Shown here piece by piece: positions 1-44,493 of a stretch of 44,493 nucleotides of DNA. The position numbers were made by a program, and so were the translations under genes. Source of the DNA: a virus; the IMG/VR virus record IMGVR_UViG_3300042556_001144, positions 1 to 44,493 of that record; one strand, written 5' to 3'. The notes beneath the pieces are model-generated. The model made no database searches. It had not been told where the DNA came from and saw only the letters and a list, made by a program, of their open reading frames with translations. Every line of letters starts with the position of its first letter. Within the stretch, counting starts at the first letter, position 1.

Positions 1-2
1 AT

Positions 3-923
3 CCCACGGCACAGTGTCCGACGTGGCGTGGATGCTTGGAGCAGTGGAGCGGTGGGGACGAGAAGTGGGTAAAGCTGCTGCAGAGGGCCATGGGGGCCAT
101 GCTGATGCCGGGTAGGAGGTGGCAGAGGTGGCTGCTGATGCAGGGCAGGGTGAGGGGCGGTAAGGGCACGATCATGCGGGTCGTGAAGAATCTGGTGGGG
201 GATGGGTTTAGGGGATTGAGCATGGCCCAGCTGGCTAGCCAGTTTGGGTTATGGGGCGCTGAGGCAGCTAGGGTGCTGAGCGTAAGTGAATTTGGGGCGC
301 TGAATAGCAGGGAAAGTGAATTGGCGGTGGCGTCACTGAAAAACATTGTGGGTGGGGATCCGGTAAGCATTGATCGGAAGTACATGGAGCCCATCAGGGA
401 TGTGGTGTTGCCGGGGTTCTTGGTGGTTCAGAGCAATGAGATCCCCAAGTTGCCCAATAGGGGGCAGGGTTTGGCGAGCAAGATGCTGGTTTTGCCCTTC
501 TCGAACAGCTTCTTGGGTAGGGAAGACCTGCAGTTGGGCGAGAAGTTGGCTCAGGAGACGGCTGGCATTGCTGCTTGGGCGCTGGAAGGGGCCAAGGAAC
601 TGCTGGAGACGACCGATTCGAGCTCGCTGTGGCCGGTTCCGACGGCTGCGGAGGAGGTTGTGGGTCGGTTCCAGTCGTTGAATAACCCGGTGCAGGACTT
701 CTTGGAGGCCCATTTCGTGGAGAACGAGACGGGCTTCGTGAGCACGACCAACATTTGGGGTCTGTGGCGCACGTGGAAGGTGAAGGTTGGGTACCGGGAG
801 GAGCTGAGCCAGGCCCAGTTGGTGCATAGGGTTGTGGAAGAGGGCGCTTGGAAGCTTACAAGGGCCAGATTGGGTGAGGAGAGGATCCGGGGGGTCAGGG
901 GTCTGGCCGTAAGGTCCGAATAG
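3..923 (+). CDS. P4-family/D5-like DNA helicase (primase C-terminal half), 5' truncated by window edge
   Basis: This is the motor part of a phage primase-helicase that unwinds DNA at the replication fork. The reading frame is open back to base 3, so the N-terminus lies outside the window; a TTG at 36 is only an internal codon. Seen: a Walker A-like loop, QGRVRGGKGTIM, about 45 residues in. Downstream are GDPVSIDRKYMEP, then VVQSNEIPKLPNRGQGLASKMLVLPF, which matches the sensor/arginine block of P4 alpha-type helicases. The C-terminal part (after VGRFQSLNNPVQDF) resembles the winged-helix tail of the family. The sense strand is very G-rich (line 61-120: 27 G, 10 C), unlike the C-rich genes that follow. 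The putative iterons begin right after the stop codon, which fits an origin-binding helicase. The helicase family is well supported; whether a primase domain lies upstream is inferred. Confidence 0.88.
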   Translation, partial: PTAQCPTWRGCLEQWSGGDEKWVKLLQRAMGAMLMPGRRWQRWLLMQGRVRGGKGTIMRVVKNLVGDGFRGLSMAQLASQFGLWGAEAARVLSVSEFGALNSRESELAVASLKNIVGGDPVSIDRKYMEPIRDVVLPGFLVVQSNEIPKLPNRGQGLASKMLVLPFSNSFLGREDLQLGEKLAQETAGIAAWALEGAKELLETTDSSSLWPVPTAAEEVVGRFQSLNNPVQDFLEAHFVENETGFVSTTNIWGLWRTWKVKVGYREELSQAQLVHRVVEEGAWKLTRARLGEERIRGVRGLAVRSE

Positions 924-926
924 GTA

Positions 927-982
927 GTTATCGGGGGTGAGATTTGGGTGTTATCGGTCGCGTTATTGGACTATGTTATTGG
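927..982 (+). repeat. Four direct GTTATYGG repeats (putative iterons)
   Basis: GTTAT(C/T)GG occurs at 927-934, 950-957, 962-969 and 975-982, all in the same orientation, directly after the helicase stop codon. Spacings are 23, 12 and 13 bp. I do not see this octamer clustered elsewhere in the window. P4-type alpha helicases bind iterons at their origins, so an initiator-binding array is the natural reading, but that is inference. Confidence 0.6.
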
Positions 983-991
983 GACGTGGTG

Positions 992-1012
992 GCGATATTG
1001 GGGGAATATCGC
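992..1012. repeat. Perfect 8-bp palindrome GCGATATT-GGGGG-AATATCGC
   Basis: Two perfect inverted 8-bp arms flank a GGGGG spacer, between the two iteron families. It could be a protein-binding operator or a cruciform or strand-opening element of the origin. There is no T-tract behind it, so it is not a terminator. Confidence 0.6.
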
Positions 1013-1020
1013 GGGTGGGC

Positions 1021-1193
1021 GACCACACCTGACCACGTCCCGACCACATGAGGTGGTCTAGGTTAAGTGCTTGTCTTTCCTTTACTTATCTCTTCTCTGA
1101 CCACTAAGACCAGGGAAATAGAAAAACTAGTAAGTGATGGGGCTATAGGTTTCTGGTTTATCCGGGGGTGTGGTCAGTGTGGTCGGGGTGGTC
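1021..1193. repeat. GACCAC/GTGGTC iteron cluster flanking an AT-rich stretch
   Basis: GACCAC occurs at 1021, 1031, 1042 and 1099. Its complement GTGGTC occurs at 1053, 1170, 1179 and 1188. The last three are spaced exactly 9 bp apart, and 1042 and 1053 form an inverted pair. Between the left and right groups (about 1060-1165) the DNA becomes AT-rich, as in an unwinding element. Together with the repeats at 927-982 this looks like a replication origin or a dense operator. Confidence 0.6.
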
Positions 1194-1260
1194 ATGTGGA
1201 ATTTACGAGGAAATTTTGGGAGGGGGATGCTCTTTCTTTTCCACTACGGCCTACGGCCTA

Positions 1261-1293
1261 GGGGGGCATGGCCCCCCGGTGGCTGGCGCCACC
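1261..1293 (+). promoter_or_regulatory. Two adjacent GC hairpins
   Basis: GGGGGGC-ATG-GCCCCCC (1261-1277) abuts GGTGGC-TGGC-GCCACC (1278-1293). Both are perfect stems with 3-4 nt loops and stack end to end. No T-run follows, so a simple terminator is unlikely. They sit at the start of the leader of the gene at 1407. Confidence 0.55.
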
Positions 1294-1301
1294 TTGGCTC
1301 G

Positions 1302-1334
1302 CAGGCTCGCCCAGATAAAAAGGGGATGGGGCTG
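1302..1334 (+). promoter_or_regulatory. Leader element with A5-GGGG (copy 1 of 3)
   Basis: AAAAAGGGGATGGGGCTG (1317-1334) can fold with CAGGCTCGCCC upstream into a hairpin whose loop is A-rich. Similar A5-7/G4-5 elements lie at 1785 and 2786, each 86-94 nt before a start codon. Role unknown. Confidence 0.4.
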
Positions 1335-1349
1335 AAGGAGATGACAGCA

Positions 1350-1404
1350 GTTGGTGGAAGGTCCACCGACTGTGTGTCAAACACATGTTGCTTAGGAGGC
1401 AACA
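1350..1404 (+). promoter_or_regulatory. Three consecutive hairpins, the last displaying the Shine-Dalgarno in its loop
   Basis: Stem GTTGGTGGA/TCCACCGAC (1350-1370, one G.U) is followed by TGTGT-CAA-ACACA (1373-1385) and TGTTGC-TTAGGAG-GCAACA (1386-1404). The ribosome site AGGAGG at 1394-1399 is mostly in the last loop, with its final G in the stem, 7 nt before the ATG at 1407. This is a structured leader likely to control or protect translation. Confidence 0.5.
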
Positions 1405-1406
1405 CA

Positions 1407-1697
1407 ATGGCTGGTATGACCGCTGCTGCTCTCAAGGCGTCTGATCCCTCTCGCACTATGGACGTGTCCGTGGTTCGGGACGACGGGGACAAGGGCATCT
1501 TCCGCTTCCAGATGGTCGCAGAAGACGGCACCCGAGGCACACCGTGGCTCGAGTCCGTGAAGATCCTCGACCGCATCGAACTCGAGCACGAGATCGACGG
1601 CAACATCGTGGCCGAAACCCACATCTTGTGCGAAATGAAGCGGAAGAACAAGACTTCCGGTTCGCTCGAGACCGTGCAGAAGTGGATGTGCATCTGA
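1407..1697 (+). CDS. Small protein of unknown function (96 aa)
   Basis: I do not recognise the family. The protein starts MAGMTAAALKASDPSRTMDV and carries mixed charge, with a basic KRKNK stretch near the end. It has no membrane segment and only two cysteines near the C-terminus. The ATG at 1407 is chosen because a strong AGGAGG lies 7 nt upstream; the frame stays open to 1170 but the extension would run through the leader hairpins. It is the first gene after the putative origin, is monocistronic, and is followed at once by a terminator. This suggests high early expression of an abundant small protein, perhaps a takeover or DNA-binding factor. That role is inference only. Confidence 0.75.
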   Translation: MAGMTAAALKASDPSRTMDVSVVRDDGDKGIFRFQMVAEDGTRGTPWLESVKILDRIELEHEIDGNIVAETHILCEMKRKNKTSGSLETVQKWMCI

Positions 1698-1702
1698 CCT
1701 CG

Positions 1703-1739
1703 GGGAGTCAGGCTTAACCGCCTGGCTCCCTATTTCTTT
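1703..1739 (+). terminator. Rho-independent terminator
   Basis: Stem GGGAGTCAGGC/GCCTGGCTCCC (11 bp with one G.T) has a TTAACC loop and is followed by TATTTCTTT. It lies 6 nt after the stop of the 96-aa gene. Confidence 0.85.
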
Positions 1740-1784
1740 CACTTGCTGGTTCTGGTGTGAGTGACGCACGCCACTACCTCGCAG

Positions 1785-1800
1785 AAAAAGGGGAGAAGGC
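1785..1800 (+). promoter_or_regulatory. Leader element with A5-GGGG (copy 2 of 3)
   Basis: AAAAAGGGGAGAAGGC lies 92 nt before the ATG at 1881 and resembles the elements at 1317 and 2786. Flanking GCC/GGC and CCTC/GGGG can form a short hairpin with an A-rich loop. The rest of 1740-1880 shows nothing coding. Confidence 0.35.
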
Positions 1801-1880
1801 AGGGAAGGAATGGCTGCTGGGATGGGGTAACGCATCCTATCCCCCCACATCTCACACACCTCCAACGCAGGAGATACCAC

Positions 1881-2258
1881 ATGTCGCACTACCAAGATGC
1901 TCTGTATCAGTCGCTCATCGGCATCCGTACGGCACTCTCAATGCTGCTGTATGTGCCAGAGAACGCAGGCATCATGCGCAATGGAACCTTCAGCCACGAT
2001 GCTGGCGGTGTCATGGATCACATGGCCTCGCTCATCGACGCACTCGCCCCCGAGCACGAGGCCCTCGCCGAACCCTCCTGGCCCAAGCCTCAGCCCCCAA
2101 TCCGACTCGACCGAGCCAAGTGCCCACACTGCGGAGGCTCCATGCTCGGCGATGGATATACCACCGTCATGCACTGCGAACGCGTGGACATCTCCTCCGT
2201 GTGCGCTGAACCCGACTCGGCCCACATCTTCTGTGACCCCAACACCCCCAACGACTGA
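1881..2258 (+). CDS. Unknown protein with a CxxC knuckle (125 aa)
   Basis: The function is unknown. The N-terminal half is helical and hydrophobic without a clear membrane segment. Around residue 80 is KCPHCGGSML, a zinc-knuckle-like pair, with further cysteines in MHCERV, SSVCAE and IFCDP that could complete a metal site. This resembles small zinc-ribbon proteins found in phage early regions. The ATG at 1881 has GCAGGAG about 8 nt upstream. It begins a short operon with the genes at 2269 and 2406, with 10 nt to the next gene. Confidence 0.7.
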   Translation: MSHYQDALYQSLIGIRTALSMLLYVPENAGIMRNGTFSHDAGGVMDHMASLIDALAPEHEALAEPSWPKPQPPIRLDRAKCPHCGGSMLGDGYTTVMHCERVDISSVCAEPDSAHIFCDPNTPND

Positions 2259-2268
2259 AAGGAACCCC

Positions 2269-2406
2269 ATGACTCCCATCGAATTCGCTCTCTGCTTCAC
2301 GCTCCTGGCACTCATGTGTGCCGTCGTCATCTCGCCCATCCTCATCCCCTCTGACCCCAAGGAACGCCGCAAGATGGGCGTCCGCCTCCCCGGAGACAAC
2401 GACTAA
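2269..2406 (+). CDS. Small single-pass membrane protein (45 aa)
   Basis: The sequence is a hydrophobic helix (FALCFTLLALMCAVVISPIL, residues about 6-25) followed by a charged tail, DPKERRKMGVRLPGDND. This predicts one inner-membrane segment. AAAGGAA lies just upstream of the ATG. The stop codon TAA overlaps the next ATG in TAATG, implying coupled translation. Its position in the early operon suggests a host-membrane-directed protein, for example for superinfection exclusion or a small regulator. It is far from the lysis region, so it is not obviously a holin. Confidence 0.65.
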   Translation: MTPIEFALCFTLLALMCAVVISPILIPSDPKERRKMGVRLPGDND

Positions 2407-2684
2407 TGCCCGCACTACGCCCAGCACAACCTGGTCCCAACACCTTCTTCTTCGCAGACTACCGTCCTGCTTGGGGTGACAACTTCAACCAGATCGAGTA
2501 CACCGCCCACCTCACCTTCGACAAGGACCCCGAGGGCAAGGACTTCATCACCATCGACGCCATCACCTGCGACGCCGGCTTCGACCTAGACAACCTGCTC
2601 GACGACGAAGAGATCTCCCCCGAGATGTTCTCCGCAGTGTTCGACTACGCCGCCTCCCTCTTCATCCCTGATGACGACGCATGA
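2406..2684 (+). CDS. Acidic protein of unknown function (92 aa)
   Basis: The protein is not recognised. It is strongly acidic, especially after residue 35 (for example DLDNLLDDEEISPEM and a final PDDDA), and rich in Phe/Tyr. It has no membrane segment or known motif. Small, highly acidic phage early proteins are often DNA mimics or inhibitors of host enzymes, but nothing here proves that. Translation is coupled to the membrane protein through TAATG, and a very strong hairpin terminator follows. Confidence 0.7.
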   Translation: MPALRPAQPGPNTFFFADYRPAWGDNFNQIEYTAHLTFDKDPEGKDFITIDAITCDAGFDLDNLLDDEEISPEMFSAVFDYAASLFIPDDDA

Positions 2685-2699
2685 CTCCTGTGTCACTAG

Positions 2700-2760
2700 C
2701 CCCGCGGCGGGGGTGGGGCCTGCGGCCCCCCGCCGCGGGGGATTGTGATTTATTTATTTC
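2700..2760 (+). terminator. Strong rho-independent terminator
   Basis: The outer stem is CCCCGCGGCG/CGCCGCGGGG (2700-2709/2731-2740) and the inner stem GGGGCC-TGC-GGCCCC. It is followed by an AT-rich tail, ATTGTGATTTATTTATTTC. It ends the 1881-2684 operon. Confidence 0.85.
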
Positions 2761-2772
2761 TTCAGCCTTTAC

Positions 2773-2803
2773 GCTCCTCTCCCACAAAAAAAGGGGGAGG
2801 GGC
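2773..2803 (+). promoter_or_regulatory. Leader hairpin with A7 loop (copy 3 of 3)
   Basis: GCTCCTCTCCC pairs with GGGGGAGGGGC over 11 bp (two G.T pairs) around an ACAAAAAAA loop. It lies 94 nt before the ATG at 2886 and is the best-formed member of the A-rich/G4 leader family. Downstream, GTGTGC-GGTT-GCACAC forms a second small hairpin, then an unstructured pyrimidine-rich stretch leads to the ribosome site. Confidence 0.5.
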
Positions 2804-2885
2804 TGGGATGTGTGGCAGCCGCGTGTGCGGTTGCACACCTTGTTTCATTTCATTTCAATCTCTCTTCTACGAAAGGTAACTCGCC

Positions 2886-3404
2886 ATGATTATGACTGAA
2901 ATCCAGGACTCGACGCTCATCAAGCCCGGTACTTACGCTGCCACGCTGCAGAAGGTGCAGATCCGTCCGTCCAAGTCCAAGCCCGGACAGAACAACCTCA
3001 ACTTGACGCTCGCCGTTGTGCTCGACGACGGACGCGTGATGTTCGCCTGGGACACGCTCCCCGAGCCCACGCCGGCCATCGCTTGGCGCTACCTGCAGTA
3101 CATGAAGGCGCTCAACCTCAACCTGCCGTCGGACTTCAACGTCACGCCGGACTCGTTCAAGGACAAGCTCGTCGAGGTGCTCAACAATGACATCGTCTTC
3201 GGTGTCGACATCGGAGTCGAGCAGCAGAAGGGTTACGCTCCACGCAACAAGGTCAGCAAGGTCATGCCGCTGAACGACGTGGACTTCCAGTCTGTCCTCA
3301 AGGCTCAGCGTCACGACACCGACACTGACGCCCCGGCTCAGCCCTCTCGCTTCAGCTCCACGGGTGAGCAGTCGCACCCCTCGGAGTCCGCTCAGACCGT
3401 CTGA
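2886..3404 (+). CDS. DUF669-like putative ssDNA-binding protein (172 aa)
   Basis: It probably coats single-stranded DNA in replication or recombination. The pattern LIKPGTYAATLQKVQIRPSK near residue 10 followed by NLNLTLAVVLDDGRVMF fits the beta-rich, OB-like DUF669 proteins of phages. Mid-protein is an AWRYLQYMKALNL helix, and the C-terminus (from about 145) is a disordered, Ser/Pro-rich tail as in many SSBs. Start: ACGAAAGG lies 8-9 nt before the ATG; a second ATG two codons on is possible. It has its own leader between two terminators, so it is monocistronic and likely abundant. The gene at 16537 is a second candidate with the same ACGAAAGG leader ending. The family assignment is tentative. 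Confidence 0.6.
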   Translation: MIMTEIQDSTLIKPGTYAATLQKVQIRPSKSKPGQNNLNLTLAVVLDDGRVMFAWDTLPEPTPAIAWRYLQYMKALNLNLPSDFNVTPDSFKDKLVEVLNNDIVFGVDIGVEQQKGYAPRNKVSKVMPLNDVDFQSVLKAQRHDTDTDAPAQPSRFSSTGEQSHPSESAQTV

Positions 3405-3436
3405 CCCCCACTCACTTCGTCATACCAGCCGCGTGT

Positions 3437-3485
3437 CCCCCCACCTACCTGTTCAGTAGGTGGGGGGCATGCTTTCTCATTTCAA
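3437..3485 (+). terminator. Rho-independent terminator with perfect 12-bp stem
   Basis: CCCCCCACCTAC (3437-3448) and GTAGGTGGGGGG (3456-3467) enclose a CTGTTCA loop, followed by CATGCTTTCTCATTTC. It closes the DUF669-like gene and lies 35 nt before the next start codon. Confidence 0.85.
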
Positions 3486-3501
3486 TCTGGAGCAAAACGC
3501 A

Positions 3502-4056
3502 ATGTTTGTCTACCGCCTCAACGACATCCGCGAGTCCGACATCCGTTTCAACACGCTCTCACTTGGTAACATCCCCATCAAGATCGAGAACGGTCGACTG
3601 GAACTCGTCGACCCCAACCCCAACGCACCACGCCTCGACCCCGACTTCTGCGACACACCCAACTTCTCGCTTCGTGTGTGTGACAACGAACACGCAGAAC
3701 TCCTGCGTTCACGCAACAACAAGACTCGACTGCAAGCCGACGCATTCCTTGAACTCAAGCTCGGACGCAAGGACTCCGCCCCCTTCATCTCTCGCGAAGA
3801 CCTGTTCGCACGCACCATCGCCGCGTTCTTCGGCATGTTCAACCAGTCGGAGATCTCAGCAGGTGCACTCCCCCCACGTATCCGCGATCGCAACGCCAAT
3901 CCGTTCCTCCCCACCTCCGGCGACCCTGATTTCCGTCGCGCATCCGGCAAGTATCGCCGTGTGCGCCGTCTCGATAGCGACCGTCGTCTCGGTGACGACG
4001 CGTCCTGGTTCACCGTCCATCACTTCGCACCCTCCAACAGGAGCACTGCTCGATGA
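3502..4056 (+). CDS. Unknown protein in the AAA+/VWA operon (184 aa)
   Basis: I do not recognise the family. The N-terminus is mixed beta (FVYRLNDIRESDIRFNTLSL). Around residues 85-125 is a region with LELKLGRKDSAPFISREDLF, and the last 60 residues are Arg-rich (YRRVRRLDSDRRLGDDASWF), suggesting contact with nucleic acid or an acidic partner. The ATG at 3502 is chosen for TCTGGAGC about 8 nt upstream; an in-frame upstream start lies within the terminator. It is the first gene of an operon running to at least 8481 (ATGA overlap with the next). One copy of the dispersed TCCCCCCACG motif lies inside it at 3869. Confidence 0.75.
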   Translation: MFVYRLNDIRESDIRFNTLSLGNIPIKIENGRLELVDPNPNAPRLDPDFCDTPNFSLRVCDNEHAELLRSRNNKTRLQADAFLELKLGRKDSAPFISREDLFARTIAAFFGMFNQSEISAGALPPRIRDRNANPFLPTSGDPDFRRASGKYRRVRRLDSDRRLGDDASWFTVHHFAPSNRSTAR

Positions 4057-4604
4057 AACCCATCTTCTCCATCACCATGGTCTTTGGTACCGGTGATGAC
4101 GCCCTCCTCTCCGTCCTCCGCACCCGTCCATTCTCCGCTGGCTCACCCGACAAGAAGCTCGTGATGTTGGAGCGAGTCGAGTCCTCAGACATGGAGGCCT
4201 ACGTACAGACCCCCGTCAACGGACGCAAGGGAACCTACGCCGTGATGTACACGCAGTCCTCCCCCGACCACTCCATCCCCGACGCATTCTGGAACGCGTT
4301 CTGGGGTGCCATCTCACGCAACCTCCAATTCCAAGCCGTCTGCCGCAACGCCACCATCCTCAAGGACCAGGAGCAGATCCCCTCACCATCCCTCGCAGCC
4401 GGCAAGGACGCAGTCATCGCCGCACTCAACGCCGGCATGGACTTCGATCGCATCATCATCAACGACAAGCTCGCCCCCTCTTCCTTCCTCACCCTGGCCA
4501 ACAAGGCCAAGCACAACTCCGTCTCCTCCTCCACCTACGACCCGTTCTACAAGGACTCGGACATCCCCGACGACATCGACCGCCACGAGAAGGGCTACAA
4601 CTAA
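4053..4604 (+). CDS. Unknown protein (183 aa)
   Basis: There is no recognised family. The N-terminus FSITMVFGTGDDALLSVL and a central MDFDRIIINDKLAPSS segment suggest an alpha/beta fold. The C-terminal 25 residues are polar and acidic (YDPFYKDSDIPDDIDRHEKG). The start codon overlaps the previous stop (ATGA) and its own stop overlaps the next start (TAATG), so the proteins at 3502, 4053 and 4604 are probably made in fixed proportion. They always precede the AAA+/VWA pair here and are candidate partners or substrates of it. Confidence 0.75.
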   Translation: MKPIFSITMVFGTGDDALLSVLRTRPFSAGSPDKKLVMLERVESSDMEAYVQTPVNGRKGTYAVMYTQSSPDHSIPDAFWNAFWGAISRNLQFQAVCRNATILKDQEQIPSPSLAAGKDAVIAALNAGMDFDRIIINDKLAPSSFLTLANKAKHNSVSSSTYDPFYKDSDIPDDIDRHEKGYN

Positions 4605-5128
4605 TGACCACCATCACCCAATACAACCTGGACAACCCACCCGTGGGCCTCGCGCCCATCAGCCTGGCCTGCAACTTTGACGCACCACTTCTCAGCAAGG
4701 AGATCCGCTCTCGCTTCTCTGCACTCGCCAATCTGCGCACCACCCTGCTCCTCGGCACCGATGTCTACGAGGAGATTGAGTTCGATTCCAAGGCACCCAT
4801 CATCACCAACAAGCGCATGCTCGAGTACGCAGGCGTCAAGCTCCGAGCACCAGTCGACGTCCCAACGCACGACATCAACGCACACCTCACCTTCCTCATC
4901 AACTGCCTCGCCGCACTCAACGTCTACCTCACCAACACCAACCACCTCAACGACATCGACCTCTACATCCTCCTCTTCCACGAAGTCCTGGAAGAGGAGA
5001 TCCCCTTCCTGCCCCCATCCGTGGGCGTCTGCGAACTCATCGACATGAACTACAACCGTGCTCCGGCCGACCCCGTCGTCGACCGTGACTCCACCCTGCC
5101 GCAACCCCCATCAGGACCCATCTTCTAA
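4604..5128 (+). CDS. Unknown acidic protein (174 aa)
   Basis: The function is unknown. It is a helical, leucine-rich protein (FSALANLRTTLLLG near residue 38; LTFLINCLAALNVYL near 102), acidic overall, ending in a Pro-rich tail. The hydrophobic stretches are too interrupted for confident membrane helices. It is translationally coupled to its neighbours: TAATG at the start, and two bases separate its stop from the next ATG. It lies in the AAA+/VWA operon. Confidence 0.75.
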   Translation: MTTITQYNLDNPPVGLAPISLACNFDAPLLSKEIRSRFSALANLRTTLLLGTDVYEEIEFDSKAPIITNKRMLEYAGVKLRAPVDVPTHDINAHLTFLINCLAALNVYLTNTNHLNDIDLYILLFHEVLEEEIPFLPPSVGVCELIDMNYNRAPADPVVDRDSTLPQPPSGPIF

Positions 5129-5130
5129 CC

Positions 5131-5331
5131 ATGGTCATGCCCAACCCCACCTCCACCGACCTCGAGACGCGTCTCTCCAATCTCGAGAAGGCATTTCTCA
5201 CCCTTGTCAACGTGGTCAAGCTCGACCACGAATCGCAGAAACTCTTCGACCAGAAGATGGACCTCATCAACGCCAAGGTGGACGCACTCGCCGCGTTCAT
5301 CAAGCTCGCACCCACCACCAAGGAGGACTGA
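5131..5331 (+). CDS. Small coiled-coil protein (66 aa)
   Basis: A continuous heptad pattern covers most of the protein (LETRLSNLEKAFLTLVNVV, then KLFDQKMDLINAKVDALAAF), predicting a helical oligomer. It could be an oligomerisation or adaptor subunit for the ATPase encoded immediately downstream, whose start lies 1 nt after this stop. The start is the ATG at 5131, with a second ATG two codons later. No enzymatic motif. Confidence 0.7.
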   Translation: MVMPNPTSTDLETRLSNLEKAFLTLVNVVKLDHESQKLFDQKMDLINAKVDALAAFIKLAPTTKED

Positions 5332-5332
5332 C

Positions 5333-6364
5333 ATGTCATCGTTCAACATCTCGCCCGCTGCTCTCGCTGCCCTGCGTGCACGCGTCAACGCCATCAAGCC
5401 CGTCACCCCAGCCCCGTCCGCACGCCTCACCTCACCGGACCCCATGCCACCCGAAACCCACAAGCCCGCACACGATGACGGTCTGTTTGCCGCATCCCCC
5501 CACGGTCTGTCCGTCCCGGGCAACACGCCCGCAACTCCGACCGAACGCATCGACCTGGAGATCGACGCCAACCTCTCCACCTATCTCCACGCCATCGCCG
5601 CTGACCCGCAGATCCACAACGTCCGACTCATCGGTCCGACCGGCTGCGGCAAGACCTCCATCGGCCAGTGGCTGGCCCAGGAGACCCGTCGTCCCTCGCT
5701 CATCATGGACTGCGCCGTGATCCGTGAGCCGCGCGACTGGTTCGGCTATCGCACCATCGTCAACTCCCAGATCACGTGGGTCGACTCGACCTTCGTCCGC
5801 ACTGTCGAGGCAGGCAACGCCATCATCGTGCTCGACGAACTCAACCGTGCCCCAGCCTCCGTGCTCAACGGTCTCTTCGGCCTGCTCGATCATCGTCGTG
5901 AGTGCCACGTCGAGGAGCGCGGTCGTCCCGTGCGCGTCGGACCCAACACCATCTTCATGGCCACGACCAACGTCGGTGCCAAGTACGTCGGCGCATCCCC
6001 CATCGACTCCGCCATCCGCAACCGCTTCGCTCGCGTGATCGAAGTCTCCTACCTCAACCCCACCGAAGAGGCCAACCTCCTCACTCGCCGCACCAACCTG
6101 CCCCTTGCCCAGGCCTCAGCCCTGTGCGAAGTCGCAGCCACCACCCGTTCCAAGACCTCAGCCATCGAGGCCTTCTCCACGCGTGAACTTCTCGCCATCG
6201 CCTACGACTTGCACCGCTTCGGTGAGCAGTCTCTGCGCTACACCATGCTCTCCAAGGTCGAAGACCCTGCCCAGCGTGCAGCACTCGCCACTCTCCTCAC
6301 CGGCAAGTTCCCCTCCATCATGGGCACTGTCACCTCCACCACCACCAACACGGAGCCCTTCTGA
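5333..6364 (+). CDS. MoxR/CobS-like AAA+ ATPase (343 aa)
   Basis: This is an ATP-driven ring protein that probably remodels a protein complex with the VWA protein next to it. A Pro-rich, likely disordered N-terminus (residues 1-75) precedes the AAA+ core: Walker A GPTGCGKTS at about 101-109, Walker B IIVLDELNRA at about 163-172, sensor 1 ATTNVG near 208, and an arginine-finger-like AIRNRFARV near 227. The LDELNRA form of Walker B and the length are typical of MoxR/CobS ATPases. AAGGAGGA lies about 6-8 nt before the ATG at 5333. The stop overlaps the VWA gene's ATG (TGATG). Phage AAA+/VWA pairs are known from N4-like viruses, but their target is not established. It is not good evidence for cobalamin synthesis, because no other cob genes are present. 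Confidence 0.9.
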   Translation: MSSFNISPAALAALRARVNAIKPVTPAPSARLTSPDPMPPETHKPAHDDGLFAASPHGLSVPGNTPATPTERIDLEIDANLSTYLHAIAADPQIHNVRLIGPTGCGKTSIGQWLAQETRRPSLIMDCAVIREPRDWFGYRTIVNSQITWVDSTFVRTVEAGNAIIVLDELNRAPASVLNGLFGLLDHRRECHVEERGRPVRVGPNTIFMATTNVGAKYVGASPIDSAIRNRFARVIEVSYLNPTEEANLLTRRTNLPLAQASALCEVAATTRSKTSAIEAFSTRELLAIAYDLHRFGEQSLRYTMLSKVEDPAQRAALATLLTGKFPSIMGTVTSTTTNTEPF

Positions 6365-8481
6365 TGCTGCGCAAAGTCATCGACGAGTTCGACATCGACC
6401 CGACTGGCTGGTTCGACCTGCCCACCGACGCATCCAACCCCCAAGTCGACCACTACACTCGGCCCGCAACCAACCTGTGGTCCCTGTGGGTCAAGAACCC
6501 CATTGAGGTTCTCTTCGTAACCGAGGACACAATCTCCAACCAGTCCCTCGTCTCTCTCGCACGCTCCATCTCTCGTGCCTTCACACACAAGGGTGACTGT
6601 TGCAAACCCATCCGTCGTCTCACTGACGATGAGTTCATCTCGCTCCTCATCCAGGCCCACGCCTATCGCAACAACACCTTCACTCTCGACTGCAGCGTCG
6701 TGTCCGATCTCGAACGGGACATCGAGTCCACCTATCTCAACATCAGGGAGAAGCACACACCCTGCGTCTACCTGCCCAACTACTTCATCAACCCGCAGTT
6801 CGCAGGTGATGTCGGCGACTACTACCTCCTCACCGACGGCATGACTGGCTACGGACTCGAGGCCATGGAGACCATCTCGTTCGTCCTCCCCACGCTTGGT
6901 CGCATCGGCATCAGCAACCTCATCCAGATCCACGACAAGTCCCTCATCCCCGACACGACTGACGGACTCCGTCACCCCGACGCAATCCGTGCCGAGTGTG
7001 CACTCGACATCTGGTGGGCACTCCAAGTCCGTGACATCCGCTCTCGCATCCTCACTCAGTGGCCCGGCTGGTCCGACATCTTCAATGCCCAGGACTCCCT
7101 GCTCCTCCCCGCAGTGGAGACCATGCAGAACCACGTTTCCAAGAAGTCCCCCCAGCGATCAGAGCTCCGTCGTTTCTGCATCGCCATGACGTGGAACCTC
7201 AACCCCCAAGCCACACGCCTGAAGTTCCCGCGTGGCACTGACAACGCGTACAACGCCGCAGTCTCCGCTTGGTCCACCATCCTCTCCACTCCCGAGACCG
7301 ACGGCGCACGCCTCGTCGCCATCCACAACTTCATCTCCTCACTCAACCTCGACACCGAGGAACGACGCATGCGTACTGACCGTGGTGGCCAATCAGGTAT
7401 CGACAACGGCAACCTCGATGGCAAGCCCACCCGCAAGTCCCGCATGAATCGCAATCGCCATGGGATCTTCGTCGAGCCCAGCTCGAACGATACCAAGAAC
7501 AAGGACGAAGGCATCGTGCCTGGTGTCATCGCCCCATGTGGAGACTGGAATCGTCTGCTCAACTCCAGCCACCCTGACCACCAGATGGATGCGCACCATG
7601 CCCGTGACTATCGTGCCACATCCATCAAGTTCCAATCCGAGTACCGTGCACGCATTGCCGATCAGATCTCTGGCAGTGCGTGGTTCGTGCCCAACCCACC
7701 GCCCCTCGAACACGGCAACCTCGACGGCGTCCTCGACGAGGGCAATCTCCTGCGCTACGCTGCCTTCTCCGATCCCAACATCTTCTCCGTCCGGCCCGAT
7801 GCCGGCAACGGACAGATCGTGATCGGCATCCTCGTCGACGGCTCAGGCTCCATGGGTGCCACTCTCCGTGGCCCCGACGGCAAGCCCCTCCCCAATCTCC
7901 CAACCTGCATGCACGGAGCCATGTGCTTCCTTGCCGGCGTACGTGATGGCCTCACCCGCAACTCCAACATCAAGGTCGAAGCCTTCTCCTTCGACTCACG
8001 ACTCAAACTGGAATCCGATAACTCCAATCACCCACTCAACATCACGCTGCCACTTCCCCCCACGATGTCAGAACATCTGTGCGTGCTTCGTCGACTCGAC
8101 ACCGAAGACGACATGCTCAACAACAAGCCAGGCGGTGGCACTCCCATCTCCTGTGCCATCCACACCCTGAACCAGCACCTCGAGTGCAACTACCCCGATG
8201 CCCATCGCATCATGCTCATCCTGACTGACGGCGACCCGCAAGCTCTCTGCCAGCACCCTGACTACCCCGACCGCACCCATCACGACGACACCAACGAAGT
8301 TCGCAAGATCGTCTCCTCCATTTCCACACCCGTGTTCTGTGTCGGTATCAACGTCGATGCGTCCGCCCTCCAGGCCCAGTACAATGTGGGTCATTGGTTC
8401 GTGGTCGACTCCCCACTCAAGGCTGCAGACGTCGCAGCCGATCTCGTGCGGGGAATCGGACAGTCACTCAACTGTTGCTAA
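6364..8481 (+). CDS. VWA-domain protein, partner of the AAA+ ATPase (705 aa)
   Basis: It probably acts as substrate adaptor for the MoxR-like ring through a metal-dependent VWA domain (MIDAS). Seen: the C-terminal VWA domain with DGSGSMG at about 493-499, the threonine motif GGGTPIS near 590 and the aspartate motif LTDGDPQ near 620, so all three MIDAS elements are intact. The N-terminal 480 residues are helical and not recognised; around 340-380 is a basic linker (RKSRMNRNRH). The layout (large N-terminus, C-terminal VWA) resembles CobT-like proteins. It is coupled to the ATPase by TGATG. One TCCCCCCACG copy lies at 8055, inside the VWA coding region. Confidence 0.88.
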   Translation: MLRKVIDEFDIDPTGWFDLPTDASNPQVDHYTRPATNLWSLWVKNPIEVLFVTEDTISNQSLVSLARSISRAFTHKGDCCKPIRRLTDDEFISLLIQAHAYRNNTFTLDCSVVSDLERDIESTYLNIREKHTPCVYLPNYFINPQFAGDVGDYYLLTDGMTGYGLEAMETISFVLPTLGRIGISNLIQIHDKSLIPDTTDGLRHPDAIRAECALDIWWALQVRDIRSRILTQWPGWSDIFNAQDSLLLPAVETMQNHVSKKSPQRSELRRFCIAMTWNLNPQATRLKFPRGTDNAYNAAVSAWSTILSTPETDGARLVAIHNFISSLNLDTEERRMRTDRGGQSGIDNGNLDGKPTRKSRMNRNRHGIFVEPSSNDTKNKDEGIVPGVIAPCGDWNRLLNSSHPDHQMDAHHARDYRATSIKFQSEYRARIADQISGSAWFVPNPPPLEHGNLDGVLDEGNLLRYAAFSDPNIFSVRPDAGNGQIVIGILVDGSGSMGATLRGPDGKPLPNLPTCMHGAMCFLAGVRDGLTRNSNIKVEAFSFDSRLKLESDNSNHPLNITLPLPPTMSEHLCVLRRLDTEDDMLNNKPGGGTPISCAIHTLNQHLECNYPDAHRIMLILTDGDPQALCQHPDYPDRTHHDDTNEVRKIVSSISTPVFCVGINVDASALQAQYNVGHWFVVDSPLKAADVAADLVRGIGQSLNCC

Positions 8482-8494
8482 TGGAGACCCCTCA

Positions 8495-8779
8495 ATGCCA
8501 ACAGATGCGAACGGAACTAACCTGCGTACTTTGTGGCACGCATTCAAGCAGCGACCCGTACCCGCCATCACACTTGTGGATCTGCGCCATGAAGATACAG
8601 GCGCACGAATCCCCACCTTGTGTGTCATCGAGTCCCACCCAGACGGGGACAGACTCTTCCCCTACGCCTTCATGATTGATCGAGACCTGCACGACTTCTG
8701 TCGCAAGCTCCAGGTCCCCGAGCAATACGAAGCCATCTGGGATTGGTGCATCCCACCAAAGAAGGAACCCACCGCATGA
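8495..8779 (+). CDS. Unknown protein (94 aa)
   Basis: The family is not recognised. It is a compact, mixed alpha/beta protein with several aromatic residues near the end (YEAIWDWCIPPKK). The ATG at 8495 follows GGAGA by about 8 nt. The gene overlaps the next by ATGA. It sits between the VWA gene and the DNA repair and replication genes. Confidence 0.7.
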   Translation: MPTDANGTNLRTLWHAFKQRPVPAITLVDLRHEDTGARIPTLCVIESHPDGDRLFPYAFMIDRDLHDFCRKLQVPEQYEAIWDWCIPPKKEPTA

Positions 8780-9012
8780 GCGACGATCCCATGAGCTCAG
8801 CCCTACTTCACATTGAAGAACTTGAATCTCGATGCGAGCATCTCGAAACAGACAGGAACAACCTGACCCTTGCCCTTGAAACCGCCCTCCGCGAACGCGA
8901 CGAAGCACGGCGTGAAATACTGTTGTGGGTCAAGGAGCGGTGTTCTTGGGTGGAACTGTCGCAGGAGATCAAGCAACGAGGATGGGAGTATCTAAAGGAG
9001 GACCACAAGTGA
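8776..9012 (+). CDS. Small coiled-coil protein (78 aa)
   Basis: A long charged helix with heptads (HIEELESRCEHLETDRNN, then ALETALRERDEARREIL) predicts a coiled coil. The C-terminus WVELSQEIKQRGWEYLKED is also helical. The start overlaps the previous stop (ATGA) and the stop overlaps the GTG of the UDG-like gene (GTGA). The 3' end carries that gene's AAAGGAGGA ribosome site. Role unknown. Confidence 0.7.
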   Translation: MSDDPMSSALLHIEELESRCEHLETDRNNLTLALETALRERDEARREILLWVKERCSWVELSQEIKQRGWEYLKEDHK

Positions 9013-9683
9013 ACCTCCTGGTCCTGCCCCAACCCCAGTGCACAGCGTGCGACCTGCACAAGTACGCAAAGAACCCCGGAGTCCCCGGGGTTTTTCTTCC
9101 CGACTCCCAGCCCCTCCACCCCTCGACGCCCGTGGTCGCAGTACTCGGCATGAACCCCGGCTTCCAGGAGGACCGATCCAACGAGCCATTCGTCGGGCCC
9201 TCGGGCAAGATGCTCAAGGAGATCTACCTCCCCGCCATCACCCCGCTCGCCACCGTGCTCCTCCTCAACACCGCCCGCTGCTACACCCCCGCAGCTGCCC
9301 CGCCCAAGCCCCGCCACTTTCGCTGCTGTTTTCCCAAGTTCTCCGCCCAGGATCTTGACACCATCGGCGGCATCATCCAACCTAACGTCCCCAAGATCCT
9401 GCTGTGCACCGGCGCTCACGCCATCTCCACTGTGACCAAGTTCACACACCCCAAGCCCTGGTCCCTGACCTCCGCCTTCACCAAGCAAGGTACCCCCACC
9501 AACCTGTGGGGGGACTGGCAACTCTTCACGACGTTCCATCCCGCCGCTGTGCTCCGCTCTCGCAATCTCCTGCACCCCGTCGCCGATCACATGACTCTCG
9601 TCCATGCCGCACTGACTGGCGCGATGCCTGTAGCATCCTCGCCGCGTGTCGTCCCCCCATTCTCCCCCTTCGAGGTATCCTGA
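9009..9683 (+). CDS. Uracil-DNA glycosylase-like protein (224 aa)
   Basis: It belongs to the UDG superfamily, which removes uracil from DNA or, in phages such as SPO1, is fused to or partnered with the DNA polymerase. Seen: a CTACDLHKYAK N-terminus like the cysteine-containing start of family 4/5 enzymes; the catalytic block VAVLGMNPGFQEDRSNEPF followed by GPSGKML; and a C-terminal FTTFHPAAVLRSR, matching the HPs/HPaa motif. The active-site loop reads GMNPG instead of the commoner GEAPG. GTG at 9009 is the start because a strong AAAGGAGGA lies just upstream. The family A polymerase follows three genes later, which fits a role in replication or repair. Confidence 0.8.
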   Translation: MNLLVLPQPQCTACDLHKYAKNPGVPGVFLPDSQPLHPSTPVVAVLGMNPGFQEDRSNEPFVGPSGKMLKEIYLPAITPLATVLLLNTARCYTPAAAPPKPRHFRCCFPKFSAQDLDTIGGIIQPNVPKILLCTGAHAISTVTKFTHPKPWSLTSAFTKQGTPTNLWGDWQLFTTFHPAAVLRSRNLLHPVADHMTLVHAALTGAMPVASSPRVVPPFSPFEVS

Positions 9684-10138
9684 TGCACACCAGCTTCGCA
9701 ATCACACTCTCGGACCTACAGTCCTATGCCGACAAGAGGAAGTTCTCCTCCAACAAGTCGGACTTCGAAGCCCTCGAAGCGATGTTCACTTCGGTCACCG
9801 AGCACCACGACGACTCCTACGACATCGTCATCACCGGCATGATCGAGGTGGAGTTCCATGAACCCACCATGGTTCCCTATGGTGAAACCTACGTATCACT
9901 CAATGACGCCTCGCACAACGTGGTCAACGCCGACATCGATGAAATCTTCTGCCGACTCCACAGCAGAACCCGAGACACTGAGATCTTCACCGAGACCGAA
10001 CTCCTGAAGAAGAAGGTGCTCGCCAATCTAGAAGACCTGATCGAGCACTACTTCCAGCACAACATCGACGAGCTGGATACCGAACCTGACTTCGATCCAC
10101 CAGAAGCACCGGAACCCACGCACTTCTTTGACGAGTGA
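9683..10138 (+). CDS. Acidic protein of unknown function (151 aa)
   Basis: Not recognised. It begins MHTSFAITLSDLQSYADKRK and has a central beta pattern (YDIVITGMIEVEFHEP). Its C-terminal third is very acidic (HNIDELDTEPDFDPPEAPEP). The start overlaps the UDG stop (TGATG). The end overlaps the GTG of the sigma-like gene. It could be a replication accessory protein, but no motif shows this. Confidence 0.7.
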   Translation: MHTSFAITLSDLQSYADKRKFSSNKSDFEALEAMFTSVTEHHDDSYDIVITGMIEVEFHEPTMVPYGETYVSLNDASHNVVNADIDEIFCRLHSRTRDTEIFTETELLKKKVLANLEDLIEHYFQHNIDELDTEPDFDPPEAPEPTHFFDE

Positions 10139-10140
10139 CC

Positions 10141-10356
10141 ATGCACAAGGCAACACGTCCCAGCACGTACCTCGTCAACGTGCCACGACGAGGTGACTAC
10201 CGTGCCATCGTTCCGACTGCACCCATCCGCACCCAGCAGGAAGTGGCCGAGATCTTGGGCATGACCAAGGCCCAGGTCACACACCACGAAAGGATGGCGC
10301 TGAGCAAGATACGTGCAGCTCTCATCGCCTATGGCTACAAGGACCCCAACGCATGA
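10141..10356 (+). CDS. Mini sigma-factor region 4-like HTH protein (71 aa)
   Basis: A helix-turn-helix of the sigma-70 region 4.2 type covers residues about 30-60 (RTQQEVAEILGMTKAQV, then HHERMALSKIRAAL). This domain binds -35 promoter elements. No region 2 or 3 is present, so the protein cannot act alone as a sigma factor. It may redirect the host polymerase, or act as an anti-sigma or -35-binding regulator. The start is uncertain: a GTG at 10135 overlaps the previous stop (GTGA) and the ATG is at 10141. The stop overlaps the polymerase start (ATGA). Confidence 0.7.
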   Translation: MHKATRPSTYLVNVPRRGDYRAIVPTAPIRTQQEVAEILGMTKAQVTHHERMALSKIRAALIAYGYKDPNA

Positions 10357-12350
10357 AGCTCATCTCGCTTGACATCGAGACGTATGGTGCGTGCACCCAC
10401 AACTCCAAGGGCCAGGTCCTCCCCTCCCAATCCGCCTTCCATCCACAACGCGCACTTACCACCGACGGCGTCTCACGTAACAACATGGTTCTTACGTGCA
10501 CCATCACCACGGAAGTCCACTCGTGCCCGTGCACCAAGAACTACAAGGCCATCACGCTAGACCAGGCGAAGCCCTGTTGTACCTTCACCATGCACATGGA
10601 CCAGGAGAAGGACCGGGTACTTCTTCATCGTTGGCTGACGTGGGCTGACACCATCCTCGGCATGAACCTGCCCTTTGACCTGCAGTTCCTGCGAGCCTGT
10701 GACCACAGGTTCCAGTTCGCCCTGCCCCCGTACGGCAAGACCCTGTTCGACCTGTCCATCCTCAACTACCTCCACTCGGAACTGCGCCCAGAACGATCGC
10801 TCAAATCCCTTGGACCAGTCCTCGGCACTCATGCCTACAAGCGTACCATCAAGGACGGCAAGTTCCGTTCCCCCCACGATCCTGAGTTCCTCGACTACGC
10901 AGCCCAGGACACGCACAATACCCTGCTCGCCTCTTCCGAACTCGCCCGTCGCATCCTGCTGGACTGGCCTGGCACGGACAAGCTCTCGCCCTACTGCATC
11001 CAGCACTACTCGGACTGCCTGTGGACCATCATCACCATGTCCGAAGCCGGCATCCCCATGTCCCGCAAGGACTTGGACAACCTGCAGTCCACCCTCCTGA
11101 TCCAAGCATCTGATGCCATGGCCAAGGCCGAATCCCACGGCGTCCAGCTCGAGGGCACCGGCTCTACCAAGAGCAAGACCGAGTTCCTCAATGTGACAAA
11201 TGGTCTGCTCTCAGCCCGGGGAGTCGACATCTTGTCACATCCCCTAGCTCAGTTCACGGAGAAGACACGAGCCTTCTCCTTCTCCGACGCCAATCGGAAC
11301 CTGATCCGTGGGTTCCTCCGGGACACCGACACTAGGGAGATCGCAATCCTCGAAGCTGCAGCCGCTCATCAGCAGGCACAGAAGATGCTCTCCACCTACA
11401 TCTGGCCCCTGCTCCACGGCAAGCGCAACAAGCCCGAGGACAAGTCGTCCACCATTCTCCCACTCCCACATACCGGCGAGGCTGACGGGCTCGCCTTCCC
11501 AGTCTGGTACCCAGTACCCTCCGCTTCCAAGGACGCTTCCGGTTCCGAGGGCGGCACCATCCAAGGCCGCATTACCTGCAAGAACCCCAGCGCCCAGACC
11601 TTTCCCCCCACGATCAAGGCAACGATCAAGTCCCGGTTCCATGGTGGTACCATCCTGTCTCTCGACCTGTCCCAGATCGAGTTGCGAGTTGCTGCTCTGT
11701 GCTCCGGCGACAAGTCCCTGCTTGCCGCCTTCAACGATGGCCTCGATCTCCACACTGATCGGGCCGTCCAGCTCTTCGGCAAGGACTGCCTCTCGTCTCC
11801 AACTTTCAAGAAGCTTGAGCGCCAGGTCGGCAAGACTATGAACTTCGCCGACCTCTTCCTCGCTTCCCCCTTCCGGATGCGCATGTCCGTCCATGAGATG
11901 ACCGGCCAGCTCATGCCCCTCGCCTTCTTCGAGGAGGTGGCCGAGACCCGACCCGACGCCCGCCCCGGCCTCCACGCCTGGCAGCAGTCCCTCATCCGCA
12001 CTGCCGACGCCCAGGGCTCCCTGACCCTGCCCTTCACCGGCCAGTCCCGCACCTTCGTGGGGGGAAGCTCCGAGCACCTCAACGAGATCGTCAACTTCCC
12101 CATTCAGACCCAGGCCGGCAACACCCTCCTCGCCATCCAGCGGGCCATTGCCCCCCTCCTGTCCCCCCACGTCAAGATGTTCCTCCAGATCTATGACGCG
12201 GTCTACCTCGACGTGCACCCCTCAGTGGACCTGGATTCCCTAAAGCAGAAGTTAAAGTTCCACATTGAGGAAGTCCGGGACACCGGCTACTGGGCCATGC
12301 TCCAGTCCCATTACGGACATACCGTTCCGCTGGAGTACGACTTTAGCTAG
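10353..12350 (+). CDS. Family A DNA polymerase with 3'-5' exonuclease (665 aa)
   Basis: This is the replicative DNA polymerase, similar in size to T7 gp5. The proofreading domain is complete: Exo I SLDIETYG at residue 5, Exo II GMNLPFDLQFLR near 103, Exo III DYAAQDTHN near 183. The polymerase domain has motif A SLDLSQIELR near 437 and motif B RQVGKTMNF near 490. Motif B then continues ADLFLAS where Pol I enzymes have the GxxYG stretch, so the conserved Tyr and Gly (E. coli 766/767) are Phe and Leu. Motif C is QIYDAVYLD near 612 instead of VHDE; the catalytic Asp is kept, the His and Glu are not. There is no 5'-3' exonuclease domain. Two exact TCCCCCCACG copies and one complement lie within it. 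Confidence 0.93.
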   Translation: MKLISLDIETYGACTHNSKGQVLPSQSAFHPQRALTTDGVSRNNMVLTCTITTEVHSCPCTKNYKAITLDQAKPCCTFTMHMDQEKDRVLLHRWLTWADTILGMNLPFDLQFLRACDHRFQFALPPYGKTLFDLSILNYLHSELRPERSLKSLGPVLGTHAYKRTIKDGKFRSPHDPEFLDYAAQDTHNTLLASSELARRILLDWPGTDKLSPYCIQHYSDCLWTIITMSEAGIPMSRKDLDNLQSTLLIQASDAMAKAESHGVQLEGTGSTKSKTEFLNVTNGLLSARGVDILSHPLAQFTEKTRAFSFSDANRNLIRGFLRDTDTREIAILEAAAAHQQAQKMLSTYIWPLLHGKRNKPEDKSSTILPLPHTGEADGLAFPVWYPVPSASKDASGSEGGTIQGRITCKNPSAQTFPPTIKATIKSRFHGGTILSLDLSQIELRVAALCSGDKSLLAAFNDGLDLHTDRAVQLFGKDCLSSPTFKKLERQVGKTMNFADLFLASPFRMRMSVHEMTGQLMPLAFFEEVAETRPDARPGLHAWQQSLIRTADAQGSLTLPFTGQSRTFVGGSSEHLNEIVNFPIQTQAGNTLLAIQRAIAPLLSPHVKMFLQIYDAVYLDVHPSVDLDSLKQKLKFHIEEVRDTGYWAMLQSHYGHTVPLEYDFS

Positions 12351-12359
12351 ACTGGTAGG

Positions 12360-12980
12360 GTGCAGAACGAACTCACGATCGTCGTGGACTCCAGGGAGAA
12401 GAAGCCGCTGCCCTTTCCTGAGCACCTTCCGTCGCTCAGGTCGGATCTGCCTGCTCTCTCCCGGAGTTCACGCACGTACCGCCTCAAGATCGAGAAGGCC
12501 ACCCTCAAGACTGGGGACTACCTGCTTAAGGGCCACGAGGCTGGATGCCTGATTGAGCGCAAGGGGTCCTTGGCTGAGGTGGCCGGCAACTGTCTGACAC
12601 CCGACGGCCGGCGGAAGTTCGTGGCCGCCATGGACCGGCTGAAGGGTTCCTGCCTGTATCCCTACCTGCTGCTCGAGGGAAACATCCTTGAGACCATGAA
12701 TCCTACGAAAGACCTGCCGGACCCGTGGAATGCAGTGGACTCCCTGCACCGCATCCTGCTTGAAAGAAACATTGGTCTGATTCTCTTACCAAACACCAGC
12801 ATGAGTGCACGCAGGGCTGTGGCTGAGTGGGCAGCTCGCCTCTTGGTCAACGCCGCGCTGTGCCCTATACTGCCCGCTAACCCTACTGAGGAACCAACCG
12901 ATGCCAGAGATCAGCCGCCAGCGAGTTCAGGAAGCATACACCCCAGCACCGAGCGTGACCAATCCAAATCGCGCCAGTGA
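12360..12980 (+). CDS. ERCC4/XPF-type nuclease (206 aa)
   Basis: This is a structure-specific nuclease domain, likely cutting branched or flap DNA during replication or recombination. Seen: TIVVDSREKKPLPF (residues 6-19), then LKTGDYLLKGHEAGCLIERKGSLAE (about 49-73), the GDY...ERK signature of ERCC4 nucleases, followed by RRKFVAAMDRL. No helix-hairpin-helix domain is seen. The C-terminal 45 residues are Pro/Ser-rich and are read across the start of the next gene (80-nt overlap in another frame), so they may be dispensable. The GTG at 12360 is the only plausible start; its ribosome site is weak. Confidence 0.85.
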   Translation: MQNELTIVVDSREKKPLPFPEHLPSLRSDLPALSRSSRTYRLKIEKATLKTGDYLLKGHEAGCLIERKGSLAEVAGNCLTPDGRRKFVAAMDRLKGSCLYPYLLLEGNILETMNPTKDLPDPWNAVDSLHRILLERNIGLILLPNTSMSARRAVAEWAARLLVNAALCPILPANPTEEPTDARDQPPASSGSIHPSTERDQSKSRQ

Positions 12981-13710
12981 CTTCGTCATCCTGAACACTA
13001 ACCTTGCCACTCTTAACCGTGGCACCGCAACCAATGGTGTCTTTGCAGAGGCCATTTGGGATTCTGATCTCACTGATGGTGCAGCTAACCACAGCAATAT
13101 GATTGCTGTGGATGTGCCCACAGACGCTAAGTTCTTCGTCCCATTCTGGGTGTGCACTGCAACTGTTACTTCAGGCGACGCTGCTGGTCCATGTGCAATT
13201 ACTGGGGTTACCACAACTGCAAGCACTGGTGCAGGTAAGTTGCAGGTGTATGGTTCCATGCCAGTGGGACAGTCTTTCAATAAGGCACTTCCAAATAGCA
13301 TTGTGACAGGTGCAGCTCCCAACTACGCAGCATCGCTAACAGTTCCAGTTATGGGGACCTATCTGGCAGCTGGTACGATCATTGCAACTTACAGTACAAG
13401 CGCCAGTTCGGCTGTAAATCAAGTTGCAATGTACAATCAGTACCTTGATGGCACTGATGCCGGCGTTGCAACCACGATTATTCCTGTAAACATGAGTACC
13501 ACCACCGTTTCTAGTTGGAATACGTCTGGGGCTGCTGTAGCAGGATCCATTTCATCTGTAAGCCCTGGGATTCCTTTGAATGGAATTACTCGCATGACTT
13601 GTGCTGTGCTTGATGCGTTTGCTTGGACGTTCACAGCCGCCGACGCCAACGGTACCAGTGCTACGGTAAGCAATGCGCGTGTGATGCTGGGTGGATTCTT
13701 TGCTGGATAA
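12901..13710 (+). CDS. Beta-rich, AT-richer protein, structural-like (269 aa)
   Basis: The sequence is dominated by Ala, Thr, Ser, Gly and Val in beta-prone runs (VCTATVTSGDAAGPCAITGV, AAGTIIATYSTSASS) and has almost no Lys, like phage head-decoration or fibre proteins. I know no specific family. The ATG at 12901 has GAGGA upstream and overlaps the ERCC4 gene by 80 nt. Codon third positions are clearly richer in A/T than in the flanking replication genes and resemble the late genes at 22064-23551. It is the only structural-looking gene in the replication arm, so it may be a transferred 'moron' or an early virion or surface protein. Confidence 0.7.
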   Translation: MPEISRQRVQEAYTPAPSVTNPNRASDFVILNTNLATLNRGTATNGVFAEAIWDSDLTDGAANHSNMIAVDVPTDAKFFVPFWVCTATVTSGDAAGPCAITGVTTTASTGAGKLQVYGSMPVGQSFNKALPNSIVTGAAPNYAASLTVPVMGTYLAAGTIIATYSTSASSAVNQVAMYNQYLDGTDAGVATTIIPVNMSTTTVSSWNTSGAAVAGSISSVSPGIPLNGITRMTCAVLDAFAWTFTAADANGTSATVSNARVMLGGFFAG

Positions 13711-13729
13711 ACCTCTTTAGGAGAACAAC

Positions 13730-14992
13730 ATGCCGCCTGAGTTCCGGTCGACCCCCACGGGGTCGCGCGATCTGCTCGCCCAGCACGGTCTGGTTGAGCG
13801 GATCCCCCCTGTTCGATCGTCTGATTTCCGTTCGATCGGTTCGCCCTTCCATTACTACCTCACCCGCAAGCTCGGCCTTGTTCCAGCGCTGCGGTACAGC
13901 ACGGCCCTTTCGCAGGGCACGTGGTTCCATCTTGCTCTTGAGATCCTTCTAACACCAGGACTCACGGGTGATGAAAGCCACGTTCGGTACCGTGCCAAGC
14001 TGGAAGCTCGCATGGATGAGATCCGCGAGATCTGCAAGCTGCTGGCAATCGGGGACCAACGCACCCGTGAGATCCTGGCAACCGAGGAACAGGACGCCGA
14101 CTGTGCATGGGTCTGGGCCATGACTGCCAAGGACCTGCCCATCCCTGGCTCACTCGCAAACAACCGCTCGCTGCATGAGTTCCTGTCCGATCCCAACTTC
14201 GTGCCCATCTGCCGTGAATGCAAGCTACAAACGGAGATCCAGCTGGATGACAAGCGCACCCTGCCAGTACCCTGCGTGATGCAGCCTGACATGCTGCTGT
14301 ACCACCGGACCCAGAACTCCCTGTGGATTGTGGACTACAAGACCACCTCCATCAGCCCCCGTATCCGCGCTGCCTCCTGCCCCATCGAGCCGCAGACCCA
14401 GCACTACATGTCCGTCCTGCACAACATGCTGTGCCGCGGCACTCTGCAATCCCAGTATGATCTGCCCTCAGACGTGACTGTGGGTGGAATGCTGCATGCC
14501 ATTGTCCGCAAGCCCACCATCTCCTTTAGCCAAGCTGATCGGGACTACTTCCTCGACACGACGCCCCTCAAGAGTGGACCTCGGAAGGGTGAGCCTCGCA
14601 ACGAGAAGGTCTATACCGGGGAACCTCGGTTGGAGAACTACCTCGAGCGCTGCCGCCAGTGGTACCGTGGCGAGAAGGACTATGCCCACCTTGCCGGCGA
14701 CCGCATGGCCGAACCCGTGGTCGACCTTTCCTTCACAAGTGGCACTGCCCTGCAGGATGCCCAGTGGGTTGGTCAGTATGAGGCCCGGCTAGCCATCGTG
14801 AACAAGTGGCGGATTGCCACGCTGGAACCACATGAATATCCGTGGCCCACAGAAGTCCACGGATCTGGTACACTGGACACATACGCGCCGTTTGTGCTGC
14901 GTCCAGTTTCGGAGTGGCCCGACATTGTCCTACAAGAAGGGTTTGTCGTGGTCGATCGTGACACCATTCAGGAGCCTGTCAATGCCCAATGA
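13730..14992 (+). CDS. PD-(D/E)XK exonuclease, RecB/Cas4-like (420 aa)
   Basis: It probably resects DNA ends for phage recombination. Seen: an N-terminal FRSIGSPFHYYLTRKLGL segment typical of the helical entry region, then VMQPDMLLYHRTQN and LWIVDYKTTS around 185-205 (the D...DxK catalytic motif) and PQTQHYMSVLHNML (the QxxxY motif) near 220-235. That order matches RecB/AddB/Cas4-type nucleases. No iron-sulfur cysteine cluster is evident. TTTAGGAGA lies 6-8 nt before the ATG. It overlaps the next gene by 11 nt. The Sak4-like ATPase and an ssDNA-binding protein downstream complete a recombination cassette. Confidence 0.85.
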   Translation: MPPEFRSTPTGSRDLLAQHGLVERIPPVRSSDFRSIGSPFHYYLTRKLGLVPALRYSTALSQGTWFHLALEILLTPGLTGDESHVRYRAKLEARMDEIREICKLLAIGDQRTREILATEEQDADCAWVWAMTAKDLPIPGSLANNRSLHEFLSDPNFVPICRECKLQTEIQLDDKRTLPVPCVMQPDMLLYHRTQNSLWIVDYKTTSISPRIRAASCPIEPQTQHYMSVLHNMLCRGTLQSQYDLPSDVTVGGMLHAIVRKPTISFSQADRDYFLDTTPLKSGPRKGEPRNEKVYTGEPRLENYLERCRQWYRGEKDYAHLAGDRMAEPVVDLSFTSGTALQDAQWVGQYEARLAIVNKWRIATLEPHEYPWPTEVHGSGTLDTYAPFVLRPVSEWPDIVLQEGFVVVDRDTIQEPVNAQ

Positions 14993-15392
14993 TCCGTACC
15001 CTGAGGGTCGAACTCAGAAGAGTGAGTTCGGCACCCTCCTGCCCGACATCCTGTTTACCATCATCAAACCCATGCTGGCCAAGCTTGTCAGTGGGGGGAA
15101 CATCACTAACAAGTCATCGCTTCATAGTGCATTCCGCAAGGAAACGGGAAGCACCGTGTCGTTCTCCACGTTCAATGCGTGGCTGGAGATCCTTGAGATC
15201 TCGTTCCGCAAGACAGTCCAGATTGATGGCCTTGTCCCTGCCCCCACCCCGGGCGGGGCCGGGGTCGGCCCCCGCCCGGATGTGGGGGAAGAGGATGTCA
15301 AGTTCGACAACGAAGAAACTTTTGATTTCCGCCCGTCGCGGGGATTCGGTGACGCTTTCGGTGAGATTGCACGCAACTCAGGAGGAATCTAG
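14982..15392 (+). CDS. Unknown protein, possible HTH (136 aa)
   Basis: The family is not recognised. Residues about 45-75 (SLHSAFRKETGSTVSFSTF, then NAWLEILEIS) look like a helix-turn-helix. The middle (85-105) is a flexible Pro/Gly linker and the tail is acidic (VGEEDVKFDNEETFDF). The ATG at 14982 has CAGGAG about 8 nt upstream and lies inside the end of the nuclease gene. The stop TAG overlaps the GTG of the Sak4-like gene. The location suggests a DNA-binding accessory factor for recombination. Confidence 0.7.
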   Translation: MPNDPYPEGRTQKSEFGTLLPDILFTIIKPMLAKLVSGGNITNKSSLHSAFRKETGSTVSFSTFNAWLEILEISFRKTVQIDGLVPAPTPGGAGVGPRPDVGEEDVKFDNEETFDFRPSRGFGDAFGEIARNSGGI

Positions 15393-16297
15393 TGAGCATT
15401 CATCAGACAACTGCATCGGCCGTTCCGCCGGTGCGCGCATACAAGAACCTCGGCTTCCAAGGAGGCCCCGGTCTTTACTCTCTTCGCAACCTGTTCGGCA
15501 TGATTGTTGGTGAGCAGAACAGTGGCAAGTCTTATCTGTTCCAGTCCTGCCCCGACGCATTCATCATTAACCTTGACCTCTCGTCCACGGTGTCCCCCCA
15601 CGCCAAGTGCGTTGTGTGGCCAGGCATCGGTGCTGATGGTCGACCGATTGATGTGGATGGCAAGCCGCTCATCATGACGTGGGATCACGTCGAGGCCAAG
15701 ATCAAGCAGTTGTGCGACATGGCCAAGAACGGTGACGAGCGGCCCTCGATGGTCGTGATCGACACCATGATCCCCATGCTTCGTCTGCTGAAGCCGTGGG
15801 TCGCACGTCAGATGGGCAAGGAACTGTTCGAGCAGGCACACGGCCCCGCTGCGTGGGAGCGTCTGTACGACACAGTGATTGATGTGGCCCATAGACTTCG
15901 CTCGCACGGCTACGGCGTCTGGCTGCTGGCCCACCTGTCTCGTGACTGGGTGGAGATCGGCGAAGGCTCCAAGGTTGAAGAGCACTATCTGTCCCTGCCT
16001 CCCGGTCTGCGGGAGCGACTGTCCAAGGTGGTCGAGATCATCGCCCCCATGCGCTCAGAGGTTCGAGAGACGACCATCGTGGAACCTACAGTCGTTACCG
16101 TGGCCGGGAAGCAGGTGACACAGAATCGCACTGTGTCCAAGCAGACGATCACTCGCACCATTGCGTTCCGTGATCCACGCTACCTGCGCTTGATCCGTAC
16201 CCGCACCCTGAAGCCGATGCCCGACATCGACGTGACTGGTGCAGCAGAACCTTGGGTTCTGTTCGAGGAGGCGTACAAGACCGCCAACACTCCGTAA
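15392..16297 (+). CDS. Sak4-like (AAA_24/RecA-fold) recombination ATPase (301 aa)
   Basis: This RecA-fold ATPase resembles phage Sak4 proteins, which promote single-strand annealing or exchange with an SSB. Seen: Walker A GMIVGEQNSGKSYLF near residue 37, an INLDLSS strand after it, Walker B SMVVIDTMIPML near 121, and a WLLAHLSRDW strand (sensor-like) near 176. The part after 215 is beta-rich and may form a separate C-terminal domain. GGAGGAAT precedes the GTG start, which overlaps the previous stop. The neighbouring exonuclease and ssDNA-binding protein support the role. Confidence 0.8.
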   Translation: MSIHQTTASAVPPVRAYKNLGFQGGPGLYSLRNLFGMIVGEQNSGKSYLFQSCPDAFIINLDLSSTVSPHAKCVVWPGIGADGRPIDVDGKPLIMTWDHVEAKIKQLCDMAKNGDERPSMVVIDTMIPMLRLLKPWVARQMGKELFEQAHGPAAWERLYDTVIDVAHRLRSHGYGVWLLAHLSRDWVEIGEGSKVEEHYLSLPPGLRERLSKVVEIIAPMRSEVRETTIVEPTVVTVAGKQVTQNRTVSKQTITRTIAFRDPRYLRLIRTRTLKPMPDIDVTGAAEPWVLFEEAYKTANTP

Positions 16298-16308
16298 TTT
16301 GCTGTGCA

Positions 16309-16423
16309 CGTCAGGGGATAAACCAATGGTCGTAATAAGCATTACATGGTTGCACAGCCTGATTTTGCTAACATGCCTGGTGACAGGTGATGGGAGTTTA
16401 CAATCTCCCTTGGTCCCCTGACG
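16309..16423 (+). ncRNA. Structured 5' leader (multi-helix RNA) upstream of the SSB-like gene
   Basis: A perfect 10-bp stem, CGTCAGGGGA (16309-16318) with TCCCCTGACG (16414-16423), closes a domain of about 95 nt. Inside it are AACCA/TGGTT with GTAAT-AAGC-ATTAC (16321-16351), CCTG-GTGA-CAGG with a GNRA-type loop (16376-16387), and GGGAG/CTCCC (16392-16409). That is a multi-branch fold like those of riboswitches or autoregulatory leaders. After it, GGTGGG/CCCACC (16445-16469) can form another hairpin, then a pyrimidine stretch leads to ACGAAAGG and the ATG at 16537. The ligand or protein sensed is unknown; autoregulation by the SSB-like protein is one option. Confidence 0.45.
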
Positions 16424-16536
16424 ACGATCCCCCGGAAGGGTGGGGGTGGGCCCTCGACGGTGTCCCACCTCCGCCTTCCAATTTACTTCGTTCCGTGTCT
16501 CACTCCATTTTCAACTCCTTTTACGAAAGGCTCACT

Positions 16537-17064
16537 ATGAGCAACATCAAGTCGACCATGTTCGCCGCGTACAACAACAGCTTCGCCTCCGTCGAGGCCA
16601 ACACCGAAGGCTCCGGCGCAGGCTGGCGTCCCGATGCTGGCGACCATGCGGTCCTCGTGACCGGCATGACCATCGAGGAAGGTGACTTCAAGCAGAAGGA
16701 CGGGCAGGTCTTTCCGTCCATCGACATCACCTTTCAGTATCAGATGGTCGAGGATCCTGGCAGCCCCGAGCCTCGCAGCTTTACTGGAGCCCGGTTCAAC
16801 CTGCCCAGCGACCCGACTCAGCTGACGGATGAGGGTGCCAAGACCCGCAACCGCATCGAGCTGGAGCGCATCAAGGGTCACCTGACCACCCTGCTGGGTC
16901 GTCGTCCTGAGAATCTGCAGATGGCTATGCAGACCATTCAGGAGCGGATCAACAACGGCAACGTGATCCCGGTCAAGCTGCGCGCCCGTTACGACGAGTC
17001 CAAGGTCAAGCCCGGCACCAAGTACTTCAAGGAGTTCCTGGTGTCGCCGCTCAGCCTCGCCTGA
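16537..17064 (+). CDS. Putative ssDNA-binding protein (175 aa)
   Basis: This is probably a single-strand DNA binding protein partnering the Sak4-like ATPase. It has a beta-rich core (DHAVLVTGMTIEEGDFKQK near 33, then DITFQYQMVEDPG) in the pattern of DUF669-like/OB-fold phage proteins. A helical segment follows (RIELERIKGHLTTLLG) and an ending YFKEFLVSPLSLA. No zinc motif. GAAAGG precedes the ATG, in a leader similar to that of the gene at 2886. The gene stands alone, between a structured leader and a terminator, which suggests high and controlled expression. Homology to the protein at 2886 is possible but not demonstrable by eye. Confidence 0.55.
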   Translation: MSNIKSTMFAAYNNSFASVEANTEGSGAGWRPDAGDHAVLVTGMTIEEGDFKQKDGQVFPSIDITFQYQMVEDPGSPEPRSFTGARFNLPSDPTQLTDEGAKTRNRIELERIKGHLTTLLGRRPENLQMAMQTIQERINNGNVIPVKLRARYDESKVKPGTKYFKEFLVSPLSLA

Positions 17065-17132
17065 TCTCGAAGCCATGACTTGCCCCGTGGGAAGCAGTCA
17101 CTACCATGGCGACCAATCGTCCCCCCACGATC

Positions 17133-17170
17133 GCCCCCTGGATTACCTGCCCGGTGTCCAGGGGGCTTCT
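17133..17170 (+). terminator. Rho-independent terminator
   Basis: A perfect 10-bp stem, GCCCCCTGGA (17133-17142) and TCCAGGGGGC (17157-17166), is followed by TTCT. It lies just after the SSB-like gene and just after a TCCCCCCACG copy at 17120. Confidence 0.75.
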
Positions 17171-17197
17171 GCTAGGTGGGTCCATGCTGGAAACGGC

Positions 17198-17686
17198 ATG
17201 GCCCACATTCAACTGGTAAGGCCCGACGCAAGAATCCCCAGAGCTGTTAGATTCTGGACCACCATGCGGACGGCCAAGTCCTGCCCCCTGCCCCCCGGCC
17301 CCATCTCCCCCCGTCGGGGGCTACGCCGGTCCCGCTGCTCCCTAGACCTATGGGAAACCACCCACTCGCTGGGGGGACGCTCCCAATGGCTTGTGGCGGG
17401 CTGGGATGCCCTCCACGGTGCCCCCTCCTCGGAGGCGGTGGAGGGGTGGTTAGACGTCTCGGAGCCCTCCAAGGGCACGCTGGTGCGTCTGGCGGGGGAT
17501 CTGGACTTCACAGCCTTTCTGGAAGGGGGCTTCTGGCGAGTTGCGACCTTCCAGATACCAGCTCGAATCCGGGACGCCATGGACGGCGTCTTGGGTTCGG
17601 CTCTCAAACTTTCCCCCCGGTCTGTTCAGTGGTCGGCTAGGGCCACCCCTGACGGCCACAAATTCCAATTCTGGTACAAAATATGA
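17198..17686 (+). CDS. Unknown protein (162 aa)
   Basis: Not recognised. The N-terminal third is Pro/Arg-rich (PLPPGPISPRRGLRRSR) and the C-terminal part is Trp-rich and mixed alpha/beta (VAGWDALHGAPSS, then GFWRVATFQIPARI and WSARATPDGHKFQFWYKI). The start is uncertain: the frame is open from an ATG at 17075, but that would translate through the terminator at 17133-17166, so the ATG at 17198 after GGAAA is preferred. It overlaps the next gene by ATGA. Confidence 0.6.
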   Translation: MAHIQLVRPDARIPRAVRFWTTMRTAKSCPLPPGPISPRRGLRRSRCSLDLWETTHSLGGRSQWLVAGWDALHGAPSSEAVEGWLDVSEPSKGTLVRLAGDLDFTAFLEGGFWRVATFQIPARIRDAMDGVLGSALKLSPRSVQWSARATPDGHKFQFWYKI

Positions 17687-18063
17687 GCTACCGCCACCGA
17701 GTGAACGGAGGGCCCCGGTCACCGGCTCGCCCCTCCCAGAAGAAGGGTGAACTTCAGGCCCACGCCGACATGCTCGAGCGCATGGTCAACCGGTTCGCCG
17801 AGCGCATCCGGGTACTAGAGTCCCTTCACACTCTGCGGGTAGAGGAAGCTGGATTGATTCTTAGCACGGTGTTCATGCTGTACCGACGGTGGCGTGAGGA
17901 GCAGCCGGATGAACCCGACCGTGGATCCTCATTCATGCACTGGGTAGAGCGTCTTCGAGCAGAGGAAGTTGTGTCCTACGCCATGGGTGCGTGGGATAAC
18001 AAGAACCTGCCGTTAGTCCCCCTCATTGGGAGCGAAGACATCGACATTGAATCCGCGGATTGA
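17683..18063 (+). CDS. Unknown helical protein, last gene of the + arm (126 aa)
   Basis: The N-terminus is basic and Ser/Pro-rich (HRVNGGPRSPARPSQKKG). The core is helical with heptad character (LQAHADMLERMVNRFAERIR), suggesting a coiled coil, and the C-terminus is acidic (IGSEDIDIESAD). Function unknown. Start overlaps the previous stop (ATGA). Its last 51 nt overlap the 3' end of the convergent 1310-residue virion gene, so the two transcription arms run into each other here with no visible terminator. Confidence 0.7.
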   Translation: MSYRHRVNGGPRSPARPSQKKGELQAHADMLERMVNRFAERIRVLESLHTLRVEEAGLILSTVFMLYRRWREEQPDEPDRGSSFMHWVERLRAEEVVSYAMGAWDNKNLPLVPLIGSEDIDIESAD

Positions 18064-21000
18064 TTCACGCTGTCGTGCTGTCTCACCAGCATACAGACCA
18101 CCCTCAGGCAGGCCCATGCGAGAAGCCATGGGGTCTGAGGCAAGTGCTTGCTGGAATGCACCACGCACCTCACCAGGCAGCGTATCAACCATTCGTTCGC
18201 TGACACTGACTTCACGCAACTTGATAGCCTGATCCCATTCAGTTGGCTTCACAGTCATGCTCACGCCAAATCGGGTGCGGTACTCGCCCTCAATCTGAGT
18301 GGCCAGGGGCATGTTGTTGGCCAACACTGCATCCTTGTACTTTCGCTTCAGGTCCACAATCTGACGACGGTTTGCCAAGAGGAACTTGGTAGCTGCCTCA
18401 GGGGACTGGAACTTCTGTGGGTTGAACCCAACTCCACGCATCACCAGCTCAAGCGGCGACGAGAAGGACTGTAGTGTCCCGTCGTCCTTGTAGACCGGGA
18501 TCATTCCCTGCTCATTTGGATTGGACCAGTCCGCGTACTGGGATTGCAGCAACCCAAAAGGTCCACCACCTGGGATGGGGGGCAGGGCCCCAAGAGCCTT
18601 GGATAGTGGGATGCCGGCTGGGGCAAGGCGGAAAAGTTGACGACGAATCTGCTCACGGTCCTGTTCAAGCAGTCCCCCCACGATTCCCGTGGCAATGTCC
18701 ACTGGGACGGGAAGCCAACCACCGCCCACAGACTGGGCAAATCCACCAAGGGCAGCAGCGCTTAGGCCGGGCGAGAGGTCAACGCCCATGAGGTTCTTAC
18801 CCATTTCGTAGATGGCTGCACTGATGCCGAGTACTCGAAGCACATCTCCGACCTGGGCTGGGATCTCACCAAACTCAGGGCCACCAAACTTCTGAAGACC
18901 AAAGCTTCGCTTGCCGCCATAGACTGCACCTGCCGTGATTGGCGTCGTTGCAAAACGCAGTGGGAACTGCAAGAGCATGCCCATTGCTGGGTTGGCCAGC
19001 AGGCCGGCACCAGTCTTGGGGTCCATCAACAGACGGGGTCGAGTCGTCAACTGAGGAGCAAAGTTGGACATCGACTGAATGGTCTGCACTTCATCTGCAA
19101 TCTCTGCAGAGGTGCGACGAATGCCGGCAGCCAAGTTGTTCTTGTTCACGAAGGAGATGCCAGCTTCAGCCATAGCCACACGGTTGACCTGTTCAATCGT
19201 CTGGAACAGCTTGAGTGGCAGTTCCATGAACACAGTTCGCAGCAGTCCAGGCTTTGTCTGGATGGGGCTGGAAAGAATAGCGGAGTCGTATGACGAGAGA
19301 ACGCCATCGTCCATCATCGTCAGATCTCGTCCGTCAAAGTCAGCAAGACGAACGTGCTTCTTCCAAAGCTTGCGGCGCTGCTCCGGATCCATCACCACGC
19401 CGTACTTCACTCGGTCTGCTTTGTAGGCCATGACCTGACGCACAGCCTTTGGCATGGCCGCCAAGATCTCAGGAACCCCCAGCCATGTGGCACCCCAAGT
19501 AAAGGGCTGCATGGCGTTGTAGACGCCGGTCATGAGACCTGACAGGTGGTTGGCGTACAGATAGCCAGCCGTGTTTCGAGATAGGTTAGAAGCGTCCTGC
19601 AGGTACACAGGGCGCTCTGCAAAGGACTTGGCCTTTTCGTAAAGTTGACCAAGCGGACCGCCAGTCTCTTCAAAGAACTTGCCAACACGACTGTTCACGA
19701 AGGTCTGCATCGCACTGCGTGTAGATTGCAGTGCCGTCATGGCAACAAGGTGCTTGCCCTGGGCCCCGCCAAACACACGCGGGATAATGAAATCCTGCAT
19801 GAGTTCATTGGTGTGCTGGTTCTCTCGAGGCAGAAGAACCGACAGAAGTTCCCGAATGTTTGAAGGCTTGCGGGCAGAGACGAATGGGTCTCGATACTCC
19901 CGGATAAAGTCACGTTCACGCTCGTACTTGGCTTTGAGTTGCTCCAACCGAATCAGTTGGGCCTCACTGGAAACTCCTGCATCCAACTGGTCTTGGATGT
20001 TGGCAATCTTCTGGCGGTACACACGAGATGCAGAGTCGAACTTAATCTCTGGTGGGTAGGTGGCATCGCCAAAGGCAATGCGCTCCAAACGCTCCTCAGT
20101 GATACCCAGCATCCTATAGGTGTCACGCCGGAACTTGTCAGGCTCATCCAGTTCAAAGTAGGTTCGGTCAGTCAGGTCCAACTTCTTTGGGGACCTCTTG
20201 ACGGTTTCCAACTCGGCATTAAGAAACTCGGGCACATCATCGCCATACAGCATGATGTGTCCCATCATCTTCTGCTCGTATGCACGGCCAGCCCGCTCAA
20301 AGTCAAGTGGCAGGGTGGACATGATCTTGTTCTGGTCCAGCTTCTGGTTCAGGATAAAGCGGGTGCGCTCAATCCGATTCTGAAACATCTCTGCCTGGTC
20401 ATCAGACAGGAATCCACGTGCTGACTGGTAGATCTCCTGCAGATCACCCGGATCCAACAAGACGTCTTCCCGGTCTCGGATCAAAGCAGCGGAACGTACC
20501 TTAAGGGCCTTGCCCTTCTCGTCACCCACACCAATGACATCATAGGGCTCAACACGAACGCCCAAGTTGTCCTGCGCCTTGGTGTACTGATTGGCAATGC
20601 TACGAGGGGCGTAGTGTGGGTTATTGATCTGAGTCTCGTAGAGTTCGCGAACAAGATTGGTCAACGTCTTCTTGTTCATGGTGTTGTCACGCACCGCGTC
20701 AATGACCCAATCGGGAAGCAGGTTCTCGCTAGTTCCCCCCACGAGTTCCATGATGGCTTGCTCTTCAGCTGTTGAGGGGATAAACGAGCCGCCCTCAGCC
20801 TTGTGCTGCTGCAGCATCTTGAGGATCTTCTCGGTGTTGACGCGGACACGAGGGCCGGCGTCTGTTTCCACCATCTCACCCATGGCCTTGGTGATGAGAT
20901 CCTTCTGCTGACGCACCCGGCTTTCCACGTAGCGCACCACCAGGTTTGGATCAAAGCCCTCATTAGCCAAGACGCTCATGGCTTGGGCCCGAGTCATGGG

Positions 21001-21945
21001 TAGACGCCCTTCGGGTGGAATCTCAACCGCTTCCACAGTGATATGGGGAAGATCCTTGCCAAGCTTCTCCCGAGCCGCCTTGTGGTTGGCTTGGCTGTTT
21101 GTGACGATGGGCTCGTCAATAATTTCAAACTCTTCATCCGAGTCAGCAAACGTAACCTTGGCTCCCTGCTTGTACTTCAAGTGCGCTGTCTTGTCGGGGA
21201 TGGCCGGAAGAATGCGAACAGACGCATTACCAGCAGAGTCTTGGACTGTGGCCACGCGGGTCATACTTCTGACAAACGTGGTAGGAATGGCGTCGTCTTC
21301 AAACAAGCCACCCTGCATTGCCGCTGTAATCTTGTTGAGCAGGCTGAGCTTCTGGTACTTCACACCAGAAAAGCGGGTGTGGTCAAAGTCATCCACAGGC
21401 GAACCAACTACTCGGCCAATGTGCTCGAGCATTGCAGCACGCTCGGCACCACCCAGTTCGTGCATGCGCTCCATCAACTCTCGCTTGCGATTTGTAAGGT
21501 GGTTGATGACTCGAGAGGTCAGCCCATGCTCATTCATGAAGGCGGAACCCAACAGGTTCATGTGGCGTAGACCGTCCACAAACTTACGGCCTACCTTCCC
21601 AACCTCACTAGCACCAGCCAGTGCGCGTCCCCCCGCTTTCGCAAACTGCTTGCGAGTCACAGGACTGGTCATCATAAGCAACCAGATAAGTGGGTTCGTT
21701 GCTAGGTCAATAGTGGTATCGACCAGTGCGTTGCCACCGTACTGCTTCTTGATCCGTTGAACAAAGGAGTCACGCTCTCGTGGGCTAAGCGACTCCTCTT
21801 CCACAAGCGTTCGAACTGCCCGGCCCAAAGATCCTTCCCCATCAAAGAGCTGGGTCAGGATTGTTGCGGGAGCATCGTAGAAAGAAACCGGCTCCCAATC
21901 AGGAAGGCCTTCTTCATCCACTTTGATGTTGGGCTTGCTTTGCAT
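18013..21945 (-). CDS. Very large internal virion/ejection-type protein (1310 aa)
   Basis: It is probably an internal virion protein ejected into the host, by size (T7 gp16 is about 1.3 kDa x 10^2, 1318 residues) and by its place at the end of the late arm. It is mostly helical. Hydrophobic patches occur near residue 80 (NPLIWLLMMTSP) and around 1000-1130 (MLLQFPLRFATTPITAG; VDIATGIVGGLL). No lysozyme or protease motif is convincing. The C-terminus (YADWSNPNEQGMIPVYKDDG onward) has the pattern seen at the ends of large phage virion proteins. The ATG at 21945 lies only a few bases after a terminator-like T-run and has no visible Shine-Dalgarno. Confidence 0.75.
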   Translation of the reverse strand: MQSKPNIKVDEEGLPDWEPVSFYDAPATILTQLFDGEGSLGRAVRTLVEEESLSPRERDSFVQRIKKQYGGNALVDTTIDLATNPLIWLLMMTSPVTRKQFAKAGGRALAGASEVGKVGRKFVDGLRHMNLLGSAFMNEHGLTSRVINHLTNRKRELMERMHELGGAERAAMLEHIGRVVGSPVDDFDHTRFSGVKYQKLSLLNKITAAMQGGLFEDDAIPTTFVRSMTRVATVQDSAGNASVRILPAIPDKTAHLKYKQGAKVTFADSDEEFEIIDEPIVTNSQANHKAAREKLGKDLPHITVEAVEIPPEGRLPMTRAQAMSVLANEGFDPNLVVRYVESRVRQQKDLITKAMGEMVETDAGPRVRVNTEKILKMLQQHKAEGGSFIPSTAEEQAIMELVGGTSENLLPDWVIDAVRDNTMNKKTLTNLVRELYETQINNPHYAPRSIANQYTKAQDNLGVRVEPYDVIGVGDEKGKALKVRSAALIRDREDVLLDPGDLQEIYQSARGFLSDDQAEMFQNRIERTRFILNQKLDQNKIMSTLPLDFERAGRAYEQKMMGHIMLYGDDVPEFLNAELETVKRSPKKLDLTDRTYFELDEPDKFRRDTYRMLGITEERLERIAFGDATYPPEIKFDSASRVYRQKIANIQDQLDAGVSSEAQLIRLEQLKAKYERERDFIREYRDPFVSARKPSNIRELLSVLLPRENQHTNELMQDFIIPRVFGGAQGKHLVAMTALQSTRSAMQTFVNSRVGKFFEETGGPLGQLYEKAKSFAERPVYLQDASNLSRNTAGYLYANHLSGLMTGVYNAMQPFTWGATWLGVPEILAAMPKAVRQVMAYKADRVKYGVVMDPEQRRKLWKKHVRLADFDGRDLTMMDDGVLSSYDSAILSSPIQTKPGLLRTVFMELPLKLFQTIEQVNRVAMAEAGISFVNKNNLAAGIRRTSAEIADEVQTIQSMSNFAPQLTTRPRLLMDPKTGAGLLANPAMGMLLQFPLRFATTPITAGAVYGGKRSFGLQKFGGPEFGEIPAQVGDVLRVLGISAAIYEMGKNLMGVDLSPGLSAAALGGFAQSVGGGWLPVPVDIATGIVGGLLEQDREQIRRQLFRLAPAGIPLSKALGALPPIPGGGPFGLLQSQYADWSNPNEQGMIPVYKDDGTLQSFSSPLELVMRGVGFNPQKFQSPEAATKFLLANRRQIVDLKRKYKDAVLANNMPLATQIEGEYRTRFGVSMTVKPTEWDQAIKLREVSVSERMVDTLPGEVRGAFQQALASDPMASRMGLPEGGLYAGETARQRESIRGFNVDVFAPNEGD

Positions 21946-21985
21946 AATGAAAAGGCCCCGGTGCGATTTCTCAGCGACCGGGGCC
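21946..21985 (-). terminator. Rho-independent terminator abutting the 1310-aa gene start
   Basis: Read on the - strand: GGCCCCGGT, a 14-nt loop, ACCGGGGCC, then TTTTCATT directly before ATG at 21945. It is a classical terminator by shape, but its T-run ends 4 bases before the next start codon. Confidence 0.75.
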
Positions 21986-22005
21986 CGTTCCGGGGGTTCA
22001 GTACG

Positions 22006-22047
22006 TCAGCGGCAGTAGCCGCCCTTCTTCGGGCCCTTCTTCTTCAT
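22006..22047 (-). CDS. 13-residue basic micro-ORF
   Basis: The peptide MKKKGPKKGGYCR is preceded by a textbook ribosome site (AAAGGAGG, ending 5 nt before ATG) and followed within about 20 nt by a terminator. Six of its 13 residues are Lys or Arg, with one Cys and one Tyr. It lies between the fibre-like gene and the 1310-residue virion gene. It could be a real micro-virion or antimicrobial-like peptide, or a leader peptide controlling the downstream gene. Confidence 0.45.
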   Translation of the reverse strand: MKKKGPKKGGYCR

Positions 22048-22063
22048 GACATCCTCCTTTCTT

Positions 22064-23122
22064 TTACCCACCCTTACCACCAGTAATGGAACTACGATGG
22101 CGGATGGTAACAAGAAGACGAACGGCTTGCAAACGATCTCGAACTTCAGCAGGTGAGATATTTCCAAAGCCCATGTTCATTATAAGTCCGAGGGCTTTGC
22201 CTTGTCCCCTGTCTCCACCGCCAGACCTATCAACAACGCAACAGTTGTTAACAATGGTGTACGATGCAGCTGCACCCCAACCTTCTCCAGTTGAAGGAAA
22301 ATCCATGTATGGAGGATTCTCACCAAAAGCCTCTGGACCCAAAAGATCCGTGCTTGCTGCCGTATCATAACTGGGGTAGGTCAGGGAAAAGCCACCCTCA
22401 GCTACAGTTCCACCAGAAACAAAATCGCCACCACCATACACGACATACGGCACGTTGTCGCTATTACAGTAAATGACCTGATTTAAATCTGAAATAGGAC
22501 GGCGACTAAAGAAACCCACCGTACCACTTCCACTTGCCGTCGGTGCATGGGAAAGAGTCACACTCGGAGACCCACCTCCGGTGTAACTAACCACACCAAA
22601 ACCATTTGGTGTAGCCCTACTTGCAGAGTCTGATGCGCTAACTGTGCTGTTTAGAGTAAGAGTTTGTCCAGTCGCTGGAGTGCCTGAAACACTTGCCAAC
22701 GTGACTGTCTTTGAGCCAGCTGTCCAAGTTGCGGTCGCAGTAGCAGCTGCAGTACTTCCCGTGGTTGTACTCGCACTAACTTCTGTTACGGTTGTTCCAC
22801 TTGGCTTAAACCACACATAGTTGAACATAGCACCGTTGATGTGGTCAAAGTTTCCATCATTATTGACGCCGGAACCAAGAAGACAAACTGCTGCCGAGTC
22901 AATAATGGTTGTGCGGCTCACCAACATAATGGGCATCACGCAAGTCCAACTATTATCGCTGCTATCGTAGAACATGTAGTTTTCCACCTTTGTATTGGAG
23001 CGTGGAAGCTTGCTCATGTCTGCGGAGTACATAAAAGAGTGGTACTCCGGCGGATAGTGCGACGAGACCAGGGGTCGCACACTACTTAGATGTGGGAAGT
23101 TGGCAATTCGTGATGCAGGCAT
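22064..23122 (-). CDS. Tail fibre/receptor-binding-like protein (352 aa)
   Basis: Likely surface-exposed. Residues about 110-200 are a Thr/Ser/Ala-rich beta region (STTTGSTAAATATATWTAG; ATGQTLTLNSTVSASDSAS) like an Ig-like or stalk domain. The flanking parts contain aromatic, Gly-rich segments (VVYGGGDFVSGG; GEGWGAAASYTIVNNCCVV) like lectin-type folds. No enzyme motif. TAGGAAA precedes the ATG. Codon third positions are A/T-richer than in the capsid genes, as expected for fast-exchanging receptor-binding genes. Its exact position in the virion is inferred. Confidence 0.65.
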   Translation of the reverse strand: MPASRIANFPHLSSVRPLVSSHYPPEYHSFMYSADMSKLPRSNTKVENYMFYDSSDNSWTCVMPIMLVSRTTIIDSAAVCLLGSGVNNDGNFDHINGAMFNYVWFKPSGTTVTEVSASTTTGSTAAATATATWTAGSKTVTLASVSGTPATGQTLTLNSTVSASDSASRATPNGFGVVSYTGGGSPSVTLSHAPTASGSGTVGFFSRRPISDLNQVIYCNSDNVPYVVYGGGDFVSGGTVAEGGFSLTYPSYDTAASTDLLGPEAFGENPPYMDFPSTGEGWGAAASYTIVNNCCVVDRSGGGDRGQGKALGLIMNMGFGNISPAEVRDRLQAVRLLVTIRHRSSITGGKGG

Positions 23123-23137
23123 TTGTGGTTTTTCCTA

Positions 23138-23551
23138 TTAAGCAAGACGACTGCGGAAACGGATGGTCACGGCGCCGTGCACGGCACCCTGAGCAGCATC
23201 AAACTTCAACAGAATCCAACTGCCGGCAGGCACAAAGTTATTGGAGGTGTTGATAGTTGGAAGAGTGGTACCAAGAGCATTGACCGAAGTCGTTGAAGTC
23301 TGCACTGATGTAAAGCCAGAAGTGGCCTGCACAGTCGTAGCGTGCACGACTTCAACAGTTTCAGCAGCCCCTTCAACAGTGTTAATTCCGATGGCAATAC
23401 TGTCAATCACGATGCCACTTCCATTGCCACGCGACTCCACATACATCACTGGGATGACAAAAGTACTAGCAGCTTCAAGGTTGTGGTTGATGGCAGCAGT
23501 AACGATCTGGAAGTAATCGGGGTACTGCTCAGCGGGAAGGACGTTCGGCAT
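23138..23551 (-). CDS. Small beta-rich structural protein (137 aa)
   Basis: It has a jelly-roll-like alternation of strands (STFVIPVMYVESRGNG; GSWILLKFDAAQGAVHGAV) with a Thr/Ser-rich middle, and no Lys-rich or catalytic features. It resembles small head-fibre, decoration or tail-tip proteins, but I recognise no family. It lies 15 nt upstream of the fibre-like gene in the same operon and shares its A/T-richer codon use, so they may work together or have been acquired together. Confidence 0.6.
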   Translation of the reverse strand: MPNVLPAEQYPDYFQIVTAAINHNLEAASTFVIPVMYVESRGNGSGIVIDSIAIGINTVEGAAETVEVVHATTVQATSGFTSVQTSTTSVNALGTTLPTINTSNNFVPAGSWILLKFDAAQGAVHGAVTIRFRSRLA

Positions 23552-23555
23552 TGGG

Positions 23556-24614
23556 TTATCCCATCAGATCGGACAGGGGGTCTCTCTTCTGGAACGCGCC
23601 GCTGTCCATCGACGCTGCCAGCTCTCTCATCAGATCCGTACGTGGCCTACCGCCCAGCACTACGGCACCGGTGGGCACCTTGCGCCCAGCCATGACGGAA
23701 GTGTAGAGGGTGGGGTTAGCCTGTGCAAGGCGGGCTTGGTTCTGAGCGAGGGTCCGCTCCATGCGTGCCTGCTCCAGCAACTGTGCAATACGAGCACTAG
23801 CAGATCGCTGCCTTGAAATCGTTTCTTCCTCTCGGATCTGCGACAAATCACTTGGTTTTCCAATGAGCTTACCAATGCCCCTGCCGGCCAACGCACCAAG
23901 AGCTAAAAGACTTAGAGCACCAAGTCGCCTATTGGTTTTTGTATCAGCGGCGGCACGCAGACGATCCATGCGTCGCTTGAATGTGGGGCTGTCCCTACGA
24001 CTTGGCTTCGGTGTAGGAGCCGGTGCAGTAGGAGTAGGTGCAGCAGGCGTGGGAGTTGGCTCCTCGGGCGGTCTCAAATCGGTAGGAGACAGGCCGCCTT
24101 CTCGCTTTGTAAGTTCACGAGCCGGCCTAGTTCGAGTAGGTCCACCCTTTGGTGTTGCAGTAGGTGCTGGTGGGGGCGTTGGCTTACCCTTTGGTGCCTC
24201 GTCACTGGGTTTAGTTTCAGCCGGCTTCTTGGGTTCAGCAGGAGCGTCTAGCTCCCGAGCCGGACGGGTGCGAATTCGAGGTCGACCAGGCGTTGGGCGT
24301 ACACCACGACCCGCCAACTTCTTGATGGACTCGGGTTCATCTGTCGGGTCAGCTGCCTTGGGTTCAGCCTTGGTTTCAGAAGTAGCTGGCTTCTTGGGTT
24401 CAGGTTCAGAGGCGGCCTCAGGCTTTTCACCCCTAAGCACATAATCAAATTTAGTCTCTACCAGTTGGCGAATCTGGTCTTCATCCCCAGATCGAAGAGC
24501 CAACTGCACAAGGTCACGAAGCTTCTTGCTGATCGTTGCAAACCCAGTAGTACCCTTCGGATCTCGAAGAATATCTTCAAGGATCTTGCGGTAGTTCGGT
24601 TTCTCTTCGGCCAT
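23556..24614 (-). CDS. Pro-rich disordered virion protein (352 aa)
   Basis: Probably an internal or ejected virion protein. Residues 1-60 are helical, and about 65-225 form a long low-complexity region of Pro/Lys/Glu/Ala/Thr (EPKKPATSETKAEPKAADP; PTPAAPTPTAPAPTPKP) containing two copies of RTRPAREL. Then come a basic stretch, a small hydrophobic helix (LGALSLLALGALAGRGIGKL, near 235) and a helical C-terminus. Start ATG overlaps the previous stop (TAATG). A disordered arm next to a membrane-active helix fits a protein that passes through the tail. Confidence 0.6.
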   Translation of the reverse strand: MAEEKPNYRKILEDILRDPKGTTGFATISKKLRDLVQLALRSGDEDQIRQLVETKFDYVLRGEKPEAASEPEPKKPATSETKAEPKAADPTDEPESIKKLAGRGVRPTPGRPRIRTRPARELDAPAEPKKPAETKPSDEAPKGKPTPPPAPTATPKGGPTRTRPARELTKREGGLSPTDLRPPEEPTPTPAAPTPTAPAPTPKPSRRDSPTFKRRMDRLRAAADTKTNRRLGALSLLALGALAGRGIGKLIGKPSDLSQIREEETISRQRSASARIAQLLEQARMERTLAQNQARLAQANPTLYTSVMAGRKVPTGAVVLGGRPRTDLMRELAASMDSGAFQKRDPLSDLMG

Positions 24615-25105
24615 TACAGCAGTCCTCGGAATGAGAAGCTAGGCTGGGGTGGGGGCATGTACAGTCCCTTCATTGCGTAGGCTTGGGCCATGCTCAGGGG
24701 TTCACTGTAAGCAATCTTGCCCAGCAGATCCTCATTACCACGAATGATGGTCTCCAGATCATCTGCCACACCCAAAGACGATGGCGTACGAGACATGAGC
24801 TCTCGTCGATCCAGCATGCTGAGCATGCCCTGCGTGCTAGCCAAGTCTTCTCGCAACTGATTGCGATTGTTCCCAGCCTGTCCCTGCAGCATCTGCAGCA
24901 GGGACATGATGTCCTCTCCACCCTCTCCACCCGACGCACCCACCAGATCCGTGGGGGGACCCTCCTGCCCCCCATCACCGGTCAGAAGCATAAAGGGTAG
25001 GGCACCAGCCAAACCACCAATAGCAGCACTGCCAGCTACCTTGCCAGCTGATGTAAGCCCAGCAATAAGTTTGGCAATCAAACCTGTAGCAACTGGAGCA
25101 GCCAT
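24614..25105 (-). CDS. Membrane-active small virion protein (163 aa)
   Basis: The N-terminal 45 residues are hydrophobic and Gly/Ala-rich (ATGLIAKLIAGLTSAGKVAG, then AAIGGLAGALPFMLL), forming one or two membrane segments. The rest is polar and helical (SLLQMLQGQAGNNRNQLRED). T7 gp14-like ejection proteins have a comparable make-up. The ATG at 25105 lies 2 nt after the previous stop; an upstream in-frame extension overlaps that gene and is rejected. One complement copy of the dispersed motif is at 24950. Confidence 0.6.
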   Translation of the reverse strand: MAAPVATGLIAKLIAGLTSAGKVAGSAAIGGLAGALPFMLLTGDGGQEGPPTDLVGASGGEGGEDIMSLLQMLQGQAGNNRNQLREDLASTQGMLSMLDRRELMSRTPSSLGVADDLETIIRGNEDLLGKIAYSEPLSMAQAYAMKGLYMPPPQPSFSFRGLL

Positions 25106-25107
25106 TG

Positions 25108-25476
25108 TTAGAGCACCATGGGGTTGAAGCGATGGGTGCGGCCCCGCCACATGCGGACATACCGATCCACCACATCAGGTAGTGTAATGGTACCAATGTG
25201 GAGAGTCGATACCCGCTCAATGGGGTCGTAGTTGGAAACCAGCATAGACCAGGGGCGGTGCATGGCACGGAGGTGACGGACCTCCCAGAACCAGGCCCGC
25301 ACCTGCTTCGGGCGAAGGTAAGGTCCCCCCACGACGAGGGGGAGGGGGGTGAGGTTGAGGACGGGGAGGTCGGTACGGGTGTCGTACTCAAGGTGCCGGC
25401 CGAGGGATAGCCGGGCCTTCCCGTCGGCGGCGTGGTCGCGGCAGATGTCTGCGCTAAGCAAGCGCCAGTTCACCAT
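25108..25476 (-). CDS. Unknown protein (122 aa)
   Basis: Not recognised. It is rich in Arg, Leu, Trp and His, with beta-like strands (LPVLNLTPLPLVVGGPYLRP; RPWSMLVSNYDPIERV). A GTG at 25482 overlapping the previous stop is an alternative start to the ATG at 25476. It sits between two internal virion proteins in a tightly packed operon, so a virion or assembly role is likely. A dispersed motif copy at 25324 encodes part of VVGGPY. Confidence 0.55.
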   Translation of the reverse strand: MVNWRLLSADICRDHAADGKARLSLGRHLEYDTRTDLPVLNLTPLPLVVGGPYLRPKQVRAWFWEVRHLRAMHRPWSMLVSNYDPIERVSTLHIGTITLPDVVDRYVRMWRGRTHRFNPMVL

Positions 25477-25478
25477 GG

Positions 25479-27110
25479 TCACTTCTTCTTGGCGGGCTTT
25501 CGCTTTTCGGCAATGATTTCGCGTCTGGTGGCAATGCTACGCCGCTGAGCCTCAGCCTGACCCTTCAGAATGTCCTGCATCATGGAGAGTTCAGACAGAC
25601 CCTTCTCACGGGTAAGACTTGCTTCACCAGCCTTGCTGCTACGCACAAACCCAAGGAAGTCCTCAAGCTCACCTACAGTCTTGGATCCCAGGGCCGATCG
25701 GATCTGGGCACCCATCTCGGTGGTGGGGTCAAGATTCAGGATTCCATAGTTGACCTGCCCCGTGATTGGATCAACCAGGGATTCCGTCTTGGCTGCACCA
25801 ATCACGCGACTCAATGCTTCTGAGGTCAGATACTGGTTCTTGGTGCCTGCCTTCAAGGTGTGAGACAAGACAGCAGCACGCTCAAGGGCCTTTCCAAGGG
25901 CCGCATTTTGGATGCTCTTTACGGTCAGTCTTCCATCCTGAAGAATGGATCCAGAGTACTTTCCTGCTTGCTTACTTGCTGCCTTGAAGGTTTCATCAAG
26001 AACTTCAAGAAGCTTCGGGGCAGATGCCTCAGAAGCCTCCCCAAAGATTTCTGAAGACGCAGTATCAATAATTGGCTTGATCCTAGCAGCTACATCTGCA
26101 GCCTTCATTGGGATACTGCTTTGAGAAATGTCGTTCAACTCCCCAATCAACTTGCTAATAGCTGGAGTTGCTTTGTTTACATCCAAATTAAGACCAGAGT
26201 TAGATAGGCCAGATACCACAAGATCAGAAATGACCTGATTCTGAAATCTATTGGCATCTTTCTGGTACTCAGCAGCAGTAGCTTTTCTCAAAAGGTCAGA
26301 TACATCACCTGCCCCCGGAGCCTCAAGAACACTAGAGATTGAACTGTTTCGCATGGCAGAAGCCAACATTCCACGCTTACGTTCGTCTTGAAAAGCGTTG
26401 CCAAATCCACTTTGATATCCACCTAGATTTACATCATCAATGGAATCAGATCTAAAAAATTCAAGAATGCTCTCACCAACATTCAAAGACCCACGAGTGA
26501 ATTGACCAAGACCGGAAATAGGAGCAAAACCACCTTTAGTGGGGTTGGCCAAGAAGTTGGCAAGGGTAGTCTCAGCGTTCAAGGTTCCAGCAAACTGCTC
26601 CTTGAACTTTGAAAGGCCTTCTGCAGTTTGAGACACTTGAGAAAGACGCTGGCTATAAGCCTTGGCCATCTCGGGACTACGACGTGCCATCTCGGCTTCT
26701 GCTGCAAGCTTACGATTGTTGAAGTCCAAAAGGGTCTTCTGCTTCTCAACCAACTGAGCGAGCAGGGCGTCTCGGCTGTCGGCATCGGCATTAGCCACCG
26801 CTAACTCCGCATCCTGTTCCTCAAGCATCAGCTGCTTGTGACGCTCAGCCATTCGAAGCATAAACTCTTCCTGGCTCTGCATCTCGCCTCGTCGGGTAAT
26901 AGCGTCAAGAGCTCGTGCCCGACCTTCACGGTCTTCACTGCGAGTGGCAGCCAGCTCTGCAAGTGCAGACTGCTTGTCAAGCAGATCAAACTCAATGCCC
27001 GCCCCTGCGCTAACGCCACCTCCCTGGCGGTCCAAGTTGGCGGCCCGCTGACCGAGCATGGCATACAGCTCGGCATTCGGATTGGTCATGTAGGGATTCA
27101 TCTGCGACAT
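25479..27110 (-). CDS. Internal virion/ejection-type protein (543 aa)
   Basis: It is almost entirely helical. Residues about 45-150 have long charged coiled-coil runs (ARALDAITRRGEMQSQEEF; LLAQLVEKQKTLLDFNNRKL), and the last 40 residues are basic (RRSIATRREIIAEKRKPAKKK, a likely DNA-contacting tail). Residues about 180-370 are encoded by noticeably A/T-richer codons than either end, hinting at a swapped central domain. AAGGAC precedes the ATG. It resembles T7 gp15-type internal proteins only in size, composition and position. Confidence 0.65.
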   Translation of the reverse strand: MSQMNPYMTNPNAELYAMLGQRAANLDRQGGGVSAGAGIEFDLLDKQSALAELAATRSEDREGRARALDAITRRGEMQSQEEFMLRMAERHKQLMLEEQDAELAVANADADSRDALLAQLVEKQKTLLDFNNRKLAAEAEMARRSPEMAKAYSQRLSQVSQTAEGLSKFKEQFAGTLNAETTLANFLANPTKGGFAPISGLGQFTRGSLNVGESILEFFRSDSIDDVNLGGYQSGFGNAFQDERKRGMLASAMRNSSISSVLEAPGAGDVSDLLRKATAAEYQKDANRFQNQVISDLVVSGLSNSGLNLDVNKATPAISKLIGELNDISQSSIPMKAADVAARIKPIIDTASSEIFGEASEASAPKLLEVLDETFKAASKQAGKYSGSILQDGRLTVKSIQNAALGKALERAAVLSHTLKAGTKNQYLTSEALSRVIGAAKTESLVDPITGQVNYGILNLDPTTEMGAQIRSALGSKTVGELEDFLGFVRSSKAGEASLTREKGLSELSMMQDILKGQAEAQRRSIATRREIIAEKRKPAKKK

Positions 27111-27120
27111 GGTTTAGTCC

Positions 27121-28209
27121 TTATCGAATGCGGTACGTACCATCTGACTGGAGTCGCGGAACACGTTGGCCACTACCGTAGATACCGCCACCCAGTCCAT
27201 ATCCACCCTGTGGGTAGATGACCTCACCAGGGCCACCGTAGACGCGGGCAGCATCGGCCATTGCCATCAGGGTGGGCGTCATCATCACGCCCATGACTGG
27301 GTTGTTCTGAATCATGGAAGCGTATTGGCTATAGCCACGCTGGTTCAATTCAGCAACGGTTGTTGAGAGACTACCCATAAGCTGGGCGGAAGCCTGGCCA
27401 AGCTGCGCACCAAACTCATTCCATGAGTTGCGACGCTCACCCACATCAAAGGTGGTCTTGGCCAGACTAGCAGAGAGGTTAGACATCGCCGTGCCAAGAT
27501 TGGCAAAGACGTCGCCCTTGCGCTGCATGATGTCCGACTTTTCCTTAGAAGTCTGGGCCTGAATACCAGCCAAGGTGCCGAACATCTCACGGTCATAGCT
27601 GGAAGCACGCTGGCGCTTGGCTTCCTCCAACTGGCCCTCAGTGCCAAGGAAGGAACCAATCTCTCCCATCATCTGCTCTTCGTCAGCAGCCTTTCGACGG
27701 GCAATGGCTTGCGCCATGTCAGATGCCACAGCCGTGTAGCCCTGACCAGCCTGCTCCAAAGCCCTGTCGTATTCTGCTCCAACGCGCTGCTGCACATCAG
27801 CCATCTCCTGACGAGTGCGAGCAACGTCATCCAGATACCGCTGGTAGTCCTGACCTGCCTGCTGCTGGCCCTGCTGCTGGAATCCAAATGCGGTCTGCAG
27901 CGCAGGCACCGCGTTGGAAAGAATGTTCCCTGTGGCCTGATTACTGGCGGCGAGGAACATGTCAGCTGCCTGCTGGTTGCGGGCAAAGTTTGCCTGGTTC
28001 AGCTGGTTGGCCAGGTTGTAGTCCGAGACCATGCCCCCCCACATCTGAGGAACGGATGGACCCTGAAAGGGATTCCGCTGGAATGCGCCAAGGCCCATTG
28101 GCCGGTACGTAGGCTCAAACTCCGGCATAAACTGCTGGATGTTGGGCATCTGCATAGCAGGCTGCTGGAATGCAAACATCTGGTTTTGGGGTTGGCCAAA
28201 GGCGCTCAT
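27121..28209 (-). CDS. Gln-rich coiled-coil virion protein (362 aa)
   Basis: The N-terminus is rich in Gln, Met, Phe and Pro (MFAFQQPAMQMPNIQQFMPE) and likely disordered. The middle (about 75-280) is long helices with Gln/Ala/Arg heptads (QQQGQQQAGQDYQRYLDD; YDRALEQAGQGYTAVASD). The C-terminus is Gly/Tyr-rich. It is probably an internal virion or tail-channel protein. The ATG at 28209 overlaps the stop of the tail-nozzle gene (TGATG); a longer frame upstream overlaps that gene and is rejected. Confidence 0.65.
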   Translation of the reverse strand: MSAFGQPQNQMFAFQQPAMQMPNIQQFMPEFEPTYRPMGLGAFQRNPFQGPSVPQMWGGMVSDYNLANQLNQANFARNQQAADMFLAASNQATGNILSNAVPALQTAFGFQQQGQQQAGQDYQRYLDDVARTRQEMADVQQRVGAEYDRALEQAGQGYTAVASDMAQAIARRKAADEEQMMGEIGSFLGTEGQLEEAKRQRASSYDREMFGTLAGIQAQTSKEKSDIMQRKGDVFANLGTAMSNLSASLAKTTFDVGERRNSWNEFGAQLGQASAQLMGSLSTTVAELNQRGYSQYASMIQNNPVMGVMMTPTLMAMADAARVYGGPGEVIYPQGGYGLGGGIYGSGQRVPRLQSDGTYRIR

Positions 28210-30662
28210 CAGTTGAATCTCCGATCGGTGTCCAGTATCCGTCCAGTCAGCGAGAACGCAAGCAGACGCATATCCACGCCCGCAATATGACACTCAAATC
28301 CCGGGCTCAGGGTAGACCATACGGCACCATGCTTTCGGATAGGCGAGTTGGATGCCAAGACACCAGAGCCATTCGATACGACTTGGATGTTGCCATTACG
28401 ATCCAACGGCCTACCAGAGATATAGGGTGTGGTTTCTGCGCCCCTATAAAGCAGGGTCCACCAAGTACCCACAGTGGGAGTAGTACCCACCAGTTCGTAG
28501 TAGGGGGCAGCAGAGGATACCTGCTTCATGCGGAAGAAGTCCTTGAACTCTGGCATACCCGGCTGCACCTGCATGCCCAGATTGCCACCCACCCACCGCT
28601 GCACAATGGGCGCAAACGACACGTACCGGTTAGTTGCAATGTTGGTAGCCCAGTTAGATTGATAGGTCTGGACGCTTCCATTGCCAGCAGATGCGGTTTC
28701 GTCTGAGCCCCCCACAGAGGACCACTGGTAAGCCTTGCAGTCATACTCAGTAGCATCAACGGTTGGAGCTGTACCAGTCACAGCAGGGTTTTGAGCGGTC
28801 CCCCCACAGAGGTTCTTGTTGCCTCCGCCAGTACGCTCGTGATCCACGATGTACACGCCAAACGTGGTAGTGGAGTCGCGCTTCACGAACAGAGCCCGAC
28901 GTTCCAGATAGGAACCCACTTGCACGTTGCCGGTCTTGGCATAGCGGAAGGGGAGGTCAATGAGCTGCGTGATGCGGTTCGTGCCAAACCACAGGATGGC
29001 AGCATAGCCATTAGCCGTACCTGCTCCTGTATCAGGCTTCACGATGCTCATGCACTGACCCCTAGCGTCATATGCAAGCTGGATACTGGACTTGGTTGAC
29101 GACCAATCCACGTTGACCAGATTGTCTAGAGCAGTGACATCCTCAATTGCCCCATCCATGGATACGGCCTTGAGACCACTACCAGACACGAAGTAGACCG
29201 TAGTCCCAACAGTCTCAAGCGCGTAGGGACCCACGAGCCCATAACCAAGATGGCCCTCCTCCACCCGCACAAGAGCACCCTGTCGACCCATTCGGTAGAT
29301 GCGATCCGTGCTGAATCCCATCATGTAGTTGCCAACCTGACGCATGCCAATGACCTCATTGGCTGGCGTCTGCGGCACCCAGCGATTCGATGGGGGGAAG
29401 TTTTCAGCAACCAGTTCGGTCGTGGAACTCCACCGCATGTCACCCAACGATCGTGGGGGGTACTCAGGCGTAATGCTGGTGGTCGTAGTGGGGATTGCAT
29501 CACTAGGACTGGCATCACTAATACGTGACACGAACAACATGTTCGAAAGGAACTGGGCTACTCCACCCTTGGGTCCGGTCTTGTCTGCGCGCGTCTTGTC
29601 GATATACACGTCTTGATATACCAACTGCGTATCAGTCAAGGAGACGCCAAACTCATTGTTGACACTACTTGTTGAGTAGTTGGAGGCTGATGTAATATCA
29701 ACGACGCGCTCCAAATGCAGCGTGCCTGATCCATAAAGATTGGAGCCGCCAGTGCCCGTACCCAAGTTGACAGTGCGGTAGATCAGGGCTCGGTTGTAGC
29801 CGGTACGAAACTGTCCAACCTTAAACTTGAGATATTGATCTGACGACGACGTAACTTTAAAGGTTGTCGTATTGGAAATTGCAGACTTACGGCCCGTGTC
29901 TGTGCTCATAAACTGAACTGCAAACGTGTAGTTTCCAGTGGCGTAAGATCCTGCGACTGGATTTACATTAACGGTTGATCCAGATTCTCCATAGACTGCA
30001 AAGTCAAATCGTGACGAGTTTGTGCCGTCCAAGTCTTGAATAACAGCATCAGTATTGGTTGCGGTGGGGGGATTGCCTGGACCCATGGTCACAACAGCCG
30101 CAAAGGGGGTCGTGTTGCTAACACTCCACTTGGAGGACACGATGACAAATGATGCCAACTTTGGGGTGCCACCCCGGACGAAGAAATACATGAACCGACC
30201 ACTGCACTCAACATCAATTTCAGTGGTGTCAGAGACCCCGGTGATGGTGGTAATCGTCCTATCGCCAGTTACGTTGGGTTCAATCCACGTAGTGCCGTCG
30301 TGTAGCTTGGCGTAGAACGTAATCGTTCCGCTTGAAGCAGTGGTGTACTCTGCCCAGACATACCCCCAGAGATAGGCACTACTGCTGGTCAGAACAGTTA
30401 CCGGCCAGAAGCCACGGACGTTTGCCAGCGTGGCGGGTTGGAACGTCCCCCCATCTCTTTGTTGGGACGTTGCCCCATCTCCGGTCAAACGCTTGAAGCC
30501 AGGGTGGGTACGGAGGCAGCCCGTCTCGTTACCGTCAAAGCCAATCAGGTCCCAGGCAACCTCCTTGGGGAGGATGGCGCGGGACTGGGCCTTCGACATG
30601 GTCGTAGGGCCCGAGAAGTTCCATGTCCAGTTTGTGTCTTGGTCAGCCACGCTTCGCCTCAA
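28209..30662 (-). CDS. Tail nozzle protein, T7 gp12/P22 gp10-like (817 aa)
   Basis: It probably forms the tail tube tip below the head-tail adaptor. It is beta-rich throughout. The segment with NYMMGFSTDRIYRMGRQG, then LVRVEEGHLGYGLVGPYALE and TVYFVSGSGLKAVSMDG (about 420-490) matches the beta-propeller-like repeat of T7 gp12-type nozzle proteins. Residues about 190-330 are coded by A/T-richer codons, as if this outer domain were exchanged. It overlaps the upstream small gene by 20 nt. The assignment rests on pattern, size and gene order. Confidence 0.7.
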   Translation of the reverse strand: MRRSVADQDTNWTWNFSGPTTMSKAQSRAILPKEVAWDLIGFDGNETGCLRTHPGFKRLTGDGATSQQRDGGTFQPATLANVRGFWPVTVLTSSSAYLWGYVWAEYTTASSGTITFYAKLHDGTTWIEPNVTGDRTITTITGVSDTTEIDVECSGRFMYFFVRGGTPKLASFVIVSSKWSVSNTTPFAAVVTMGPGNPPTATNTDAVIQDLDGTNSSRFDFAVYGESGSTVNVNPVAGSYATGNYTFAVQFMSTDTGRKSAISNTTTFKVTSSSDQYLKFKVGQFRTGYNRALIYRTVNLGTGTGGSNLYGSGTLHLERVVDITSASNYSTSSVNNEFGVSLTDTQLVYQDVYIDKTRADKTGPKGGVAQFLSNMLFVSRISDASPSDAIPTTTTSITPEYPPRSLGDMRWSSTTELVAENFPPSNRWVPQTPANEVIGMRQVGNYMMGFSTDRIYRMGRQGALVRVEEGHLGYGLVGPYALETVGTTVYFVSGSGLKAVSMDGAIEDVTALDNLVNVDWSSTKSSIQLAYDARGQCMSIVKPDTGAGTANGYAAILWFGTNRITQLIDLPFRYAKTGNVQVGSYLERRALFVKRDSTTTFGVYIVDHERTGGGNKNLCGGTAQNPAVTGTAPTVDATEYDCKAYQWSSVGGSDETASAGNGSVQTYQSNWATNIATNRYVSFAPIVQRWVGGNLGMQVQPGMPEFKDFFRMKQVSSAAPYYELVGTTPTVGTWWTLLYRGAETTPYISGRPLDRNGNIQVVSNGSGVLASNSPIRKHGAVWSTLSPGFECHIAGVDMRLLAFSLTGRILDTDRRFN

Positions 30663-30927
30663 GCTTCTCTAGCCTGACGCGAAGATCCTCCAGGTCCCTA
30701 TCGTGCACCCTGTCAGAACCGGTCAGGTTGATGGTCGTCTTCACCAAGTCGCTCACCACGCCACGAAGCTCATTCACCGTCTGCTGCTGGTGCGTCAAGA
30801 TCTGATCTCTTCGTCCGACTTCTACGGGAATCATGATGACACCCACCACCACTGAGGCAAAGGTCCCCGTCTGCATTGCGAGTGTCCAGATCTGGCCGGG
30901 GGCAAACTTGTTCGATTTGGTGGGCAT
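30643..30927 (-). CDS. Small membrane plus coiled-coil protein, lysis-type (94 aa)
   Basis: One hydrophobic segment (MQTGTFASVVVGVIMIPVEV, about residues 17-36) is followed by a coiled coil (LTHQQQTVNELRGVVSDLV; DLEDLRVRLEKLEAKRG). This layout is shared by inner-membrane spanins and XhlA-like holin partners. The ATG at 30927 follows GAAGGAAG, and the dispersed motif (complement at 30928) forms the spacer between ribosome site and start codon. Its first 158 nt overlap the 3' end of the DUF1599-like gene in another frame. Confidence 0.55.
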   Translation of the reverse strand: MPTKSNKFAPGQIWTLAMQTGTFASVVVGVIMIPVEVGRRDQILTHQQQTVNELRGVVSDLVKTTINLTGSDRVHDRDLEDLRVRLEKLEAKRG

Positions 30928-31252
30928 CGTGGGGGGACTTCCTTCGTTCCTCCAAGATAACCGATGCATAGAGTAGAACCAAGTAGTTGATCCCGTCGAC
31001 GATCGTGTCCGAAACTGACTCGTTCACCTCGAATCGACCCTTGGACAGGAAGGTACTAAGACGCGAGACCTTGTCCAAGAAGCGGATAAAGATGCCCTCC
31101 GGTACCGTACCCACACCCATGGAGGGACCCAACTGGAAGTTACGGAACGGCTGGTCCACACCGTTGGTGTAGTCGCTTTGCTTGGCTCGCATCAAGTTCT
31201 GGGCCTGCTGGCAGAGTTCCTTGTGCAGATTGATGACGTCGTCGGTGGTCAT
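30770..31252 (-). CDS. DUF1599-like nucleotide-modification-associated protein (160 aa)
   Basis: Residues 10-105 match the small helical domain associated with phage nucleotide metabolism: RAKQSDYTNGVDQPFRNF, then IRFLDKVSRLSTFL and VNESVSDTIVDGINYLVLL. It is MazG-like in having an acidic metal-binding helical pattern. The last 55 residues are low-complexity and charged and lie on the overlap with the next gene, so they may not be functional. Its place inside the lysis cassette is unusual. The start overlaps the previous stop (ATGA). Confidence 0.65.
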   Translation of the reverse strand: MTTDDVINLHKELCQQAQNLMRAKQSDYTNGVDQPFRNFQLGPSMGVGTVPEGIFIRFLDKVSRLSTFLSKGRFEVNESVSDTIVDGINYLVLLYASVILEERRKSPHDAHQIEQVCPRPDLDTRNADGDLCLSGGGCHHDSRRSRTKRSDLDAPAADGE

Positions 31253-31770
31253 GCTTTCTCCTGAGCCTTCTTCCAGGCTGCGTCGAACTCCTTATCCGAG
31301 GCCCTTTTCATCGCGATCCATTCACGAAGGGTCTCGGGTTTGTCCTGTGCGAGGGTGGCTGCTGCCATCTCCGCTTCGTTGATCTTCCGCCGTGGGATCC
31401 ACCCAATGGCAACTCGGATGGCAGAGGCGGCCCCCGTTGCGTAGAGGACCCACACAAGGGCAGCCCCGACGGATGCAATAAGGAGCCAGCGGATAAGGTC
31501 TGCCCACCATGGCGTAATGTCCTTCACCCCCGGAAGGGTGGCATGGATCTCAGCTACGGAGGCCCGGATCTTCTGGGCTTCCATCTGGATCTCGGTAGCG
31601 GAGCGAATCGACTCCACTTCTTTGGAAGTATGGCCGATTTGATCCGTGATCCGGATGATCCGGTCGGCCCGCATGGAAATGGTGTTGGCCTCCTCAGCAA
31701 TGTGCTGGGAGGCCGAACACCCTAGAACGCACGAACAGACGAGAATCAGTCCCGCTTGCCGGGGATCCAC
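31249..31770 (-). CDS. Lipoprotein with transmembrane segment, candidate unimolecular spanin (173 aa)
   Basis: The N-terminus is a lipoprotein signal: MDPRQ, hydrophobic GLILVCSCVL, then the lipobox LGC with Cys18 and Ser at +2. A helical periplasmic region with heptads follows (ANTISMRADRIIRITDQIG; EIQMEAQKIRASVAEIHA). A transmembrane helix (WLLIASVGAALVWVLYATG, about 95-113) and a 60-residue charged tail end the protein. A lipid anchor plus a distal membrane helix is the layout of u-spanins such as T1 gp11, which fuse the inner and outer membranes at lysis, although their tails are shorter. It is close to two small membrane proteins. Confidence 0.5.
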   Translation of the reverse strand: MDPRQAGLILVCSCVLGCSASQHIAEEANTISMRADRIIRITDQIGHTSKEVESIRSATEIQMEAQKIRASVAEIHATLPGVKDITPWWADLIRWLLIASVGAALVWVLYATGAASAIRVAIGWIPRRKINEAEMAAATLAQDKPETLREWIAMKRASDKEFDAAWKKAQEKA

Positions 31771-31880
31771 GAGGCAATCTTCCCAATGGGAACCAGGTGG
31801 CCGGCGACGTATCCAATGGCGAACGTGGCCACAGCGGCCCAGGTGCTGCCAATCAGCGACTCAATCGAAGCAAGAAACAT
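31746..31880 (-). CDS. Small membrane protein, candidate holin (44 aa)
   Basis: A single hydrophobic segment (TWAAVATFAIGYVAGHLVPIG, about 13-33) ends in a short basic tail, SWIPGKRD. AAAGGAGAT sits 5-7 nt before the ATG at 31880, a strong ribosome site. It overlaps the lipoprotein gene by 25 nt. Size, charge pattern and the neighbouring spanin-like gene suggest a holin or pinholin. No endolysin was recognised beside it. Confidence 0.5.
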   Translation of the reverse strand: MFLASIESLIGSTWAAVATFAIGYVAGHLVPIGKIASWIPGKRD

Positions 31881-31893
31881 GGGATCTCCTTTG

Positions 31894-31916
31894 TCCCCCC
31901 ACGGTATGTGGGGGTC
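31894..31916 (-). promoter_or_regulatory. Hairpin containing the dispersed motif before the candidate holin
   Basis: On the - strand, CCCCCAC-ATACC-GTGGGGG forms a 7-bp stem, and its right arm is the complement of the TCCCCCCACG copy at 31894. It lies between the 179-aa gene and the holin ribosome site, so it could tune holin expression. No T-run follows. Confidence 0.45.
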
Positions 31917-31927
31917 GGGACAGTATA

Positions 31928-32467
31928 TCACCACTTGCCGAGTGGGCACTTCTCTTCGGGGATCTTTACCTTGAGCTTGACAAAGCACCCACAGATCTTG
32001 CACGACCTACCTGTCCACTCCGAACACCCTTGGCAAATTGAAAGTCGCTGTTGAGATTCTTCGGTCTCTGGAAGAGCCAGGGCTTTTACGGCTTTTCCAG
32101 CCCCCTTTGCCAACCAAGAAAGTGTTCGGGGTTCAGATTGGTTTTCCCCCTCGCGAGACTTTTCAATAAGTTCCTTTCGAGCATCCGTAAGGATTTGAAT
32201 ACGTGCGGACTGCAGCAAGTTCATCAAAGCCATAAAATGGGGGGTTGATGCCAAAGTTACTGGCATCTCGCTGATGTCAAGACGACCGCCCTTTTTAAGG
32301 TAGGTATCAACAAGGATTTGTCCGTGCTTGTTTACAACCCCAGCAATCGCGTGGTTTAGGTCTTCAACAAATGGAACAATGGTTTGTTCGAGTTCTTGAT
32401 CCATTGGAATTAGGTACAAGTTAGGCTTGTTGATCCGGTATTGGACCCATTTGTGCTTGTTGGGCAA
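31928..32467 (-). CDS. Protein with C-terminal zinc-ribbon-like domain (179 aa)
   Basis: The C-terminal 40 residues have the spacing C-x2-C ... C-x2-C-x-C ... C (ICQGCSEWTGRSCKICGCF, then EEKCPLGKW), a compact zinc-binding domain recurrent in phage structural regions. The N-terminal part is helical (ELEQTIVPFVEDLNHAIAGV). Function unknown. The likely start is TTG at 32467 after AGGTAAG, and it overlaps the Cys-rich gene by 58 nt. It may be a virion or assembly accessory. Confidence 0.65.
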   Translation of the reverse strand: MPNKHKWVQYRINKPNLYLIPMDQELEQTIVPFVEDLNHAIAGVVNKHGQILVDTYLKKGGRLDISEMPVTLASTPHFMALMNLLQSARIQILTDARKELIEKSREGENQSEPRTLSWLAKGAGKAVKALALPETEESQQRLSICQGCSEWTGRSCKICGCFVKLKVKIPEEKCPLGKW

Positions 32468-33276
32468 GTACCACTTACCTGTCCACGATACTTTTCTACG
32501 TAGCTCTTGGTTGTTGAAAAGCCCAATGTAAGTCGGCCAGCAAGTTGACGGATGATGTACGTCTTTTCCGTAAGAGTATCAGGATCGCAGTATCCGGGAC
32601 TAGTAGTCGTAGTGGTGTTTGTTATCTCTTCAAAGTTGCCACCAGACGCACCACAGGCTGAACCACTGATGCGAAATGACTCATAACTGTCTGCTTCATT
32701 TCGACTTCCACAACCACCAACTGGTTTGCAATCTGTTCCAGAACAACTGCATCCAAATGTAGATGATGAATATCCACTCCAATTTGTTGCGCAGTCAGCA
32801 AAGCCACAAACTAGAACTCCGCCAGCCGTACTAATGCCACCCACAGAACTGCAATTAAAAATTGCGTCCTCACACGGAAAAAATGCTCCGGGCAAGCAGT
32901 TTGGCCCACTGTAAAGTTCGCAACCAGAGAAGTACTCAGTACCAGTAACAAAACTGACTACAAGGTCGCGACAGATGTTGCACTCACCTGCAGGTGGAGC
33001 GCCATCTGTAGGTCCAGTATTTCCACCATCTGTAGTAGCACAGCCAGAACAGTTAGCTCTCCAAGTTCCTTGCATTGTTTCACAGGAACACTGATCCACA
33101 TCTGGAAGACTACCTGTGCCAAAACAACAACACCCCACCATGCTTGAATCACAGGGTCCACCACCACCAGTACCAGATCCATAGTCAGTGTCTACCGTGC
33201 AGCTACAACAAGAAGGGCTAATGGCAATTCTGCCCTTGTACATGACAACCCGGCCATTCTTCGTGAAGATCTGCAT
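32410..33276 (-). CDS. Extremely cysteine-rich protein (288 aa, 27 Cys)
   Basis: I count 27 cysteines in 288 residues, in tight clusters (SPSCCSCTVD; MVGCCCFGTG; FGCSCSGTDCKPVGGCG), with Gly, Ser and Thr filling most of the rest. No signal peptide is seen, so the cysteines would be reduced in the cytoplasm unless they bind metal or are oxidised in the finished virion. No known domain is recognised. The start ATG overlaps the previous stop (TAATG). Codons are A/T-richer than in the capsid genes. Its place between head-tail connector genes and the lysis region suggests a tail or fibre component. Confidence 0.7.
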   Translation of the reverse strand: MQIFTKNGRVVMYKGRIAISPSCCSCTVDTDYGSGTGGGGPCDSSMVGCCCFGTGSLPDVDQCSCETMQGTWRANCSGCATTDGGNTGPTDGAPPAGECNICRDLVVSFVTGTEYFSGCELYSGPNCLPGAFFPCEDAIFNCSSVGGISTAGGVLVCGFADCATNWSGYSSSTFGCSCSGTDCKPVGGCGSRNEADSYESFRISGSACGASGGNFEEITNTTTTTSPGYCDPDTLTEKTYIIRQLAGRLTLGFSTTKSYVEKYRGQVSGTCPTSTNGSNTGSTSLTCT

Positions 33277-33560
33277 TAGCTACAGTCTGTAAACTGGATG
33301 CCTGCAAAGGGATTTCGACCGCCACCGCCAGCTATCCAAGATGGAATCAAGGTGCTGCTCATGAACTCGTCGCTCTCTCCACCGTAACCCGGGGTGTGGT
33401 CTGGCATCAGGCCATACATGGCATTCGCACTTCGGGGACCCGAACCTTCTGCGCCCTGTGTGAAGGGGGAGCGAACTGGATTGGTCATAGAACTAAACCC
33501 CCAACGACGAGTCTCAACCGGGTTAGACCCAAACGGGGTTGGCTGATACCACAGACTCAT
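33276..33560 (-). CDS. Small structural protein (94 aa)
   Basis: The sequence is rich in Gly, Pro, Ser and aromatics (LWYQPTPFGSNPVETRRWGF; GYGGESDEFMSSTLIP) with few charged residues and little helix, typical of small phage head or tail fittings. The ATG at 33560 overlaps the stop of the adaptor gene (ATGA-type). The longer open frame upstream lies antiparallel in frame to that gene and is rejected. Function unknown. Confidence 0.6.
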   Translation of the reverse strand: MSLWYQPTPFGSNPVETRRWGFSSMTNPVRSPFTQGAEGSGPRSANAMYGLMPDHTPGYGGESDEFMSSTLIPSWIAGGGGRNPFAGIQFTDCS

Positions 33561-34480
33561 GGGTACCAACCAGGACTGTCCCGGGTGTCTTTGGCCCACC
33601 CCTTGCCAGTACGCATCTGCATGTTGGACAGGTTGTCGCCAATCGTCTTGATGGCTGACCGATACTGTAGCTGCAGCATCTGTGCGTGGGCAGCAGAGAT
33701 CTTTCGCCACGCGCCAAGCTTGAGAGAGCAAGCGAGCGACACAGCTTCAACAAGTCCCTGAGACTGGGCTGGGCATACTTCATACAAATGTGCGCCAGCA
33801 GTTGGAGTCGAGAAAGGCCTCTTGAGCGTTGCCACACGAGTAGCTGGGTTGTACGACGCAATCACACGTTCTTCAAACACATCCCCATCCAGAATGCGCA
33901 GCACCTGGCCGGCATAGGCATTCTCCCGCTTGTCCAGCAGGCCCAAACTTGGAGAAGTCGAGAACGTGAACTCTGTCTTGCCAGCATTCAAACTTCCGGC
34001 GTTGGTCACCGTACTGTCGTGATAGTGGGGGGACATGTCGCCATTGGTGGTGTAACGAATAGTCCAAGTGGTATTTCCACTGAGGTTCTGGGGGAACGGA
34101 CGGAAGCAGAGCATGTTCCCCTCAAGGGCCCAGTTTTGTCCCCCCACGCTCATTCGGTGGCGTGGGTACAAGTCGGAAGTGGGGACACCATCACTAGTCT
34201 GCGTACCATTGGTGCCAGTGAACTGAACGATCTCGTGGACCTCACCAACACATGGGGGGATGACGTAGCACTCTTGGTCATTTGCAAGAGTGACATCAAA
34301 GGAGAGCATCACCGGGTTGTCGGCGTTGAGGGAGCAGCGAGACCACACATCCACAAGGGATGGCATCACCACATGCTGGACAAGGAACTGGTCCGTGTAC
34401 TTGGCGTCAAAGTCCGCGTCGTCGAGGTAACCTCGCACGCGTTCAATGACTGTTTTCAAGAACGAACGAGTAGAGTCCAT
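33557..34480 (-). CDS. Putative head-tail connector/adaptor protein (307 aa)
   Basis: The N-terminal helix (TRSFLKTVIERVRGYLDDAD) is followed by NPVMLSFDVTLANDQECYVI and PPCVGEVHEIVQF, then WALEGNMLCFRPFPQ and TTWTIRYTTNGDMSPHYH. This succession is common in proteins that sit under the portal of podovirus-like phages. The C-terminal part (EAVSLACSLKLGAWRKISAA) is helical again. It is followed by the 94-aa gene. Portal, scaffold and capsid are upstream in the same arm. Family assigned by pattern only. A dispersed motif copy at 34139 falls in MSVGGQN. Confidence 0.6.
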   Translation of the reverse strand: MDSTRSFLKTVIERVRGYLDDADFDAKYTDQFLVQHVVMPSLVDVWSRCSLNADNPVMLSFDVTLANDQECYVIPPCVGEVHEIVQFTGTNGTQTSDGVPTSDLYPRHRMSVGGQNWALEGNMLCFRPFPQNLSGNTTWTIRYTTNGDMSPHYHDSTVTNAGSLNAGKTEFTFSTSPSLGLLDKRENAYAGQVLRILDGDVFEERVIASYNPATRVATLKRPFSTPTAGAHLYEVCPAQSQGLVEAVSLACSLKLGAWRKISAAHAQMLQLQYRSAIKTIGDNLSNMQMRTGKGWAKDTRDSPGWYP

Positions 34481-34483
34481 AGC

Positions 34484-35191
34484 TTACGGGGTAGTTGGCT
34501 GAGTGTTCTGACCCAAGGAAAGTTCCTTGAGGTAATCCAGAAGATTCCTCTTCTGGGTGGTTGAGCTCCAAAGTCCACTAGCATCCCGGGTTCTAGTTGT
34601 AAAGGGAATGGAAGTGCCGGCGGCCACCCTTTGGAAATTTGGATCGGCCAAGTCGCGCTTTTGACCCTTCCACTCGGCATACCCATCAGCAAGCATTGTG
34701 GGGCGCATCCACTGTTCCTGCTGCTCCTTGGTAGCAGCGACCTTGCCAGGGTGAAAAGACATTGGGCCGTATACTGCACGGCCACCACCAGCCATGCCAC
34801 CACCCATGGCTGAACCCATACCACCACTCATACCCATATTGGATCCGGAACCACCAGCGCCATACTGAGAGAAGAGACCAGACATGTAGGAAAGAGGACT
34901 GGGCGCACCGCCACCCGTGTTACCTCCACCTGTGTTGCTGCCACCCGTGGAGGTGGGAGTGAGAGATGAAAGAGATCCCATTGGGTTGTACCCACTGCTC
35001 ATACCGGATCCACCCCCACCACCCATCATGTTCCGCATGGAGTTCATGGCGTAACTTGCTTGACGGTAGTCAGGAGTTCCTGCTGCCAGTGTGGAGTAGC
35101 CACCATACTGGTTAGGCACATACATCATGTTGCCAGCACTGGGGGAGTTTGCAGACCAGTTGCTGCCGTATGCGGATCCAAAGTAGCCCAT
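34484..35191 (-). CDS. Gly/Ser/Met-rich structural protein (235 aa)
   Basis: Residues 1-140 are low-complexity, with runs such as MMGGGGGSGMSSG, GGSNTGGGNTGGG and MGMSGGMGSAMGGGMAGGG. The last 80 residues are ordinary and helical (NLLDYLKELSLGQ). It is probably a flexible virion component or an assembly factor. GAAAGGAC lies 7 nt before the ATG; a GTG farther upstream would overlap the previous gene. No homologous domain is recognised. Confidence 0.6.
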   Translation of the reverse strand: MGYFGSAYGSNWSANSPSAGNMMYVPNQYGGYSTLAAGTPDYRQASYAMNSMRNMMGGGGGSGMSSGYNPMGSLSSLTPTSTGGSNTGGGNTGGGAPSPLSYMSGLFSQYGAGGSGSNMGMSGGMGSAMGGGMAGGGRAVYGPMSFHPGKVAATKEQQEQWMRPTMLADGYAEWKGQKRDLADPNFQRVAAGTSIPFTTRTRDASGLWSSTTQKRNLLDYLKELSLGQNTQPTTP

Positions 35192-35205
35192 GGAAGGTCC
35201 TTTCG

Positions 35206-35763
35206 TTAGCCGTGTGTGATGATACGGCCACGAGCCATGTTTACCAAGTCCTCCTTCATGGCTGCCAGTTCTTCGCCACCCTCTAGGGTGCCTGTAAATG
35301 GAGACTGGCCACACTCCATCGCTTGGGCCTCGCGGTCCAAGCCCTTTCGACGTAGATGTTGGGCAGTGTACTTACGTTCCTCCAAGGCCTCATCTCGCAT
35401 TCGCTGTCGGTTCTCAGCAGTACGTCGTAACTTCTTTTTGATGGAAGCAACTGCCTCATCACACAGAATAATACGGCTGTCAAGAAACTCCCGACTGGGT
35501 CGATTGCCATAGGCGTACGATTCCAGTTCCTGTGCAACCCGACCACGAATCAGCCAGTCGCACAGCACGATGTTGTCGGATTCAAGGTGGTGGTACTCAA
35601 ACAGGGTAGGCCGCTTGTAGTGCCGGCGGGCCCATAGGATGAAGTCCCCATCCGCCATGATGCGGTGCCGGGATGCGTCGATGACCAAGCCCTCGTGATG
35701 GGCTTCGGCCACCGGGTCATAGATCATTTCGATGTCAAGCGGTGCGGTCTCTGGTTCGTCCAT
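35206..35763 (-). CDS. Unknown helical protein (185 aa)
   Basis: It is helix-rich and strongly charged (DEAVASIKKKLRRTAENRQRM; RDEALEERKYTAQHLRRKGL), with an acidic N-terminus (DEPETAPLDIEMIYDP). No motif is recognised. The ATG at 35763 overlaps the previous stop; a GTG one codon upstream is possible. It lies between the small basic proteins and the head-tail genes. Confidence 0.6.
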   Translation of the reverse strand: MDEPETAPLDIEMIYDPVAEAHHEGLVIDASRHRIMADGDFILWARRHYKRPTLFEYHHLESDNIVLCDWLIRGRVAQELESYAYGNRPSREFLDSRIILCDEAVASIKKKLRRTAENRQRMRDEALEERKYTAQHLRRKGLDREAQAMECGQSPFTGTLEGGEELAAMKEDLVNMARGRIITHG

Positions 35764-35930
35764 CACTTGCTCCTGGCCATCTTCTTGAACGTCTTGGCCA
35801 GATTATAGCGACGGCTACCCGCCTTGCAGGTAGGACCACCAAACTTGGAGCCAGTGCAGACTCCCTCGGTACCACGACGCTTGATGCTCTCAGCAACCTT
35901 CTGAATCCACTTACCATTCTTCTTAGCCAC
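35763..35930 (-). CDS. Tiny basic protein (55 aa, GTG start)
   Basis: The sequence is rich in Lys and Arg, with two cysteines (KKNGKWIQKVAESIKRRG; GVCTGSKFGGPTCKAGSRR), like small phage proteins that start W-I-Q-K. I place the start at GTG 35930 because TTGGAGGA lies 7-8 nt upstream; the longer frame to 36011 lies within the preceding gene. It is part of a run of five small basic proteins. A virion or DNA-condensing role is plausible but unproven. Confidence 0.65.
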   Translation of the reverse strand: MAKKNGKWIQKVAESIKRRGTEGVCTGSKFGGPTCKAGSRRYNLAKTFKKMARSK

Positions 35931-36312
35931 GGGACAGTCCTCCAATGGACTTGAGGGGGTTCTTTCGCACGGGTGAAACCTTGCGGCCAAACGCACCTTG
36001 CATTCCAACACGAGACTTCTCAGCCTTCTTGGAAGCCAGCTGGGAGCTGCTCATCTCACCTCGCGTGACGGGGGTCTTGCTGCTTACACGCTTGGAAGGC
36101 CGGCAGTACTCATTGCTACCGCCCGCTCCACAGGCCTTGCCAGTGCGGGTGTCTACCCACTTCTCGGCAGTCCAGCGCTTCAGGTTGGCACCAGCCTGCG
36201 TCTTGCGGACGTTGCCGCTGGCCTTACGGCACTTGGCGGTGGCCTGAGCCGCACGGGCTGACCACTTCCCGTAGGACGCCATCACCTTGTTGTAACAGGC
36301 GTCCTTCGGCAT
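35923..36312 (-). CDS. DUF5872-like basic protein (129 aa)
   Basis: The start MPKDACYNKVMASYGKWSAR and KCRKASGN resemble the MPKDxCYxKV...KCRK opening of many marine-phage proteins. The middle reads LKRWTAEKWVDTRTGKACGA and YCRPSKRVSSKTP, which is the DUF5872 signature. The tail is basic (GRKVSPVRKNPLKS). Function is not established for the family; several members are found near virion genes. It overlaps the next gene by 8 nt. Confidence 0.7.
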   Translation of the reverse strand: MPKDACYNKVMASYGKWSARAAQATAKCRKASGNVRKTQAGANLKRWTAEKWVDTRTGKACGAGGSNEYCRPSKRVSSKTPVTRGEMSSSQLASKKAEKSRVGMQGAFGRKVSPVRKNPLKSIGGLSRG

Positions 36313-36314
36313 CC

Positions 36315-36563
36315 TTAGTACTTTGACTTGTAGTTAGCAAGATCTACACCACCACGAGCTTCACGAAGTCTATTAATCAACTTCAATGTATCTCTTAAGG
36401 TCATTTTCCCCATAACGTCACGAAGCTTGGCTTTGAGTTTTTCAGAACCAATGGATTCTCCCGAAAACGGATCTTCTTTTGGAATACCACGTTTTGGAAA
36501 CATGGCCTTTTCAATTTCCATACTGCTTGGAACCCGAAAACTATTTTTTCTTTTTCTTGGCAT
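36315..36563 (-). CDS. Small basic protein (82 aa)
   Basis: It begins MPRKRKNSFRVPSSMEIEKA and is rich in Lys/Arg throughout, with a helical C-terminus (TLRDTLKLINRLREARGG). No known family. Its codons are visibly more A/T-rich than those of its two neighbours. The ATG lies 1 nt after the previous stop, without a clear ribosome site, so translation is probably coupled. Confidence 0.6.
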   Translation of the reverse strand: MPRKRKNSFRVPSSMEIEKAMFPKRGIPKEDPFSGESIGSEKLKAKLRDVMGKMTLRDTLKLINRLREARGGVDLANYKSKY

Positions 36564-36564
36564 G

Positions 36565-36813
36565 TCAGCACTTCCAAGCTCTGCGCGCCTTGCGAAGGCG
36601 GCTATTGGGGTCCTTTGCAGCCTTCGGCCACATTTTCATCTGGCCCGCAGATCGGGCACAGAACGAGTCGCGACGAGATCCACCCTCGGGCTGCGGTCGC
36701 TTCAAGTTGCCACCCGTAGCCTTGTTGTAGGCACGGCGACCAAGTTCACTAAGTCCCCCCATGGGGTTCTTGTGCTTGGCCTTGAACTCGAACTTGGGCT
36801 TGCTGCTGGCCAT
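36565..36813 (-). CDS. DUF6321-like small basic protein (82 aa)
   Basis: It has the conserved order GGLSELGRRAYNKATGGNLKRP, then SRRDSFCARSAGQMK and DPNSRLRKARRAWKC, which I recognise from the DUF6321 family found across many phages. The family's function is unknown. The ATG at 36813 overlaps the previous stop; a GTG one codon upstream is possible. It sits in the run of small basic proteins downstream of the capsid gene. Confidence 0.75.
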   Translation of the reverse strand: MASSKPKFEFKAKHKNPMGGLSELGRRAYNKATGGNLKRPQPEGGSRRDSFCARSAGQMKMWPKAAKDPNSRLRKARRAWKC

Positions 36814-37022
36814 CACTCACCTGGATACTTGCGCTTGCCGAGCATGTCCAGATCCTCTGGTTTCATGGTCTTAAGAGCGTTCGTGATTGCGTCACGTGTC
36901 TTGCGTGGAACCCTCTTGAGCATGGCGATGATTGAAGCAGCATTACCAGCGGGCGCAGCGGGCTTCTTCGGCATCTTGGTCTTGGCCATCTTGTCGTAGT
37001 TGGGCTTGTTGAAGTTGTCCAT
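36813..37022 (-). CDS. Small basic protein (69 aa)
   Basis: The sequence is Lys/Arg/Met-rich (KMAKTKMPKKPAAPAGN; MLKRVPRKTRDAITNALK) with a short helical core and no domain recognised. The start is 2 nt after the stop of the HExxH gene. Composition and position match the neighbouring basic proteins. Confidence 0.6.
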   Translation of the reverse strand: MDNFNKPNYDKMAKTKMPKKPAAPAGNAASIIAMLKRVPRKTRDAITNALKTMKPEDLDMLGKRKYPGE

Positions 37023-37024
37023 GG

Positions 37025-37339
37025 TCAGTCCAGTTTACGTCGCCATCCCATCTGGTAAAGAGCCCGGGCTATGGAGAGCGCAGTGGCATCCACAGCAGGC
37101 TCGTCCAGCTCAGGGCGGGCTGCGTGTAGCACCTCGTGGATCACAGTTTCGAGCAGGTTGCGTTCGCCAAGGGATCGACGGACCTCAATGAGGGGGTGGC
37201 GACCTGGCTTGTCCTTGTCCCAGCAACGGCCCCAATCGGTACCCATGTTGCGGGGCGGAGACAGGGAGACGCGCCAGGTGCGGCCGTTAATCTTGACCCG
37301 GTAGATCAATCGTCCTTGCGAATCAAGCGTGCGTCCCAT
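37025..37339 (-). CDS. HExxH mini-metalloprotease-like protein (104 aa)
   Basis: It carries ETVIHEVLHAARPELDE (residues 64-80), a zincin HExxH site with a glutamate eight residues after the second His as possible third ligand. The N-terminus is beta-like (LIYRVKINGRTWRVSLSPPR). The size and layout resemble SprT-like or other minimal phage zinc peptidases. It lies in the late arm downstream of the capsid gene, so a role in head maturation can be considered, though prohead proteases usually lie upstream of the capsid gene. It overlaps the metallophosphatase by 34 nt. Confidence 0.65.
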   Translation of the reverse strand: MGRTLDSQGRLIYRVKINGRTWRVSLSPPRNMGTDWGRCWDKDKPGRHPLIEVRRSLGERNLLETVIHEVLHAARPELDEPAVDATALSIARALYQMGWRRKLD

Positions 37340-38073
37340 TGGCGTCCTCGATTCCTGTGGGAGGGGTCACGAACCAGATCGACTACGGCAATGGCAGCAC
37401 CCCACTGGGAGGTGTCGCGGCGGTTCATCCACGAAGGCGACAAGGGCCCGCACGTGCCGGCGTTCATGTACCAGTACGGGAGGGGGATGGCCCGGGTGCG
37501 GTGGCACTGAGTGGGGGGAATAGGCCGGTGGGTATGGCCACGGATGAACAGGCGGTGGGCTGCGCCACCCGTGAGGTTCATGAACTGCAGGGCCTCCAGC
37601 TCGTCGGAGGACTGGCCACAGTCAAAGCCATGGGTCAGGACCACGGGGCCGATCTCGAGGCAACCCTTCTTGTCCTTGCGATACGGGGTCCAATGCCAGT
37701 GCTTGGCCTCAGAAGCGAAGGGCTCCGTACGGATGAAGTCGGTCACGTCACGCAGGGCCTTGGGGATGCGACGGGGGTCCTGGGATTTCAGATTATCGTC
37801 GTGGTTCCCCATGATGGCGTGGAAATGGACACGTGGGGGGAGCACCTCACGCAGGGATGCGAGGAAGGCGGCAGCGTGCCGGTACTCGTCAAGAAGGGTG
37901 TGTTCGTGCTCGTCCGGGTGGACGGAGGCGGCTGAGGCCTCGAAGATGTCTCCGAGGTGCACAAAGTGCGTAACCCCATCCAGAGCGGATAGGGTCTCAA
38001 GCAGCCAGTGATGGACGTCGGGGGGAGTGAATGGGGAGTGAGTACAGCTGATAGCAGCTATGCGGGTAGGCAT
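37306..38073 (-). CDS. Calcineurin-like metallophosphoesterase, first metal ligand altered (255 aa)
   Basis: It belongs to the metallophosphatase superfamily: HLGDIFE (39-45), GNHDD (89-93), LTHGF (146-150) and GHTHRP (179-184) are all in order. Motif I normally reads D-x-H; here it is ISCTHS (residues 8-13), with Cys10 encoded by TGT in place of the Asp. Activity may be changed or lost. Substrate unknown; phage members act on nucleotides, cyclic nucleotides or RNA ends. CAGGAGA precedes the ATG. It is the first gene after the capsid terminator. A dispersed motif copy (complement) is at 37832. Confidence 0.82.
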   Translation of the reverse strand: MPTRIAAISCTHSPFTPPDVHHWLLETLSALDGVTHFVHLGDIFEASAASVHPDEHEHTLLDEYRHAAAFLASLREVLPPRVHFHAIMGNHDDNLKSQDPRRIPKALRDVTDFIRTEPFASEAKHWHWTPYRKDKKGCLEIGPVVLTHGFDCGQSSDELEALQFMNLTGGAAHRLFIRGHTHRPIPPTQCHRTRAIPLPYWYMNAGTCGPLSPSWMNRRDTSQWGAAIAVVDLVRDPSHRNRGRQWDARLIRKDD

Positions 38074-38102
38074 CTAGTCTCCTGCTAAGCCTCCGCGCCC
38101 GC

Positions 38103-38158
38103 GGGGGGTGGACCGAAGTCCACCCCCCATCGAGACGCAAGGGGCACCGCGGCCCCTT
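38103..38158 (-). terminator. UUCG-capped hairpin and second hairpin after the capsid gene
   Basis: On the - strand, a 7-bp AAGGGGC/GCCCCTT hairpin (about 38140-38159) comes first, then GGGGGGTGGAC-TTCG-GTCCACCCCCC (38103-38128), an 11-bp stem with the very stable C(UUCG)G loop. No T-run follows, so it may be a partial terminator or an RNA 3'-end stabiliser for the capsid message. Confidence 0.7.
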
Positions 38159-38166
38159 CAGGAGGA

Positions 38167-39771
38167 TCACATCCAGACGCGATCCGTGGTCACACCCTCG
38201 AGCTTCAGGCCCGTGGGCTGATCCGGCACAAGCTGCATACGCAGCATGCCCGGCATCTGCATGACCTCGGTCAGCTGGCCAGTGGACGACAGCAGCGGCC
38301 ACTTCGTCGACGAGGTGCCGGTCAGAGCCGGGACCACGAAGTTGAAGGGGACAAAGTTGTCGGCCTCGCTGAACTTCTGCACGCCCTTCGGATCCGGCGG
38401 CACGTAGCGCTTCCAGTTGTTGCCACCCTTCTTCAGACCGTACACAACGCCATCCTCGATGTAGGTCGAGGTGTAGCCGTTGTAGGTGCGGCCTTCAAAG
38501 GTGAACTTGAAGCCCTGCTCCGAACCCTCACTATTGAGCGACGAGAGCTTGCCACTGCGCTCCAGCGTGTACTGGCCGATCTTCTGGGCCTCGTAGGCCA
38601 GCCACACGCCATCGCTGGCGATGAGGCAGTCGATCGACTGACCGTACTTGTTCTTCGCAGCGTGGAAGCGACGGACGTACTGGCGAAGCTTGTGCTCCGT
38701 AAGTGCACCGACGTTCTGAACGCGGAAGGACTTGAACTCCGGGTGAGCAGTAACGTCGATTTCGTCACCAGTCACACGCTCCGAACCCAGCAGGAAGTTG
38801 TCATCAGTACCACTACCAAACTTCATCCAGCTGTTGATGCCAGCGATACCGGTGAAGGAGCTGCCACCCTGGACCTTCTGGTTTGCAGGGACCACAACGA
38901 CGTTGTTAGCCGCACTCGTCGTGAAGCTGGAAGCCGTGTTACCAATGGCGCTGCCATCCGCACGGAAGCGGTTGTCAATGAACAGGGTCACAGTTCCGGT
39001 CAGCTCGTCAACCTTGCTGACGGTAACAGGCACTCGGGCACCAGTGGACGTATCACGATTCAGGCGATCCGTGGTACCGTTCGCTGGCACGCCAGCCGTA
39101 CCGGTATACAGATCCACGCGCTGACCCACGTAGAACCGATCAACCGCAAGGTTGCTCGGAATGAACGGCAGAGTGCCCGTCGAGTTGGCGGTCACCTGAG
39201 TCCAGTTGTAAGTGCCTGCGTTGAACGAACCCAGGGCGTAACCGTTGTTCTGGCTGACATACCAGTAGTTACACAGGGTCTGCGACAGGTTCTGCGCGAA
39301 GCCCTTGAGCTTCGGAGCAATCACGTCGCCGATGAAGGCCGGAGTGGCCTCCGCCTGCATCTCGCCCATCGTGACGGCCAGGTTGGTCACCATCGCCCGC
39401 ATGTCAATGCCAAGGCGGTAGGTGTTGATCGAAGCGCCTTCCAGCGCGTTCGGCCAAGTCTCAACCTGACGATTCCGATACAGCTTGGAGTCGTTGGTAG
39501 CCGAACCGAGAAGCGCCGTCTGGTCGCCGTACAGCACAAAGTCGTTGTACTGGGCAGCGTTGTCGATCACGCCGGTCAGACCGCCGCGATAGAGCTTCAG
39601 AATGCGCATGTTCTTACCGAGCGCACTAGCAGGGCCAACGCCCTGAGAAGTAACGATAGTGTCACGCCAAGCGGCGTCGAGCGTCGGCAGAATGGTGTCG
39701 ACGTTCTTGTTGATGACCTCCTCGATCTGCTTGCTGTGCCGATCGAAAAGACTGTTGGTAACTGCAGGCAT
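38167..39771 (-). CDS. Major capsid protein (534 aa)
   Basis: It forms the head shell. It follows portal and scaffold in the canonical order. The N-terminus (NSLFDRHSKQIEEVINKNVD) is helical, and the body alternates strands and helices in the HK97-like manner. Around residues 180-290 is an extra beta-rich stretch (FYVGQRVDLYTGTAGV; TGTVTLFIDNRFRADG) that looks like an inserted surface domain. The length is typical for larger podovirus-like capsids. AAGGA precedes the ATG. A strong hairpin after the gene likely raises its message level relative to downstream genes. Confidence 0.82.
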   Translation of the reverse strand: MPAVTNSLFDRHSKQIEEVINKNVDTILPTLDAAWRDTIVTSQGVGPASALGKNMRILKLYRGGLTGVIDNAAQYNDFVLYGDQTALLGSATNDSKLYRNRQVETWPNALEGASINTYRLGIDMRAMVTNLAVTMGEMQAEATPAFIGDVIAPKLKGFAQNLSQTLCNYWYVSQNNGYALGSFNAGTYNWTQVTANSTGTLPFIPSNLAVDRFYVGQRVDLYTGTAGVPANGTTDRLNRDTSTGARVPVTVSKVDELTGTVTLFIDNRFRADGSAIGNTASSFTTSAANNVVVVPANQKVQGGSSFTGIAGINSWMKFGSGTDDNFLLGSERVTGDEIDVTAHPEFKSFRVQNVGALTEHKLRQYVRRFHAAKNKYGQSIDCLIASDGVWLAYEAQKIGQYTLERSGKLSSLNSEGSEQGFKFTFEGRTYNGYTSTYIEDGVVYGLKKGGNNWKRYVPPDPKGVQKFSEADNFVPFNFVVPALTGTSSTKWPLLSSTGQLTEVMQMPGMLRMQLVPDQPTGLKLEGVTTDRVWM

Positions 39772-39797
39772 GGTTTCAGTTCCTTGTAAAGAAGTGT

Positions 39798-40736
39798 TCA
39801 GGCACGAGTGTCACTACCGCTATCAAGACCAGCTGCCAGTCGGCTCAGAGCGTCCTTGTTGTACGCATCCAGGGCAGACTCAACATCACCGGTACTAAGC
39901 CCGGGCTTCCAACGCGGAGCCGGGACGGCAGGACGGTTAAACATTGAACCCGCACCGCTGTCTGTTTCCGGGGCCCGACCAAGACGGTTCGGGTCGCCGA
40001 TTACCGAGCGATACTTCGCCAGGACCTGTTCAGTGGCCTTGGCTGACTCTTCGGAAATCCACGCTTCTTCGAAAACCCCTGCTGCCGTTCGCCGAGTTCG
40101 GAGGTTATCCAGCGTCTGCTGGCGAATGTCCCTCTCGATCGCGGCTCGAGCACCAGAAAGGGCTTCCTTTCCGTTGATCTCTTCGAGCTTACCCAGCATT
40201 GTACGGGCTCCCTGGTTCAACTCAAGCCCCATCATGACCTGAGTGGTCAGCTTGTTGTTGAGCTGCTCAGCCTTCATGCGCTGCAGCTCTTCCTGGGCCC
40301 GCTGTGCTTCCTGCTGGGCACGGAGGATGGCATTAGCCACCTCCTCTGCACTCGTGTCGTCGTCATCGCCCCCCACGTTGTTGTCCGTCTCGTCCGAAAC
40401 CATATCGTTGTTTCCTTGGTTTGAGTTCATCCAATCCTGAACGTACTGATCCACCTCTTCGCCGCGGTAGCCCATGTCAACGAGGAGCTGGCGCGCGGCC
40501 TGCTCCTTCACCGTGGGGTCCACGTCCGGTCGCATGACCTTAGTAGTCGCGTCGCGAAAAGCGACCAGCTTGTCGTAGTCCTGCTTCAGGTACTCAAGGT
40601 TGGCCTTGGCCTGCAGCAGTTCGGAAACCGGGATTTCCTGGCCGCCGGCTCGGACCTTGGCGTCCATATCCACAACATTGCCGGCCGTGTCCTGAGTCTC
40701 CTGCACTTCTTCGTTTGGCGTCATCTCATCAGCCAT
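39798..40736 (-). CDS. Scaffold/head assembly protein (312 aa)
   Basis: It is acidic and helical, as scaffolds are: an N-terminal disordered acidic segment (DEMTPNEEVQETQDTAGN), a DDDDTSAEEVANAILRAQQE stretch leading into a coiled coil (EAQRAQEELQRMKAEQLNNK), and a basic-to-neutral C-terminus that could bind the capsid protein. It lies between portal and capsid, overlapping the portal gene end by 8 nt. CAAGGA precedes the ATG. A dispersed motif core (GCCCCCCACG) is at 40368. Confidence 0.8.
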   Translation of the reverse strand: MADEMTPNEEVQETQDTAGNVVDMDAKVRAGGQEIPVSELLQAKANLEYLKQDYDKLVAFRDATTKVMRPDVDPTVKEQAARQLLVDMGYRGEEVDQYVQDWMNSNQGNNDMVSDETDNNVGGDDDDTSAEEVANAILRAQQEAQRAQEELQRMKAEQLNNKLTTQVMMGLELNQGARTMLGKLEEINGKEALSGARAAIERDIRQQTLDNLRTRRTAAGVFEEAWISEESAKATEQVLAKYRSVIGDPNRLGRAPETDSGAGSMFNRPAVPAPRWKPGLSTGDVESALDAYNKDALSRLAAGLDSGSDTRA

Positions 40737-42723
40737 TTGGCATCATTCCTTGCATCATGGGCATGGGGGGTTGCTGCTGAATCTGCATGCCCATGGCGGC
40801 AGCTTCCTCAGGTGTCGGGACTTGCTGCGGGAGCGTCTGGCCCATGAACCGCAGCATCGTGTCCCTGAACTTCTTGAACTCCTCTTGAACTTCAGCCGAA
40901 GCCGCGCTCAAGGTTGGACTAGTCATAAAGGCACCCAGTACCCGCAACTGCAGATCTGGACGAACCATGTGGGGGGCCAACATGACCTGGCCCGGGTCCT
41001 GACCGTTTCCGAAGAGCAGAAGGATGTTCTGCACAATGGTTTCGTATGCGCCCTTCTCTTCGTCAATCCACAAGGCGAAGTCGAGTCCTTCACGAAGGGA
41101 GAACAACTTCAAACCAATCGGGTCAGTCAGTCCGGCTCTGAGCAGACCCATGGCCTCTTCCTTGCGGGCAACTTCGCTGCGCGGATTGATCTGTCGCACC
41201 GTGAAGGTGAGGTGACCAACCGTGGGCAGCGGGTTCTGGTCAAAGGTGACAACCGACTTGTCAAGATCCAGAACGGCACCAGCCAGATCCAACGTGATGT
41301 TGTTGACCGGAATCGTACGTGGAGACTTGACGATCTCACCAACTGCCTTGGCTGTGACTGCTCGATACATGTTGCCAAAAGCGCGCTGGATGCTAATAGA
41401 CGGGTTCGTCATGGCCCGCGTGATCTGCTCGTCGAGGAACTGCAGACCAGTGGCACTTTCGACTCGACCCTTCTCCTGGATCAAGTCCTGGATGGGGGCG
41501 ATCTGCTGCATCACAGTCCGAGCAAACTGGGCCACCTTGCCGGGTGCATCTCCCGCGTTGTAGGGCTGGACCACAAAGGGCTTGAAGTTTTCGTTCAGCG
41601 GATCAGGCGTGTAACTCATCACGCGCAGGCCACGACCCACATCCTTGAGCAGGGTGCGCTCATTCATTGAGCCCTGCGGCAGAACCATCACGCCGTAGCG
41701 ATCCATGTCACGGATGTTGTTGAACAGGCTCTTCATCATGCGTTCGGCCTCGCGGGAGATGCCGAAGAGCATGTCAAAGAGACCCGCGCCGTAGAAGGTG
41801 CCGGTATCGCAAAAACGGGCCCAGCCGATGGGGCAGTACACCACCGAGTCGGTGTACTCTTCATCCACAAGGATGGCATCACCGCTGGCCACTACGTATC
41901 GGACGCAGGTGTCGCGGGGTCCGTTGATCCACAGCTCGCGGATACGAACCACATCAGTGGAGCTGCCGCCACCAGAGTTGTAGCCGGTGGTCACGGCACT
42001 GTTGTCGAAGGGGTTGCGCAACGTGGAGCCTGGCTCGTCGAGTCCGACATCGGTGTGGACGTCACCATGATCCACACGCCACCACTCCATCTTGTCCTTC
42101 TTGGTCTTGGAGATGGTGCCAAACTTGGCCTCAAGCATGTCAAACGGAACCACGCGCTGTCGGATCATGCCGCTCTGCTTGGTGTGGTCCTGGTGCAGGG
42201 CGGGGAATGGGAACAGTTCGCGGGGGTGCACCACTTCCAGGTCGGCGGTAAGACCGACAGTGGGCACATCGACGATGTGTCCGGTAATGCCGCAGCAGCC
42301 AAGAGTCACGAAGATGTGGGCAAAGTCGCTGACGACTTGGGACAGCTGGTGCTCAGAGACCAGCGAGTCAGCAATGATCTGGGCGCTGGAACGCTCACGG
42401 ATCATGCGCAGGCTGGTGCCCTGACGGATGACCTTGGGCCGCAGATCCATGGAGGCGATGCGCGCCACGGTGCGGTCAATCATGGAGAGGAGGTCCTGCG
42501 ACTGGAACTCCATGTTGCCTTCCTTATCCATGTACTGTGGCGTAAGCCGGCCAGTCAGTGGGTCGAAGACGTCAAAGCGTCGAGCGCCATTGAGATAGTG
42601 CCACGCAAGCAGCCAGATGGAACGGCGATAGTTGTACCGCAGTCGCTCTCGGTCGGTGTGCATCCGAAGGAGCTTTGCGATGTCTTCAGGCTTCTTCGGC
42701 AGGCTTAGCGGAATCTGTGGCAC
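40729..42723 (-). CDS. Portal protein (664 aa)
   Basis: It forms the dodecameric portal at the head vertex. The N-terminus (RRSIWLLAWHYLNGARRFDV) and the mid-region (YVVASGDAILVDEEYTD; CPIGWARFCDTGTFYGAGLFD) match the usual portal wing and clip patterns. A long C-terminal helix region with a Gln/Met/Pro-rich end (QQQPPMPMMQGMMPNG) forms the likely barrel. The GTG at 42723 overlaps the upstream 89-aa gene by 38 nt. Order terminase-portal-scaffold-capsid is canonical. Confidence 0.82.
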   Translation of the reverse strand: MPQIPLSLPKKPEDIAKLLRMHTDRERLRYNYRRSIWLLAWHYLNGARRFDVFDPLTGRLTPQYMDKEGNMEFQSQDLLSMIDRTVARIASMDLRPKVIRQGTSLRMIRERSSAQIIADSLVSEHQLSQVVSDFAHIFVTLGCCGITGHIVDVPTVGLTADLEVVHPRELFPFPALHQDHTKQSGMIRQRVVPFDMLEAKFGTISKTKKDKMEWWRVDHGDVHTDVGLDEPGSTLRNPFDNSAVTTGYNSGGGSSTDVVRIRELWINGPRDTCVRYVVASGDAILVDEEYTDSVVYCPIGWARFCDTGTFYGAGLFDMLFGISREAERMMKSLFNNIRDMDRYGVMVLPQGSMNERTLLKDVGRGLRVMSYTPDPLNENFKPFVVQPYNAGDAPGKVAQFARTVMQQIAPIQDLIQEKGRVESATGLQFLDEQITRAMTNPSISIQRAFGNMYRAVTAKAVGEIVKSPRTIPVNNITLDLAGAVLDLDKSVVTFDQNPLPTVGHLTFTVRQINPRSEVARKEEAMGLLRAGLTDPIGLKLFSLREGLDFALWIDEEKGAYETIVQNILLLFGNGQDPGQVMLAPHMVRPDLQLRVLGAFMTSPTLSAASAEVQEEFKKFRDTMLRFMGQTLPQQVPTPEEAAAMGMQIQQQPPMPMMQGMMPNG

Positions 42724-42955
42724 GGGTCTTCTTCTTTCTCAGTTCAGCTGCGAGTCCCTGGGGTTTCCAGGTAGTTGGGATCTCTTCCTCATCCAGAACA
42801 AAGTCTCCAGTGAACTTCGGCTGGGGGGACTCACTCGCAATAGGGCGAGTTACCGGAAAGTCTCCAGATACCCGTCCGTAGTATGCACGAGCCATGGCCT
42901 CGTACAGGAAGTAAGGGATGGTCACGTAACTGCCATCAGACTCGGGTTTCGCCAT
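42686..42955 (-). CDS. Small protein between terminase and portal (89 aa)
   Basis: Not recognised. The middle is aromatic-rich (YVTIPYFLYEAMARAYYGR) and the C-terminus is Lys/Ala-rich. It overlaps both neighbours (20 nt with the terminase, 38 nt with the portal), so it is translated with the packaging genes. A head-assembly accessory is possible. Confidence 0.65.
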   Translation of the reverse strand: MAKPESDGSYVTIPYFLYEAMARAYYGRVSGDFPVTRPIASESPQPKFTGDFVLDEEEIPTTWKPQGLAAELRKKKTRATDSAKPAEEA

Positions 42956-44492
42956 CGTTCAAGTGCTCCTCTGGCTTCAGGATGTCAAATACATCTTCGA
43001 CGTGAATCTTGTTCCAGTCAACCATTGCAAGGGTGGGAACTCCCATGGTCTGGAGCTCACCTGCCTTCAGGCGGTCCAGGGGTGAAAGTCCCCCCACGGG
43101 TTCGATTCCTCGCTTGGGGAGCCGGAACTTGAGGATCATGGAGGACATGGCCACCGCGTCGATGTGGTCGTCGTGGGCCAGGCCGCCGTCACGGGCCTCT
43201 GGGTTGAACTGCTCGATCTGGTCAAAGAGTTCCCGCCAAGGCTTGTCCATCCGCTTCCACATGGGGAGCTTCAGGAGCTTGTGCTCGAAGCGGAACAGGA
43301 GACCGGAGATCTTCGATTCCTTCTTCAGCATGCCTACCCGAAGAGGCATGATTTTGGGGATGTGTGAAGACCCCATCATGTCCGTAGCCCGTTGGCGGAC
43401 CAGGGTTTCCAGCTGCTGGTAGAGGTTGACGGACTCGCGGACCACCTCGGGGTGGATGGTGGGGACCTTCCACTTGTCGGCCAGCCGGAAGACGTTTCGG
43501 ATCAGCTGGTCCTCGGGTGCTTGGCCAGCCCACATATCGAGGACGAAAAGACAGTTGTCACTGGTAACGGCCATCACGGCTGCTACCTTATAGTCCGAGT
43601 CAGGACCATGAGTATACGACGTGTCGACAGCCATAAAGGTGAAAGCGTTGAGGAGGAAATCCCGGATGGGGATCACCTTGACACCGGTTTTCTCCCCCCA
43701 CGCGATCTTTGTATTGGAGGTCACTGGGTCTGTGTCGAAGGACGGATCCGGATCCTCAATCCACCACCCGTGATCTTCACGGATGAGGGGCGGAAAGAAA
43801 TTCTCGCCGCTCTCACCGGGCCGTCCGCGATACTCCGCCAGATAGACACTATTGCCGATTCGTTCCTTGATTTCCTCAAGGGAAAGTCGGTTCGCAAGAT
43901 CTGGTCGCGCAAGTTTGTCTGCACGGCTGAGGGGCCACATCTCGGGCCAGCAGGAGTGAAGCTTTCCGTCTTTTTCGTACTCCGAGTCAAGAAGCATTCG
44001 GGACCAGAACTCAAAGCGGGGATCCCGGGCTCGGGGTCCTGAAGGAGTTTGCTCGGTCTGCATGGCGTGCCATGCGTAGTGACGACGAGACACGAAAGTG
44101 GCCAGCCACCGCACCGAAGTGTCGGGGCGCGTGAGCATGGGCATCACGATCTTAAACAGCAGGTTCTCCACGTAGTCGCGGAGGATGGCCATCGACGTGG
44201 AGGCCTTGGGGTCGTATTCGGGATCGTCCAGGATGTAGCAACGGGGTCGACCACCACGCTGCTTGGAAGATGCGGAGATGGCGCGGAGCCATGAGCCGTT
44301 CTTCAGGTACATCATCTCAAGGCCGAAAGAAGCTTCTCCTCGGCGGGGGACGATGCGGCCGTCAGGGAAGTCAGGAGAAAAGTCGTCGAAGATTCTCGAG
44401 TTGTCCGTGAATTGCGTCTTGATGATCTGGCTGGTTTGCTGCGCGTTGTCGTGCGAGCTCGTAGCGTAGATAAAGGAGAAGGCCGGGCGGGT
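42936..44492 (-). CDS. Terminase large subunit, 5' truncated by window edge
   Basis: The DNA-packaging motor. The frame is open to the right edge, so the N-terminal Walker A part is outside the window; the Met at 44315 is internal. Seen: Walker B RCYILDDPEYDP, then the RNase H-like nuclease domain with FTFMAVDTSYTHGPDSDYKV (catalytic Asp), an FVLDMWAGQ strand and GLAHDDHIDAVAMSS near the end (another acidic ligand). All visible nuclease acids are in place. Two dispersed motif copies are at 43089 and 43693. Confidence 0.9.
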   Translation of the reverse strand, partial: TRPAFSFIYATSSHDNAQQTSQIIKTQFTDNSRIFDDFSPDFPDGRIVPRRGEASFGLEMMYLKNGSWLRAISASSKQRGGRPRCYILDDPEYDPKASTSMAILRDYVENLLFKIVMPMLTRPDTSVRWLATFVSRRHYAWHAMQTEQTPSGPRARDPRFEFWSRMLLDSEYEKDGKLHSCWPEMWPLSRADKLARPDLANRLSLEEIKERIGNSVYLAEYRGRPGESGENFFPPLIREDHGWWIEDPDPSFDTDPVTSNTKIAWGEKTGVKVIPIRDFLLNAFTFMAVDTSYTHGPDSDYKVAAVMAVTSDNCLFVLDMWAGQAPEDQLIRNVFRLADKWKVPTIHPEVVRESVNLYQQLETLVRQRATDMMGSSHIPKIMPLRVGMLKKESKISGLLFRFEHKLLKLPMWKRMDKPWRELFDQIEQFNPEARDGGLAHDDHIDAVAMSSMILKFRLPKRGIEPVGGLSPLDRLKAGELQTMGVPTLAMVDWNKIHVEDVFDILKPEEHLNDGETRV

Positions 44493-44493
44493 C

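Follow-up and report, generated by a model that had tools for sequence, protein, structure and literature searches.

Introduction

SaPI Rep and Cch2 bind, by means of their C-terminal domain, iterons situated just 3′ of their own genes (PMC7581432), and the origins of PICIs, located immediately 3′ of rep, comprise an AT-rich region between two iteron sets and were found to support plasmid replication (PMC6092414). In phage P4 the origin repeats are bound by a winged helix of the alpha protein (PMC4234260). Streptococcus phage Sfi11 and Lactobacillus phage phiadh encode a helicase of the same family as the one considered here and have a rep_origin directly 3′ of the primase/helicase gene, in which iteron arrays face each other across an AT-rich stretch; both are known as annotations, that of Sfi11 being labelled putative. 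Here, we analysed the virus record IMGVR_UViG_3300042556_001144 over the whole stretch of 44,493 bases (further referred to as the window), for which the original prediction proposed a candidate replication origin with two iteron families and a palindrome beside a P4-type helicase gene. The locus shows the position and the opposing arrays described for Sfi11 and phiadh. An uncultivated phage lineage now has a likely replication start, linked to the annotated origins of dairy phages by geometry and not by sequence.

Helicase gene and genome setting

The gene preceding the repeats encodes the C-terminal part of a D5/P4-type SF3 helicase (Table 1), with 306 aa inside the window versus 465 aa in relatives. 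Its product is matched by Pfam DUF5906 (2.2e-9) and Pox_D5 (3.5e-4) and by primase/helicase families of PHROG (down to 2.5e-37), while the profile of the full helicase retrieves the SaPI5 primase-helicase 7ola (4.6e-17), its closest solved relative; the expectation of a P4-family helicase just before the repeats was thereby borne out. The AlphaFold2 model of positions 618-920 (C-terminal 101 aa) is a winged helix with mean pLDDT of 81, for which the best matches among solved structures are the RFX1 DBD (Z 10.0), RFX5 (9.5), AsfvPrimPol (8.4) and the phage P4 origin-binding domain 1ka8 (8.4), clearly unrelated entries staying below Z 6. The helicase C-terminus models as a winged helix of the RFX/P4-origin-binding type; only this domain model was used, since the SF3 core of the full-length model was poor (mean pLDDT 59).

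At the protein level the modelled domain makes the helicase similar to P4 alpha, which is also an SF3 helicase with a C-terminal winged helix; P4 alpha possesses a bacterial-type (Toprim) primase domain, whereas no Pfam primase domain was detected in a 465-aa relative of the protein studied here. With the rep-ori of SaPI/PICI and the Cch2 site of SCCmec the locus shares an SF3 helicase having a C-terminal binding domain (predicted in our case) and iterons immediately 3′ of the gene. Unlike SaPI/PICI, the window represents a phage and not a satellite: an AAA ATPase, a uracil-DNA-glycosylase-like protein, a family-A DNA polymerase and a PD-(D/E)XK nuclease are encoded on the plus strand 3′ of the element, and the terminase large subunit is found at the opposite end on the minus strand. 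A PICI-type satellite needing a helper phage for packaging was rejected on account of these own terminase and polymerase genes, and the PLE RepA origin was discarded as a parallel because its initiator belongs to a different family. The window contig is 44.5 kb long and relatives, among them the contigs of L006, L010 and L017, are of about 50 kb; blastn of the first 8 kb of the window against reference phages matched nothing. At the protein level, 741 reference phages have a match to this helicase. Minus-strand ORFs of 1310, 817 and 543 aa within 18013-30662 have no PHROG match, and the longest one has no Pfam match either.

Organization of the repeats

Eight exact GACCAC/GTGGTC copies (starts in Table 1) fall within 327 bp (924-1250), while dinucleotide shuffles contain 0.27 copies on average and 3 at most, 0 of 2000 reaching eight. 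All eight are contained in one 200-bp stretch, the densest of the whole window, the maximum per 200 bp elsewhere being two. The predicted eight copies, three of them in 9 bp steps, were thus reproduced, but a ninth site, GACCAG, had been overlooked 9 bp 3′ of the copy at 1099, and this site is kept in relatives. The iterons form two opposing sets (1021-1113 versus 1170-1193), and the stretch enclosed between them, expected to be AT-rich, proved to be so only mildly, with about 50-63% AT in most 30-bp windows, the contig having here about 55-60% GC. The four direct GTTATYGG repeats (shuffle mean 0.04; 0 of 2000 shuffles reach four) and the perfect palindrome, with 8-bp arms, are both present as foreseen, and the latter possibly gives a hairpin at the 3′ end of the helicase mRNA. 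The Rfam search assigned the window no RNA family, and the scan of the window region for promoters and terminators revealed neither of them.

Table 1. Positions of the element, its constituents and related genes in the window
Feature	Position	Strand	Basis or remark
D5/P4-type SF3 helicase gene, C-terminal part, presumed initiator	3..923	+	Pfam, PHROG, profile matches
Winged-helix DNA-binding domain (predicted)	690..920	+	AlphaFold2 model and structure matches
Four GTTATYGG repeats (927, 950, 962, 975), accessory	927..982	+	Shuffles
Perfect palindrome GCGATATT-GGGGG-AATATCGC, accessory hairpin	992..1012	.	RNA fold z -3.8
Core array	1021-1193		Left array, inverted copy, middle pair, right array
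Left iteron array, GACCAC at 1021, 1031, 1042 (steps 10 and 11 bp)	1021..1047	+	Sites, shuffles, alignment
Single inverted GTGGTC (start 1053), end of left array	1053..1058	-	Alignment conservation
Pyrimidine-/AT-rich spacer	1059..1098	+	Inverted site to middle pair about 45 bp; 43-45 bp in relatives
Middle pair GACCAC TAA GACCAG (starts 1099, 1108), 9 bp step	1099..1113	+	Alignment
Mildly AT-rich spacer between opposing arrays, candidate melting site	1114..1169	.	Composition, geometry (putative role)
Right array, GTGGTC at 1170, 1179, 1188 (9 bp steps)	1170..1193	-	Shuffles, alignment
Conserved 3′ block GGAAATTTTGGGAGGGGGATGCTCTTTC	1209..1236	+	Aligned loci diverge completely past block
Family-A DNA polymerase	10353-12350

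Conservation among relatives

The helicase search resulted in 21 loci. The loci of the GACCAC type, 18 in number (the window and 17 relatives), were aligned past the helicase. The array of this type is kept in 17 of 17 fetched relatives, L003 being truncated at its contig end, and the 18 aligned cores combine three left sites in steps of 10-11 bp, an inverted site, a middle pair with a 9 bp step and two or three right sites spaced by 9 bp. Downstream sequence varies among relatives while the array stays, and the strict pattern is represented by one copy per contig in 12 of 12 matching contigs. The element is also intact in L009 and L014, which have an additional ORF between it and the helicase (4235-4800 and 8934-9600, respectively), inserted exactly after the helicase stop and placed there independently in two lineages.

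The other constituents behave differently. GTTATYGG is found in 0-4 copies among relatives, with zero in the L006 subclade, and the exact palindrome sequence is confined to the window and L002. In L006, L007, L008, L010 and L011 the helicase stop codon shares bases with the first GACCAC, for which reason the L006 subclade has no space for either the repeats or the palindrome. Since both are absent or altered in many relatives, they are considered accessory. Comparison of the region in related phages, suggested along with the original prediction, therefore upheld only one of the two proposed iteron families, the GACCAC array, as the conserved core, leaving the variable GTTATYGG repeats and the palindrome outside of it.

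In L004 and L018 (8961-8990 in both) the palindrome of the window is replaced by a hairpin GGGTGAC..GTCACCC followed by the T-run TTGTTTTTT, which looks like a terminator of the helicase transcript. The 3′ side of the element is closed, across clades with differing iteron motifs, by an AAATTTTGRKAnSGGnnnnnnCTTTC-like block (1209-1236 in the window), similar blocks being present in L006, L015, L017, L019, L022, L189 and L288; it gave neither a promoter nor an Rfam match. A divergent 470-aa ORF occupies the terminase position in L006, about 40 nt away from the start of the helicase gene.

Spacing of the sites and scans of other genomes

In relatives at 45-48% helicase identity GACCA is replaced by GTACC with similar spacing. 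Start-to-start steps are 10, 11, 12 (inverted), 45, 9, 63 (inverted), 9 and 9 bp in the window, 10, 10, 24 (inverted), 43, 9, 62 (inverted) and 9 bp in L213, and 11, 11, 14 (inverted), 43, 9, 82 (inverted) and 9 bp in L209, the helicase of which is only 34% identical. When same-lag matches were summed over nine representatives, lags 9, 10 and 11 exceeded all 500 shuffles, lags 6-7 and 12-15 remaining inside the shuffle range. For the held-out L288 (Myxococcales MAG contig, 44% identity) the left and middle parts fit only with the core taken as GTRCC, and the right-hand cluster is irregular. Covariation of the winged helix with the motif (predicted recognition helix with VEE and wing with ER in GACCAC clades; LQD/VQE/IQD and GG in GTACC clades) was left uncounted because the GACCAC clades group together and may reflect a single event.

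The DNA-only pattern scan of viral contigs yielded 80 loci, 15 with a recognisable helicase and 65 without it, and in all 15 helicase-bearing loci the match is located 27-556 nt beyond the helicase 3′ end; four of these (L085, L113, L114 and L147) are absent from the protein-search results, L085 and L113 matching the helicase profile weakly. Among the matches listed for the GTACC scan (at least 120 loci), 14 of 120 have a helicase-profile hit, seven of them with the match in the expected place. The motif-blind scan, accepting any 5-mer within fixed spacing ranges, found in the whole window a sole match, the pair at 1099, and was also positive for the annotated rep_origin of Sfi11 (five-site form) and phiadh (four-site, reduced form), as well as for Lactococcus 56701, Javan163 and Str01. 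No region had more than 0.5% positive shuffles and the adjacent helicase gene was without a match, the spacing ranges having been picked after the window clade, Sfi11, phiadh and 56701 had been seen. The strict scan was positive for only two of 12 later-fetched reference phages, and L031, L033, L036, L043, L045, B025, four Streptococcus satellites and other listed phages gave no match to strict spacing; still, some of the negative loci, the four satellites included, contain repeats with steps of 8, 9 or 11 bp.

The geometry of Sfi11 reads as inverted site, 44 bp, pair at 8 bp, 76 bp and opposing pair at 8 bp, while phiadh, which does not have the five-site form, shows a pair at 11 bp, 84 bp and an opposing pair at 10 bp. 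They differ from the window in motifs (GTTAC, GTGTA), in a wider central gap and in a core that is far more AT-rich.

Discussion

The core array at 1021-1193 (924-1240 in its wider extent) is very probably a phage replication origin, at which the adjacent SF3 helicase would bind the GACCAC sites and melt the spacer. The candidate origin of the original prediction is supported in this respect by conservation of the array, by the layout of annotated origins and by the modelled P4-OBD/RFX-like winged helix, and the best reading of the element is a self-loading-helicase origin of the P4/SaPI/PICI/Sfi-phiadh kind, that is, of a kind already known. The helicase encoded by the gene ending at 923 would contact the sites via its C-terminal RFX/P4-like winged helix and assemble there, probably as two hexamers, one on the rightward left and middle sites and the other on the leftward right sites. 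Facing each other across 1114-1169, the sites may seat both hexamers toward the spacer, which would be melted prior to unwinding of the DNA; priming and synthesis by the phage family-A DNA polymerase could then follow, and initiation is presumably bidirectional. The GC skew changes sign at the element: it is about +0.4 in the helicase gene and falls to values between -0.2 and -0.37 downstream (window 1-12000, with plus-strand genes on both sides). Third codon positions show this flip as well (+0.48 versus -0.13 to -0.68). Groups A-C have it too; since it is weak in group D and its sign is opposite to that of a usual bacterial origin, it was set aside as origin evidence.

Arrays of short sites may also function as operators, and the early genes lie downstream of the element on the same strand, as would suit a transcriptional control region with repeats serving a phage regulator of these genes. 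We consider such a role improbable, as the scan of 850-1450, confined to the sigma-70-like type, detected no promoter of this type, the array is constant while the sequence following it differs among relatives, annotated origins next to helicases of this family have the same layout, and the adjacent helicase is modelled with a domain of the origin-binding type. Separately from its origin, phage P4 contains a further alpha-binding region, crr, and by analogy the array might be a helicase-binding copy-number or incompatibility site with the true origin elsewhere; the presence of a single such array in the window and of one per matching contig makes this highly improbable. A packaging or partition site (cos/pac or centromere-like) would be in line with the ORF at the terminase position near the L006 helicase start and with the conserved block at the 3′ edge of the element, past which sequences diverge, but it is scarcely credible for an array that is tied to the helicase in 15 of 15 helicase-bearing loci of the DNA scan and resembles origins, not packaging sites.

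For the origin reading, the part that may be new is the spacing. We tentatively propose, rating it at somewhat less than an even chance, that self-loading D5/SF3-helicase phage origins obey a motif-independent geometric rule reflecting the seating of two helicase hexamers. In this rule an inverted site is followed after about 43-45 bp by a pair of sites in the same direction (8-9 bp apart) and, after about 62-82 bp more, by an opposing pair (8-9 bp apart), a left array with steps of 10-11 bp being often present. No description of such motif-independent spacing was found in the open-access literature searched. If the rule is true, origins could be found from spacing alone, their motifs diverging along with the winged helix, which would provide a sequence-only way to locate origins next to SF3 helicases and would raise the structural question of how sites with steps of 9 and 11 bp accommodate the winged helices of two hexamers.

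As a separate observation, Streptococcus satellite phage Javan634 (2427-3020 of L285) contains, directly 3′ of its primase gene, GGTGACCAA repeats 9 and 11 bp apart, and their motif is close to TGACCAC of the window.
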